Part shown: positions 1-64,000 of the stretch, in pieces
Layout of the letters: every line of letters begins with the position of its first letter
How positions within the stretch are numbered: position 1 is the first letter of the stretch
Assembly (NCBI GenBank): GCA_026770025.1
Contig: JAMXDE010000032.1
Location: 496,001 to 560,000 of the forward strand
Reading direction: 5' to 3'
Source of the DNA: Craspedostauros australis
Taxonomy: Eukaryota; Bacillariophyta; Bacillariophyceae; Mastogloiales; Achnanthaceae
DNA: 64,000 bases
Position numbers and translations under genes: made by a program
Notes under the pieces: model-generated
The model's database searches: none
What the model saw: only the letters and a program-made list of their open reading frames with translations
What the model was told of the DNA's origin: nothing

Positions 1-14
1 AACACGCAGGATGA

Positions 15-401
15 AATGGCGGGGACGGCTGCAAAGGCCTTGGAATTTGCGCCGACCAGTCTCCCAGTATCGCCACACCTACGCTTGCCAACATCGACGT
101 GGGGATGAACGCTTGTGAGGGACAACGCGCTAGTCAGAATGTTCACGCTGACCCGTTCAAGACTCTCGGTTGTATCACCATCGGCAGTGGCACATGCTTG
201 TCACAAGACAGCTGTAACGGTGTTGCAAACTCCAACTTGGCGGTTGATGATCTGGTCGTGGCGGCGAACACCTGCGCGGCTCCAAGCAACTGTCAGGACT
301 GCATGGCGACAGACATGTGCAGCGGCTCTCCTGGCTGGACCTACACCATCGACAGCCCATCCAACGACTGCCCTGGACAAAATAACGATGCATGCTCTTG
401 A
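15..401 (+). CDS. 3' end of a Cys-rich, probably secreted protein (partial)
   Basis: The frame is open from base 15 to a TGA at 399-401 and belongs to a gene whose 5' part lies outside the window. A stop at 12-14 closes the frame upstream, so an intron acceptor near the start (for example the AAAG at 33-36) or a break must lie here. The protein has about ten cysteines in about 125 residues, in patterns such as NCQDC and DMCSGS, and ends in NDACS. Even cysteine spacing and Asn/Ser/Gly content suggest an extracellular disulfide-rich domain. I do not recognise the family. No ATG begins the visible part. Confidence 0.45.
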   Translation, partial: NGGDGCKGLGICADQSPSIATPTLANIDVGMNACEGQRASQNVHADPFKTLGCITIGSGTCLSQDSCNGVANSNLAVDDLVVAANTCAAPSNCQDCMATDMCSGSPGWTYTIDSPSNDCPGQNNDACS

Positions 402-1760
402 AAAATGAAATGGCTGACCGCACTCTCAGGGCGCGAACAGGAGTGGGAGTACAAACATCACAACGTATCCACATGTACGCCCATGCTCATACGGTCGCAT
501 CTTCCGCAGCGGCAAGACAGCATGGATGCGATCCATATTCAGAACGAATGGCTCAACTCAACTCCATCGTTGCATATGGCACGATGATCGAAGAATAGAA
601 TACATGTTACAATACAGTCATGGAACAATCGTTTGCATCCTGTGCTGTGCTGCGCCTTGCCAGTTGTGCATTCTCGTACTTCCATGTGCTAGTATAGCAT
701 GATATGGTACCTTTGCCCATGACTTCAAGGGAGCATATCCGAAGATGAACCACACAACTTGACTACAGTTTCAACCACTCCGTCCAGACATCCATACGAG
801 TGCACTTGCGTTCTTGTCGTACAACTCGTCGAGTATTCTAAACTTGTCTTGTTCGAGGCCAGCTCAGCGAGGAAACGTTATGTGCGAACTAAAACGAAGA
901 CTCGGTGATGCCACGTTTGGTTACCCAGAACGTCTGTATCTGCAGAAGGGGGCATCCTGCGTGTTCGTCTTCAGCACACAGACGACGGAATAGCTCATCG
1001 AATGTAACATATTATAGGAGCTGCACTAGCACATCACAACATAGCATAGTATAGCATATGAGCATGGTATGGTGTGGATTCGTTGCGCTCTACTCTACTC
1101 TACTCTACTCTACCAATACATGACGATTGTGCTAGTGGCAGCGCCGTCGGCAGGGCACGAGCAGAGATGAATGATCAGAGGATGCATCGTTGGTGCTCCA
1201 GTGACGAGTACAGACGCTTGGACTTGATGGCAGCAACGATCGCGAGGGTTGCACATGTGTGATGAAGAGAAAGCGGAATACTGGCATGGCACGATGTGGT
1301 ACAGATGTACGAGTGCGGTACCAACCAAGAGGAGGCTTTGCCATTCGATTGGTTTGTGCGACACACACCGATTGTGCTGGCGCTCCGATCGACGCAGTTG
1401 AGGCCTTGGAGCGTTTTTGTGTGTGGTTCGGATGGAAATTTTCCGACCAGAACGGCACAACACAACGTGCCGGCTCCACGACGCGATGGCTCCACGACGC
1501 ACACCATTCACGACACAAAAATACGGTCCGCGTCACACAATTCACACCACTCGTCACAAAACACAAAACAAACATCACACACCACACCACACCACACCAC
1601 ACCACACCACACCACACCACACCACACCACACCACACACCACACCACACACCACACATCACACATCACAATCCTCCATGCCATCAAACAGACGATGTGCA
1701 CACAGGCACTCCAATCACAGGTGTGCCTATAACATATAATACTACTACTTTGATTTGCAG
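402..1760. other. Intergenic, no gene seen
   Basis: I find no convincing coding region here. It contains two low-complexity tracts listed separately, (CTCTA)n near 1088-1113 and (ACACC)n at 1577-1645. Open frames across the second tract exist only because the 5-bp repeat lacks stops. Confidence 0.6.
1577..1645. repeat. (ACACC)n microsatellite
   Basis: About a dozen near-perfect 5-bp ACACC units, grading at the right into CACACCACACA and CACATCA variants. Confidence 0.9.
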
Positions 1761-4307
1761 CTACATCTCTGCTGTGTTGGTATCCTGCTCTGCTTTGCTG
1801 TGATGCTCGTCCTTGCCAACGAACATGGCCACTTCGAATGTGTTCATGGTGGGTGCTGCTTTGGCTTTGCTGTTGTTGTTGCAAGGCTCAATGATGTCGG
1901 CTTTGCTCTTGCTGGGTTGCTTCTTTCTCTTCTCGTCTTTCTTCTGTTGCTCAGCCTCCTCGTTGGCTCTGGTTGTCGCAACGATTTGCTTCTCCAGCAA
2001 CGGAATGAGGCTGCTGGTTGTTGGCAGATTCGTTTTCAGGCACTGCAGTCCACTGACAGCCATCACCTTGAGCGCATCATCGTACATACCTTTGATGTCG
2101 GGCTTGGCGTATTTGAAGTCAGCTGATTTGCCTTTGTTGTCTGTTGCAGTTGGTTTGTTGGTGGTCGCGCGGGTAGCCTCATCCTCCTCCAACACGAAGT
2201 CCGTGTGAGACACGGTAACGCCGATCTTGTTGCCCTCTTTGTCGAATTCCGTGGACGTTTGTTTCCGCACATTCATGTGCAGTCCCTTGCGCTCCGTCAC
2301 AAATTCGTCACCTCCTTTTGCAGCACAAATTGCGTAGGCAATCTGATGGTGGCGAACATACGCGCTAGCCACCTTGTCCAGCTTGAATTGTTTCCAACAG
2401 GTTCCACAAGCATTCCACAATGCCTCAGTGGTAAGCAATCGGCTTCCATGGTGCTCACCTTGATATGCTGGCACGTGTTTTGACATCGCTGGGAATATCG
2501 CATCGTCTTTCACATTCGTGATGGGAGAATTTGGTGGTTGCAGTCGTAAGTGCCATCCGCGACTGTCGAACTCCTTGTTGATGAATCTAAGTAGCTCCGT
2601 GTCTCTGTGTGGCCCTGCGCCATCCATCTGGTACCGAATCACCACGTTCTTTCCGGTTTCGGCCTTGATTTTGCTGGCGAGCGAATCCAGTGCGGGGAGT
2701 TCTTTTTCGCGGAAGAATTTCTTGAGGCTGTACTTCGGCTTGGGCTTAACACGATGACCATCTGTTTCCTTGCTGCCCGTGATTTCCAGTGGTTGGAAGT
2801 ACAGTTCACCCTTCTTGCGAGAGATTTTCTCGGGATCAGGAAGGTGCTTGTACTTGGTCGGCGAGACCCAAGTTTGCTTGTACGTGGTCTTCTGCGCTCG
2901 GACCATGCGCCCAACACGTTCGAAGTTCACCTTATACGCCTTTCCTCCTTTCGCAAAACAGTTATTTGTTGGGGCAAATGCTGTTGATGCAATTGCCATG
3001 GTCTTGTCAATGTGACACTTGTGATGCACAGTCTGCTTCACAGGCTTAACTCCCATCTGGGGCACATGTTTCAGATGCATGCGAGCGACAATGGAGTAGA
3101 ACCACTTTTCGTCCATGTGGACAAGGACAACTTGCGTATTCTCAAACAGCTCAGCTGATTCCCAGAACACACAGAAGTCCTGAGCCCAGATGTCGCGCTT
3201 TGCTGTAGTGGTGCCATTGATCAGAGGGAGTATTGTTGTAGAACGGTACTCACTGCCTTCCAATCCCATGACGAATTTGCGAATACTCTTCGGACCAACG
3301 ACTTGCGGGTTTCCGCTGCCTGCCAGTTTCCATGCAATTCTGTCCCACGAGATTGCGCCATTGCACCGTCGCAACACATCCTGGAGCTCCAATTGCAGGA
3401 AGGGACCACGCTCCAACCACAAATCAGCCAGCGCTTTTGCGGATGCCAGCTCTTCCGGCGAAGCAGAGGCATAGGCAGAAGCAATTTCGTCGTTCTTGAA
3501 CTGTTGCTCTGGATGTCGAAGACGTAGTTGTTTCTCAAAGGCTGCGCGCTGCGTGAAGTACTGTCGTTGCTTGATGGGGCAGGTGAAGATGCTGCTGCCT
3601 GCGTCACTTCGCTTCTTGCATTCGAGCGTCTCCGTTTGGAATTTCACAATGTTGCGCCCCACTGTGGTGCGGTTGATACCCCATGCATGGGCGATCAACT
3701 CTGCATGTTCAGGAATCCCACCCAAATTGAAATAGAGAACAGTGTAGTTCCGATTGTCTTCTTTGTCAAGGCGCTTGCTAGGATTACCAGGCTTAGCAAT
3801 ACTATGCCCTCCATCCTTTCGCAACCATCCTTTTGTTTTCGCGCCTTTCTTCATCTGGTTCGTGAGCTGGGCGATTGCTGTTGCTTTCTGACGCCGCGAG
3901 ACCTCGAGAAAAGCGGCGATTTTGGCTTCTTGCGATTCTGTGGTAGTTGGGGATGGTGTGGGGGGCTTAGCCTTGTTGTTGACACGCGTGGCAGCGACGG
4001 AGTGATGCTGGGGAGAAAGGAGGGAAGGCTTAGCAAGGCCTCCAGCAGTGCGAGTCCGTGCGAAGGTAGCGAGGCTGTGTGGTGTGCACAGATCCTCGCG
4101 AACAACATACATTCGGCTCTGCCCCATCACTGGGGTCACCATGACCATTGCCACCTCTCCTGGTGCAAGAGGCCCATTGCGTTTGACTGTAGCGCCGTCC
4201 GTGGTCTGCTTCATTGCAAAATCAACATGACATACGCCCAGGTCATGGACCCTGCCGCTTGAGCTCTGGTGGGATGCCACCTTCACACAGTCACCAGCGC
4301 GCAGCAT
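1761..4307 (-). CDS. Tc1/mariner-like DDE transposase, long N-terminal extension
   Basis: One uninterrupted frame of 848 aa from an ATG at 4307. A helix-turn-helix-like segment lies near residues 195-225 (HAELIAHAWGINRTTVGRN). The catalytic part follows: VHMDEKWFYSIV (Asp about 399), YQMDGAGPHRD (Asp about 562) and QPPNSPITNVKDD (Asp about 601), matching the DEKW / QxDxxxPH / PxNSPxxN blocks of the Tc1/mariner superfamily with Asp as third acid. The first 130 residues (GEVAMVMVTPVMGQ) and the lysine-rich C-terminus are not part of a typical 340-aa mariner protein. The absence of stops suggests a young or still-selected copy. I could not identify terminal inverted repeats or a TA duplication, so the element ends are open. 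A diverged, broken relative lies at 15.0-16.4 kb. Confidence 0.85.
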   Translation of the reverse strand: MLRAGDCVKVASHQSSSGRVHDLGVCHVDFAMKQTTDGATVKRNGPLAPGEVAMVMVTPVMGQSRMYVVREDLCTPHSLATFARTRTAGGLAKPSLLSPQHHSVAATRVNNKAKPPTPSPTTTESQEAKIAAFLEVSRRQKATAIAQLTNQMKKGAKTKGWLRKDGGHSIAKPGNPSKRLDKEDNRNYTVLYFNLGGIPEHAELIAHAWGINRTTVGRNIVKFQTETLECKKRSDAGSSIFTCPIKQRQYFTQRAAFEKQLRLRHPEQQFKNDEIASAYASASPEELASAKALADLWLERGPFLQLELQDVLRRCNGAISWDRIAWKLAGSGNPQVVGPKSIRKFVMGLEGSEYRSTTILPLINGTTTAKRDIWAQDFCVFWESAELFENTQVVLVHMDEKWFYSIVARMHLKHVPQMGVKPVKQTVHHKCHIDKTMAIASTAFAPTNNCFAKGGKAYKVNFERVGRMVRAQKTTYKQTWVSPTKYKHLPDPEKISRKKGELYFQPLEITGSKETDGHRVKPKPKYSLKKFFREKELPALDSLASKIKAETGKNVVIRYQMDGAGPHRDTELLRFINKEFDSRGWHLRLQPPNSPITNVKDDAIFPAMSKHVPAYQGEHHGSRLLTTEALWNACGTCWKQFKLDKVASAYVRHHQIAYAICAAKGGDEFVTERKGLHMNVRKQTSTEFDKEGNKIGVTVSHTDFVLEEDEATRATTNKPTATDNKGKSADFKYAKPDIKGMYDDALKVMAVSGLQCLKTNLPTTSSLIPLLEKQIVATTRANEEAEQQKKDEKRKKQPSKSKADIIEPCNNNSKAKAAPTMNTFEVAMFVGKDEHHSKAEQDTNTAEM

Positions 4308-4574
4308 GCTTGCGAGGTGAAGAGTTCAGTGGTTGCGGGATGATACAACTACGTCCAATGTTGGTGAAGGTTGATAGAACTGTGTTATTGTGTGTGCTTG
4401 TTTGAAGTGATGGTTTACAAAGTTAAGTTTGTTGAGATTATGAGCTCATCAATAAGAGCTCATCATCTTCCTGTTTTCTACTTCTTGGCTCCACTAATGG
4501 TGCTATTCACCATTGTCCATCGTGTTGTAACCATGCCAAACTTCTGGTTACTCTTGCTAATTAGTGTATCTGTG

Positions 4575-4604
4575 TCCAAACATGTGCAATGACACATGTT
4601 TGGA
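4575..4604. repeat. Perfect 12-bp inverted repeat (hairpin)
   Basis: TCCAAACATGTG is followed by a 6-base loop CAATGA and its exact reverse complement CACATGTTTGGA. It lies about 270 bp upstream of the transposase ATG and could be a subterminal palindrome of that element or a transcript hairpin. No matching copy was seen on the other side of the transposase. Confidence 0.7.
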
Positions 4605-7028
4605 GGTCTAATAGAGTCTCTTTGATCCTCTTGGATCATCTTCCTAATTTTGTCTTGGGTCTGAAACCCGCATCACATTTTCCGAATTCTATCGAGTAGT
4701 TTTCTTGGATCTTTCGAAACGAAGTGTGACTGACACAAAGGACTCAAAACTCGAACAACGATTGGATTGATTCAGCACACATGGTCTAACAACAAGGGAA
4801 CTCATGGTGAATACTAGCTGTGTGTCAATAGAGGTTGCAAGCTGATTGTACGAGATTGGCTGGTCGCGACGCACACCAGGCACACAAGGAGAACAGCACA
4901 GCACAGCACAGCACCAGTCATTGACGCGCAGCACGGCGCAGCGCACCACAGAACGGCATGAACAACACAGGAGGATGGTCACAAGGTGCCTTGTACCATC
5001 CACTCTTTCCTTTGTGGGAAGGTCACAGTCATTCTACATTCTGTGTAAGCTATGACTACAAGCAGCAGAGAATCAACAGCAGCTCGTCGCAGATGCGCAA
5101 TGTTTCCGTTGTCCATTTTGTGAGGAGGATTTTGTGCCTTCGCTGTGTCGTTGTGGAATGGAGGTGCAATTCGGGACTCGCAAAGTGTTCTCATTGATGG
5201 GCGCATTTGGTAGAATTGTGATTAATCTCCATGGCCCCCAACAGCAAAAACTGTTTGAGAACACCAAACACAACACAACAACACGACAATGGAGAAACAC
5301 AACAAAACTCCACAAGCGCTGTCGAATGGCATCGACGGCACTGCCACAACCAGCGGTCCAGTGCAAGATCTGAGGGCATAGGCGGAACCGCCATGGAAAG
5401 TTTGGTGGATGAGCGAGAGCGGGATGTCATCTTGGCTTATTTGGGGCCGTGGCAGGCCCACGCGCACACGGCACGATTCGGAGGAAAATATGCTCATTGG
5501 ATATGGTCTCTGCCTGGAATGCACAGGCCATTCCAACGACCATGGATGGGCAAGACGTATCCAAGAGGATACGGTGAAGATGCACACGAAGTTTGAGGGT
5601 CGGGGGTGGCCTGGAAGGTGCCCTCCGCAAGAAACAAGTGGCGGGCAAGAGTTTTTTGGCGGGTGGCGGCGGACACATCACGTGACTTCGCTGGTGATGG
5701 GTGCCATTGAAAAGTCACCCATATCGCCAAACCACCCATTCAAGATGTGTTAGAAATCAACTCAAGATGGCCATGGCGAAGTATCCTGCGCAGATACGGT
5801 CTGGAAGAGGCTGCAGCCTGGGATGCACACGAAAGGGATTTTTTTGGGTGTCGGAAAAACATCATGATGGCATCATCACATGGAGGTGCACCTTTGGAGG
5901 TATGAGCGCCCCACCCATTCTGAACACATCAGTGTGTCGCCAGAGAATGTGGGAACGCATGAGGGGCATGTGAAGGAGCTGCAAGGATCGTATCGACGAG
6001 ATACGGATCCAAATCCGAACGGCATCCGTGTCGGAATCGGGTGTTCGAAAATTCTGCGTTTCAGTGCAGGGACAGTTTGGAGTATGAGATGCGGCTATCT
6101 GCGCAGGATCTTCATGGAGTGGATAGATGGGGGGTATCCGGAGCCAGTGTGGTGCGCAGATTGTGAAAATGCCAGGGATGATAATGATGATCATGGGTGC
6201 TGAAGGTAGGGCAGCATGGTGCCATCGAGAATTTTTTGCACCCACCACCTGACAGACAGCAAGCCAAAACGACATTAAAAATAAAGTTCATACAAATTTA
6301 ACTAAGATATTCAGAATAAAAGATAGCCAAGCGTCCGAATGAACTGTCTAGTTTTAATTTTAAATGGTGCGTTGTTGAGATATAACATCATAAGCAGTTG
6401 TTTGGATGGTTTTGGGTGTGCTCTAATTTAGTCTACTTTATCACGACTCATCACGAGTAAAACTCAAAAAACACTCCACAACTAGTGTTATCGTGAGTGC
6501 ATCAACTGCGACCTGGAGGTCGTATGCAAGGCTGAAATGTGCGAGGGAAGCCTAATTGTTGAGCATCACACTTTTCTTCGAGAATCAGAGAGCAGTCTGA
6601 ATCACCAACCGGTCACTTGGCCTCCTTCAAGATGACTTGAGCGGAGCAATTAGCTGGGATGCGTTGGTGGAGGAGCATATGTTGCCTCTCTACTCGTACC
6701 ATTGCGTCTCGTGACTACGGTTGTCCGTCAATGTGCAATCGAGCGACTTCATCTGTGAGTGATGGATTTCGTTCCAGTGACACTCTCAGTTACAAGTAAC
6801 TCTTTCGCCCCAACTTTTCCTTCAGCTCCGCCGTTTGCAACATTTTCCGCAACCCGTTGCTCCACCACTGGACCGCTACATCACTCGGTACCTCCATCAC
6901 TGCGTTACCGCAGACATCACTAGATCACCGCCGTCAAACTTCTCAAAAATGTTCTTCCATCCATCCATCCTCCCATAAAACAAAGTCAAAAGTCAAGAAC
7001 ACAAGATAACAAACAAATAAGCACACTC

Positions 7029-7078
7029 ATCACATCACATCACATCACATCACATCACATCACATCACATCACATCAC
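7029..7078. repeat. (CACAT)n microsatellite in a gene leader
   Basis: Ten tandem CACAT units end 38 bases before the ATG of the downstream secreted protein gene, so the tract is probably in its promoter or 5' untranslated region. Confidence 0.9.
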
Positions 7079-7116
7079 ACTACATTACATTGCAACCGAC
7101 CAACAATCACAGCATC

Positions 7117-7791
7117 ATGCTTGACACTATCAAACCCACCGCTATTGCCATCACCATTGTGTGCATCGCCTGTTGGAAACAGATTTCTGCCTCGCACCAT
7201 TCACCTGTCCGCCGGGAGATGACTGAAGGCACCATTCGCGAGATTCTGCATCCAGCGTACGAGTATCCCCTGACTCCGGATAACGTGCAGGAGTTTGTGG
7301 ATGCCCAGTTCAAGCACTTCTTCACCGATTGCCAAGCCTTCGTGGACAGCCTCGTACCATCGGACCCTGCGGCCAAGAATACCATCCAGACATCGGAAGG
7401 AAGCCCGCCCATTTCACTTGAGTACTGCGATGCTCGCCCAGAATGCTTGACGACCACGGATTCCATCCTGGAGGCATGCATGGAAACCATCGGAGCAAAG
7501 CATGTCATCCACGGCGATCTGAAGATCCACCCTGCAGCGCATCCGTACAGCGATTTCTCTCAGGTCTCCATCACCGGCCAGCAAACAGTCTGCCTTGACA
7601 TAGGCGAAGATCACGGATACGGGCCGCTGACGCCGCTATGCCTCGACTTCGTCATCCACGAGCACCTTCATGCGAACGAGGACGCTGCGCATGGTCTGCA
7701 GTCCAGCATGTGGCATGGGTACTACCAGATCCATTCCGGTTCGTGCCCCGGCGTCGACGCCCCGGTCCTTGACTGCAACAACTATGCGTAG
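7117..7791 (+). CDS. Secreted protein with HExxH-like motif (putative zinc metalloprotease)
   Basis: A 224-aa frame from the ATG at 7117. An earlier in-frame TTG is not used as a start here. Residues 8-20 (AIAITIVCIACW) form a hydrophobic core followed by small residues, so a signal peptide is likely. Near the C-terminus the segment FVIHEHLHANEDAAHG has the form HExxH with a further His seven residues after the second His. That resembles metzincin-like zinc sites (HExxHxxGxxH) but with one extra residue, so the protease assignment is a guess. Eight or more cysteines (CDARPEC, CLDIG, SCPGVDAP) fit an extracellular fold. The gene has no visible intron and ends DCNNYA. Confidence 0.6.
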   Translation: MLDTIKPTAIAITIVCIACWKQISASHHSPVRREMTEGTIREILHPAYEYPLTPDNVQEFVDAQFKHFFTDCQAFVDSLVPSDPAAKNTIQTSEGSPPISLEYCDARPECLTTTDSILEACMETIGAKHVIHGDLKIHPAAHPYSDFSQVSITGQQTVCLDIGEDHGYGPLTPLCLDFVIHEHLHANEDAAHGLQSSMWHGYYQIHSGSCPGVDAPVLDCNNYA

Positions 7792-8752
7792 ACAAGCAAG
7801 CGCATCATTCGGACACGATACCTGATAAGGTGCAAGCGCGTCTGCAAGAAGCGGCGGAATCCATTGCATAACTCCTCCCCATCGAATACGAAGAGAGCGT
7901 TGGCTGCTCGTCAATACGAACATGGAGAGCGTGAGTCAGATCTATACGAATACATATCAGTAGAGCATACATTACATTCACAAAACGGAGGGTTCCTCAA
8001 TTGAGCACCATTCCAATGATCCGTTGTTACGCCAGTGAGCCAGGGGCCCTGAAGTGGAAGAGAGATTTGCCTTTCAGCAGGTGCTTGCTCACACCTGCAC
8101 AGAAGTATAATAGTCCGCAGGGGCAGGATGGTTGGTACTCTACGAGCATGGAGTGTGCAAACATAGCATGAGCTGATGAGATGAGTGGAGAGGAGAGTAT
8201 GATGATGCGTGTTGTTTTGTTGCGCACATCGCCACGCTCTCACGATACACATGGCGCGCGCCAAAGAGCAAGGCAGATGTATCCGTTGAGATTTGTGGCC
8301 GTTGAACTGATTATCTCGAGCGTTCCAAGTGAAAGAAGCTTTCAAGATTCATGGTTTTTGGAAGTAGACGATAGGGATAATTAAGATCTCGCGTTCCCGA
8401 TCATTCGTCTTTGAGAAACACAACACACCACCAAAGGAAACTGTTCGGAAAAGTAACGCAACCCAATGCAACACCAATGCAACACCATGCTCTGCGCAAC
8501 ACATGGCAGCGCAGCACAGCATGAAACTCCCTCCACCAAGCAACACAAACCGAAATCAATCATACTCCGCTCCATCTCGTCCTTCCAACAGCACAAGTTC
8601 GGACGGATTGCAACATTGCCCTTGGTCGTTGCAGAGCACAGTAGTATCTGCAATCCAGATCCAAGCAGAGCAACGCAGTAGAGCACAACAGAAGCAATAG
8701 AAAGGGATCGAAAGCAATAGTCTTCGGAGAGAGAGAGAGAAAGCAACGCAAG
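7792..8752. other. Intergenic, no gene seen
   Basis: No coding region is supported. A (GA)n purine tract at about 8730-8742 lies just before the ATG of the next gene and is likely in its 5' leader. Confidence 0.55.
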
Positions 8753-11700
8753 ATGAAGCTCTCACCGATCGTTTCGTCGGTGGGATTGTCGGTGATTCTC
8801 GCGCAATCGTTCGCCAGCGCTTCCTCGGAATCGCAGGTCCACGTGGACAACCTCCTGAAGTGGGTGGACGGTCAGAAGGGCGCCTTCTTCTCCAACAAGC
8901 AGGAGATCCGCCGCGGCGACGATGGTGAACACGAAGGTGTCTTCGCGACGGAACGCATCGAGAAAGGCGAAGTTCTGTTCTCGTTGCCATGGTCCATCAT
9001 CATCACGGCCTTTGGTGAAGGCGGCGAGCCGTCTGCGGATCCGGAGCCCGTGCCACTGAACTGCGACCTGGTGCGCAACCTCATTTCGGAAATCCAAAAG
9101 GGCAAGGAATCCACCTATTACGAATACGTCCAGTACCTCATGGATTTGCCAGAAGGCGATCTTCCGTCCTCATGGTCGGATGGCGGAGTGGAGTTTTTGA
9201 CGGAGGTGGTGGGAGATCTGCCACCAACCGATCTCTTCAGCTGGCTGGAGGATGATTGGTACAACTCCTGCGGCGGTGGTCACTCGCCTTTCGAAGAACG
9301 AATCGCTCTCATGGTCGTGCAGAATGCCGACGACGACCTCATGATTCCACTCTTTGACATGTACAACCATCGCAACGCGCCATGGCATAATGCGGACGGC
9401 GAGTCCGTGCGCGGGGTCAAGTACGATCTCATCGCCACCAAGCCGATCGAGGCCGGCCAACCGATTCACACCAGCTACAACCTCTGCGCTGGATGCGGCG
9501 GGCGTGATACTGTCTACGGAACTCCGGGTGAGTGGATGCAATGATCTCGGATATGCAAAGAGCACTCTGTTGCTCTTTTCATACATGCATACATCCCATA
9601 TCTATCTTTTGCATTTGCCATGAGTCTGACCATGTCTTTTTCGTTTCTACCATCACGCGCACACCGCATTCTCATCCGCCTCAATCTTGACCTCCGCAAA
9701 CATTGCAAACACCACAAACGCCAATGAAAATCATCTACTCGATCGTTCCTTCCCGCAGAACTCTTCCGCGACTATGGTTTCATCGAGGACTTCCCACAAC
9801 GCTGGGCATTCCACGATCGCAAGTTCAGAATCGATATCAGCAAGGAGGAGGAGACGGGCACAGTGAAAGTCTCCTTCTACGATCTCAACAAGAACTATTT
9901 CTTTCCCAAGCTCGACGTCCATCAAGTGAAGTTCCTTCGCAAGCAAGTTCAGCGCCTCGAACGCGTTGGAAATCTGCAATGGAGCGACGAAAGAGAAAAC
10001 GCCATCCCCGAGAAGGAGCTCAAGCTCACCTGGGCGTTGCATGCCGCATTCCTCGACGCGATAAAGACAGCACTCATTTCACACTTCGATGGCGACTACG
10101 AAAAGGCATGCCTCGATGGAAATGTTGTCGATGGTGTCTGCGTCGTCGGTGACACCTACGAGGACCTCGAAGATGACAAGGATACGACGAATTACAGCAC
10201 CAACTCTTGCGACATCCACACCTTCATGCAATTCGAGGGATACGATCTCACCTTCGTCAGACAGACGCATTACCAGCTCATGAATTACCAGGTCCGTCGC
10301 TCGGACCAGAACGTCTGCATGGATTTGGATGACACTATCCAGATCTGCTCCAACTACCGCCCGCACTACCACGAGTACATCGTCGACTACCCTGCCAAGT
10401 ACGTCGATAACGTCAAGCGCGTCATCTTCATCGGTGGCGGAGACTCCATGATCCTGGACGAAGTCCTCAAATACCCAGAGCTTGAGCTGGTCGTCGGTCT
10501 GGAGATCGATCAGCAGGTCACGCGTCATGTCTTCAAGCGCATGCACACGCAGCCACACTTTGACGATGATCGCGTCGAATGGTGGTTCGGCGATGCCACC
10601 AAGAGTTTGCTTTTGTTGCCGGAGGACTATGCCGCCTCCTTCGACATGGTCCTTGTCGATCTTTCCGAAACCGTCACTTCTCTCACCGTGACGGACGAGC
10701 TCGATGTCCTGGAGGCTCTGTCTCTCTACCTCAAGCCAGATGGTGTGATGGTCAAGAACGAATTCTACCACAACAAGATGTCCGAGATCTTCGACTACAC
10801 CGCGGAGATCCACGTCAACGACGTGCCGCTCATCTGTGCGCAGTCCATGATTTTGGGCAGCAACAAGAAGGACTTTTTCCACCTCCCGCCGAAGGACCAC
10901 GGAATCGAGATGAAGCTGCTGGATCCAATCGTCGAGGACCTGGACCGCCTCAAGCTCGTTCACGACTACCGCAGAAACAATGCCACCGAACAAGGCAAGT
11001 GCAAGCTCCGCCCGCAACCAGAACTCGTCGACCAGACCAAGGCCGCAGGACAGCTCATGGTGATCGATGCCGAACAGGTCACCATCGATCTTTCCTCCAC
11101 TGCCACAGTCCAGGATGCTGTCATCAAGGCGGTCGAAGAGGTCGGACTCACGCCCGTCGATGGTGCTGCGAAGGCTACAACAGACAACGCCTTCATCATC
11201 CCGCTCAAGGAGGGATACGTCATGGCACGACTCTGGAAGGAAGACAACTACGTCGCGTTCGATGCTCACCTGTGGGGCGCATTCAACAAGTTCGAGGCAT
11301 TGCGCGCTGCCTTGATCGCCCTGTCCGGCAGTCCCAAGGGATCGCACCCCAATTACCGCATCGTGGTTGGCGGAATGTTCGGATACCCCGAATGGAAGCA
11401 AGACCAGAGCACCATGGGTCCGCAGATGAACGCCATGAGCCGCAACTGCGACATCGCCGCTGAAGAAGCGAAGGAGATCAAGTCCATCGACAAGGATACT
11501 ATCGACAAGGCCCTGAGCCACACGATCGAGAAGATGCTGTGGGCGGAAGATGGCGTGGCTCTTGTCCTGTGCGGATCCAAGGACGAGCCATGCACAAGTC
11601 GCGAAGTGATGATGCAGCGAGAAGAGATCAACGAGGTCGTCACGCTGTACTCTTGCGACGGACTTGACACCACGGGACCGGTGGAAGTGAGATCGGCCAG

Positions 11701-12661
11701 CATGTATGCTTGCGAGAAGAGCATGACGAAGCACCTCCTGGCGGAGGTTGATGAATCTGCCATCACTGCGTTGATCATTGATGATAACGCAACGGGTGAG
11801 ACCGCGAAGATCATCTTCTCTATCATGAGCAGCCCCAAGAACCGAAACGCCCTGCTGAGCCGACACTACATCGGCATTTCCTTCATGGACGACAAAGCGG
11901 AGATATGGCGCAGAGGCCTGCTGGAGAAGATGCGTCGTGACGATCACAACGATCCAAGCAGCCGCGCGCAGGTCAAGCTCTTCGACGGCGACAGCTCCGT
12001 CGAGCTCGGCATCCTCTCCATCGGAGACAAGGAATCCACCTTGCACCTGGGTGATCTGATCGCCACCATGAAGGAGACGGTCGGCCTGGATGCCGAGGCT
12101 GATAAGCTGCAGGGAGGCAAGTGGCAGTGGCAGGACAAGTACAATCCACGTGAGTACCTGCCGGGCGATTACGACCCAAGCGAAGCACTGCAGCAGTACG
12201 AGGAGCAAAAGCCGCTGGGCCGACACTCGGTGTTCCAGCTCGAAGCAAAGAGTGACGATGTGGTCGTGTCGGCAGTCATGCTTGCCGGCGCTTTGAATTC
12301 CGCCGTATCCAAGGCCGGCACCGAGATCCGTGACGCGCTTCCGCAAACCGACGACAACATGGAGGGATGCATCGTGGCATCCCTGTACGAATCCGGCAGC
12401 GTCGTCGTCGTGTGGGACGGCCGCAAGCACGTCGATCTCAGCGTCTTCTCGTACGATCAGGACGAAGAGAAGTCGACCAACTTCGTCAACGCCTTCCTGG
12501 AGGCATCCTCCGGCAACCTGATGCTGACGTTGCGCGACGACCAACCGCGCGGTATCGGTCGGGTCGTCAACTTCCAAGCCGACATCGATCACGTCGACGC
12601 ACCCATCATTCTCGATAACGACAACGATGATGACGATGATGACGATGAGGATGACAACTAA
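8753..12661 (+). CDS. SET domain / spermidine synthase-like / SpeD-like fusion protein
   Basis: Two exons: 8753-9527 and 9759-12661, joined in phase 1 by an intron with GTGAGT and CCCGCAG ends, giving 1225 aa. Residues 1-24 look like a signal peptide (SVGLSVILAQSFASA). Residues about 45-330 form a SET domain of the Rubisco-methyltransferase type: GVFATERIEKGE, DMYNHRN, TSYNLCAGCG, then across the splice GTPGELFRDYGFI. Residues about 455-600 match the spermidine-synthase fold: YRPHYHEYIVDYP, IFIGGGDSMILDEV at 480-493, GLEIDQ, FGDATKS, but VDLSETV replaces the usual DSSDP. Residues about 690-790 (EGYVMARLWKEDNYVAFDAHLWG region) resemble bacterial-type AdoMet decarboxylase SpeD but lack the ESH serine that becomes pyruvate. 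About 400 unassigned residues follow, ending in an acidic Asp tail. Polyamine-related or protein methylation/aminopropylation in the secretory route is inferred. Confidence 0.85.
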
Positions 12662-13098
12662 AAAGCACTCTGCGGAAGATGCGATAAGAGTGAGGAGCAA
12701 TGCAGTAGAGAGAATTGCTTAAATTGTATGATATAATACTATCCTCACGCACTTGGATTAGAGTGGAGAACATGGAGTATAATACATACGTGCTCTGTCT
12801 ATGAGTTGGGTTGGATTGGGTTGGGCTAGGTTGGGCCTGGGTGGATCAATTGAGGCGGAGAAGGATGGCTGCGACATGTTGGAATCAACTTTTGGGTTCG
12901 CAACAGCAAAACGCGACGATGAGTAGCCACGAAAACAGGCGCAAAAACAATCACAAAGAAGAGGAAGCAGAAACTCTGCCACAACAACACAAAACTGCCC
13001 AAGGGGTACCATCAGTGCTCCACGATACGCAATAGCTCGCACCAATAGCATGGCCTTGGCTCTCTTCTCCGCATGCATTACTGGCATTCCTGGCATTG
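12662..13098. other. Intergenic, no gene seen
   Basis: Short spacer between two head-to-tail genes. It contains GGTTGGGTTGG-type G/T repeats at about 12805-12842 and nothing coding. Confidence 0.6.
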
Positions 13099-14688
13099 AT
13101 GGTATTGGCGAAGCAGAGGAACGCACGCAGGGAGATCCTCATTGTCACCGTCCTTGTCATCGTGGTTGTTTACACGCTGCAGTATCACGGCCGATTTCAG
13201 CACAGCGCGGAACAGCAGATCGCACAAGAGCATCTGACCTTCCAACCTCCCTCCGTTCATGACGATGTCGTTGTCAAATCCAACGGTGCTCACGACGGTT
13301 CTCACGACGGTGCTCACGGCGGTGCTCACGGCGGTCTTGGGGATCGGAAGAAGACGGACGATCTGAAGTCCAACGACGCACACTCTTTGGGAGCAGAGAC
13401 ACAGCGACACGATATGATCGCATCGACTGCAAAGCAAGGATTGGGACCGTCATCAAGCTTCGCTTGTTCCCCCGCGCAGCATGATTCGCTACTCGACGTC
13501 GTGCCGGAGACATCCGCACCGGTCCGCGTTGGTCTCATGTATGCCAAGCGGTTGGAGGGTGAGACGTTCCACTTCTTCTATGACGGCATACGGCAATCGC
13601 AGTACCTCAAACTCGAGTTCCTGTGCCAGCTCTCCAACACCACGACCTGTTCGATGAACCACATCCTCAATGCCACCACGGTACAGGTCTGGGCCATCCC
13701 GCTGTCCGAATCCTACAAGGACCATCACATCCGCAAGATCCAAAAGGTGATCGACCTCAGTGTCGAGCGCGCTTGGCATGTGCTATTCTTTGATTATTCC
13801 GACCATCTCAAGCCGCAGTTCCCGCAGACCTTCCAGTTGGGCAATGTCAGCAACCGATCGAAGCTGCGCCGCGTGCGCGTGGCGGTGCGGGCCATTGTGA
13901 CGGGTCGGTACTTTGATCGTACAACCAGCCTCTTGACGCGCGGCAAGGTGGATGCAACGCCCGTGCAGCGATTGGTCGCCGCGACGCCGGGCCGCGTCAT
14001 TCCCATGACTTACGCCGTGCGCAGCGACGTCGTGGAGCAGATGGAAGTCGAATTGGGACAGTTGGATGCGTCTCGTGCACGAGGATCTGGGCAAAGGGAT
14101 CTGCAGATTGACCCTGTCGTCAAGATGGTGATGAGCAACGCAACGCATTCCTGTCCATCGCTGCCTGTCGTTCAGCGCCCCATCGACGTCGCCCACTTCT
14201 GGGAAGTCGACGACGCGCGCAACTTCGGAAGGTTCCGGCAGCATGTGTCGCGCGCCCTTCAGACCATGAGCAACACAACGCTGTCGGACGCCCGCATCAT
14301 GATCGGCACGCAAGGTGCACGATATGGAACGGGCCGCAACACCGCGCAGTCCAACTACATCCAGGCTTTGCTGTCGTCCAAGATCGTCGTCGTCTCGCAG
14401 CGCGACGCGTGGGAAGATCATTATCGATTGATGGAGGCACTGAGCGGTGGGGCGATGGTGTTGCACGATACGATGCTCACGCTTCCGAGGGGTTTGGAGA
14501 ATGAAACCTCGATCGTCTTCTTCCATGATGTGCAGGAATTGGAGCGTCTGATCTTGCACTACCTGGAGCATGACACAGAGCGTGCCCGAATCGCGCAGGC
14601 GGGATGGCAAATTGCCATGGGCCGGCATAGGTCATGGCATCGCGTCGAGGAAGTTTTCTTTGGCTGTCCGCTGACCAGAGTGTGCTGA
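13099..14688 (+). CDS. Type II membrane glycosyltransferase-like protein
   Basis: A 529-aa single-exon frame from the ATG at 13099. A short basic N-terminus (KQRNARRE) precedes one hydrophobic anchor (ILIVTVLVIVVVYTL, about residues 13-27), the topology of a Golgi enzyme. The stem contains a small Gly-Ala-His-Asp repeat (GAHDGSHDGAHGGAHGG). The C-terminal part, ARIMIGTQGARYGTGRN, SNYIQALLSSKIVVVSQRD, YRLMEALSGGAMVLHD, LERLILHYLEHD, is typical of GT-B type glycosyltransferases related to exostosin/GT1-like families. Several NxT/S sequons are present. Donor and acceptor cannot be read from the sequence. It is near two other glycosyltransferase-like genes in the window. Confidence 0.65.
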   Translation: MVLAKQRNARREILIVTVLVIVVVYTLQYHGRFQHSAEQQIAQEHLTFQPPSVHDDVVVKSNGAHDGSHDGAHGGAHGGLGDRKKTDDLKSNDAHSLGAETQRHDMIASTAKQGLGPSSSFACSPAQHDSLLDVVPETSAPVRVGLMYAKRLEGETFHFFYDGIRQSQYLKLEFLCQLSNTTTCSMNHILNATTVQVWAIPLSESYKDHHIRKIQKVIDLSVERAWHVLFFDYSDHLKPQFPQTFQLGNVSNRSKLRRVRVAVRAIVTGRYFDRTTSLLTRGKVDATPVQRLVAATPGRVIPMTYAVRSDVVEQMEVELGQLDASRARGSGQRDLQIDPVVKMVMSNATHSCPSLPVVQRPIDVAHFWEVDDARNFGRFRQHVSRALQTMSNTTLSDARIMIGTQGARYGTGRNTAQSNYIQALLSSKIVVVSQRDAWEDHYRLMEALSGGAMVLHDTMLTLPRGLENETSIVFFHDVQELERLILHYLEHDTERARIAQAGWQIAMGRHRSWHRVEEVFFGCPLTRVC

Positions 14689-15012
14689 AGGATGGGGTTG
14701 GTAAAGTATAATATGTTATTTACGAGTATGGTATTGTACTACTGCGCCCAGCAATAATTTACAACACAGTAACGCTGTTTGTTGCCGAATGAGAGTTTTT
14801 TGTTGCCACAACCAGTTCTTTTGGGCCTCCGGTAATTCAACTTTTCCATTTGTTTTGAGATATGAACATCCCCGACTCAGCAAATGTCATTTCCACGCTC
14901 GCCCTCACGAAACACAAGTCGGCTGCCATCATCACTTTGCCCAATACAATCGATTGACTCCTTGACTTGACCAACCCTACCATTATGAAATTAATGCTTC
15001 TAAATTGTGTAG
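14689..15012. other. Intergenic, no gene seen
   Basis: AT-richer spacer between the 3' end of the glycosyltransferase gene and the decayed transposase. It probably includes the non-coding flank of the transposon. Confidence 0.5.
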
Positions 15013-16420
15013 TTACAGCTTCATAGTGCATCTGCCTTCGTTTTTGCAGATCTCAGGTACCTGCATAGGAGTGCGTCTGGGTTCAGTTTGCTTCTTTGCT
15101 CGTTTGCGGTTGGGTTTCAAGTTCATCATTTCTCGTTTGGCTTTCTGCGTTGCTTCGTATTGGGTATCATAGAGTTTGGCAAGTCATTTCTTCTTCTCTT
15201 GTTCGCCTTCAAGGTTGTCCACCATGAACTTGATTTCGGATAGATCCATGTTTCCCACCATGTCAGAGTGAAAGTGTTGCACGTTCGGTTTTGGATATTT
15301 GAGCGCGCATTCAGTCTTTTCTTTCGGTGATGTCAATGGTGTTCCCATCTCTTCTTCATCATCTTCATCAAGGACCATGATGGCAGACACAACCTCTACC
15401 CCAGCTGGCTTGCCCTGTTTGTTGGCTATTGGCATGCAACATTTCCGAACATTCATATCTTTGCCCCCATGCTCACGAACAAATTGATCACCTCCCTTGT
15501 ATTTTACAAGTGCGCAAGCCACTTGGGAATGGCGCACGTACGGCTGGGAAACTTTGGTGAGAGGGAATTGTTTCCATCAGAGTAATGCTGCATCTCAGAT
15601 CTCGTCTGGAGCCAGAACTTGACTCCCTTTCGATATACCTTGCTGACCCAAGATGTGCCAAGACATAGCTGGAAAGACGCAGTCGTCCTTCACATTCGTG
15701 ATGGGTGAGTTGGGTGGCTGTCTCCAAAAATGCCATCCTCGGCGCCCGAATTCGGTTCCAAGCAACTCTTGCAATTCTCCATCTTGATGTGGACCTGTTC
15801 CGTCCATTTGATAGTGTACTCCCGCCTTTCTCGCGGTTGAGTCTGCGATTTGCAGAGCTATCCTATCCAATGACGGGATCTCCTTCTCCCCAAAGTACTT
15901 CTTCAGGCTGTACTTCGCCTTCCCCACCATCTCCTTGTTTCCAGTGATCTCAAGATTGTGGAAGTACATCTCACCTTTCGCATGGAGAATGTTCTCAGGG
16001 ATTGGTGGGTAGTGATATGTACCATCATATTGATAGACATGGCGGTAATATCCCTTTTGCGCTGGCATGAAACAACCAACACGCTCAAAGCTGACCAGAT
16101 ATGCATCACCTCCTTCCACAATACAAATATTCTTGGGCACAAATGCTGTGGATGCAAATACCATCAGCTTGTCCAACTGGCATTTGTGGTGCACCCCATG
16201 TTGCACAGGTTCAATTCCCAAGGCAGGAATCAGTTGGAGGTTCTGCTGAACCACGATAGACCAAACCCACTTCTTGTCCATGTGGACCAAAATGACCTGG
16301 ACCTTGTGGAATTTCTTTGTAGACTCCCAGAACACCCAGAGCTCTATAGCCCAGTTGTGGTTGGCTGTGGAGGAATGTTGGCAAGTTCCGTGATTGGAAC
16401 CCTACAATCGTGGAAGACTG
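15013..16420 (-). pseudogene. Decayed Tc1/mariner-like transposase (relative of the 1.8-4.3 kb copy)
   Basis: Reading leftward from about 16420, one frame is clearly homologous to the C-terminal half of the transposase at 1761-4307: NWAIELWVFWES, VHMDKKWVWSIV, HYQMDGTGPHQD, QPPNSPITNVKDD, then VRHSQVACALVKYKGGDQFV. The first catalytic block reads DKKW, so the Asp is kept but its neighbour Glu is Lys. Three in-frame stops interrupt it: TGA at 15595-15597, a second TGA ten bases further on where the other copy has Cys, and TGA at 15184-15186. The C-terminal lysine-rich tail continues to a TAA at 15013. The N-terminal half, including the helix-turn-helix, is missing beyond 16420. Protein similarity between the copies is only moderate, so they are separate lineages, not a recent duplicate. 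Confidence 0.85.
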
Positions 16421-16587
16421 TGTTGGTTGATAGTTGTTCTGTTTGCTATTTCATTACGTTGACACTCCAATCCTCTCAGTGTCTGTTCTCTTGCCTGATG
16501 CTCTTGGCACGTTTGTCTGTTTCATAGATTGGGTCTCTGACTATGAGGCAGTACATGAGATGCTCTCTTGCTGTTATTCGTATTCTC

Positions 16588-16611
16588 TCTCTCTCTCTCT
16601 CTCTCTCTCGG
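16588..16611. repeat. (CT)n microsatellite
   Basis: About a dozen uninterrupted CT dinucleotides. Confidence 0.85.
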
Positions 16612-17978
16612 TATGGCATGTTGCATGTTCATACTACACGATGCTCCATGTTCAATGTGTACTCTGCATTTGGTTATCTACTGGCTCACTACTCCATGAG
16701 TAATCGCCAATACACCCACACTGTATTCCTCCTGGCATGCTTACGATCTTGATGTCCCTTGGTCATCAAATCTTTGCCTTCTTGATCTGATATGGAGACA
16801 GATGTCAATGTGGTGACACGATGGCATGTTGTTGACATCAGCTGTCAGATTCCACGGTCCTTGTCATTCCACATTCCATCGATGATGCGATGGGTCAGGG
16901 AGGGTATCGTCATTTGAGGTTTAGTTGGGAAGTATATCAAGCCAGACTCGATATCACATGTTTTGTTGATGGATGGACAGACGATGTTCCTGATAATCTC
17001 AGAAATCCTTGTTTACAGATTTCCTCCAGAAATTCTGTTTGTTTTCATGTGTTCCATTTTGTGATGTGATTTTGGCAAATCACAGCTCACTATTGACACG
17101 AATGTAGTTGTACCGTCCGTACATGAGTATAAGAGAATAACGGGCGAACGATGCACATACACGAATGTACATCTCAACACAGGTGTCAATGATATCTCTA
17201 CAGGCACATTGGTGTGACAGGGATGGATGGACGGATGGATGGGTGTTTGTTGAATTCCAAGTATGCACAGCTGAGTATGAGAGGGTGGGGGACTGTTTTG
17301 TTGAAGTCTATTTGTTGTTGGGGATTGTTTGTTGGCATGGCTTGAGTTCTTGGCGTGGCATGCTTCTTCTTTCACTCTCGATCCCACTGCTGCATGAGCT
17401 ACACAATTGCTCCACGGATGAAGATGAGTTGGAAGGGAGGGAGGGAGGAGGCAGTGTCGATTGGTGGTCTTGTCAACGAGTATCTGAATGGTTGTGTTCA
17501 GAGTAGAGCGTGGATTGCCACACACAAGAAACCAACGCGAGTAGATCACGTATCAAAGTACTCAATTTTTGGCATTATCGTCCTTATTTTTGAACAGTGG
17601 CTGCTGTTTGGACAGAAAGCAACACGAAGAGACAAGAATCATGCATTGATTGGCACACACAAGATACAAAAAGAGAGAGATCTGGACAGTCAATCAATAA
17701 TGTTTTGTTCAGATTGGGCAAAAACGTGAAAACCAATGTTGGTACCATGAGGAAACAAACAGTTTGACGAAACAGCGCGGAAGACAGGAAAGGAAGAAAG
17801 CGAATCGTGGCGTCACATGGGCATTGGAAAGACCCTAATCCTCACGAAAGTGACTGTCTCCATTGTGCCGAGGCCAGTCTCTATGGCGGGGCTCCCCCTG
17901 GCATTGAGTCATCCTGGTGTGTCTTAGTACCCAACTTCTGGGGCCACTCGAACCCCTCCAATGTCGGGTGTCTTGGCG

Positions 17979-18069
17979 GGACTGGTGAGTCCGCTTTGCC
18001 ATAAATGGACCGGTGAGTCCACTTACAGCCCCCGTGCACGAAATAGAAATTAAGTGAACTCGCGAGTCC
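17979..18069. repeat. Three spaced 14-bp near-palindromes (GGACYGGTGAGTCC)
   Basis: GGACTGGTGAGTCC at 17979-17992, GGACCGGTGAGTCC at 18007-18020 and GAACTCGCGAGTCC at 18056-18069. Each can fold as a small hairpin (GGACT...AGTCC) and each is followed by CCGCTT or CCACTT. They lie 400-500 bp upstream of the next gene's ATG and could be operator-like sites or the end of a degraded repeat. Confidence 0.6.
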
Positions 18070-18479
18070 ACTTCCGGCCAAGTGGATGAACCAGTCCAGA
18101 AAAACTCCTTGCAGATGTTTCGCCAATGTCACGAACGCATGTTCTTCACCCACCACGAGTGTCTCAGCGTTTCTGTGGTGTAAATTATTGCTGAGTGCAG
18201 TCGTGGTTTGGCACATGTGTGGGGACCTTCTCCACGTCAACAGGACGACCTCGTGAATCCTCTGTTTCTTCATCTGGCGCAGACTCTCACCACTTGCACA
18301 ATGACTCGCTGGCCCATCCACCGACCGTTCCCCACACCGTCGGTACCCTGGAATCAAGGTTGACAACAGCACTCGCACAATTCAGAAGCGGAACATACAG
18401 TGGAGTCATCGCAACATCAAGCAGCCATACCGTGCACGTCGAAGAAGGACAGCTCAGGAAGGACGTCCGACGGTTGGAG

Positions 18480-19568
18480 ATGGGCCGCCGAAAGCAAAAG
18501 CTATCTGTCGCGGCCAAATCTGGGAGCTCCAAGCCACGATCACGCAACAACAGACACCTTGCGGCGTCGAGGTTCACCTTCGGCCCACACCTCAAATCTG
18601 TGCTGATCATCGTGCTTGCGATCATCAACGTGTTCGTGATATCACGCACGGAGCAGGCGCAGCTATACAGATGGCTGCCTGGAGCTGCACAGCTCCAGAG
18701 CCTGGCTAATGATACTGCTGCCACGGCCGCAACCGCAACTACAGCCGCTACCGCTGCCACAAACGCCGTGGCTACCACACAACCCATCAGGGAGGAGAGG
18801 CAATACGGCGGTCTTGCGATCACGACGGCCTTCAACCACAGGAAGGATATACTATTTGCAAATCGCATAAGACGTCCGAACTTGTTGTTCATCAAAGCAT
18901 GGTACGAGTCGGTGCACAAATATCCACACATTCGTGGGGTCGTCTTCAACACCATGTACAAACCTTGGTTCGTCGAGAAGCACACAACAAAGCAAGTCGA
19001 ATTCATCCAAGTCAAGTTGCAAGGTCCAATACATCACAAAGTGCAACACAAATCACTGAATGATCAACGTTTCTTCCACATCCAGGACTATCTCGAGCAG
19101 CGGCTGAAGAATGCATCGTTGACGTCCGCAGATCCTTTGGAGTATGTTCTCCTCACGGACAGCCGCGATGTGGAATTTTTCCGCAATCCATTCGAGTTCA
19201 TGATTAAGACCGACGAGATGATGCAGGGCAACCACCAACTGTTTGTCGGCAGCGAGTTTGAACCACCTCAGCAAGGTCGCGAATGGCAGAATGCTATTTG
19301 GCAGAGCTGCTTCAAACAGAACTTCACACATTGGTTGTTCTTGAATTGTGGCATCATGGGTGGCCACATCTCCGTCGTGCTGCCGCTCATTCGGGAGATG
19401 ACGCAACTCATGAGCGTGGCGCCATATTTATTCTGCGATCAGGCATCGTTGCAGAAGATCATCATGGAGCAGTACGCCGAGAAGATTGTTACGGGATATC
19501 CGCTTCACGCCAGATTCCGGGCCGAACAAATGGCGAATGAAACGTTGGCGTACATCCGCCACAAATGA
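18480..19568 (+). CDS. Type II membrane GT-A-like glycosyltransferase
   Basis: The first in-frame ATG is at 18480, although the frame is open further upstream, giving 362 aa. A basic N-terminus (GRRKQK, RSRNNR) precedes one anchor (LKSVLIIVLAIINVFVI, about residues 38-54) and an Ala/Thr-rich stem (TAATAATATTAATAATNA). The lumenal part has EYVLLTDSRDVEFFRNPFEF, a DxD-like metal/nucleotide-sugar motif, then FLNCGIMGGH and FCDQASLQKI. These are signatures of GT-A folds acting on nucleotide sugars. I cannot say which sugar. An alternative is a start in an upstream exon, since the open frame begins about 280 bp earlier. Confidence 0.65.
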   Translation: MGRRKQKLSVAAKSGSSKPRSRNNRHLAASRFTFGPHLKSVLIIVLAIINVFVISRTEQAQLYRWLPGAAQLQSLANDTAATAATATTAATAATNAVATTQPIREERQYGGLAITTAFNHRKDILFANRIRRPNLLFIKAWYESVHKYPHIRGVVFNTMYKPWFVEKHTTKQVEFIQVKLQGPIHHKVQHKSLNDQRFFHIQDYLEQRLKNASLTSADPLEYVLLTDSRDVEFFRNPFEFMIKTDEMMQGNHQLFVGSEFEPPQQGREWQNAIWQSCFKQNFTHWLFLNCGIMGGHISVVLPLIREMTQLMSVAPYLFCDQASLQKIIMEQYAEKIVTGYPLHARFRAEQMANETLAYIRHK

Positions 19569-20220
19569 AAGAAGTAAATGAATAGTAAAAACACTCACGC
19601 ACTATCACACATCGTTGCATGTTATTCTGCTCGTCGGTTCGTCTTTGTTGGGGGGGGGGGGGGGGGGGGTGCCCTCTAGAACAACGACTGGGCAATGCAT
19701 CATCGCCAACACCCGCAGATCCTTTGGAGCGAACTCTTCTATTCTATTCTACTCTCCTCTCCTCTAGCTTCCATTGTGGACAGATTTCGAAAGACGAGGA
19801 TGACTGATTCGTGACTGGGGTAACGTCAAAATAACGCTCAAAGAAGACGTCACACGCTTCACAAAAAAGCGATTCTGCTCGGAACGCAAACAACGAACAC
19901 GGGAACAGCGCGAATCTTCGTGAGTGGGTGAAGGAAAGATCTTTCCTCCTTGCCTTGTTGATTGTGGGGCAGTGGCAGCGGTCGTGGTTGTGTGCACAAA
20001 GGATCTTGTGCACAATCGCGACGTCGACAGCAGCCACGACAGCCGCAACCAGAGAAGCGGCAAAGTGAGAAACTCTCCGAATTGCATCCGACAGATCACA
20101 AGTCAAAGAGCAGCAGCAACCACAGCCTCCTTCTTGTCCCCACACACTACATTAGCATATAATAATACAACATTCTATAATATAATAGTGTAATATAATA
20201 CCAAGAAGAAGAAGAAGAAG
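19569..20220. other. Intergenic; holds a 20-G homopolymer
   Basis: No gene seen. A run of 20 G at 19650-19669, CTCTC-type repeats near 19740-19765, and a (GAA)n purine leader at 20205-20220 immediately before the next ATG. Confidence 0.6.
19650..19669. repeat. Poly(G)20 homopolymer
   Basis: Twenty consecutive G. It can form a G-quadruplex and is also a place where sequencing length is unreliable. Confidence 0.9.
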
Positions 20221-21887
20221 ATGGACGTCCCGATCGTGCAAGGCGTCGCTGTGAAGAACGGCGATGGAGTTCCCTCCGACAGCCGCACTCCGTACATGTC
20301 GACCAGCGACGGTGCCGTGCAGCAGTTCGACGCGCCGCGGGCCTTCGGCGGGCAGCAGCATGAGCAGCAGGGCGGCTGCAAGGACATCATCTGGGCCGTG
20401 GCCTTCGTGGCCCACCTCGTCGCCATCGGCTCCCTGATCGTCCTCAACATGGGCAACATCGACGTGCAGTTCGACTCCGAGCACAACGGAGTCATCATCC
20501 TGGCGGGCATCTCGGCCGTCATCTCCATCGTGCTGGCCACCCTGTCGCTGGGCTTCATGATGCGCTACGCCGCGCTCCTCGTCAAGGCCGCGCTCGTCTT
20601 CACCGTGGTCATGTCCGGAGCGGCGGCCATCATGCTGCTCATGACGGGCAGCATGGTGGCGGCCATCGTCGGCTTGGGCGTGTTCGGCCTCGGAATCTGC
20701 TACGCGCGCGCCGTCTGGCATCGCATCCCCTTCGCCGCCGCCAACCTCAACACGGCGCTCACCGCGGTCAAGGCCAACATGGGCCTCAGCGCCGTGGCCT
20801 ACCTCTTCACCTTCTTCGGCTTCGTCTGGACCGTCCTCTGGTTCGTGGGCGCCGGCAACGCCCTCTCCGAAAAGAGCGTCGTCATCCTCTTCCTGCTCCT
20901 GCTATCCTACTACTGGACGCACCAGGTCCTGCAGAACACCGTGCACGTCACCACCGCGGGCACCATCGGCACCTGGTGGTTCGTGCCCGACGAGGCCTCG
21001 TCCGGATGCTGCTCCCCGGCCATCATGGACTCCTTCCGCAGGGCCACCACCACCAGCTTCGGCTCCATCTGCTTCGGCTCCTTCATCCTGGCCTTCATTC
21101 AGGCCCTGCGCACGACGCGCGAGATGGTGCGCGACAACGATGACTGCAACATCCTCTCCTGCATCATCGACTGCATCCTCGGTTGCATCGAGAGCATCAT
21201 CGAGTACTTCAACAAGTGGGCCTACGTCTACGTAGGACTCTACGGATTCTCATACCTCGACGCCGGCCGCAACGTCGTGCAGCTCTTCCAGGAGAAGGGA
21301 TGGACCGTCGTCATCACGGACGATCTGGCCGACAACGTCCTCATGATGGTCAGCATCGGCATCGGCCTTCTCACGGGCCTCGTCACGATGGTCTTCGCCA
21401 TGACGCACAGTGGTTTCCTGGATTCCGTCGTCGGCGACGATGGCAACCCGCTTTTGCCGGCGTTCCTGTAAGTTCCATGCACTCTTGTGTTCTGAGCGGA
21501 AGCAAAGTTGGCATGCTATTGTTTGTGATCCTTGACAATCATGTTCAGGTCATTCTCGTCTCCTCGATCCGCTCATCATTCGTCTTTCTTCAATTGCGAT
21601 TACCGTCTCTTTCCTTTTTACGTGTATCTACGTTACGCCACGTTACGTCACATTCCAAACCACGCTGCTCTATCACAATCTTCCCCGTGCACTCGTATCA
21701 CAGCATCGGACTCATCGCCGGTTTTGCGTTCTCCAGCATCCTCATGGGCGTCGTCGCAAGTGCCGTCAACACCGTCATCGTCTGCTACGCGGAGTCGCCA
21801 GCCGAATTCGAGCAGAACCATCCACAACTCAGCGCGGAGATGCGGGCCGCCTGGCTCGGTGCGTACCCCGACTTGACCGGGATCTGA
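20221..21887 (+). CDS. SLC44 / choline transporter-like (CTL/Pns1) membrane protein
   Basis: Exons 20221-21467 and 21704-21887, joined in phase 2 (GTAAGT donor, CACAG acceptor), give 476 aa. After a 55-residue soluble N-terminus (GGQQHEQQGGCKD) there are about ten hydrophobic segments, starting IIWAVAFVAHLVAIGSLIVL. Family marks: VHVTTAGTIGTWWFVP, the long loop before SFRRATTTSFGSICFGSFILA, YVYVGLYGFSYLDAGRN, and after the splice a last helix with VNTVIVCYAESPAEFEQNHP. This is the conserved Choline_transpo core and length is a little short but complete. A role in choline or related solute transport at the plasma or an organelle membrane is known for the family, not shown here. The ATG follows directly on a (GAA)n leader. 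Confidence 0.9.
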
Positions 21888-22213
21888 GGCGCGTGTCCTC
21901 CCACTTTACCATAGCAGCATCAAGGCCCGAGTCTGCTCCACCGAGAGCCAACAGCACTCTAACATCAAGGTATTACTCGTACATGCTCTACAGCAGCACT
22001 CTTGCTGAGTAATCTAAAGTATTCAAGTCTACTATACTTCATTATGATATGGATTTATTGGTGGAGAGAGGCATGGCAGATGTCTGCGCGATGATGGGTT
22101 GTGTGTTGTAAACATGCATGGGCATAAACTGTGTATGGCACTGTGCGAGTAAACTGCGTTCGTGAGAGTTTGTCAAAGACTCCACTCGACTCATACTGCA
22201 GTCGCTTTGCTCT

Positions 22214-23452
22214 TCAAGCAGCGGGCCCCACAACGGGCCGCGGATCTGCCAACAACCCGGTCGATGACTGCAAACAAGGCATGGCCACCGCCCACTTGCT
22301 CTTCCTTGCGACCGCCGGGTCGGACCTTGGATGGAATGGACGTTGATCCATGCCTGTTGCCATGGACTGTCGGCACGTCGTGGTTGCCTGCTGGTGCGAC
22401 GCGTCCTGCCAGTGCGACGAGGCGGCCGTGCTCCAGAAGTTGAAGCTGTGGGCGCAGAGCCACGTGGCGTCCGTCAAGTCGCTGGACGACATGCGCACGC
22501 AGATGCGCGATGACGCTGTTGCGTTGTTCTGCTCACTGTCACGAGCAGGATCATGATCATCCTGCTGCGTCGTCTCCATGTCGTTACCGCCACGATCCTC
22601 ATCATCATTGTTGTTGTTGTCGTTATTGTTGTTGTTGTGTCCGTCCCAGCTGCTGTCGCTGCTGCCATCATGCTGCGTCTCGTCGACATCATCGAGGGTA
22701 TGGTGCGATGACTCTTCGCGTTCGCTGCTGCGAGTGTGATCGGACGATGGACATGCCAAGGCCGATCGCGTGGACTTCGTTCTGCGCACGTACTGCTGCA
22801 CGTACATCTCGTCGCAGTAGGCACGGTGCAAGGCCTCCTGGACGCAGGAGTCGCACATGTCGGCGTAGCACTCTGCCAGGACGTCGGCGTCGTGCTCCTC
22901 CTCCTCTCTCTGATAGTCTTGCTCCGTCAGCACGGCGTGGGCTGCTTCCCATCGACGATGCTTGCGTTGCAGCAGCGTCGACGATGTGCGGCCTTCGAGT
23001 CCGCGCATGCAGAAGTCGTCCGTCTCACTGTCGGTGTCGCCTTCGAAGTCGGCGTCGCGTAGCGTTGTTGGCGACGCAACCGCGTTCCAATCTCGGCCGC
23101 TACCCTCGGCGAGCGCTTCTCGTCTCGCTAACAGCATCTCGTGCAGCTCGACCGTGCGTTGATCGCGCACGCGGAAATGCTCGTAGTCTTCCGCGGTCCA
23201 CCACAGCTGCATGCTTGGTGCGAATGGGATCGGTCGCACGCGGACGACGTTGCGGAATCGGACCCGGCGCTGTTTCGTTGCATCGCTTGTGGGCATGTGC
23301 AGCGCTATGAGTGGTTGCGATGTGATCGCTTGCATGGTGGAAGTCAGTGTCATGGAGTTGCGCTGGAGTTGGTGGGTGTTGTGCAATACGGAGCGTGGTT
23401 GCTCGTTGGTTTGGCCTTGGGCGCAGCTGGTCTCAATATTACGTTTGTGCAT
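22214..23452 (-). CDS. RGLE/AVLxEQ family protein, copy 1 (unknown function)
   Basis: A 412-aa single frame from an ATG at 23452. I recognise no named domain, but blocks are shared with the protein at 32037-32942. They are a basic-hydrophobic stretch RRVRFRNVVRVRPIP (about 62-76) with LWWTAEDYEHFR after it, then MRGLEGRTSSTLLQRKHRR, AHAVLTEQDYQRE and LAECYADMCDSCVQEALHRAYCDE (about 148-220). The C-terminal half is low complexity: a run of Asn/Asp (HNNNNNDNNNND), Ser, His and Gln, likely disordered. No signal peptide or membrane span. Soluble, possibly nuclear or regulatory, is only a guess. Confidence 0.7.
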   Translation of the reverse strand: MHKRNIETSCAQGQTNEQPRSVLHNTHQLQRNSMTLTSTMQAITSQPLIALHMPTSDATKQRRVRFRNVVRVRPIPFAPSMQLWWTAEDYEHFRVRDQRTVELHEMLLARREALAEGSGRDWNAVASPTTLRDADFEGDTDSETDDFCMRGLEGRTSSTLLQRKHRRWEAAHAVLTEQDYQREEEEHDADVLAECYADMCDSCVQEALHRAYCDEMYVQQYVRRTKSTRSALACPSSDHTRSSEREESSHHTLDDVDETQHDGSSDSSWDGHNNNNNDNNNNDDEDRGGNDMETTQQDDHDPARDSEQNNATASSRICVRMSSSDLTDATWLCAHSFNFWSTAASSHWQDASHQQATTTCRQSMATGMDQRPFHPRSDPAVARKSKWAVAMPCLQSSTGLLADPRPVVGPAA

Positions 23453-26400
23453 GGTGGGATGTTAGATTTGTGAGCTCGAGTTTTATGAACCCCTCCAGGG
23501 CAATGGACGGTCCCTTGTTCCAGCAAAGCAGTGAGGTCGCAGGCGCGAGCATGGTGGGATGAGGGTGTGATCGTTTGCGTGATGACGGAGCCCACAGGAA
23601 TTGCACCTGGATCGCGGGGTGGTATACTCCGCGCCCTTCGCTTGTACTTGTAAGCGTTACCAAAGATGGGCGACACGTCTGATGAGTACCCGGACAGTGC
23701 AAAGCTGCCTTCTCTGTGATGTGCTGTTGGACGATGTGACGTGATGCACCCACGCCAACGCGATGCAGCACACCACATTACCAATGCCATACTCCACAAT
23801 GTGATGGCTCCATGGACACAGTTCTTGATGCGATGTGTTGGGGATGAAATTGACTCTATGGTTCGTGGGCCAACCTCTGCCTTCCTTCAAAATGTGACGG
23901 AAGGGGCGGATCTTAGTGGATGTGCGTGATCGTTGGCAGCCCTCGATTTTTATCATCGCAGTTCTCCGCATCCTCAGATGTCAGCCATGCACACAACACA
24001 TAGAGGGTTGCCGGTAATTCTTGCGTATCACCTTCATTTGTTCGGATCTTGGCCTCATTTTGTTCCAGGGGAAGTGAATGCTGCCGTATCATGACATTCA
24101 TCACAGCAGGCGCTGCTTGGATCACATGGCCGTCATTCATTGAACTCTCACCATCACACAAGCCCCCCTCAACTTGTAACCGTTTGTCCAGACACTCTGA
24201 TGTTCTCCTGTTTTTTGTGACGGTTGTCAAGTATAAGAATATATACGATGACGTTGAAGATTTTGCGACCATCGGTACATCCCTGACCATCAATCTGCCT
24301 GAAACAGTGCCCAGGAAAGGATGTGGCAGGAAGCCAACAGCCAGCGACTCAAATTTCCCATCAAGCGGTTCCTTCAAGACGCTATGGTTGCGCGACCTTC
24401 GCTTATGCTGTTCCGGGCAAGGCACGGAGAGGGCGGGAGATCGCAGGATGGCAAGCGTCGTGCACCCATGCTCCTGGCAGGACAAACGCCAACACGAGAA
24501 GATCTGGTGATCGATGATTAAGTGCTGCGATTTGGCCTCAAATGGTTGGAATCACATGGCATGGCAGGGCATGGCTTGGTATTGCACAGCGTGCAGGAAT
24601 GTATAGTGCAGATTGATGGGTCCATCATTGTATTCAATAGAATGCAAGAGCGAGAGCGACCAACCTCTATCCTCTCCAAGACTTGTATTGAGATCCAAAC
24701 TAGTGGAGCATTGGTTTGACTTGATGCCATGGACAGGTGTAAAGGGCCGCAGCAATCGTGCCATTCATCATGCGCACGGCAACCCGACTTGTTCGCGTGA
24801 TCGATCGGAACAGTTTAGCTTGAAGACTCCGAGCGTTCACGTATTTGAAGGCGACGGCGAAGATACTTTGTTTGTGCGTGGTTGTTTATCGTCCTGCTCA
24901 GCGATGCTCGCAACAGGTACCAACTACGTACGAGGGACCACCATGGTGATCGTGTACACATAAGGGCGTGTGGTTGCGTTGGTGGTGGCTGCACTGGCTG
25001 GTCTGGTTCGTATGCTTCTCTTGGGGGACTGGACGGGAGTCAACTCCAACAAATTCGAGGGGAAACAAGTCTACAGGGAATCTTGCCGCATCGGGAGGGT
25101 GCGCGAAGTGGAGTGGACTCGTTCCGTGCCATGCCCAACCAAAGGCGCTCGCTTTGCGCTTTGGCGCTGTGCACGCCCGTGCGGTGACAATGGTTGCGAC
25201 TCGAACAACAACGGGATGCGACTTTTGTGATTTCGTGTTGTGCTGACCATGGGCGCGACCATGCCCAATCTCGAACCGGCGAGGGAGCGCATCCATGCAA
25301 GTCCAATGGGGTCTTGCTTGCAATCTTGCTTCAGGCGGTGCTTCCCATGTGCGATGCGACCTTCAATGATTCGCGAAAAGCATCGGCTGGTGGCACCGCC
25401 ATTGAATCGTGCCGTTGCGCAAGATGATGTACGTACGTATGGTTGGTTGGTCTTGCCACAGCAAAGCATCACCCAGCACAGCGCTTCGATGAAAGCAAGT
25501 GTCTTTTTCCTTCACCCGAACATCGCCGTTCCGTCCAAGACCAAACCATGGTTTGATATCGTTGTGTTCACGAGGTTCTGACATTGATCGACACGTCGCC
25601 AACCGATCCAAGCCATGACTGTGGAGTACAGTTGGTACCGACCAGGCAAGAGCAACACGATCCACCGTCAAGGCGGAAGAAGTCTCATTTTGGTCTTGCA
25701 TGAGCTTGACTGTACGTCACGGCAAAGCAAGCGACTTCGATGAGTCGCGTTGCGTAGAGTTGCAACATACGGAATGCTCAACCCCACGAAAGGCACTCTC
25801 TGGTCGTGTTCTGCCCATCTTGTGTCGTGCGTTTGCCATCCATCACGTCCGTGCGCATTCATTCATTCAGTCAAAGAAATCTGATTGCGCGCAGGTAGTC
25901 GACACACAGATCCCTGGCAGACTGCAACCCAAGGTCTTGCTTCAACTCTCTTTGGTCCATCGAATAATGAGCCGACGACTCCGCAGCATGCCTATGCCAG
26001 TTGGGACTGTGCAATCAGCCTTGACCAGAAGCCAAGACAGTTAGTCTTGCTGTGCTTGATGTCTTGATCGTGCTTACGATGCTCACCATAAGTTCTGCGG
26101 ACTCCTTGTTCGATGATGTACTACCTAGGTAAGGTGTGATCATGGTACGTTACGAGTAGTGTGAGTCGAACACATCATTGGTCTTGCATTGTTCATGCAC
26201 TGCTTGGCTAGCTGGCTGGTTGTATGGGAGAGCATTGCGTTTGGATTTGAGAGAGGTTGGATTGTGGGTGATCGGAGATGGAAAGGGGTTGTGTTCATTG
26301 CAACTCCTCGGCTCATGCAGTTTGTTCTCGGGATTGGGTGATGGCGATGGTACCAACACATGCCATGGTGCTGACCTCTGTGTGTTCTTGATTGTTTTTT

Positions 26401-26706
26401 TTTTGCTTCGGTTCTTGAGAATTCACCATCTTGGTCTTGATCGTGAAATTGAATGCGGTTCTGAGTTGACGGAACGGCAACTCCCCTCTGTCCACATCAC
26501 TCAACACGACAAAAGCGGGATCACGATGGTGCAGAACCACACTTTCCGTCCACATCGCCAGATGGAAGTTGATTCTGCTCTGCTCTACTGGATACAAGTA
26601 CAGAGCGCGCACGTACCGATACTGGCGCTGGTACGAGCTATTGCCATACTGCCTCTCCAAAGAGGTGTGGGCCACTCCGCATGAGCATTCGATGCACACA
26701 GGCTTG
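23453..26706. other. Long intergenic region, no gene seen
   Basis: Three kilobases without a convincing coding frame on either strand. Frames up to 190 codons (for example minus 23913-24485) have no recognisable motif and mirror each other on both strands, as expected by chance in this composition. A T8-10 run is present at about 26395-26403. Confidence 0.5.
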
Positions 26707-27747
26707 TCACCATCGTCCGAAAAGAGAAAACGGAAAGAACCCCTTCTCTTCAGCTGCAGCCTTTCCCGCTCGCTGGGCTCTCTCTTCAAGCCATTCCAAC
26801 CGTTGCCTCATGGAACTGGCCTGCAGAACCGACAGGTCCATCCGCGAGGACTGCACGCGCTGTGCGATCTGGCTGGCGACGGCAAAGCTCTGCAGCTCGT
26901 TGCGAAATGCGGCATGATCAACGGTGGCCAATGACGTTCGGTCCAGAATGCTTTGAATCCTGCCAAAGTCGTCACCGTTGGTGCTGTCTGCAGATTCCAT
27001 GCCAAGCCGCTTCTTGAGTTTCGATAGACGTTCCTCAATTGCATGGTCATCGCCACCATCATCATCATCGCTGTCGAACAACCACGACACTTCTGCCATC
27101 ACAAAGGGCGAATCATCCATACCGCCGCCGCCATTCTGCAGAATCGATTCGATCCGAAATCGCGCAATCGCGATGGCATTGAATCGAATCCGACGACGTT
27201 CGCAAGTCCCATCCCGCGTGGGTCCTTCGAGGGAATCGTGGACGTAGCAGACGACGCCGACATCGCCACGTTCAAAGACGGGCACGATCGGTTCGACGCC
27301 GCCGCGGATGAGCTGTGCCTTGTGCGAGGCGAAGGCAGCACCGAACAGTTTGCGATCATCGGGCTGCGCCAAGACGTGCTCGCATAATGCCAAATACCGG
27401 GGTTCGTAGAGATTCAACCGGAGGCTGTCCGTGGGGAATCGCACGGTCTTGCGCAGCGGGAAGATTGGCAGATGGAACGTTGACGGCTTTGGTGTTGGGA
27501 TCTCCGATTCGGATGGTGACATGGACATTCTCAACGATAGTTTTCTGTCACTCGCAGATCGCTGCTGTCTCGAGCTCATTGATTGCAACGCATGTTGATG
27601 TTGTCGTCGTGACACGTGGGATCGCATCGCAGTTGGTCTTGTCGAAGATGTGGTGGCAAACGCACCCGCCTCCATGATCAGGATCGCCAGGAGCAGAAGC
27701 TGCAGCCACCATGACATCATGGTGAAACGGATCGGTGCGGATCGCAT
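26707..27747 (-). CDS. LON substrate-binding domain protein, plastid-targeted type
   Basis: A 346-aa frame from the ATG at 27747. Residues about 10-22 (MMSWWLQLLLLAILIMEAG) are signal-peptide-like and are followed by AFATTSSTRP, a Phe directly after the expected cleavage site and then a Ser/Thr/Arg-rich stretch. That is the bipartite pattern of diatom plastid proteins (ASAFAP-like). From about 82 the LON N-domain begins: LPIFPLRKTVRFPTDSLRLN, LYEPRYLALCEHVL, FGAAF, VGVVCYVHD, RFRIESIL. No ATPase or Ser-Lys protease domain follows, so this is a stand-alone LON-domain protein like those known from plants and cyanobacteria. The C-terminus is helical and basic. Confidence 0.85.
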   Translation of the reverse strand: MRSAPIRFTMMSWWLQLLLLAILIMEAGAFATTSSTRPTAMRSHVSRRQHQHALQSMSSRQQRSASDRKLSLRMSMSPSESEIPTPKPSTFHLPIFPLRKTVRFPTDSLRLNLYEPRYLALCEHVLAQPDDRKLFGAAFASHKAQLIRGGVEPIVPVFERGDVGVVCYVHDSLEGPTRDGTCERRRIRFNAIAIARFRIESILQNGGGGMDDSPFVMAEVSWLFDSDDDDGGDDHAIEERLSKLKKRLGMESADSTNGDDFGRIQSILDRTSLATVDHAAFRNELQSFAVASQIAQRVQSSRMDLSVLQASSMRQRLEWLEERAQRAGKAAAEEKGFFPFSLFGRW

Positions 27748-27777
27748 CGGTTCTTCCTTGTGGCACTCTACTCAGAG

Positions 27778-27797
27778 AGAGAGAGAGAGAGAGAGAG
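27778..27797. repeat. (GA)n microsatellite upstream of the LON gene
   Basis: An alternating GA tract 30-50 bp upstream of the LON gene ATG, probably in its leader. Confidence 0.7.
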
Positions 27798-28368
27798 TCG
27801 TATTGGGAATGTGGCACTTGTAGCGGTTGTGGTAGTGGCAGCCAGCTTTGGTCTGTTCTATCTGCTCTCACTTGGGCCTGTGCTTTTGCTTGAATTGCAA
27901 GTCACCTTCGTTATGTAGTATAGTCAGAGAATGTGTCCTCGTCGCCCTTCGTCATCGTTGTGTCTATTATCACATCAACACAGTCTTCTTGACTATCGTG
28001 CCACGTTGCCATCGTTGGTGTCATTGATGTTGATGCGTTGCGTTGGTCATTGGTCGTCAACAGTCTTCTTCTTCCTTGGTTGGTGCGTGGTTCCGACGAA
28101 AACTGCGCGCGCTTTCGACTCGTACGACTGGTGTGCTTTCCTCCAATCGTGTTGAAGCAAACGGAGAGCTTGGGGTGGCTCAATTGACGAGGGTGTGGTC
28201 ATGTTACCAATAGTATGATAACTACTAATGCACCCTCGTATAGTAGTCGTATGGTACATACGGATACTCGCACACCACACATGCATACGCAATCGATCCC
28301 AATAGCAACAATAATGCCATACTCTACTGTAATCTGCAACTACAACTGATTCATCTCCCGCGGAGACT
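27798..28368. other. Intergenic, no gene seen
   Basis: Spacer between two minus-strand genes. No supported coding frame. Confidence 0.6.
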
Positions 28369-30228
28369 TCATTGATCACGCTCCCTCAGTTTGGACAAAG
28401 TGATCCATAGCCCAGCGTCCTTTCGATGTTGCACGATTCGTTCCTCATCCGACGTCAACCACAGATCGGACCAATCCAAACCACCGCATTTGGAGAGCTG
28501 ATACTCGGTGCTCTTGCAGAATTCCGGATCCCACTGCGCATGAATCTTGCTCGTCAGCATGGGCGCGCGGAAGAAGGATGGATGCGTGGCGACGTGCACG
28601 CTGCCCTCGCCGCAGACGGAACGCACGGTGCGCGGCATGATCTTGTCGATCGGTTTCACTGCGTAGTATCGTTGCCGTTTGCTCTTCCATAACATGGCGC
28701 CGACGTCGCTTCTCAGCGTGTCCAGCAAGGCTTCGTAACCTTGCTTGGAGATCCAGTAGCAGTAGGCACCCCAGATTGGCATGCCGCCGGGTCTGGGCTG
28801 TTTGCTCGCCGGTCCATCGCCTGTTGCATCTGCTGCATCTGCTGACTTTGCTTGACCTTGCGATGGAGGATCGTTTTGATCATTGCTGGTGTGTACAGGT
28901 GCTGCAACCTCTGCCAAACTGCAATCTCCGACGGCATCCTCAAGATCCATCTCTGCCAGGTCCTCTTCCAGATTGTCGATGGTTGGGTACGGAAAGATAG
29001 TGGGGACTTGTGTATTAGTACCATAAGCAGCTTTGGTCGATCCATTGCCGTCGCATGGCTTGAACTTTCGCTTGGGAGAGTGACGGTCCATGATCCATTG
29101 GAGGTTGGCAATTGGTCCCAACCATCCGTATATCCTCATGTGGCAGTGCTGCGAGTGTTTCGTTTGTTCTGCTTGCTCCGGCTGTTCTGGTGATAGTGCT
29201 TGTGGGGTTGGCAGCTGCCTCTCAGCTCGTTCCTGGTGTTGTTGCTGTTCCGATGGCAGCTGCTCATTCTCTTCCCATTGTCGACTCGCATCGATCGTCA
29301 GATGGATCCGTTCCGCTGCATCCAACCATCGCCTTGTCTGCGCGACATCTTCCGTTGGTGCTGCTAATGACGCTGTTGTTTCCTTTGCACGACCATCCGA
29401 CCGTACAGCGCGCACGTTGTCTTCCAGGATGATATCGAACCCTTCCTTGACCAACCGTTTCATTGCAATCAGATGCGCCAATGTACATGCCAGCACGGCG
29501 CGGCCGCGATTCACGGTCTTGGCCTTGCGCCAGAGTTCAATCGAGTAATGTAACTTTCGGTCCTCGGCGCTGCCACGTCTTGGGTAGGATGGTGGAGCCT
29601 GAGCTTGTGCTTGCGATGCATCTTGTCGTCTGACGCATTCATATTCGTACCCGCCAATCTCGACTGGCACAGCGTTCAAACATTCGAAGTACGCTTCCGA
29701 TGGGTTGATCTTGACAAATGCCTGCGACTGTTGTTGCTGTTGCAGTTGCTGCTGCTGTTGCTGCTTGTTATTTGCTTCGGTGGATGAAGATGATGCGGTT
29801 GCTGCCGGCTGGTGCCCACCTGAATCTTTTCCTTCAGAACATTCCTTGACCTTCTTTCTATCTTCGACATCCCTCTGCTGTTGCTCTTCGTTCGCCATAT
29901 CTCTCAGCAACAGTTGCTTGCGATGACGCTCCTGCTCATCCAGCCACTCCTGAGATGCTTGCCGCAGCGCCTCCCATTCCGCTTTGGGCAGCAATCCTGC
30001 ATCGTTGGCATGCGCATAGAACATCGATCGATTGCGCAAGCTTCGAGATGAGACCCCTTGCGAGAATTGCGGCGTTTCGAATGCCTGGGAGAGCTGCGGA
30101 TCCGTCGTGAACATCTGCAGTATCTGATCCTGCCGTTCGCCTCCCATCGTGATGACGAGGGGGCGCAACTTGCGCTTGGTTCTGATGTTTGGCACGGTGT
30201 CATCATCATGAGGAGAAGGGACGTTCAT
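28369..30228 (-). CDS. GT25-like glycosyltransferase with poly-Gln insert
   Basis: A 619-aa single frame from the ATG at 30228. The core at about 238-273, VNRGRAVLACTLAHLIAMKR then EGFDIILEDNVRAV, matches the GT25 (LPS/procollagen glycosyltransferase) pattern of 'EIGC-SH...EDD', with Asn replacing the last Asp. The C-terminal third has MPIWGAYCYWISKQGYEALL and YYAVKPIDKIMPR, like the GT25 'WG...Y-IS...D' end. Low-complexity inserts separate these parts: an N-terminal helical Gln/Arg stretch, QQQQQQLQQQQQ near 156-167, a Glu/Gln segment and an Ala/Asp/Gly segment. No signal peptide or membrane span is visible, which is unusual for a Golgi enzyme; a missing upstream exon or a cytosolic role is possible. 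Confidence 0.65.
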   Translation of the reverse strand: MNVPSPHDDDTVPNIRTKRKLRPLVITMGGERQDQILQMFTTDPQLSQAFETPQFSQGVSSRSLRNRSMFYAHANDAGLLPKAEWEALRQASQEWLDEQERHRKQLLLRDMANEEQQQRDVEDRKKVKECSEGKDSGGHQPAATASSSSTEANNKQQQQQQLQQQQQSQAFVKINPSEAYFECLNAVPVEIGGYEYECVRRQDASQAQAQAPPSYPRRGSAEDRKLHYSIELWRKAKTVNRGRAVLACTLAHLIAMKRLVKEGFDIILEDNVRAVRSDGRAKETTASLAAPTEDVAQTRRWLDAAERIHLTIDASRQWEENEQLPSEQQQHQERAERQLPTPQALSPEQPEQAEQTKHSQHCHMRIYGWLGPIANLQWIMDRHSPKRKFKPCDGNGSTKAAYGTNTQVPTIFPYPTIDNLEEDLAEMDLEDAVGDCSLAEVAAPVHTSNDQNDPPSQGQAKSADAADATGDGPASKQPRPGGMPIWGAYCYWISKQGYEALLDTLRSDVGAMLWKSKRQRYYAVKPIDKIMPRTVRSVCGEGSVHVATHPSFFRAPMLTSKIHAQWDPEFCKSTEYQLSKCGGLDWSDLWLTSDEERIVQHRKDAGLWITLSKLRERDQ

Positions 30229-32036
30229 TTTTGCTCAATCTGGACCTGCTGCGATGATGCCTTCTTTGTTGCTCCAGTCGCTGAGGGTGGTGGAGCTGTT
30301 CCCGTCGTCTTCGTTTCGTAGTGATCTTCTTGGACGGCCAATAGAGTTGTCGATGGCATAAGGGTGTGGAACAAGTTGGTGGTCGTCGGTGGTTGTTGCC
30401 ATTCGTCGTTGCCGGTTGTTGGTGGTTGTTGGTGGTTGAAAGTTGTGGTGGTTGATGGGTCATTCGTCTGTTCGTCATTTTTGTTTCACTCCATTCAATC
30501 ACGCTCCAAACACGATTGCATATAGAGTTGACCCATCCGACTACTATTTTGTCTAAAACCGCTCGTCGTAGTCGTGTTGTCCGAATGGCCTCATGTCACT
30601 TCACCGACATCATCGCCGACGGACTTGATCCAACGAGTCGACGTGCTCCCACAACAACAACACTTTTGTGCACCGAGGGGTCATCGCATGTCAACGGTCA
30701 CTACGTGACGCGAAGTGCTGTGGAATGCGCGACTGCGTGTCTGGCGGTCGCTGCAGTCGGCGGCTAAATGTTTGGAGTCATCCCGACCAGCTCATGGGGA
30801 CAAAGGGTGGTTGTGATACGGATTCTCGTAGCTCGTATGGCGTGGTAGCAAGCGCGATTGGGCCTGGAGGAAGAGTATCACTGATTGTTGGGCTTGTGTT
30901 CTGTTCGCGTCGCGCATTTCGGAATCGACTTTGCTGGTTTTTCGAGAACGGAGCGTTTCCTGTTTCTGGCGACACAAGGAGTGGCCACGATGTTCGGAGT
31001 TGTTCGATGCTGTGATGTGTACGGCGTACCGGTACCGTGGATGCGCGATGCTGCAAGAGGTTGTTCGCAGCGTCAATCAGCTCCCATGGCTTCCCCGCGA
31101 ACTCCAACAACGACAGCCATGCTGCATTTGCATGCGCGGTGGAACCAAGGAGAGCGGTCCAGGTGTTGTTGCATCGATTGTATGGTTCTCTATTAGAGTG
31201 TTATGGTATTGGTGCTTTGCTTGTATGGTTTGGTTTGGTTTAATGGGTCAGATGTGGGGTGTTTGCTGAAATCTGCTCTTCTTTTGGTCTAGAGGAAAAC
31301 TGGCTCGGATGGTGGTTACCCGAGATAGTCTATTGATTCAAGATTGTGTTGGTTGTTGTGGTTGCGTGTGTGTGTGTGTGTGTGTGTGGTTGATGGATTG
31401 GTTGGTTGCGTCGCTGTTGAGAGAGAGCGGCTGGTAACACCGGCGGAAGCTGTGGTTTGGTGAGGCGATGGGGAGGGCATCCAACGCTGGTCAATCAACC
31501 GATCGATTGACCGGTTGGGTGGCTGACGGTGTTGTGCTGTTTCATCCGACACGGTTTCGGAAAGCGTCTGGTGCCTGTGCAAGGCATGCGACAGCTTCGG
31601 GGGCAGCAACTCGTTGGTGTCCCCTTGTCTACCTCCTCTGAAAGGATGGGTGTGGAGTATCGTACTCCTGTCCCATGGCAGAGTGTGGTAGGGTGCACCA
31701 CATCCCATCGCTCGCGCTTGATCGTCTCGTTGGTGACGGTGCGGCTTGTATGGATGAGCGTATTGGTATGTGCCGTACACCACCGCCTGGTTGGGGAAGG
31801 GTCACTCTCACGAGCAGCGTGTTGGGGATGGCTGCTGCTGCGGCTTGTTGTTCCCAACCGCGCATGGGACCAAATGGCTGACAACGGAACTGCATGGTGC
31901 CCGTGACCGGGCAAAGCAGCTCAAGGACCACCCAAGCTGGTGGTCGGCGTCATCGTCAGTGTTTGTGGTTGTGCGAGCCTTCGCTGCTTCCGCTGTGGGG
32001 ATGGATGGGCATCGGTGATGCCGAGGAGGTCCTTGT
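30229..32036. other. Intergenic, (GT)n tract, no gene seen
   Basis: Contains an (GT)n run at about 31368-31388 and TTG/GGTTGTTGG-type low-complexity DNA at 30370-30440. No supported gene. Confidence 0.55.
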
Positions 32037-32942
32037 TCAAGCTGCAGCGGCTCGTCTGCGACCTGTGGCCGCGCTGGAGCGAGCGGCGCCGCCTCGTGAG
32101 GAGACCATCTTGATGCGACCGTTGCGGGCCGCGAACAAGGGAGATCCTCCGAAGCCGAGGTTGCGGCGGCCGGATGATGGAGCTGATGGCAGGGAGATGC
32201 GTATCAGCAGCGTCTCGGACATGCCCACCTGGAGGTCCTTGGGGAGGTTCTGGATGTAGTCCGCGACGGCGAACTCGTCTCGACGGCCCATGTTGGTGGC
32301 GGCCTGCTGGGCGTGGTAGGAGTACTGCCTGTAGAGGACGGCCAGAGTCTCGACCTCGTGGAGGCGCATGTTCCGCTGCCTCGCCTGCTCTCCCAGCACG
32401 GCCATCATGCTGTTGACCTGCGTGTCGCGGCGTCGTTGCGATCCCGCTCCGCTCCTGCATTCGAGGCCGCGCGTGGAGACTTCGTCCGTGTCGCGCAGCA
32501 GCTCCTTGTTCCGCATCCGGGCGATGATGTCCCTGTACGAGCGCTTGATCTCCGCGAACTCGTCGCGCGAGAACCAGACGCAGGCGCGTTCGTCCTCGCT
32601 CATGTCCTGCCATCGCTCGATCTCGTGGATGTCGGCCTGGACGTCCGCTCCGAGCTCGGCAGTCTCGTCTCCGGCTTGTCCAAAGCCGCTTCCGAACGAC
32701 ACCGACTTCTTCGCCTTGCCCACTGGCTTGGAGGCGGCAGCGGCAACATCAGCGGCCGCGGCCTTGGTTCCTGCTCTGGTGATGCTGGATCTCTTCTTCA
32801 GGATGCTGCGGTCTGGCCTGGGCAGCTGGGCGCTCTTGCATCGCGGCTGGAGCTCGATGTGTTGCGGTTGCGACATGGTCAATTGGCTTTCGCTGCTGCA
32901 GCTGCTGCTATCGTTAGCGTTTGGGGCCGTTGTCGGTGCCAT
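32037..32942 (-). CDS. RGLE/AVLxEQ family protein, copy 2 (unknown function)
   Basis: Starting at the first in-frame ATG (32942) this is 301 aa. The frame extends further upstream without an ATG. Shared blocks with the protein at 22214-23452: KKSVSFGSGF (compare RRVRFRNVV), VWFSRDEFAEIKRSYRD, TRGLECRSGAGSQRRRD, MMAVLGEQARQR, LAVLYRQYSYHAQQAAT and a following DEF. N-terminal 120 residues are Ser/Ala/Lys-rich with RPDRSILKKR, and the C-terminus is Arg/Ala/Gly-rich. No membrane segment. Function unknown. It is the better-preserved member for defining the family core (about residues 110-225). Confidence 0.7.
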   Translation of the reverse strand: MAPTTAPNANDSSSCSSESQLTMSQPQHIELQPRCKSAQLPRPDRSILKKRSSITRAGTKAAAADVAAAASKPVGKAKKSVSFGSGFGQAGDETAELGADVQADIHEIERWQDMSEDERACVWFSRDEFAEIKRSYRDIIARMRNKELLRDTDEVSTRGLECRSGAGSQRRRDTQVNSMMAVLGEQARQRNMRLHEVETLAVLYRQYSYHAQQAATNMGRRDEFAVADYIQNLPKDLQVGMSETLLIRISLPSAPSSGRRNLGFGGSPLFAARNGRIKMVSSRGGAARSSAATGRRRAAAA

Positions 32943-34104
32943 GGGTGCCTCTCTTGCCTTTCCTCTTGCCTTGGACTTATGAGCCGTTGCTGTTGCCGTT
33001 GCCGCTGCTGCTATTCGTGGATTCGAGAACGTCAAGAGTGTTGCGAAGCGATGCTTCTGAGTCCGTTCTTGGTTGGTGAGAAACGGGGTTGGTCTAGCTT
33101 CGGCCAAGTTTACCAATCAGTGTGGCTGCTTGCTTTGCTGCTGGTCTTCGTGTGCGTTTGTTAACGTGTCTAATTGCTCAGCTGCAATGTTATGATGCTG
33201 TGTGTTGATGCTCACAGTGACGATGGTACGACCGATGCTGGTGGCATGAAGGCGTTCTGGACGGGGGTTGTGGTGGTCGTGGGTCCTTGGTCGTGCGATC
33301 TGAAGCGCAGTCGCAGTGTCTGGTCGTAGTTGCTCTTTGCCTCTCCCGCTTTCCGATCAAGCGTTTTCACCGTGTCGCGGTTTCTCCTCGTTCTTGGCCG
33401 ACGATGACGATCAGGCAATGCGGCGCAGGCGGAGCAGCTCAATGGACAATGGTGGATGCCTCGATGATCAAGGAGACGCAAGCCAGGGTGTTTGCTTGCT
33501 CTCGGGGATGGTTCGGTTGTGTGAATGTAATTGTGGTTGTGATGTTTGGCGCAGCTGTGGTTGTGGCTTTGGGTGTGCGATTGTGGGTTTTGTTGCTCCG
33601 CGGTGCTGTTGTCCCGTTCTTGCCCCAAGCGGTTTCGGAAACCAGGGTGGCGCTGCTGCTCGAAATGTTTGCTTCTGTTTGGTGTTGACGACTGTCCTAC
33701 TACTGACTACTCGTAGCATTGCAACGTGTGCGCTCTGTGGTACTAACGCTCTGCTCCTCTTGGGGCAGTGCGGACGAGTTTTTGTTGCCCACCCGCGCTT
33801 CGGGATTGTATTCTGCCGCGCTCGCACCAGCCGTGAGAACTCACACAACATGCGCGACGAGAGCAAAGCTCCCCTACATACCCGTACCTGCACACCCACA
33901 CGCGTTGTACGTCTGGGAGCCATGGTAATATATATAATTTCCCTCAGGTCTAAAAACAAAGACCCAACGGGATTCATTCGAATTGGCAACCACACAAACA
34001 AAAAATGACAACAACGACAGGCAAAATGGGCCTCCTGCGCGATGCATTGTTCCTGCGTGTACAACCAATTACTCTGCTCTGCTCTACTTGCTTAGTCTGT
34101 CTCT
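32943..34104. other. Intergenic, no gene seen
   Basis: Both strands carry frames over 130 codons at 33.2-34.0 kb, but these are Cys/Arg or His/Gln low-complexity translations of G/T-rich DNA with no family signature. Confidence 0.5.
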
Positions 34105-35088
34105 CTAGTAACTGACTTGGAAAGGCTGGAAGAAGCCCTCATCAATGGACAGCTGTGTGATCATGGCAACCACCTTGAACACTGTCTTGTGAAGCTTCAT
34201 GTTGTGGCGAAATGGTTCATACAAGATCTTCCATTTCTTGAAGAGACGATTGATGGTTTCGTGTCTTGCTCTTGCTTGCTTCTTGCCGTCCCTGTCTGCG
34301 TGAGTAACGTAGTCCCTTGGTTTGCGTACGAGAGGGCCGCCGTACCCTCCGTCCGCTTCCACCATTTCGCCAGGAGCAAGTTTCCCCGCGAGCGAACGGT
34401 TGAAGATCTTTTGGTCAGGCCATTCACCACAAGGGAATGGACCATGGCACCAAACGATGTCACCAGTTCGAATGCAAATCGCCACCTCGTACTGCAGACC
34501 AGCGCCCTTGTATTTGTGACTGTACCACTTCTTCGAAAAGGGCTGAGGTTCGAGGATGCGAAAGTCAGTCCCATCCACCGTGACTTTGCACGTTCGCTGT
34601 TTGTCATTCTTCAAGCGATTCCTCCATTTAATCTGTTGTACAAATTAGCGACAGCATAAGTATTCAAAAAGGTGATGTGAGTTGTCGTTATGTAAGTGTT
34701 ATCATGAGATGTATCAATCGGAAGGGTGTTCTGCACTTACCACGCCTTTGTATCCCTTCTGAACTTCATCCATCAGAAGCCAAATCCACTTCTTTAGCGT
34801 TTTGGGGTCTGCAGACATCTTCGATGACAGCGCAAGAACACAATCGTAGTGTTGCAAGAAGTACAAGGTCCAATACAAATGCTTGGGATGACATTTTGGT
34901 ACACCACGAGCATAGCTCCACATAACTAGGCACATGCGCGGAGAAAGCCCATACAGAGAGATAAATTTCGTTTGTGTTGCTGGTTTCGCTGGGTCATATG
35001 ATGCATTATGCCCCACAATGTCCAATCCGATTCTGGTATTGTCTTTCAAGTCGTAGCGCTTTGATTGATTGTTCCGCAAGTGCGCCAT
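34105..35088 (-). CDS. DDE superfamily transposase (IS5/Harbinger DDE_Tnp_4 type), two exons
   Basis: Exon 1 is 35088-34741 and exon 2 is 34632-34105, joined in phase 0 (GTAAGT donor, CAACAG acceptor), giving 291 aa. Exon 1 has RIGLDIVGHNASYDPAKP and LYGLSPRMCLVMWSY, a helical N-terminal domain. Across the splice KGVIKWRNRLKND leads into the catalytic core: TVDGTDFRILEPQPF (first Asp), YKGAGLQYEVAICIRTGDIVW, EMVEADGGYGG (second Asp) and RARHETINRLFKKW (third acid Glu). All three catalytic positions are present and there are no stops, so the copy may be functional or recently so. Terminal repeats were not identified. The 108-bp intron is a notable feature in a transposase of this length. Confidence 0.85.
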
Positions 35089-36143
35089 GTCACAGCCAAA
35101 AGCAGCAGAGTGTGGCGTTGTGTGGCAAACAACAAAGGGTTCGTGTGAGGTTGTGTTTCAGGTCGCTGCGCTTTGTCTCGGTCCGTCAAGCTCTGCGCAC
35201 CACAACATGTCACCACACAAACAAACATCCATCACAAAACTCACCATGATGCTTGTTGCAAGCGATGTTGCTTTTCGTTTGTTCGATCAGTTGGTCTGCA
35301 GCTCGTTGCTGCAACTGCACTGCTGTTGCCTCCTCCTTTTACTGTTGTTGTTGTTTATACTGATGCTACTGATGGAGTTGATATCACTGCGGACGGTACT
35401 GTGATGTTGTTGTTATCCAACTGTTGTGACAATGATGCAATGAGCACGGTCAACACCGATGCTGCTGTTGGAGTGTGCTTGTGATTGATGTTGTTGCAAG
35501 CTTGCCTGGTGACCCACTGTGCTTGTACGTATTGTGGATCTGGCTGCTGCTGACGTGATACAGTTGCAAACGATGGTTGCCGCGTTGTCATCGCTTTCGC
35601 TCTGTTGGCTCAGATCAGTTGATTGGCCGAGTAGCTCACGATCATCACATGTGACTACGAGTACTCGCTGTATTCTACTCTGATCTGCGATACCGTATTG
35701 GCGAGCCAACATCGCTGGGCTAGAGCACAGCATACATTCAGGGATAACTACCATGTCGCCACATGCGGCAGCACACAACAACGAACAGCTGCGACTGTAC
35801 CGAACAAGCACTCTCCTCTTGCCATGCCTGTCCACACGAATTCGCAGCCTCCCACGGACAGTTGCAACTACTATTATTCAAATTGAAACATAATACAACA
35901 TACATACATGCAGAAGAGCATTCGTACAAGTTATGTTGTTGCAAGCATGCTTGTGTGCCATGTCTCGCGGTGTGTGGGATGTCCCGCATTGTGCTGTACT
36001 GATGGTTCAGCTGGATTGTGCTTTGCGCAGCATCGGGTGTTGCGAGCAGTGGGTTTTCGGGTGGGCCACATCAAAATGTGGCGTGGATTTGTTGTTGTTT
36101 GTGATTTGATGGATTTGTCTCACATGGACAACTGAGAGGAGGC
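35089..36143. other. Intergenic, no gene seen
   Basis: TTG-rich low-complexity DNA. It lies between the minus-strand transposase and the plus-strand repeat array and unknown gene, and may belong to one transposable element. Confidence 0.45.
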
Positions 36144-36347
36144 ATGCGAAGGAATCGAGTCATCCACATGGGAAAACGAGCCAGCCGCGTGGGAAAACGA
36201 GCCAGCCGCATGGGAAAACGGGCTTGCTCCATGGGAAAACGAATCGATTCCATGGGAAATCGAGGCTGTCGCATGGGAAATCGAGGCTGTCGCGTGGGAA
36301 TTTTGATGCATTGTTTCCCACAGAGTCCAAGACAATCGATCGTATAA
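36144..36347 (+). CDS. Small ORF encoding a basic heptad repeat (MGKRASR)n, uncertain
   Basis: A 67-aa frame from an ATG at 36144 covers the left half of the repeat array. It reads as seven consecutive 7-residue units of the type MGKRASR, drifting to MGNRGCR. The 21-bp DNA period leaves other frames open as well, including two on the minus strand, so the coding claim is weak. No signal peptide. It may be pure repeat DNA. Confidence 0.2.
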   Translation: MRRNRVIHMGKRASRVGKRASRMGKRACSMGKRIDSMGNRGCRMGNRGCRVGILMHCFPQSPRQSIV

Positions 36348-36494
36348 ACTGTACTGCCAGCTACGTACGTCTCAAACACATGGGAAAACGGAACGCTGCG
36401 CTCCCATGGGAACACAGAAATATCCCATGCATGAAGACAAATTTCCCATGGAACGTTATTTTTTCCCATGGAACGTTATTTTTTCCCATGCGAC
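36167..36494. repeat. CATGGGAA repeat array in two opposed halves
   Basis: Left half: seven units of exactly 21 bp with RTGGGAAAWC starting at 36168, 36189, 36210, 36231, 36252, 36273 and 36294. Right half (36380-36494): CATGGGAAAAC at about 36380, CCCATGGG at about 36403, then the opposite orientation TTTCCCATG several times, including a 20-bp tandem (ttcccatggaacgttatttt) at about 36442-36490. Roughly a dozen copies of an 8-bp core lie in about 330 bp, with orientation switching across a centre at about 36310-36370. Confidence 0.85.
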
Positions 36495-36921
36495 ACTTCT
36501 CATTTGGCATGCGTGTCCACATTTTCCCAAACTCACATTTTGCTTCCCACAGCCCACCCATCCGTCGGCGCGCGAGGAAAACTGCCGATGGACGCATCGA
36601 TGAATGCCAATCTTGGCCTTGAATAGTGTGTGTAGATGTACCAACTGAATTGTTGATCGTGTTGCTCACTCGTAGTCTGCCTGGTATCCAAAGTAGGCAT
36701 CCTGCAGTTTGTATCTGGAAGTGACAGTTGCTGTTGATCGCTGTTTTGAATTAGTTGACAGGACTGCGGTTTGAAACGAATGAGCAGCAATGACAGCAGC
36801 TGATGTGGAGCGCGGCTGATTCGGCCAGCACTGCCGTCTGAGGATTGTCTTGTGTTGCCACTGCGTGTGAGCAGAGCAAAGGTGTAGGCAAGTTGCAAGC
36901 CTCACATTTCGAGATCATGGC

Positions 36922-38544
36922 TCCCACAACACCAGCAGCTATAATCCATCACAGAAACCATACACCGAGTGGAAAGGTACCAGCGACGACGCAGCGTACA
37001 TCATCGGTGGACTCTTCCGCAACGAAATCGCCCCCAACTTCAAACAGTTCATCACCAACCATCCTGACTGGATCCAGGCACCACCAGGCAAGAACTACAA
37101 CCGCAACAACCTGCGTGGCAACTTCCGAAGCTGCATCAATCGTCTCAAGCTACACAGGGAAGGGAAGAATCAACGTAAGTACACGAGTTGGATTGCTGTG
37201 TCACGAGCATGCCTGATCAAACTCACATGCTGCTGCTGCTGCTACTACTGTTTCCATTCTCGTTCAGGCCTGCCAACTGACTTCAAACGCCGAGCTGGCC
37301 TCCCTGCTACACCAGACAGGAACAAGGACATCACAGCAACAGAGCGCAGTGGCTTGGCCATTCAACCAGGCGACGCATTTGGAGAGAGCGACGACGACGA
37401 CGAGAGCTTCGTTGACAACGATCACGAAAGTGATATCAGCTTGGAGAGCATCGATCTCGATAGTGGCAACACCACCACCACCAACAACAACAGCAACAAT
37501 AACACTAACAACAACGCAGACCTCACTCCAGGGCATCTCACAACTCTTGGAAGTCCCATCTCTGAGGCATCCTTTGAACCAGATCCTCAAGCCAGCACAC
37601 AGATCGCAGCAGCCAGATCCGTTCATTCTCCTGTTGTTCGTTTTTCTGAGACGCTCGTTGACACCCCTTTGGTGACAGCGCCACCACAAGCCAATCCATC
37701 CAACAAGCGCGCGCGTTTCGAGGAGGACCATCGCGACACAACCACCACCACCAACACCAGCCCACCAGCGAACACCAACGAACACGAATTGGGACCAAGG
37801 AAGATCGATTTTGGCGAAGTCGGCGAATTGACACAAAATATGAAGAAGATGACCGTCAACCCGTTGGGCCAGGAATTCAAGGCCCTTGTCTTGGGGGGCC
37901 TGCATCTCATCCCCATCAGTGTGGACGAACCAACCAAAACTGCGAATCAAGCTGATCAGCGTCGTGGCTTTTCAATCCACTACCACTGCCTGTACCTCAT
38001 GCACTGGGAGAATGTGGCATTCCAAATTGTGGAGGAGAGTGCACAGCAATTCTTGGAGCTCTCCCTCAAGGTCGATGTGCGATTTTTCGATGCAGCAACT
38101 TACTTGCCACAGACAGATGAGAACACACAGGACAGCAAGCATGAAGTGGCCAAGATGTTCTCCAAGGAGCAGGCTGGAGTGCAGCTGTACTATGACAAAT
38201 TGTTTGAGGCAGCAAGCATGGACTTCCCTGTGTCTGATGGCTTCATGTTTGTCAAGGTGCGCAAACTTTTCCCATCCAAGGTGGTACCGAACTTCGTTGA
38301 TCGCTTCGAGCAATACAAAGATGTTGCGCATGACGAAGATCCGCTCGAGTGCACTGAGATCAACACAAACTTTGGCCACAACGTGAAGAACGAAGGCGAC
38401 GATACTGATCCAGTGTCTTTTGTCATGAACACTGCAACTGTGTTGTGCCCCAAACAACAGAACTCTGCCACCTCTGCGACTCCGAAGAGAAACACCAAAC
38501 GCTCACTCAGACGCCCAAAGGCAACAACCCCAATGGCACCTTAA
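36922..38544 (+). CDS. Unknown two-exon protein downstream of the repeat array (5' incomplete)
   Basis: Exons 36922-37174 and 37268-38544 join in phase 1 (GTAAGT donor, CGTTCAG acceptor), giving at least 509 aa. The frame is open from 36871 but has no ATG, so the start is in an upstream exon I cannot place; 36922 is a conservative limit. The N-terminal part (YTEWKGTSDDAAYIIGGLFR, FKQFITNHPDWIQAPPG, LRGNFRSCINRLKLHREG) looks like a small helical, possibly DNA-binding domain. A disordered middle follows (GESDDDDESFVDND, Asn/Thr runs, NKRARFEEDH), then a globular part (VNPLGQEFKALVLGG, HYHCLYLMHWENVAFQIVEE, LYYDKLFEAASMDFPVSDGF). The C-terminus is basic. No known family recognised. It is divergent from the transposase at 34-35 kb and could be its partner protein, which is only a hypothesis. 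Confidence 0.6.
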   Translation, partial: SHNTSSYNPSQKPYTEWKGTSDDAAYIIGGLFRNEIAPNFKQFITNHPDWIQAPPGKNYNRNNLRGNFRSCINRLKLHREGKNQRKYTSWIAVSRACLIKLTCCCCCYYCFHSRSGLPTDFKRRAGLPATPDRNKDITATERSGLAIQPGDAFGESDDDDESFVDNDHESDISLESIDLDSGNTTTTNNNSNNNTNNNADLTPGHLTTLGSPISEASFEPDPQASTQIAAARSVHSPVVRFSETLVDTPLVTAPPQANPSNKRARFEEDHRDTTTTTNTSPPANTNEHELGPRKIDFGEVGELTQNMKKMTVNPLGQEFKALVLGGLHLIPISVDEPTKTANQADQRRGFSIHYHCLYLMHWENVAFQIVEESAQQFLELSLKVDVRFFDAATYLPQTDENTQDSKHEVAKMFSKEQAGVQLYYDKLFEAASMDFPVSDGFMFVKVRKLFPSKVVPNFVDRFEQYKDVAHDEDPLECTEINTNFGHNVKNEGDDTDPVSFVMNTATVLCPKQQNSATSATPKRNTKRSLRRPKATTPMAP

Positions 38545-41500
38545 TTACTCCACACATCAATAGTCCCACACAAGTCAATCAACCACAACACGAACAAATG
38601 CACGCTTAATCAGCAAAACCAGCACAGTTGCCAACAACACAGGAGTGGTGCTTCTCGGGTTTGTGAGTTGCTTCGCTCTCCGCACTCCAACACTGGTTGC
38701 CCCGGTCATGCTATTCAGTCCAAGCCGCTGTAGCGTACGTGTTTCATTTCAGCTTATTTTCTGACCTATGGTAATTTTCATTTTTTACCGTTGCTCCCTG
38801 GGGTATGTACCACGCTAGCTGCGCCTGTTGCGAAAACGCCAACGACACGCGGATGACAAGGGAATACCAAAGAGCGTCGGCACAAGCAGCCTGCCGCCGC
38901 GACGGGTATAAGCCCCCTCCCACGCACTTCACCACGTTGCTCCCCTATCCGCTTCGACCTCTTGTTTCGTGCTTTTTCACGGCCAAACCTTGGCCCAGTT
39001 TATTATTACTCTGCCCAACGTGCGCGAGAAAGCCAAACCAAGAGCGTTCCAACACCACCCCTCAGTACTTAAGCATACGAGGAACATCGATGCAGTAGTG
39101 TCGATCAACTCTAGTCCGTGCGCTTCTTAGCCACATCTTGCCAAATCCCTCCGAGCCGTTAAATGCCGAAAGCACAGAAACTCCATCTCTTTATGTACTA
39201 TCGTGACAGCACAATTGCCCTAACGAACTTCACAGGGCTTGATATTTCGCTCGTGACAAGGACACGTGAGGTGCCAATTCAGTTTCTGAATATCGAACCA
39301 CCCAGCAAGAAACCAACAGCCTAATAGTTAGCAGGGCTTGTTCGTGGGCATATGACCATGTGAGTCATTGCCGGCCACAAGTGATGGCTTCTGCGCTTCC
39401 TCTTTGCACAGTTGAACCTCATTGCGGTATAATACATGAAGAGATAAGTATTACCATTCTAATATGAAATGTGTTACTATTCCTATTATTGTTCTTGATA
39501 TTAATAATGCCGCAACCTACAAGGCTACGCAGAACACTCACAGAGTTCTCCCGCGAATACGAATAAGCGCACCAAATCGTGTGAGGCCACTCATTTGTCG
39601 ACTTGGACGACTCAACAAATGACGACGATCGCAGAGTTTTCATTCTGTCCAGGTTTCTTCGTTTGGTAATGTCAAGCGTGTCAATGCCAAGAACAGGCCC
39701 TTCTTGTCTCCGTCACAACATCGTGACACAAACGCAATCGACACACCGCCAGAAACATGACGACGAGCACAGTGGTTCGGAGGATCTGCTCCAACCACAC
39801 CGATCACTCTGCCGACATGGACCAACAGAGGAACCTGATCGTTCCGTCTGTCGGCTTCTCGCCAACTTTGGGGACAGCCTCTGGCGTGCCGCTCCACACT
39901 GTTCCTGGTTCCTATTCCTCAATCTTGTCGCGAGAAGGCACCCTTGCGGAAAGATCTCTGGGGCCTTCGATGTTGTTGATATCCATCCACCTCGCTTGTG
40001 ATGCCAAATGGTTGTCTGTTTTTGGTACATGTACTCGTAATCTGCTCTTATCCACGATGTCATTGACGATGCCAAGGAGGACCACCATCTCCACAGAACC
40101 GGAGTGCCGTAGTTCCTCTGCAGTCACCATCCAACCAACATGCTTCTCAATTTCATCATCGCTACCACAGTCGTTGACCCTCGTGGTCACCCCTCTGTGA
40201 CAGGACCTCCGCACTCCATCAAACCGGGACCTCTTATCTGGTCAAGGAAGCAAAGAGACAAGAAGTACGGCACTCGCAAGTCGAAGAAACAAGCATGTGC
40301 CTCCATGCAAGAGGGAAACCATCACATGTCCCCCTTGTTCAAAGTGCTTCTCCTATCCATCAACGAAGCCTTTCACTCTATTCGCCCTCATGTATCCCTC
40401 TCTCTCTCTTGTGATGAAGGCCTCTCCCTTACTCGTATTAGTACTATGACGCGTGTACATGCTCATGGGTGAGCCTCTTCTCTCTGTTGGCATCCGAAGC
40501 AAGAGAGAGCGACAGGTACGATGCACATCTGCCTCTCTCCGACATTCGTATCCCACACTCGTACCTACGTTTGTGGCTGTGTGAGTCTCTCGCTCTCTGC
40601 TCCAGTCCTCTATTCTGCCTCGCCCCACTTCGATCTGCAACACCATACTCTACTCCATTCCACTTCTACTTAATTCGCTGATGCCGCTGTTTTCGCTCTC
40701 TTTGTGGTTGTGGATGCGTTCATAGTTGCTGGCACTTGTGGCCGGATGCGAGAAGTTGGCCCAACTTCGTCCCTCTCTTGTTGATGTTCATTCCCCAAAA
40801 CGCCGCAACGTGGGCCAACTTCCCATTTCTGTGATGGCAGATTGCTCCGGCAACCGCAGAGAATCACAAAACAATACTCCCAGAGTTGCAGACACAGACG
40901 CACGCATTGGCCTTTTGCCAAAGTCTCATGGGCGACGCAGGAACCATGTCTGGGCAAGATCCCTGAGGGTACGGCGTATCCTTCCGCCTCTCAACGACAC
41001 CACACATCGCCTCATAGGTCCCCTTGTCTGTCACACACAAGCCTGAACAGGCAGGCTGTCTCTCCAGATAGAGGCAGCTTGTTTGAAGCAGAGCACAGCA
41101 GAATGGATTGGAGTGGAGTGGAGTACTCGAATGGAGAGTACTCTACGATTTACTCCACCCCCACATCGCCTCTTCGCTCTCCCTTTTTTCTATCGCTTCT
41201 GCTATGCCCTTTCAGGATGCAGACAGAAGTGAGGTCTTGTCCGGGATGAAATGATGAGCTTCGTTGTGGCAGCTCGTGAACCATGGTAACCACATGTCCG
41301 TATCATTCGCGTCCTCGTCGTCATCTCCCCTTGTTGCCATCTGAAACGAACGCGACACCCTCATTGCATCCGTATCATCAAACCGCTTCGATCCGTCCAG
41401 CCCAGACTAACATGAATGGTGGCATCTTTCGTTGTTGTTGAATCGGACTCGTACCAAAGATACCTTTTGTCGACTCACGCGCGACCTGTCCCTTGATCGG

Positions 41501-42691
41501 TATCTTGCCTCTCTCTCTCTCTCTCTCTCTTGGGGGGATTGTTTTCAATTTCCGAATCAAACGCTCATCACACTGTCAACAAGATCAACCTCTGTTTGAT
41601 CCATTCAGGTGAGCGTGCGAGCGATCAAGGAAGCGAGTGGATGGACGAATGAAACAATGAGCAATGGTGCGAACAGAGAGTCACACAGAAACCAACAATA
41701 CCCATGCCATCGGTTCCCGATCTGCATAGATGTTGCTTTCCCACTGAACTTGCTGTGCACGAGCCAGCGTGCCTTCCGACGATGGCGCGTTTCCGCTCTG
41801 TGGTGGAAGGCATTTGCATCTGATTGTAACCCTTTGTGTGTTGAGCCGTCTCTCCGGGAGGCTGCGTACCAATACGAGCACACGCGTGCGAGGAGAGATA
41901 CCAACGTGAAGTACCGCGTCAAGATCTGGTCTGATCCCCTTCATCATGCTCGGCTCCACTCCATTTTGCTCCATTCCTATGTGGCACCCATCATGCAGTA
42001 CCATTCAGAGACATGCCGATCACGACATGTACGTACCACGGATTCGAGTGTGACGAGGAGAGGGCCAGAATGAATGCAAAAGACGTCTTCTCATCCCTGG
42101 TGATCCTACTTGTACTTGTACTCGCATGACGTGTATGGATGGTGTGCGCGTATGTACAAATGCTGGACATAGGTCGTACTCCTCACAAGGGAGACCTGAT
42201 GCAGCATTCTGGATCGGTCCATCCTGACATCCTATCCCACCACACTCGTGCTTTTATAACTACGACCCATGAGGAGGCATGGGAGTATCCATTCTCTGCG
42301 TTGTATAATATAATATCTATTTGTAATTGTATGTTATCGTCCGATCCTTCTGCAGAGAATGCAAGTTGATCGGTTGGTAGATAGTCCCTTTTCCAATAGA
42401 GTATGTATGTTCATAGTATCATGTAGATGTGTAGAATAGTAGTGTGTAGAGAAGCATTGCATCGTAGATGATCGTGGGTAGAATTGGTATGGGAGAGTTG
42501 GTAACGTGGATATCTGTGTATGCCACCCGACCCAACTCGACTCTGCCACATTCCGCATTCCGCGCGCACCACGTCCGTGCATCATGTTGTGCCCATCGCA
42601 ACTGCAGAACGTGCACTGGTTGAGTACGGCATACACCGCAACTCCATGCCAACGCACTCCCCCCTCGCTCCAACAAACATGCGTCCGCGCA
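38545..42691. other. Long intergenic region, no gene seen
   Basis: Four kilobases with no supported gene. A (CT)n tract lies at about 41511-41530. Frames at 39.6-40.2 kb (both strands, about 100-150 codons) were examined and show no recognisable motif. Confidence 0.5.
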
Positions 42692-44554
42692 TCATTTGCA
42701 GCCTGCACCCTTTGCTTCGCGTAGGCGCAGCATGAGGTGCTTGATCTTGCGCTTCGTCAACCGGGTGCTGCGATGCACGCTGCCCAGCAACGGCTCGTAC
42801 ATGGCCAATGCGTGGCAATGACATGACATGGCCTGCTGCAGATCATCGCGGCGTTCGTGAAGGTTGGCCACCTTGGTGTGCAGGTATGCCAGTCCCAACT
42901 GCTTGCGTCCGATCCCCATCTCCTCCAGCTGCACGGCGAATCCGTAGTGCTGCAGCGCCTGTTCGGTGTTGCCCATCTTCGTGCAGTCATCCCCCATGCT
43001 CTCCTGGACCAGGGCGATCATCGTGGCGTCGAGGTAGGCTTCTGCATCACCGGCGTCGCAGCCCATGAGCAGAGCGGACGCGAGGATGCCCTGGACGCAT
43101 CGTCGGGTGCAGGCCGCGGTCTCCACGTCATCCAGCTGCACGATGGAATGGTTGGTGTAGATGCGCAACGAGCTGCGGTACTCGGCGAATGCCTTGGAAG
43201 GTTCGTTCACAACCATGTAGGCAGATGCCAACTTGCACCGGATGTTGGCTTCATCGATCGTTTCTTCCACGAGCGAGGGTGGCGGTTTATCCTCGTTTTC
43301 GGTCTCGTCGTGACTACTACAGTGCTTTTGTTGTTGTTGTTGTTGTTGTTGCGGATGCTGCTGTTGACAATGCTCGTGTTGGTTCTTGTCTTCAAGTTTG
43401 TCTCCATTCTCCTGCTTGTCTTTGATGTCTTTGGCGCCATTCTTTCTGCTTTCGGAACTGACCGACGCCTGCATCATCCCGACACGGACGAACTTGCTGA
43501 TGCACTCTTCCAGATGCAACGCGCTGCGGAATTCCTGGATGGCCCGCAAGGCGGTCTGCACGTGCGGCGCAATCTGGCTCGCCCCAGCCACGTCCTGCGC
43601 GTAGTGTCTCTCGACCTTGCTCTGCAGCAGCAGCGCATCGCCCTTCCTCTCATGCTTGGCGCTGCTCGCGGTTATTCGGCTAAGCGCATCGACGCTGATG
43701 CTGACTCCCGATGCCATCAGCATCGATCCGATCAGAGTCTCCACCACCATGGTATCGAACGAGTAGAGCAAACGCAGGCGCAGGCAACGGCGGAATGCCT
43801 TGATGGCCTCATCCTTTTGGGACGTGTTGAGAAAGGACAGACCCAGAAACTGGTATGCATCGCACAGTCGCTGCATCATGTCGTCACTGCTGAAGTGAAG
43901 CTCACAATCCGCCGATGCGTCTGCTTCGGAATCCATCGAAAATGAAGTGGCGTCAATGCAGTCCATCTGTTCCAGCTTCTGGATGTACACTTCGAAGCAT
44001 TGCGCAGCGTCGCGCCATCGGTTCTCTTGCATGGCGCGCCTTCCGCTGTCGAGAAGCGCTTCGAACGGCGGAGGTGGTCGTTCGATAATCGCTTGCGTCT
44101 CGGATGGTGACGATGATGATGATGGCGCTGGTGCGGAGGGAGAGGACACTGACGTCGTCGATGCTTTCTTCAAATCGTGCGCTTCTTCTTCTGTGTGAGA
44201 CGCTTCATGATTGCAAGCCGTCCCATCCGCTGCTGTCGAGGTCATCATGGGCCTGGACCTTGGCGGAGTCGGACAAGCCTGATCACTGGCGTGATTCTCA
44301 ACGCCATCATCCCGACTTTCCGTCTGCGCAACGAGAACCTCTTCGGATACGCACGCCATCGTTGGGACATCCGCTCCGGTCGCTGCCACTGCACACGATA
44401 ACGTAGACTCCACCGATGGCAACTCGTCGGAACGCAAGGCTCCGTCATCTTCGCACGATGCGTCCATGCGTGCCGCGATGACGGGATCGTACTCAGCAAC
44501 CACGTTCTTCGTGGACACCGTGCCGATGGACGCGGCGTCCGATACGGGAATCAT
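42692..44554 (-). CDS. TPR-repeat protein with poly-Gln insert
   Basis: A 620-aa frame from the ATG at 44554 (an earlier GTG is in frame but is not preferred). The first 170 residues are Ser/Ala/Glu-rich and disordered. TPR-like helices begin at about 180: RRAMQENRWRDAAQCFEVYI, LCDAYQFLGLSFLNTSQKDEAIKAFRRCL. After an insert with QQQQQQQQ they resume: ANIRCKLASAYMVVNEPSKAFAEYRSSL, GNTEQALQHYGFAVQLEEMG, LGLAYLHTKVANLHERRDDLQQAMSCHCHAL. The spacing is that of kinesin-light-chain/tetratricopeptide arrays. TPRs bind partner proteins; the partner is unknown. No signal peptide or membrane span. The frame ends ...LREAKGAGCK. Confidence 0.75.
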   Translation of the reverse strand: MIPVSDAASIGTVSTKNVVAEYDPVIAARMDASCEDDGALRSDELPSVESTLSCAVAATGADVPTMACVSEEVLVAQTESRDDGVENHASDQACPTPPRSRPMMTSTAADGTACNHEASHTEEEAHDLKKASTTSVSSPSAPAPSSSSSPSETQAIIERPPPPFEALLDSGRRAMQENRWRDAAQCFEVYIQKLEQMDCIDATSFSMDSEADASADCELHFSSDDMMQRLCDAYQFLGLSFLNTSQKDEAIKAFRRCLRLRLLYSFDTMVVETLIGSMLMASGVSISVDALSRITASSAKHERKGDALLLQSKVERHYAQDVAGASQIAPHVQTALRAIQEFRSALHLEECISKFVRVGMMQASVSSESRKNGAKDIKDKQENGDKLEDKNQHEHCQQQHPQQQQQQQQKHCSSHDETENEDKPPPSLVEETIDEANIRCKLASAYMVVNEPSKAFAEYRSSLRIYTNHSIVQLDDVETAACTRRCVQGILASALLMGCDAGDAEAYLDATMIALVQESMGDDCTKMGNTEQALQHYGFAVQLEEMGIGRKQLGLAYLHTKVANLHERRDDLQQAMSCHCHALAMYEPLLGSVHRSTRLTKRKIKHLMLRLREAKGAGCK

Positions 44555-46618
44555 GGTGCGTGACGCAGGGATATTCTGCAAATGTGCGTTCTGTGTTTGT
44601 TGTCGTTGTTGATGTTGCTGTGGCTTCCTTGTGTAGTCGCAGGTACGGACACAGGTGTTTGAATGCTGTCTCTTGAATGCTGACTCCACGGTCTTGTCTT
44701 TGTGAATGTGTGAAGGTGTGGAGAGTAGAGCTGAACAGGGCTGAGCTGAGCAGAGATGTAATGACTGTGACTAACTGCGATGTCGCAGTTGTTGCAGTTG
44801 GTGGACTGTATCGTGGTCTGTACCGTGCTCTCTGCAAAGGAAGGAGTGGATGATGCAATGATCGAACTGCCCTTCCTTCTGCTTCCTTGCCATCGCAACG
44901 GTCTATGCCATGCCATGCTATGCCATGCCGCGACCTTCACCCACCCTGTACATCTCCCCTCCTCGATTCATTCCCGCCGTTCGTCGCCCCTTCCCCATCG
45001 CTGTTGAGATCGGTGGCTGTGTCGACGTCGCCCACATCACACAAGTCGCAATGTTCCGTTGGACGCACCAAAAAATGAAAGGAGAGTTTTGATCGGTCAG
45101 CGACAGCGCGCACCTCCTTCCAAGACAGTAAGTGACACGAGACATCCCCATCGGTCCTTGGGGTGTGCGCGCCACGCGCAAGGTGCGCGAAGAGATGGCG
45201 ATCGCCAGAAATGAGCATGTGCGTGTTTGTTGCGACGGTGTCGGTTGCGGTCTCTCTTATTGCGGACAGGCGAACAGAACCTCGTGCCGTTGGTGTTGTT
45301 GCCGGCATTTCGAACCAATCTTGAGAGGCGGCGGGTACAGACTCGGATGATGCTATGTATTATGCGTCAGAATGCGCATCTCATCCTCTGTCTCTGTTTC
45401 TCTCTAATCAGACGCACATCCCCATGCTCGACCCTTCTCGAGGTTCTCTTTGTTGCGAGATCGTCGATTCGGATCGTTGACCGATCGCTGACCGATCGCT
45501 GACCTCACATTTGATTTCCCATGTTCATTCTGGTTGCTCCTCGTATCTCGAAGAATAATACCGTCAGGACTGGGACCAAGGTAATCCAAACAAGAATAAA
45601 CTTAACCAGTAGAAGAGATCAATGCAACCGCTCCAGAGAGAGCATCACGAAGTCGTTCATGCATGATCCGCCATCCTATTAGTACAGATGGAGGACCTGT
45701 CATGCAACAACTCCAAGCACCACCACAATCGCCCAGCCACGGCCACAGAACCTCCCCAGTCGATCGCGAAACAACCACAAACGCCACTATTTTGTGACAG
45801 AAAATGCCGCACGAGTTGGCATTCGTGTATGCAGAGTTTGCGTGAAGTCTTCTCGTGTATGTGATTCACACACATCGCCAGAAATCGTGGAAGAAATGTG
45901 AAGCGCGCTCCTTGTCATGAATAGCCGTGCCAACGGACACGATCAAGACACGGAAAGGATGCAGACTGTCACAGTACCGGACACGAGGACCTCCATCATC
46001 CAATGAACTCGACTGAGAAAAAGTGGGCGAACATCAATCGAATTTGGTGTTATAATTGTTGACGCACATTGACAAAAGACAGTCTTGCGTAGGTCCAACA
46101 AGTATGCAACGCGAGGAAGTCATATGACCGTGTGACGTCCATCACAACAACACGCGAAGAGTGTGTGAGATGGAACAAACGCACAAGATCGGATCCGCAC
46201 AAGCAGACACCAAAAGCGAAGCGTGCAACCAACCATGCGAAGCGGATTGGCACAAGAGCACATGCCCCTTTCCCACAAATCCACAGCGACGGCAAACGCA
46301 AAGCTCCCATACGAGTGGCGAAGTCCAAAACAACAGCAACAACGAGAGAGAGAGAGAGACAAGGACAGCACATAAAGCCTCCTCGACGATTCGGATTGCA
46401 CTCTCTGGCACGTACACGCTCACAATACGTACTCACCGTGTGTCATAACATCATATTATAGCCGTACGAGCAAGCGCAGACAGTGCACAGAGAGCAACGC
46501 GCAGAAGTCCGATTGGCGCGAGAGAGATCGACCATTGATCACAAGATCATCGCAGTCATCTTCGGAGGAGACGGAAGACAAGAAGAAGAGGCAGTTGCAG
46601 CAGACCATAGCAACGAAC
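44555..46618. other. Intergenic between divergent genes, no gene seen
   Basis: Bounded by the TPR gene start (minus) and the M6 protease start (plus), so both promoters lie here. Contains a CTGAGCTGAGC-type repeat near 44730, a (CGATCGCTGAC)-like duplication near 45480-45505 and a (GA)n tract near 46345-46358. Confidence 0.5.
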
Positions 46619-49600
46619 ATGGACATGAACGTGACCATGACGTCTCAACAACACCACCAACTCGAGCCATGCGATTCCAGACGGACGCAGACGAACTCAC
46701 GATCTCGCCAATCGTCGCTGCTGCCGCTGATGGCGCTGGTGGCATGCCAGGCGATGATCTTAGTGACCATCTTTCCCACCGCAGCTCAGGCCTTCGTCGT
46801 GCCTCACGATCCGGATTCCATGACCGGCGGGTGGGAGAACGTGCACAGCTACCGACGCAGGAAGGGCATCGAGTTCAACTACACCACGAAGATGCTCAGC
46901 GCGGAGGTCTGCCGAGACACGACGGAGGACCATTGCCGCGAGATGGATGAAGACTTCACGAGGGAAGCGCTGGCCAACCAGCGGCATCTGCAGTCCAACA
47001 GCGGAGATCCGTACAACGTGCTGGTCGTCCTGCTGCAATTCGCCGATCACACCGATCGGGAGCTGCCGGACCCCGCCGTCATCGAGAGGCTGTGGAATGC
47101 GGACGACACGGATGCCACCAACTACCCCACGGGCAGCCTCCGCCGATACTTCCAGGAAAATTCATACGGCAAGCTCAACATTCAGGCCACCGTCACGGGC
47201 TGGAACCTCGCGGCCCAAAATCAGGCGTACTACGCCAACGGCAACAGCGCCAAGCCCATCAACTCGCAGCCATCCAAAATCACGGAGGCCCTCATCCCTG
47301 CCCTCGACAGCATCGACGGCTCGATGGATTTCTTCCAATTCGACAACAACAACAACGGCAACATCGACGTCACCGTCATCATGCACACGGGCTACGCCGC
47401 GGAACGTGGCGTCAAGGCCGGTTGCAACGAAATCCCGACGACGGACCGCATTCAATCTTTCGCGCAGGGCGGCACGCCGGGTCTGTGGACATCCAACTCC
47501 GGCGTGCAGCTCGGATCCTACGTCACATCCTCCGTCTACCGCGGAGAGTGCGGCGAGAATCTTGCGAGGCTGGGCGTCACGGCGCATGAGACGGTGCACA
47601 CCTTCGGCATTCCCGATCTATACGATCTGGCGGGGCCCGAAAGTGGCTTTGGGAACGTCGGCGGTATCGGTGGCTACGATACCATGGCCAACGCGGGTGG
47701 CCAGTCGGGGCGGCAAGCGTGAGTGGCATATGTACCAAACTCGCCAATGCTGTCTTCTTTGCTTTGTATGCCTGTTTGCTTGCGTACTATTGAACGATCC
47801 ACTCTGCAATTATCATCGCTTTCATTTGTGCAGGGTGTTGCATCACATTGTCAACAAAGTACAATTCATCCAAACTCACGTTCCCTTGATACCTTCCATC
47901 CACTGCATCGGTATTACGCGCGCTCTACTTGCATTCACGATGACACTCACAGTTTCCCTGGCTTCTTGTCAGCATGGACGAGGATGAAGCTGGGTTGGTT
48001 GGAACCGATCGAGATTCAGGTGGATGGAACCTACGTCGCGCAGAATGCGGAGACCACCAAGGATGTCTACATGATCAAGAAACCCTACGCTTCCGGGGAG
48101 TACCTGCTCATCGAGAATCGGCAGCCGCTCTCGTTTGATGAGAAGATTTGGGATGGACTCGGCGGTGTGCTCATCTATCATATCGACGACACGGTCAACA
48201 GCTGGTTGGGAGACAGCGGGAATGGCAACAAGTTCCGTGGATACCCAGGCCAGGCGGAGCATCCCGGTTGGCCGGGCACCTTCCGCCATTACCAGGTCGC
48301 GCTGCTGCAGGCCGATCGGCTCTACGAGCAGGAAAAGGCGCTCAACAACGGTCACGCGCAGGACTTTTGGAGGCAGGGCGCAGTGCTGGGCGTCGGGCCC
48401 GGAACGGATGTGTACAACGGGAATCCCAACGATTATCCCAACACGGACTCCTACAGCTTCAACAGCGGTGGCATCAGGAAAACCAACTTGGTCATTGACA
48501 ACTTCCAGGAGACACAGGCTGGCATTTGGAGCTTCGACGTCGGTGGGTTGGTCAGCGATGTGCCTCCCACGGAATCGCCCACGCGCCCGCCGACAGAGCC
48601 ACCCTCGAAAGCACCGACGACGACCGCTCCAACATCGGCACCGACGAGACGGCCCACGTCATCGCCCACCGACTTGCCGACGGCAACACCCAGAACGGAT
48701 TCTCCGACGAGACAACCGACAACGTCGTCTCCAACGGATCCGGACGCAACCAATATGCCCACAGCTTCGCCAACCCACGTTCCAACATCTTCCCCCACTG
48801 CCTCTCCGACATTCCTGCCCACCGTATCGGCAGCCCCAACCGGCGGCTGCTGCTCGCGCAATTTTCGTGATTGCGATGCGCCCGTCTCGTGCGGATTCAC
48901 CGAAGAGGAATGCCTCAACTGCATAGAGGACCCGACCGTGCTTTGGAAGCCACGCGGGGCGGAACAGGTGGACTCGTGCGTGGCTCGCTTCGAACCATGC
49001 AACGCGGCACCGGCGGATTGCTGCGGGCCCGTGGGCATTCTGTCCTGCTCCATTCCTGCCAGCAGTACTTCCGACGGCAACGCCGAACGTCTTTGCTACT
49101 CCGACGAAGATCTGCTGCAAAGTCGCGCGCCGTCGCTGAGTCCGTCGCCCACGGATTTGAATCCCAGCGGCGCACCGAGTATCATGCCGACACCTCTGGC
49201 CTCGGATGCGCCATCGGTGTCCCCCAATGTCTTTAATCCGTCAACGGACGTTCCCGCTTCCACCGATCAGCCGACGGCGGCTCCAGCTGATGCAGAAACA
49301 GCATCACCCACTACGGTGCAGCAACGCAATTCATCCAACAACAACAACAATGACGATGGTATGTCGAACGGCGTCATTGCGGGCATCGTTCTCGGTTCCC
49401 TGATGGGAGCGATCTGCTGCTGTTTCATAGGTGCTCTTCTGCTGCTGCGACAGCGCAACGCCGCGAATCACTCCGACGACGAAGGCGCTGCGCTTGAGAA
49501 TCAGCTGCTCGATGAAGAAGAGGGCGGCGAGGGTGCGTTCAAGGATGGATTTGGCGAACAGGAAGAGGGGATTCTACCCGCTTCTGACATGCGCGATGAG

Positions 49601-49774
49601 GACGATGAGAGCGATGATAGTGACGATGAGAGCGATGATATCGACGATGAGAGCGATGAGAGCGATGACAGCGACGATGATGGCAACGATGACAGTGATG
49701 ACAGTGACGAAAGCGACGATAGATACGACGACGATAGCGATTCTGATCCGGACGAGCTCACTCCAGTTGTGTAA
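46619..49774 (+). CDS. M6-type metalloprotease with Pro-Thr stalk, Cys domain and membrane anchor
   Basis: Exons 46619-47718 and 47953-49774, joined in phase 2 (GTGAGT donor, CTCACAG acceptor), give 973 aa. An N-terminal hydrophobic segment (LLPLMALVACQAMILVTIF, about 34-52, then PTAAQAFVV) is a signal peptide or anchor. The protease core (about 110-560) has VLVVLLQFADH, YFQENSYGKLNI, FDNNNNGNIDVTVIMHTGY and the zinc site HETVHTFGIPDLYD (HExxH at 323-327). Across the splice comes AFPGFLSAWTRMKLGWLEP, as in immune-inhibitor-A-like peptidases. A stalk of (S/T)PT repeats (PTSSPTASPT) follows, then a 12-Cys domain (CCSRNFRDCDAPVSCGF...), a second Ser/Pro-rich stalk, one membrane helix (about 838-862, GVIAGIVLGSLMGAICCCF) and a very acidic cytosolic tail of Asp/Ser. 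Probably a surface protease. Confidence 0.9.
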
Positions 49775-50467
49775 GTCGTGCACGAGTGAGTTTCCGCAGA
49801 GTCGAGCTTCTGCCCGCTTGGCGAATACTATTTCATTGACGATTGGTATTGAACATCAATCCCGAACATGACCATTATCCACGTAATCGATGTCATGAAT
49901 GAGACATAGAGAGCATCGTACATTCTACTACTCTCAAAGTTCACTGTCTCCTTCCCTTGTGAATGTAGGATGGCAACGGAACTGATGGTCGTCGATGGTG
50001 AGGAACATCACGCCGCTCGCGTTGACTCCGTCGCTTTGCACGATACCACGCTGTGGGATCCTCGATCGTCTCCACGTTCCAAGGACGTTGGTACAATGAT
50101 GACTTTCGACGCCTGCACCCACGATCAACTTTCTCCTTGTGTGGCTGGCCACGGCCACGACCAAGCTGCTGTCCACACTGATGCCAAAGTTGATGGGACA
50201 ATCACAGAGCGGCATCGCGGCAGCGATGTGAAATGACAAACATCGTGAAACAACAATCAACGCAATGCCATCCACGCTGCGTGAAACGGAGCATGGGATA
50301 CCACTACCAACGACCATGAAACAGAAGATGATCGCTTCATAAAAAGCAGATAGAGATGAGATCAAGGGACGACGATCAACCAAGCAATCATTCAATCACA
50401 TAAAAAGCCCACCGCATTGACCTGATCTGAGCAATAAATCATCCCATCTCGAAACAACAGCACCATC
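49775..50467. other. Intergenic, no gene seen
   Basis: Includes the 3' flank of the protease gene and the 5' leader of the ankyrin gene. An 88-codon plus-strand frame at 49970-50236 has no recognisable motif. Confidence 0.55.
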
Positions 50468-52441
50468 ATGGTCGTCATCCTTCCACGACTCGTTGTGATG
50501 TTCGCCTCACCATTGCGTAACCTCCGGGCTTTGTCAACACAAACCACAAAATGGTCGTCTCCCCTCCCGCTCAAGTCTACCCCTGATGATGCATCCAGCC
50601 CGACCATCACCAACCAGGATCTCCTACACGCCGCAGAACGAGGAGACATGGATACCCTCACCGCATGGAAGACAGCATTTCCACAAACCTCCATCGACAC
50701 GATCAAGGATCATCGCGACAAAACTCCACTCCACCTCGCATGCTCCAACGGCCAGCTTGAAACGATCAAGCAGTTGATGGAGTCATGCGGAGCAAACATC
50801 AATACCCAATCCATGGATGGAGAGACTGCGCTACACTATGCATGCGCACAGGGCAACCTCGATGTCGTGGAATACCTGGCCGGGTCGCATGCTGCAGATG
50901 TCAACCTCCAGGATAACTTCGGCAAGGTGGCACTCCACGACGCCTGCACCGAGGGGCATGTGGCCATCGTGAAGGCTCTGATCGAGTCATATTCTGCAAG
51001 CGCTCTCGTCCAAGATGACAAGGGTGAGAATGCCCTCCATGCCGCGTGTCTTCCTGGACACTTGGATGTTGTGGAGTACCTCGTTGGATCATGTGGAGTG
51101 GAAATCAATGTGCAAGATGAATTCGGTAACACTGCGATCCACGATGCGTGTCTGAAGGGTCATCTTGATATCTTGAAGTGTGTGATGGAGGCTCGTGCTG
51201 TGACCATCGACGTCCAGAACAATGACGGCGATACCGCACTTCATGTTGCTTACAGAAATGATCATTTGGATGTTGCAGAGTACCTGGTGAAGTCGTGCAA
51301 GGCAGATGTTCATGTTGAGAATGACGCTGGCGGCACGTCTCTTCAGTCTGTATATTCCAAAGATCATCTGGATGTTGTGAGATGGTTGGCGGAGTCAGGT
51401 CAGGTGGATATCAATGCCAAAGACGAGAATGGCGACACTTTGCTTCACAGCGCAAGTGCTGGGGGCCGTCTGGGTATGGTGGAGTACTTGATACAGTCAG
51501 ACGACCTGAAGGTGGATGGCAACGCCAAGAACAAGGCTGGCAACACTGCCCTTCACTGCGCAAGTGTTGGAGGCCACCTGGATGTGGTGAAGCATTTGGT
51601 GGACTCAGGCAAAGCGATCATCGACGCCAGCACCGGGGATAGTTGTGGCAACACTGCACTCCAGCTTGCAGCCGCGCATGGACATCTGGATGTTGTGAAG
51701 CATTTTCTGGAATCAGGCGAAGCCAACATCAACGCTGAGGATCGTGGGTGCGAGAGACTACTCTACATCGCATATCTCAACAGCCGCTTCGATGTCGTCG
51801 AGCATCTCATCGGAACACCAAGCATATATCCAAACTTCCGACACAAGTGTGGCAACACCGTTCTCCATCTCGCAAGTGGCGATGGCCATCTCGGTGTTGT
51901 GAAGCGGCTGGTTGAATCCGGCAAGGCCAATATCAACGCTGAGAACTGCAGCCGTGAGACTCCAATCTTCAAGGCATATCACAACAATCACTTCGATATT
52001 GTCAAGTATCTGGTCGCAGCACCAAATGTCGATTTGAACGTGAAAAACTGGAATGGCAAAACCATCCTCCATCACGCAAGTCGGAGTGGGCATCTCGACG
52101 TCGTGAAGTCGTTGGTTGAGCAAGACATGGTAGTTGTCAACGTCAACTCCAACAACGATGGCAACACTGCAATGCACGAAGCGTGCTACAATCGTCATCT
52201 CGACGTTGTGAAGTATTTGGTGGAAGCCTGTAACGCAGAAATCAACATTCAAAACGAGTATGGCAGCACACCATTTTGGTGGGCAAGCTGCTATGGCCAT
52301 TTGGAGGTGGTCAAGTATTTGGTGGAATCGTGCAACGCAGACATCAGCATCAACGATAACGATGGCAAGACTGCCCTGGATATTGCGATTCAAAAGGGCC
52401 GCAGTGATGTTGCCGACTACTTGGCCGCTCTTCCTCGATGA
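50468..52441 (+). CDS. Ankyrin-repeat protein, about 18 repeats
   Basis: A 657-aa single-exon frame from the ATG at 50468. The first 30 residues (MVVILPRLVVMFASPLRNLR, then ALSTQTT) have Arg without acids and could be a mitochondrial presequence. From about residue 48 to the end the protein is built of about 18 ankyrin repeats on a 33-36 residue period, each with the T-x-LH-x-A...G...VV-x-L pattern (TPLHLACSNG, TALHYACAQG, TALHCASVGG, TAMHEACYNR). Repeats 8, 12 and 14 are degenerate at the TxLH position. No kinase, SOCS or DHHC domain is attached, so it is a pure binding scaffold. The very uniform 'HLDVVKYLV' phrase suggests internal duplication. Confidence 0.9.
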   Translation: MVVILPRLVVMFASPLRNLRALSTQTTKWSSPLPLKSTPDDASSPTITNQDLLHAAERGDMDTLTAWKTAFPQTSIDTIKDHRDKTPLHLACSNGQLETIKQLMESCGANINTQSMDGETALHYACAQGNLDVVEYLAGSHAADVNLQDNFGKVALHDACTEGHVAIVKALIESYSASALVQDDKGENALHAACLPGHLDVVEYLVGSCGVEINVQDEFGNTAIHDACLKGHLDILKCVMEARAVTIDVQNNDGDTALHVAYRNDHLDVAEYLVKSCKADVHVENDAGGTSLQSVYSKDHLDVVRWLAESGQVDINAKDENGDTLLHSASAGGRLGMVEYLIQSDDLKVDGNAKNKAGNTALHCASVGGHLDVVKHLVDSGKAIIDASTGDSCGNTALQLAAAHGHLDVVKHFLESGEANINAEDRGCERLLYIAYLNSRFDVVEHLIGTPSIYPNFRHKCGNTVLHLASGDGHLGVVKRLVESGKANINAENCSRETPIFKAYHNNHFDIVKYLVAAPNVDLNVKNWNGKTILHHASRSGHLDVVKSLVEQDMVVVNVNSNNDGNTAMHEACYNRHLDVVKYLVEACNAEINIQNEYGSTPFWWASCYGHLEVVKYLVESCNADISINDNDGKTALDIAIQKGRSDVADYLAALPR

Positions 52442-52867
52442 AAGCATAGCTGTAAATTGGACAAGAACCAACCAACCACCCGTCAATGGAATCTCCATGA
52501 GTAGCTGTCAAATGCTTAACATCCATCCTTGACGTAAATCAGTCGTTGCTGTGCTATTGTACAGTGAGCAACAATTATTGTACTATGAGAGGATGGTACG
52601 CTGTTCTGCGCTCAACGTCGCATCGTGTTGCGAGGTCATGGCACCTCTGTCCAGTCTATGGGTTGCGATGTGTTGCGATATGGCAGGTATGTATGGCATG
52701 CGATTGCGCTTTGCATCCATTGCAGGAAAGCGGCGCCATGGTCTGAGATTCACGATGCATCTCAAAGCTACGTTTGGCGGCGTGATGCATGTGTGCACGT
52801 GTGGATGTGTTGATGTATTGGTATGGCGCGATGCAGTTGCCCTTCAATGCGCCAAGTGTCAATGTGC
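52442..52867. other. Spacer between ankyrin gene and displaced SIT 3' exon
   Basis: No gene. It holds the 3' end of the ankyrin transcript (plus) and the original 3' untranslated region of the SIT gene (minus). Confidence 0.6.
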
Positions 52868-53098
52868 TCACTTCTGCATGCCCATCTCTTCGTCACTCTC
52901 GGCGGCGCTGTCATTCTCCTCCTGGTTCAGCTTGTTCATGGCAGCAGTCTCCATGCGAAGGGCAGACTCAAAGACGGCGGCGGCGTCGTCGTTGCTGCAC
53001 GAATTGATCTCCTCACGGAGTCCCTTGATGTTCGACAGGATGCGCTCGCGGCGGACGGAGTACGACTCATTCCGTGCGGCGAGATCCTTCTGGAGCTC
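52868..53098 (-). pseudogene. Displaced C-terminal coding segment of the SIT-like gene
   Basis: Minus-strand frame of 76 codons plus TGA (stop at 52870-52868): ELQKDLAARNESYSVRRERI, SNIKGLREEINSCSNDDAAA, and an end in AAESDEEMGMQK. It begins inside the 14-bp duplicated sequence that also occurs at 61653-61666, where the other part of the gene reads KKYLELQK in the same phase. It is therefore the last part of the SIT coding sequence, cut off by the LINE. The content is helical and charged, like the cytoplasmic coiled-coil tail of diatom SITs. Confidence 0.85.
53085..53098. repeat. Left target-site duplication of the LINE
   Basis: TCCTTCTGGAGCTC, identical over 14 bp to 61653-61666 on the other side of the LINE. 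Sequence beyond the repeat differs on both sides as expected. Confidence 0.9.
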
Positions 53099-53199
53099 AC
53101 AGTCTCGTGACCCTTCCCCTGTTGAAGACGTACGTAGAACTGGTACAAAAAATCTTACGTAGAATACGTTGAATCAGTACTGGGAGCGAAAACCCGACA

Positions 53200-55473
53200 A
53201 TGGCGAAACAAAAACGTGATGACCGTAGCCACAAAGCCGACAGCATGGCCTCGATACCACCTCCACCACCAGGCAAGCCTCCAGCAAAGGCCCCTCTCCC
53301 ACCTGTCCAAATCCCAGCTCCGAACGACCCGCGGGTCGCCGAGGAAGTAGAAATGACCGACGTGGCCACACCCACAGCAAAAAACACCAGCACCACGAAC
53401 AAGGAAGGCTGGCTGTGGAGCCACGCGTTGGAACAACAATGGCGAAAAATGCTCAAAGAGCGTAACTTCGCGACGCGGTTGGTTCAACCATTCACAACAC
53501 TCTTCGGGGAAGGCGACACCATCCACGATGCGACAAGATACGTTAAAGGACTGGCAGGGAACCCTCCGTTCGTCACCTCAGCCCAATGGTGCAGCATCTT
53601 CGAGAAAGCAACCAAAAACAAAATGGAGCCAGCTGACAACACGCGAACCGTCAACCTCTACCTGCGTCTCATCAAGACAGACAACCTGTTCACATCCATG
53701 TGGAAGAGTGGCCAAGTCCGCGAGACACATGAATCAGCGGGATGGATCGCTGCTCGTTTGGTGTTCATGAAGGACAAGCACATCGACATTGACAACTTGG
53801 ATGGAGAAAAAGCAATCTCACCCAACCCAGCACAGAAGAAGAAGCAAAAGACAAAGGAGATTCTCTATCTCAGGAGAGAGGCAAGCGACAAAACCAGGAA
53901 CTCTGTCAACAATGCGTTGTCCGACTTCCATAGAACCTTCGTCGATCTCCGGCTTCCAGCTCCACGCGACGGATCCAAGACAGCACCAGCGCAGGCCATC
54001 GAAAGCCTCAACATTGTGGTCGACTTTGTCTTTCAAAACGACGCAAACGCCAAATTCCTGTCCTGGCACCACGGAGCTACCAGACCCTGGACAAAGAGAG
54101 ATGGGAAATGGGAGTCGCGAGAGACCGTCAAGCTGTTCGTCGAGAATCTGTACGCAAGAACTGGCAACACCATCTTCACGCGTGTGCTCCTTGCACACAA
54201 AAAGGACCTCAGCTCGTTTCAAGACGATGGCACCCTAATCGACGAGGGCATCCACATGAAGAAATCAGCCATCCAAGAGAAGACAATTGTCTCCGCAGGC
54301 TGGCTCTTCGGAAGCCACAGTACCACCAACAACAAGGATTTGGCAGAAGTCCTCGGAGGCCACAGCAAGGTCAAAGGAGTGATGGAGATTGAGATTCGTC
54401 TCAAAGAGATCCGCCTCAAGTCCGGGCGACAGGTGAAACGCAAGGAGTTCAAGGACAGACAGCGGGCGGCCCACATCATGTGTGGCCATTCAAAAGCCAA
54501 GGACTGTCGGGCCGCGATGAAGCGGATCTTCAACGAGAAAGGTGCTAGCCTGGTCCTGGGCAAACAACTTCGGTTTATGCCGGACGCCCTCGATCCAAGA
54601 TTCGTGCCCTCTCCCAGGAAACTGCTGGGTCTGGAGTACATGGCGAAGGCGCAACACCGATTCGAATCCAAGATGTTGACCCAAGGAGTGGAATCCATTC
54701 AAGAGCTCGACGTACCCATGTCAGTCTACCTGGTGTCCCTCCGCGAGGTGATAATGAACTTCCGATCGTTCGCAAACCCCGAATACGCCCTCTTCGTGTC
54801 AGTTGACACTGACAGAGCGGATCCCTTCCGAACCAATTTCGTGTACCACGAGGACCGACAGGTCGAGGCGCAGGAGGTGATCTCCAAGCTCCCGTTTCTG
54901 TGCCTTAAGCTTCTGGGGGGTAACTGCCATCATTGGTTTACCCCGTCAGGCTGGGCAGACACCGACAACTTCACGGAAGATTGGATCACAGGCTTTGTTA
55001 CAGGCGTTGACGAGGACGAGATTGAGGAGTACACGGAAATCGCGCAGAGCGTTCTCCATTCAGACGTTGAGGCGATGGACTCCGTCTTGGCAGAAGACAT
55101 GGGCTGGAAAGGAGCAGTGGACGACGAAGGAAGAGCGAAAAGGATCCCTCTCTTGAAAATCGAGATCGACTTAGACAGCATCCCAAAGAACCAGACCGGC
55201 GACAACCATACCGTTGGTTCGAACACCCTTGCCACATTCGCGGATATCTCCCTGCACCAACAGGTCGAGTTCGCGGGGCACGCCATGTCCAAGACAGCAC
55301 GCACCAAGGCTGCCCGTCCAACCCAATTCGCCACAGATACTTCCGCGCTCCACGACGTCGAGATGCCGGCCACAACCAAAGACGGCGCAATCGTCTTCCC
55401 ATCAGCGGCTCTTTCCCCGCTCCTCGAAGGATCGCATACAGGTAGCAAAGACGCCTCGGACGCCTCCAAGTAA
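53200..55473 (+). CDS. LINE ORF1 protein
   Basis: 757 aa from the ATG at 53200 (MAKQKRDD). The N-terminus is Pro-rich (PPPPPGKPPAKAPLPPVQ). The body is a globular basic protein without a zinc knuckle or RRM that I can recognise; blocks such as GWIAARLVFMKDKHIDIDN, VSAGWLFGSHSTTNNKDLAE and LRFMPDALDPRFVPSPRKLL are characteristic but unnamed. By position it is the nucleic-acid-binding, particle-forming partner of ORF2, as in other two-ORF LINEs. It ends ...KDASDASK and lies in the same reading frame as ORF2, separated by 633 bp with stops. Confidence 0.85.
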   Translation: MAKQKRDDRSHKADSMASIPPPPPGKPPAKAPLPPVQIPAPNDPRVAEEVEMTDVATPTAKNTSTTNKEGWLWSHALEQQWRKMLKERNFATRLVQPFTTLFGEGDTIHDATRYVKGLAGNPPFVTSAQWCSIFEKATKNKMEPADNTRTVNLYLRLIKTDNLFTSMWKSGQVRETHESAGWIAARLVFMKDKHIDIDNLDGEKAISPNPAQKKKQKTKEILYLRREASDKTRNSVNNALSDFHRTFVDLRLPAPRDGSKTAPAQAIESLNIVVDFVFQNDANAKFLSWHHGATRPWTKRDGKWESRETVKLFVENLYARTGNTIFTRVLLAHKKDLSSFQDDGTLIDEGIHMKKSAIQEKTIVSAGWLFGSHSTTNNKDLAEVLGGHSKVKGVMEIEIRLKEIRLKSGRQVKRKEFKDRQRAAHIMCGHSKAKDCRAAMKRIFNEKGASLVLGKQLRFMPDALDPRFVPSPRKLLGLEYMAKAQHRFESKMLTQGVESIQELDVPMSVYLVSLREVIMNFRSFANPEYALFVSVDTDRADPFRTNFVYHEDRQVEAQEVISKLPFLCLKLLGGNCHHWFTPSGWADTDNFTEDWITGFVTGVDEDEIEEYTEIAQSVLHSDVEAMDSVLAEDMGWKGAVDDEGRAKRIPLLKIEIDLDSIPKNQTGDNHTVGSNTLATFADISLHQQVEFAGHAMSKTARTKAARPTQFATDTSALHDVEMPATTKDGAIVFPSAALSPLLEGSHTGSKDASDASK

Positions 55474-56106
55474 GAGGTACAGCGGGAAGCATTGGAGAGA
55501 CCTCAGAAACCTCTGCATCCACGACCGGCCCATACCGATCAACACATACATAAGAAAAAAAAAAAAAAAAAAAAATCAGCAACAAAAACACACGACCAGA
55601 GACATCAAAGCACCCACAGCAACAACACGAACGACAGACTACAGCCGACGACTAGGCATCCAGCAGCGACGACCATCACAAGACACCCGATACACAACAA
55701 CAAGCACGGGACAACCGACCATACACCAGCCAATCTGAGCAGCGCTAACACCACTCACACGACGCCAACTCCGCCACACCAACATCAACACCTCACCACC
55801 AACACACCGTACCAATTATACCACATCAACACCTCACCACCAACACACCGTACCAATTACACCACACCAACACCACACTAACACCACACTAACACCACAC
55901 CGACACCACACCGACACCACACCAACACCACACCAACACCACACCAACACCACACCAACACCACACCGACACCTCACCGACGCCACACCGACGCCACACC
56001 ACGGCACACCGACACTTCACCAAGAGCCACTACCAACACCGGCACTTCAACCTCGCAGGACGTCACCGGCTCATCAACAGTGGGCAAGTACGCCCAATCC
56101 ATCAAG
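55474..56106 (+). repeat. LINE inter-ORF linker: A21 run and ACACC-type minisatellite
   Basis: After ORF1 comes a run of 21 A (55555-55575). A 41-bp tandem duplication follows (CATCAACACCTCACC at 55783 and 55824), then many CACACCAACAC units of 11 bp to about 55990. No G-rich or structured segment other than this. From 55882 the ORF2 frame is open through the repeats without an ATG. Confidence 0.85.
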
Positions 56107-59100
56107 ATGCAGCAACAACAGAAGCTCAAACGCAAGGGCACCATACGCGTGGTCTTCCAAAACGTGGCTCAGATTCCCCTCAAGAAATACCAAGAGAAGA
56201 ACAGGGCCATCTTTGAGTTCATCCACCAAGAGGAGGTCGACGTTGTCGCAATGGCGGAGACGAACATCCGCTGGGACAATGTCTACGCCACCGAGCAATG
56301 GAAGGACAGACTTCCAAGCCCCTTGCGAAAGGAGAAGTCCATCTTCGCCCACAACATTCACGAGCAACACCTGGAGCCAAGACAATACGGAGGTGCGGCG
56401 GTCTCAGCTTTCAACGAGCTCTCGCATCGCGTTTGCGGCAGGGAAGCCGACCCCTCGGGCATGGGTAGATGGTCGTCGCTCGTCTTCGAAGGCAAGCAAG
56501 GGAAGCGGCTCCGAGTCGTGTCCGCCTACCGGCCATGCAAGTCGGAAACAGGGAGCTCGACCGTGTGGACTCAGCAAGTCCGAGCGCTGCAGGCCTCCGG
56601 CCGCGATATTGACCCCATCTGCGCTTGGCAAGCGGATATTGCGACAGATATCCAGCGCTGGAAGGAGTCCGGCGAGACCATTGTGATAGGCGTGGACGTT
56701 AACGACGACACGATCGACGGTCCGACAGCCCAAGCCATGTCCGACATGGGGCTGCCTAATGCCCTGTGGTCCTACATGGGCGAAGGTGCTCGCACGGCCA
56801 CTCAACAGCGAAATCAGAACAACGTCCCGATCGATGCCATCTTCCTCTCAGCGGGAGCGCATATCGTCGACGGGGGCTATTACGGATTCGGAGAAGCTAT
56901 TCCTTCCGATCACAAGGCGCTATGGGTAGACCTGGACTTTCACGAGGTGCTGGGTCGCGGCACGCAGCCGATCCCGACGAGACAACCAAGGCGACTTCAA
57001 GTCCAACATCCCAAAGTGGTGCAACGCTACAACGATTCCCTACTCGCAGAGTATGCCAAACATGGGATCATGCGGCGAGCTCAAGCTCTCATCGACATCG
57101 CAAAAAGCCAGGGATGGGAACTCAACGACACCCAAGAGACCAAGCTGAATCGCCTGATTTTACAGACCAACGAGATCAAGCGCAAAGCAGAGAGAGATTG
57201 TCGCAAACTCCGAATGGGCGCCATCGAATGGTCCCCGGAGGTGAATCACGCCAGGTTGAACATCAGATTCTGGACCATGGAAGTCAAAGCGCTGAACAAA
57301 GTAAAAGTGAGCTCGTCTCTACGGAAGCGGCTCAGACAACAGACCAACTTGACTCCGACGGAATCCCTGGAAGAGGCCGTTGCACACCGGTCAGCGGCGT
57401 ACAAGAAATACTACGCAGTGAAGGCCAGACACAAGGAGCTCCGCCAGGAGTACCTCGTCGAACTGGCGCAGGCCAAACAGCAGCAAGGTCAGCTAGAAGC
57501 CGACAGTGCGTTGCGGCAATTGCAGAACAGGGAGGCACAGCGGTCAGAAGCCCGACGGCTTCGCAGGGTCCTCGGAGCGGAGAACTCCTTGACGACGAAG
57601 GTTCTCTTCACGGACCAGGCGGGGGAAACGCACGAATGCACCGAACCCTCGCAGATTGCGGAGGCGTGTATACGGGAAAACAGAAGACGGTTCTCCCAGG
57701 CAGCGGCAGCGCCCTGCCTCGTGAGACCGGGGCGGAGCTACCTGAACAAGATCTGGTCCACGGAAACGTCCAGCCAAGTTCTGCGAAGCGACTCTCCTCC
57801 CCCCGCGGGCATGGATGAGATGCTCATGGCGCTATTGGGCTCATTGCACCCCATCCCGGCACCGCAGGATTTCCTCTCCGTGAAAGATCATACAGAGGCT
57901 TGGACGAAGCAGACGGAGCGAGTGAGTTCCGAGCCGGCCAACCCCCACTTTGGTCATTACAAGGCTGCTGCCCAGTGTCCCGCCCTCGCCGCGGTCGACA
58001 TGCAGCTGCGAGAAATCCCATACCAGTGTGCGTTGTCACCGACAGCATGGCGGCGTATCACGGACGTGCAGATCTTGAAAAAGGCCCAGGTCTACAACAT
58101 CGAAAAAATGCGAACTATCCAACTCATGGACGCCCAGTTCAACTTGAACAACAAACGTCTGGGCAGGGACATGATGGCCACCGCGGAGTCAAGTGGTTGG
58201 TTGTCGGAATACCAGTTTGGGAGCAGGAAGGGCATGTCAGCGATCGTAGCCGCACTCAACAAGCGGCTCTCGTTGGACATTGCCTACCAGAAGAAGGCCC
58301 CAGTCTTCTTCTGCTCCAACGACGCCAAGTCCTGCTATGACAGGATCGTGCCCAACTTCGCGGCTGCGGCTATGATGGCGGCGGGTGCCAACCCAAGTGC
58401 GGTCCGCAGCATGTTCGACACCCTTCAGCGAGCTGAGCATTACGTCAGCACGGCGTACGGCGTCTCGAGCGAGAGTTACGCAAAGGATCATGAGTGTCTG
58501 ATGCACGGCATTGGGCAAGGCAACGGAGCGGGCCCGGCCATATGGGCGGTTATTAGCTCAGTGATGTTCAGGGCCATGCAGCAACGAGGCCACGAGACAA
58601 CTTTTCGAGCACCTCTGAGCCGTTCTCCAGTGCGAGTGCTGGGGTCGGCATTCGTCGACGACACGGATCTTGTTCATATCTCCAAGGACGGCGATGAAGC
58701 GCAAGCGAGCCTCCAGAGCTTTCGGCGTATGATCAACGACTGGAACGGGTTGCTCACGGCCACGGGAGGCGCAATCGTGCCAAGCAAGTCGGCTTGGTGG
58801 GCTGTCGAGTTCTCTTTCTCAGCAGGCCAATGGTGGGTTGAGGATTCACATGAGCAGCACCAAATCAACATTTCTGATGGGCAGAGTGGCAATGCTACTA
58901 TCCCGCGCAAGTTGCACACAGATCCAGTGGAGACGTTGGGAGTGTCCATATCGCTTGATGGCAATAACAGCGCCCAAGTCTCAGCTCTTCGCAAGAAGTC
59001 TGAAGTGTTTGCGGAAAAGCTGAGAGTGGCACAGGTCACCCCGCGGGAAGCGAGGACGGCCCTGATTTTGCGATTCATGAAGTCTGTGGAATACGTAATG

Positions 59101-61548
59101 GCGGCCACGCAGCTCACACCGGACCAGTGGCGACACATCATGGCGCCGGCCCTTCAAGCGGCACTCCCCAAAATGAAGCTGATGCGAACATTCCCACGCA
59201 CGGTTCTCTTTGCTCCGGTTTCGGCCGGAGGCATTGGCGTCCCGAACCCTTGGCGACGACAAGTGGTGCGGCAGGTCCAAGCGCTGTTTCAGGAAGTGCA
59301 CGCATCTACCCCTACGGGGAGGATGATGGAGCACTCGATCGAGGCGCTGAAGGACGAGGTTGGCGTTGACGGCTCCTTGTTTGACCACCCTCACCATCTT
59401 TTACAGGATGCTCTTACCCCATGCTGGATTTCAAACCTGTGGGGCCACATCCAGGAGATGGGTTTTCACATCCAGGAGCGAACGCTGGCCTTCCACCCCC
59501 AGCGCGAAGGCGACCGAACGATCACCGAGCTAGCACTGGGTCTAGGGTATCACGGGCAGCGGTTCCGGCGCCTCAATGCGTGCCGGCTGCAACTCGGAGC
59601 GGTGTACATCTCAGACATCGCCACAGCATGTGGTTCAACAATCACCTCGGCGGCTTGGTCGGGACACGAAGCGTCCACATCGCGTGAGTCCTGGCCGCGG
59701 CTTCCCGCTCGTCTGCCAGCTAGCTGGTGGGCAGAGTGGGGACAGTTCTGCAGGAGGTTGACCCGGTCAGACGGGTCCCTCTTGGAGTCCCTCGGGCCCT
59801 GGTATCTCGACGAACACCGCTGGCGATGGTGGCATCACCCGCCCACTGACACGATCTTCGACGTCGGTGCAGCGTCCACGGTTTCCTACCGGCGGACGAG
59901 CGGCCAGCGGCGTACACGACGAGTGAGGTACCACCCAGTGTCCACCTCTGTCTCTCCCCCGGAAGGGGCGGTGCGCATCTCGGTCACGCGCAACGATCGA
60001 TACATCACCTGGGAAGGCACCAGTGGCGTGCAGATGTCCTACGCAGACATCCCATACCTTGAGCCGGAGCGCCATCCGTATATCCATAGCGTCGAAGGCG
60101 ACCTTTCGCCACAAGACGCCCATGGAGCAGCGACCGCGGGTGCCCTAGTGGCGGTGAGTGACGGCTCCTTCAAAGACGGGTGTGGCACATCGGCGTCGAT
60201 CATCTACGACACACGGTCAAAAAAGTCGGTTTCAGTCTTAGCGACTGTGCCCGGCAGCCCGCCCATGCAGAGCTCCTACCGAAGTGAGCTCATGGGTATC
60301 CTGGCCTCACTCATCTACGTCTTTCGCCTTGAGTACGACCACGATGTCGTCATTCCATCCATCACCCTTGCCCTCGACGGGCAGCAAGCGCTTAATCGGG
60401 CTCGGGACGGATCTCCCAGGCCCACGCAACGAGACTGGGACCTTCTCTCGGAGATAGAACACGCCAAAAGCCAAATCCAGTGTTCATTGAAGTGGAGATG
60501 GGTGAAAGGTCATCAAGACGACTCCTCGGCCCCCCTCGACATGTGGGCAAGACTCAACGTGCGGGCAGATGCGGAAGCAAAGCGGCATTGGGAGTTGGCC
60601 TCGACGAGTCCTGCCATCACTAAGTGGGTCATGTCGGCGCCAGTGTGGCGAGTCGGCTGGTCCGGCGCGCCCCGCTCACATGTGGACTCAGCGACTATGG
60701 AGTCAGTAGCTCAGCAGCCCGACATCGACGATTACTGGCGGGCCAAACACGGATGGAGCGAGAGTGACCACTCGGCGGTGGACTGGACGGCATACGCAAG
60801 GGCGCGCAGATCAACAGCGGCCCGAGACAGTATCAGATTCATCACCAAGGTGTCAACGGGGTTCATAGCGGTGGGGAGAAAAATGAAGCAGGCAGGGCTT
60901 CAGGCGGATTCCGTCTGCCCTGGATGCCAGCAGGAGGAAACGGTGGCACATCTTCTTACTTGTGGTGAGTATGAGGATACGTGGGATGAGTCGGTGACAG
61001 AGTTGTTGGACTACATGAATACGGTGGGCACAAACCCCCTAGTGGTGGGCGGAATGCGCCAAGGAATGCGGCGGTGGCGGCGGAAGGTCAAACCGGTGGG
61101 CCCTCAGAGGATAGTGGGGTGGTTCCCGCTCCTTCAAGGGTTTTTACACGTGGACTGGCGGCGGCAACAGGCGGCATGGATGAAGGACAACCCGTCCAAG
61201 CACAGAACGGCGGAGGCTTGGGCAGCTGATGTGATACGTCGCATTTGGAAAATTCCTTGGGCTGTGTGGACCGCTAGAAACAACAAGGTCCACGAGGCAC
61301 CGGACTCGGTGGAAGCACGCACGCGTGACTACGCGAGGCGGCTTCGCTCTTTTCATCCCCCTGGCCTCACTCTGCGAGAGACGCAAGTCCTCCAGCGAGG
61401 CGGGGTGGCCGAGACCGGTACTCAACAACAAGTACAGCAATGGATCGAACTGGCGCAACGGGTCCGGAAGGATGCGCGCGACAGGCAACGGCGGCAGTCC
61501 CTGCAACAGGAACGCTCGCTGATGGCCGCGTGGCTTTCCCAACCTTGA
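56107..61548 (+). CDS. LINE ORF2: APE endonuclease, reverse transcriptase, RNase H, zinc finger
   Basis: 1813 aa from the first ATG (56107); the frame is open from 55882. Endonuclease: MAETNIRW (Glu about 51), DVNDDTIDG, PIDAIFLS and SDHKALW (His about 269). A basic helical linker follows. Reverse transcriptase: SNDAKSCYDRIVP, HGIGQGNGAGPAIWAVISS and the catalytic FVDDTDL (about 849-855). RNase H: AVSDGSFKDG (Asp about 1352), SSYRSELMGI, ALDGQQAL and KWRWVKGHQDDS. C-terminal finger CPGCQQEETVAHLLTC (about 1604-1619). All catalytic positions are present, so the element may still be active. It nicks target DNA and copies its own RNA in place (target-primed reverse transcription), which explains the 14-bp duplication. 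Confidence 0.92.
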   Translation: MQQQQKLKRKGTIRVVFQNVAQIPLKKYQEKNRAIFEFIHQEEVDVVAMAETNIRWDNVYATEQWKDRLPSPLRKEKSIFAHNIHEQHLEPRQYGGAAVSAFNELSHRVCGREADPSGMGRWSSLVFEGKQGKRLRVVSAYRPCKSETGSSTVWTQQVRALQASGRDIDPICAWQADIATDIQRWKESGETIVIGVDVNDDTIDGPTAQAMSDMGLPNALWSYMGEGARTATQQRNQNNVPIDAIFLSAGAHIVDGGYYGFGEAIPSDHKALWVDLDFHEVLGRGTQPIPTRQPRRLQVQHPKVVQRYNDSLLAEYAKHGIMRRAQALIDIAKSQGWELNDTQETKLNRLILQTNEIKRKAERDCRKLRMGAIEWSPEVNHARLNIRFWTMEVKALNKVKVSSSLRKRLRQQTNLTPTESLEEAVAHRSAAYKKYYAVKARHKELRQEYLVELAQAKQQQGQLEADSALRQLQNREAQRSEARRLRRVLGAENSLTTKVLFTDQAGETHECTEPSQIAEACIRENRRRFSQAAAAPCLVRPGRSYLNKIWSTETSSQVLRSDSPPPAGMDEMLMALLGSLHPIPAPQDFLSVKDHTEAWTKQTERVSSEPANPHFGHYKAAAQCPALAAVDMQLREIPYQCALSPTAWRRITDVQILKKAQVYNIEKMRTIQLMDAQFNLNNKRLGRDMMATAESSGWLSEYQFGSRKGMSAIVAALNKRLSLDIAYQKKAPVFFCSNDAKSCYDRIVPNFAAAAMMAAGANPSAVRSMFDTLQRAEHYVSTAYGVSSESYAKDHECLMHGIGQGNGAGPAIWAVISSVMFRAMQQRGHETTFRAPLSRSPVRVLGSAFVDDTDLVHISKDGDEAQASLQSFRRMINDWNGLLTATGGAIVPSKSAWWAVEFSFSAGQWWVEDSHEQHQINISDGQSGNATIPRKLHTDPVETLGVSISLDGNNSAQVSALRKKSEVFAEKLRVAQVTPREARTALILRFMKSVEYVMAATQLTPDQWRHIMAPALQAALPKMKLMRTFPRTVLFAPVSAGGIGVPNPWRRQVVRQVQALFQEVHASTPTGRMMEHSIEALKDEVGVDGSLFDHPHHLLQDALTPCWISNLWGHIQEMGFHIQERTLAFHPQREGDRTITELALGLGYHGQRFRRLNACRLQLGAVYISDIATACGSTITSAAWSGHEASTSRESWPRLPARLPASWWAEWGQFCRRLTRSDGSLLESLGPWYLDEHRWRWWHHPPTDTIFDVGAASTVSYRRTSGQRRTRRVRYHPVSTSVSPPEGAVRISVTRNDRYITWEGTSGVQMSYADIPYLEPERHPYIHSVEGDLSPQDAHGAATAGALVAVSDGSFKDGCGTSASIIYDTRSKKSVSVLATVPGSPPMQSSYRSELMGILASLIYVFRLEYDHDVVIPSITLALDGQQALNRARDGSPRPTQRDWDLLSEIEHAKSQIQCSLKWRWVKGHQDDSSAPLDMWARLNVRADAEAKRHWELASTSPAITKWVMSAPVWRVGWSGAPRSHVDSATMESVAQQPDIDDYWRAKHGWSESDHSAVDWTAYARARRSTAARDSIRFITKVSTGFIAVGRKMKQAGLQADSVCPGCQQEETVAHLLTCGEYEDTWDESVTELLDYMNTVGTNPLVVGGMRQGMRRWRRKVKPVGPQRIVGWFPLLQGFLHVDWRRQQAAWMKDNPSKHRTAEAWAADVIRRIWKIPWAVWTARNNKVHEAPDSVEARTRDYARRLRSFHPPGLTLRETQVLQRGGVAETGTQQQVQQWIELAQRVRKDARDRQRRQSLQQERSLMAAWLSQP

Positions 61549-61652
61549 TCGCGATTTTCGACGGCTCGCTCGACGACGGGTCCTAGTGGGGCCCGTCTAG
61601 ACGAGGGTAAAGCCCGTAGAGGCACGTAACGTAATCTCTGAGTTATTATTAT
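61549..61652 (+). other. LINE 3' end with hairpins and (TTA)n tail
   Basis: Short 104-bp tail containing self-complementary CGTCTAGACG and GGGTCC...GGGCCC stretches, then TTATTATTAT at the junction with the duplicated target. Its last TAA on the minus strand now serves as the stop codon of the truncated SIT reading frame. Confidence 0.75.
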
Positions 61653-61666
61653 TCCTTCTGGAGCTC
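61653..61666. repeat. Right target-site duplication of the LINE
   Basis: TCCTTCTGGAGCTC, identical to 53085-53098. On the minus strand it encodes ELQK of the SIT C-terminal region on both sides. Confidence 0.9.
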
Positions 61667-62682
61667 GAGGTATTTCTTTGGAATGGCAGTGGCACCAGCC
61701 TCATCCACAAGCATGTTGGTTCTCACATGCAGGTTTCGGTTGCTCTGGTGGTCTGACTTCATGCCGGCGGCACGCTCCTCTGGAGTACCAAAGTACACCT
61801 CATCGAGCTGGAAGCCCAAGACAGCCTTGTGGACGGAGGCAAGGACCCAGGCTCCAGAGCAGATATCGGCGGCTTCCAAGAACAGACAGAACTGGAAGAA
61901 GATGTAGACAGTTGGATGGTCTCCGCGCTCCTCCTTTGGAAGCTTGGCAACAGCGAAGAAGGCGATCTGCATACCCTTGAGCATACCCACGATGGACATG
62001 AAGAGGAAGAAGAGGATGACGGCGACTCCATTTGGCACTCTGGCCCACATGGTGGTCTTTCCATCGAACAGGGCGACAAGGGTGATGGCCATGGCGTAGC
62101 ACAGGATGGCGAGGGAGATGAGGATACGGCCCCAGTAGAAGAGGTTCTGGGCACCGTCGCGTGGTGGTTCCTTGGACTCGATTTCCTTGCCGGATGCCCA
62201 AACGAAGAACATCTGGACGAGGTAGAACGAATGCAGAAGTCCAGAGAACTCGATGGCGAGGGCGACATAGAGGGTGAAGACGGCAAAGAAGTTGTTGCTG
62301 TAGTCAAGCATCCAGAGAGAGGCGTTGCCTTGGGAGTTGAGCTGTCCGGCCATGGCGGCCATGAGGATCATGGCGGCTCCGGATCTGAGGAAGATCTGGA
62401 TGATGATGTCTGGGAGACCGAAGACCTTGGTGTCCTCGAGCGGCACACTGCACTGGTTGATGGTGAATACCATGAGGAGGACCATGAACTGACGTCCCAT
62501 GAGGCAGCGGTCAAGGTTGTCACCCTTGTGGGCAAGGGAGGTGCACTTGTGGCTGGTTGGGTGGGATTCTACATAGAGGTTGCGGTCGACTGGTGGGAGA
62601 CCGACGAGGGACCCCTGTCCTCCCTCCACCATGTTGAGCCAGACGAGGGCGGCGATCATGATGACGACAGCAACCACTGGGT

Positions 62683-62888
62683 TGAAAGAGCACTATCGAA
62701 AAATCATGAGGGGAGAGCAAAAGCAAAGTACCATGCCGGGATTCGAACCCGGAACCTCAGTTAGAATTACTGGTGCTCTACCGTTGAGCTACAGGCGTTG
62801 CGATTGCTGATCCGAACACAAGTGAAATTTATAGATAGTGGGGGCTACGGGAGTAACGTAATTTGCACTATACGTATTTGTGCTGATA
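62683..62888 (-). mobile_element. 206-bp tRNA-like insertion in the SIT gene (SINE-like or tRNA-bearing intron)
   Basis: The insert is flanked by ACCCA on both sides (62678-62682 and 62889-62893). Removing 62678-62888 gives an uninterrupted KVHP-VVAVV reading frame matching the SIT family. It contains a tRNA-like unit with pol III A and B boxes followed by TTTT. GT-AG splicing is also possible inside it: GTATAG at 62873 and a TAG acceptor ending at 62693, both phase 0, leaving nine extra residues. It may thus be a SINE-type insertion, a newly gained intron, or an old intron hosting a tRNA pseudogene. Confidence 0.55.
62728..62798 (-). tRNA. tRNA-like sequence, probably pseudogene or SINE head
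   Basis: Good D arm (TAGCTCAACGGTAGAGC, matching an A box), T arm (CCGGGTTCGAATCCCGG, a perfect B box) and an anticodon stem CAGT/ACTG. Against a working tRNA: the acceptor arms ACGCCTG and CATGGTA pair at only two positions, the stem has a C-A pair at its base, and the base before the apparent anticodon TTC is A instead of U. T-runs suitable for pol III termination follow. Confidence 0.5.
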
Positions 62889-63156
62889 TGGGTGGACCTT
62901 GGACGAGACCATGGTCTGCTCATTGAAGATGAGTCCGCAGACGATGGCGATAAAGAAGATGAGGAGTCCAGTGGAGTACACCAACTTGACGAGCTGAATG
63001 GGATCCATGGTTACTTGGTTGGGGATGAGTTGGTGATGGTGATTTGGTTTTGGTTTTGGATTGATTTCCGTTGTGTTGAGCTGAGCTACACTGAACTAAG
63101 TTGGCATGTGTTGATCCACAATTTGATTTTATGAGAGGAGAGAAAGAGAAGTTTGA

Positions 63157-63780
63157 TGCGGTCGCAATTATAGCAACATCAGCAACAGCAGCAACAGCAA
63201 CAGGAACAGGAACAGCAGCAGTGGTAGCGGCAGCGCGAAACACGCACGCGATCACCCTCATGGGCATTCAAGCAAGGGAAGGTCCAACTCGCACAGCGGG
63301 CGAAGGAGCCACAAAGTCTGCGCGCACACTACGAGCAGGTCACATGCAAAACATGGCAAGTCAGGTGACAGGGGAATGGCGCAAACCATATCCACTTCCG
63401 TTTCGTTCACATCGTCTGATCACAGCTTGCTGCGCCGGCGCAGCGATCACAGAAGAGAAAGGGATGAGGCTGCAGACGAGGAGACATCTTCACCACGAAA
63501 CGCACGCGGTTCTTCCCTGCCATCTCGTCACGCGAAGGGACGAACGAGGAAGCCGTCATCCTGCACTAAATCATCCAGCTCCAGGCGCCATGGCCATGGT
63601 TATTCGGAAAAGACTGCGAATGAAGGATCTGATCACAAGAACAGCCCGCCACAAGCTCAGCAATCATCGACACCGAGTCCAGTACACTCGAAGAAGCCCA
63701 AGAGCGCAAGGATTCCATGGGCTCCATCTCTTCCTCGCCAGCATGCTTGCTGCCGAGATTCCAGGTGGTCCAGGAGTTAG
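63157..63780 (+). CDS. Possible Ser/Arg/His-rich protein exon (uncertain)
   Basis: One frame is open for 208 codons, starting after a TGA at about 63154-63156. Its composition is strongly biased: NSSNSNRNRNSSSGSG, HGHSSKGRSNSHSGRRSHK, SRSHAKHGKSGDRG, LLRRRSDHRRERDEAADEE, SSSSRRHGHGYSEK. The first ATG in frame is at 63376. This RS/KS-like composition resembles splicing-factor or silica-associated basic proteins, but low complexity alone is weak evidence and an overlapping frame of 285 codons exists at 63101-63958. It is divergent from the SIT gene and shares its upstream region. An upstream exon would be needed for the start. Confidence 0.3.
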   Translation, partial: CGRNYSNISNSSNSNRNRNSSSGSGSAKHARDHPHGHSSKGRSNSHSGRRSHKVCAHTTSRSHAKHGKSGDRGMAQTISTSVSFTSSDHSLLRRRSDHRRERDEAADEETSSPRNARGSSLPSRHAKGRTRKPSSCTKSSSSRRHGHGYSEKTANEGSDHKNSPPQAQQSSTPSPVHSKKPKSARIPWAPSLPRQHACCRDSRWSRS

Positions 63781-64000
63781 AAAGGGAATGTTCACGAAGC
63801 AGAATCAGGGGGAAGGGGGCAAAGGGCAGGCCTGGATCATGTCTCCAAGTACAAGTATACGCATTGGCCATCCAAGGATGTTTGGCAGGCTAACAAGAAA
63901 TGATACTTCGCGTTGGGGTACAAACTTACGAACATGTCAAAAAGGCATACATACGTAGCTCTGACAGAGTGTGATTGGGAGGGAGAGCAGGCTCAGCAGA

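Follow-up and report, generated by a model that had tools for sequence, protein, structure and literature searches.

Full-length diatom silicon transporters (SITs; PF03842) have 10 transmembrane domains (TMDs) and two EGXQ-GRQ pairs, and the four GXQ motifs of these pairs are described as following one another at a spacing of 42, 174 and 43 (PMC4912633). The related SIT-L proteins have been described as “half” transporters with 5 TMDs and a single EGXQ-GRQ pair (PMC5100055). For diatom LINEs, the account of the Pleurosigma genome describes the LINE/Ambal class and a relatively high LINE-class proportion in a diatom genome (PMC12803021). Here we analysed a window of 64,000 nucleotides from Craspedostauros australis, the whole stretch being referred to as the window, and we are highly confident that a LINE has inserted into a SIT-family gene, in its last coding exon. 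The gene was most likely a reduced, divergent paralogue already, and the insertion is probably young relative to decay.

Results

The 14-mer TCCTTCTGGAGCTC occurs on the plus strand at 53085-53098 and 61653-61666, exactly twice in the window and never on the minus strand; our recount gave the same coordinates as the first-pass annotation. The two copies agree at 14/14 positions, and the next base differs on either side, which makes any extension impossible. We annotate them as a target-site duplication, of which the copy at 53085-53098 directly precedes the element and the copy at 61653-61666 directly follows the end of a (TTA)n tail. The length of the repeat by itself was dropped as a measure of significance, since 14-mers recur by chance: 20 order-1 shuffles of the window contained on average 11.9 pairs of non-low-complexity 14-mers (range 7-22), and the window itself contains 93. 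The weight of the repeat therefore comes from its placement at both ends of the element and from the reading frame that is restored when the flanks are joined. The flanks had been claimed to share the same codon phase, and the joined frame is indeed open as far as the stop at 52868; the 231 nt counted from the repeat start, stop included, equal the 77 codons that had been given as the distance to the end of the gene.

The two repeat copies enclose 8,554 bases (53099..61652, plus strand) that run antisense to the host gene. Within them, ORF1 (53200..55473, plus strand; 757 aa) is an open frame without a recognised domain, and a spacer of 633 bases with an A-run and a (ACACCACACCA)n array (55474..56106, plus strand) separates it from ORF2 (56107..61548, plus strand; 1,813 aa), to which Pfam and motifs assign endonuclease, reverse transcriptase, RNase H and zinc-finger regions. 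The 3'UTR and (TTA)n tail follow at 61549..61652 on the plus strand. The two open frames, the tail and the orientation of the element agree with the first-pass annotation. No direct repeats of at least 40 bases were found at the ends of the LINE; this absence of long terminal repeats at that length, the simple (TTA)n tail and the target-site duplication are the features of a non-LTR retrotransposon.

When ORF2 was scanned with Pfam in separate pieces, the domain order was endonuclease, reverse transcriptase, RNase H and zinc finger. Exo_endo_phos matched the N-terminus (E 1.7e-6, 28.4 bits, cut-off 24.5), where non-LTR retrotransposons have an APE-type endonuclease, and RVT_1 the reverse-transcriptase piece (E 2.2e-7, 31.3 bits, cut-off 29.6). 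The matches to RNase_H, at E 0.0024, and to zf-RVT, at E 0.0021, stayed below their curated cut-offs; these two domains belong to certain LINE clades only. In a scan of the undivided ORF2 the endonuclease match, at 24.3 bits, lay just below the cut-off of 24.5, and no reverse-transcriptase row appeared at E up to 0.01. ORF2 also carries motifs that we take to be catalytic. Our original zinc-finger pattern had no match in ORF2; with one spacer shortened after the sequence had been read it matches CPGCQQEETVAHLLTC, which is no independent test. For ORF1, Pfam returned no family at an E limit of 0.01 and two rows, with E-values of 0.14 and 1.8, at a limit of 10; NCBIfam returned no family, and a single-sequence fold computed with no alignment is meaningless at a mean pLDDT of 34.7. 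No relative of ORF1 was recognised, so that ORF1 is assigned to the element by its position and by the one repeat pair; a single repeat pair and a single element layout are consistent with reading the whole interval as one LINE. It is plausible that the LINE is whole, its 5' end being putative, and the exact 14/14 repeat and the open ORFs, on which this point rests, make a recent insertion plausible as well.

Searches for relatives returned little. A tblastn search found no further copy of ORF1 or ORF2 in the window. No relative was found for ORF1, ORF2 or a 266-aa reverse-transcriptase piece in a viral contig collection, for the reverse-transcriptase piece in a genome contig collection or for ORF2 among phages, and none for the SIT protein or a 55-aa SIT piece in viral contigs or for the SIT piece in genome contigs. 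These failed matches carry little weight, since the collections cover viruses and prokaryotes and a query with one protein recovers nothing beyond close relatives. Against the PDB, the whole ORF2 gave no row at E up to 0.01, its reverse-transcriptase and endonuclease pieces gave rows at E 0.21-0.98 only, and the joined SIT exon gave no row at E up to 1. In NCBIfam the reverse transcriptase gave nothing, and the sole row was for RNase HI, at E 0.59. Folding of the LINE 3'UTR was no better than that of shuffles (z -0.98).

The host gene lies on the minus strand. Exon 1, with the ATG, spans 62874..63008 and alone matches PF03842 positions 3-42 (E 2.1e-7, 30.1 bits). The part of exon 2 upstream of the LINE, likewise a PF03842 match, spans 61667..62692 and, counted together with its copy of the repeat, supplies 346 of the joined exon's 418 residues; the 3' end that was cut off, with the natural stop, lies at 52868..53084. 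Joined exon 2 matches PF03842 at E 3.2e-154 (514.5 bits), and its 418 codons contain neither frameshift nor stop and retain their codon bias. The claim that a coding exon of a SIT-like gene is split agrees with this, as both flanks belong to the SIT family, the match of the left flank on its own being weak: the 72 residues after the junction match profile positions 461-510 at E 0.0039 with 16 bits, below the cut-off of 26.8. A piece that spans the junction reaches 102.4 bits, compared to 79.2 for the pre-junction part alone. In addition, a coding score trained on exon 2, across the LINE from the left flank, gives the predicted frame of that flank +27.5, the sole positive value of six (-51.4 and -36.3 for the other frames of the same strand; -2.7, -31.3 and -51.1 for the other strand). 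The openness of this frame was dropped as stand-alone evidence, since half of the six frames are open: plus frames 0 and 1 in addition to the predicted frame, which stays open up to the final stop.

Between the exons lies a putative GT-AG intron of 181 bases (62693..62873, minus strand), whose removal retains the frame and leaves 10 extra loop residues. It contains a degenerate tRNA-like sequence (62734..62793, minus strand; Rfam RF00005, 35.4 bits, model positions 6-65 of 71), and ARAGORN found no tRNA. The putative intron with its tRNA-like sequence may alternatively be part of a 211-base insertion at 62678-62888.

The gene is also reduced. At 61921..61922 on the minus strand, where KEERG joins DHPTVY, the PF03842 match jumps from position 297 to 391, so that, by profile coordinates and motif spacing, about 93 profile positions (298-390), and with them the fourth GXQ, are absent in frame; the missing segment is taken to be about TMD8-9. 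The GXQ glutamines at 71, 113 and 287 are in register and keep the published distances, and none lies near 330, where the fourth would be due. The second EGXQ reads KGMQ and the CMLD motif reads WMLD. Seven distinct hydrophobic segments exceed 1.5 on the Kyte-Doolittle scale, TMD3 not being among them. The gene therefore has neither the 10 TMDs nor the two complete EGXQ-GRQ pairs of a full SIT. The loss of about 93 positions would predate the LINE and cannot be put down to it. Because the gene already lacked this segment and the fourth GXQ, the LINE is not the obvious disabler of a normal transporter, and its target was probably no ordinary transporter before the LINE arrived. Most likely the gene is a divergent, transport-poor or re-purposed SIT paralogue and not a main silicon transporter.

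Discussion

With high confidence, a LINE has inserted antisense to the SIT-family gene in its last coding exon, and the sequence shows the duplication of 14 bp of the target; this is an ordinary event with a textbook mechanism. As predicted from the DNA, the host transcript would read into the reversed tail, gain one extra residue and stop, replacing the last 72 residues; the filled allele ends in ...LELQKE followed by TAA TAA TAA, in line with the terminus that had been claimed for it. Since both flanks of the LINE retain an open, coding-like frame, we infer that the insertion is young relative to decay.

Could the gene already have been a pseudogene? In that case the 211-bp tRNA-like segment would be an insertion into an exon, the missing segment a product of decay and the LINE a further lesion, and we regard this as a real possibility, though one that falls short of an even chance. 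With exactly the 211 bp (62678-62888) removed, 114 residues align to the profile without a gap, and this model scores best of four, at 168.9 bits; two other donors reach 161.2 and 159.4 bits and the GT-AG splice adopted here 155.1. The gapless match of exon 1 by itself extends to profile position 42, and the match of exon 2 begins again at 40; the ends of the 211-bp segment share ACCCA, and TCCACCCA/TCAACCCA are identical at 7 of 8 bases. The KGMQ and WMLD changes and the absent fourth GXQ point the same way. On the other hand, joined exon 2 is intact with its codon bias, the lost segment is in frame and so is the GT-AG splice (62873..62693); moreover, EGXQ is reported to vary in some other lineages (PMC5100055), so that KGMQ by itself is no proof. 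A prior pseudogene is compatible with the LINE insertion as such.

That the truncated, filled allele still encodes a working or re-purposed protein, its missing C-terminus being dispensable, appears unlikely to us. SIT termini are described as varying more than the membrane regions do (PMC4912633), and all seven above-threshold segments lie upstream of the LINE, the last at 314-332 and the junction at about 391, but the fourth GXQ and its profile region are absent. Furthermore, the published E275A and Q278A mutations disturbed folding (PMC4912633); E275, which by its numbering would be the E of the second EGXQ, is K here. It is still more improbable that the in-frame loss of about TMD8-9 remodelled the paralogue into a protein of seven or eight segments that has taken on another role, for which the antisense LINE tail would provide the stop and C-terminus of an expressed allele. 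An assembly chimera of two unrelated contigs joined at the repeat is very unlikely: a single assembled sequence underlies the locus, but the element is bounded precisely by the repeat on both sides, and its outer flanks, once joined, encode one protein family in a continuous frame.

A probably young LINE insertion in a SIT paralogue that was most likely already reduced offers a clean, testable empty-site example of LINE mutagenesis in the family that controls silicon uptake. The paralogue may be heading for loss or re-use, and the locus could illustrate SIT turnover and possibly serve as a polymorphic marker for active LINEs.

In comparison to diatom SITs (PF03842), this gene matches profile positions 3-297 and 391-510 and keeps the first EGXQ, the first GRQ and, within the second EGXQ, the GXQ part at the published spacing; its FQLDEVYF resembles the SIT motif given as YQXDXVYL (PMC6114903). 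It differs in the absence of about 93 positions and the fourth GXQ, in KGMQ and WMLD, and in a C-terminus cut by the LINE. With PtSIT3 of Phaeodactylum, which was suspected by those who described it of being a pseudogene or of serving a different function (PMC2758714), it shares the status of a divergent SIT paralogue, whereas the PtSITs have an extended N-terminus and are predicted to have 10 segments, and the passages of that paper that describe them mention neither a LINE nor a lost segment (PMC2758714). Like SIT-L proteins, this gene has only one complete EGXQ-GRQ pair; membership in SIT-L was nevertheless rejected, because the gene retains part of the SIT profile at either end and has seven above-threshold segments instead of five. 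The gene is a reduced 10-TMD SIT, not a SIT-L.

Insertion of a LINE into a SIT-like gene

The sequence TCCTTCTGGAGCTC, placed by the first-pass annotation at 53085-53098 and 61653-61666, is found at both positions and nowhere else in the window on either strand, and the match cannot be extended by even one base. By itself, a 14-bp repeat would not be remarkable here: the window has 93 overlapping 14-mer pairs (81 of them less than 12 kb apart), and 20 order-1 shuffles of it yielded 11.9 non-low-complexity pairs on average (range 7-22). Among the 14-mer pairs listed, 27 of 40 fall in tandem arrays at 36165-36471; two adjacent arrays, at 36156-36300 and 36442-36490, have units of 21 and 20 bases. 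Because the length of the repeat is thus not distinctive, it is its placement that provides the evidence for insertion: the right copy directly follows a (TTA)n tail, and the left copy directly precedes an element with a 101-base 5' leader.

On the minus strand, removal of the LINE and one repeat copy rejoins the flanks of the split exon 2 (61667-62692 and 52868-53084) in a single frame of 418 exon-2 residues, open as far as the stop at 52868. The joined exon matches PF03842 (Silic_transp) with 514.5 bits; the continuous frame and the silicon-transporter-like (SIT-like) identity claimed earlier are thereby both confirmed. The 72 residues beyond the junction alone align to profile positions 461-510 with E 0.0039 and 16 bits, short of the cut-off at 26.8, a match that is weak, yet at the expected place; a junction-spanning piece scores 102.4 bits against 79.2 for the pre-junction piece. 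In the left flank, three of six reading frames are open, but a positive coding score is obtained for the predicted frame alone (+27.5, vs. -51.4, -36.3, -2.7, -31.3 and -51.1 for the other five).

The filled allele, the gene with the LINE, retains 346 of the 418 exon-2 residues when read from the DNA, followed by one glutamate and then by three stop codons (TAA) that the reversed tail supplies. The truncation is therefore a predicted one, and the new stop after one extra residue lies as had been proposed. The LINE insertion is real, was correctly read in the first pass and is ordinary in mechanism. No LINE in a SIT gene is reported in the titles or visible abstract openings of the open-access papers listed, which is no proof of absence.

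Structure of the LINE

The element (53099-61652, plus strand, 8,554 bases) has the annotated organization of two ORFs and a tail beside the right repeat copy. Between ORF1 (53200-55473, 757 aa) and ORF2 (56107-61548, 1,813 aa) lies a 633-base spacer, which carries an A-run and a (ACACCACACCA)n array; ORF2 is followed by a 104-base 3' end, all on the plus strand. Pieces of ORF2 match Exo_endo_phos (1.7e-6) and RVT_1 (2.2e-7) above the Pfam cut-offs, and RNase_H (0.0024) and zf-RVT (0.0021) under them; the whole-ORF2 scan gave Exo_endo_phos as its sole match, at 24.3 bits vs. a cut-off of 24.5. ORF2 contains AETN, GVDVND and SDH, which we take to be catalytic endonuclease motifs, FVDD, presumably that of the reverse transcriptase, and four acidic motifs assumed to be those of RNase H. 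For ORF1, no match was obtained in NCBIfam or in Pfam at E up to 0.01 (two weaker Pfam rows have E 0.14 and 1.8). The codon-usage correlation between the ORFs (0.72) is not decisive, because values of 0.42 to 0.72 are also reached with other genes of the window.

A second interruption

Exon 1 (62874-63008; MDPIQLVKL...) alone matches PF03842 at positions 3-42 (E 2.1e-7). A putative GT-AG intron of 181 bases (62873-62693, minus strand) keeps the frame but leaves 10 residues more than the profile has. Removal of 211 bases (62888-62678) gives a gapless fit with 168.9 bits vs. 155.1 for the GT-AG splice; two alternative donors give 161.2 and 159.4 bits. Exon 1 ends at profile position 42 and exon 2 restarts at 40, an overlap that would be expected from a short duplication at insertion ends. 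Between the exons lies a degenerate tRNA-like sequence (62734-62793, minus strand; Rfam tRNA, 35.4 bits, model positions 6-65 of 71, both model ends missing), at which ARAGORN called no tRNA. The interruption is either an intron with a captured tRNA-like piece or an insertion that is partly spliced out.

Other features of the window

An ankyrin-repeat frame of 667 residues with repeated DNA blocks (50438-52441, plus strand) adjoins the SIT-like gene. A frame at 9728-12658 (plus strand) matches two domains, spermine/spermidine synthase at residues 213-345 and, after it, S-adenosylmethionine decarboxylase at 447-524, and may encode a fused polyamine enzyme. Inverted repeats at 14738-14777 and 18165-18204 (40 nt, 88% complementary, 3.4 kb between) could be the ends of an element. 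Similar stretches in the same order, 2482-2561 with 15662-15741 (78%) and 2911-3193 with 16076-16358 (67%), are perhaps paralogous genes.

Comparison with known silicon transporters

The PF03842 match skips from 297 to 391 at window position 61921/61922 with the reading frame unbroken. The first three GXQ glutamines, at 71, 113 and 287, have the same spacing (42 and 174) as those at 62, 104 and 278 in PMC4912633, whereas the fourth GXQ, expected at 330 from that source, is absent here. Seven distinct hydropathy segments exceed 1.5, with TMD3 below this threshold. The missing segment is probably TMD8-9, to judge from the gap in the profile match and from the fourth GXQ, which published work places in TMD8. 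Moreover, KGMQ stands in place of the second EGXQ and WMLD in place of CMLD; the missing segment outweighs these changes, because EGXQ variants are described in other lineages (PMC5100055). We infer that the loss preceded the insertion, since it is not due to the LINE and the LINE looks young. The reduction of the gene is more unusual than the LINE hit, and it lowers the functional weight of the insertion. Odd SIT paralogues have precedents, since PtSIT3 is described as divergent and possibly a pseudogene in PMC2758714. The SIT match suggests a diatom as the source of the window; PMC5100055 places SITs in some other eukaryotes besides diatoms. A full SIT is defined there as having ten TMDs along with two EGXQ-GRQ pairs. 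The present gene does not have these and is thus a member of the SIT family but not a full SIT.
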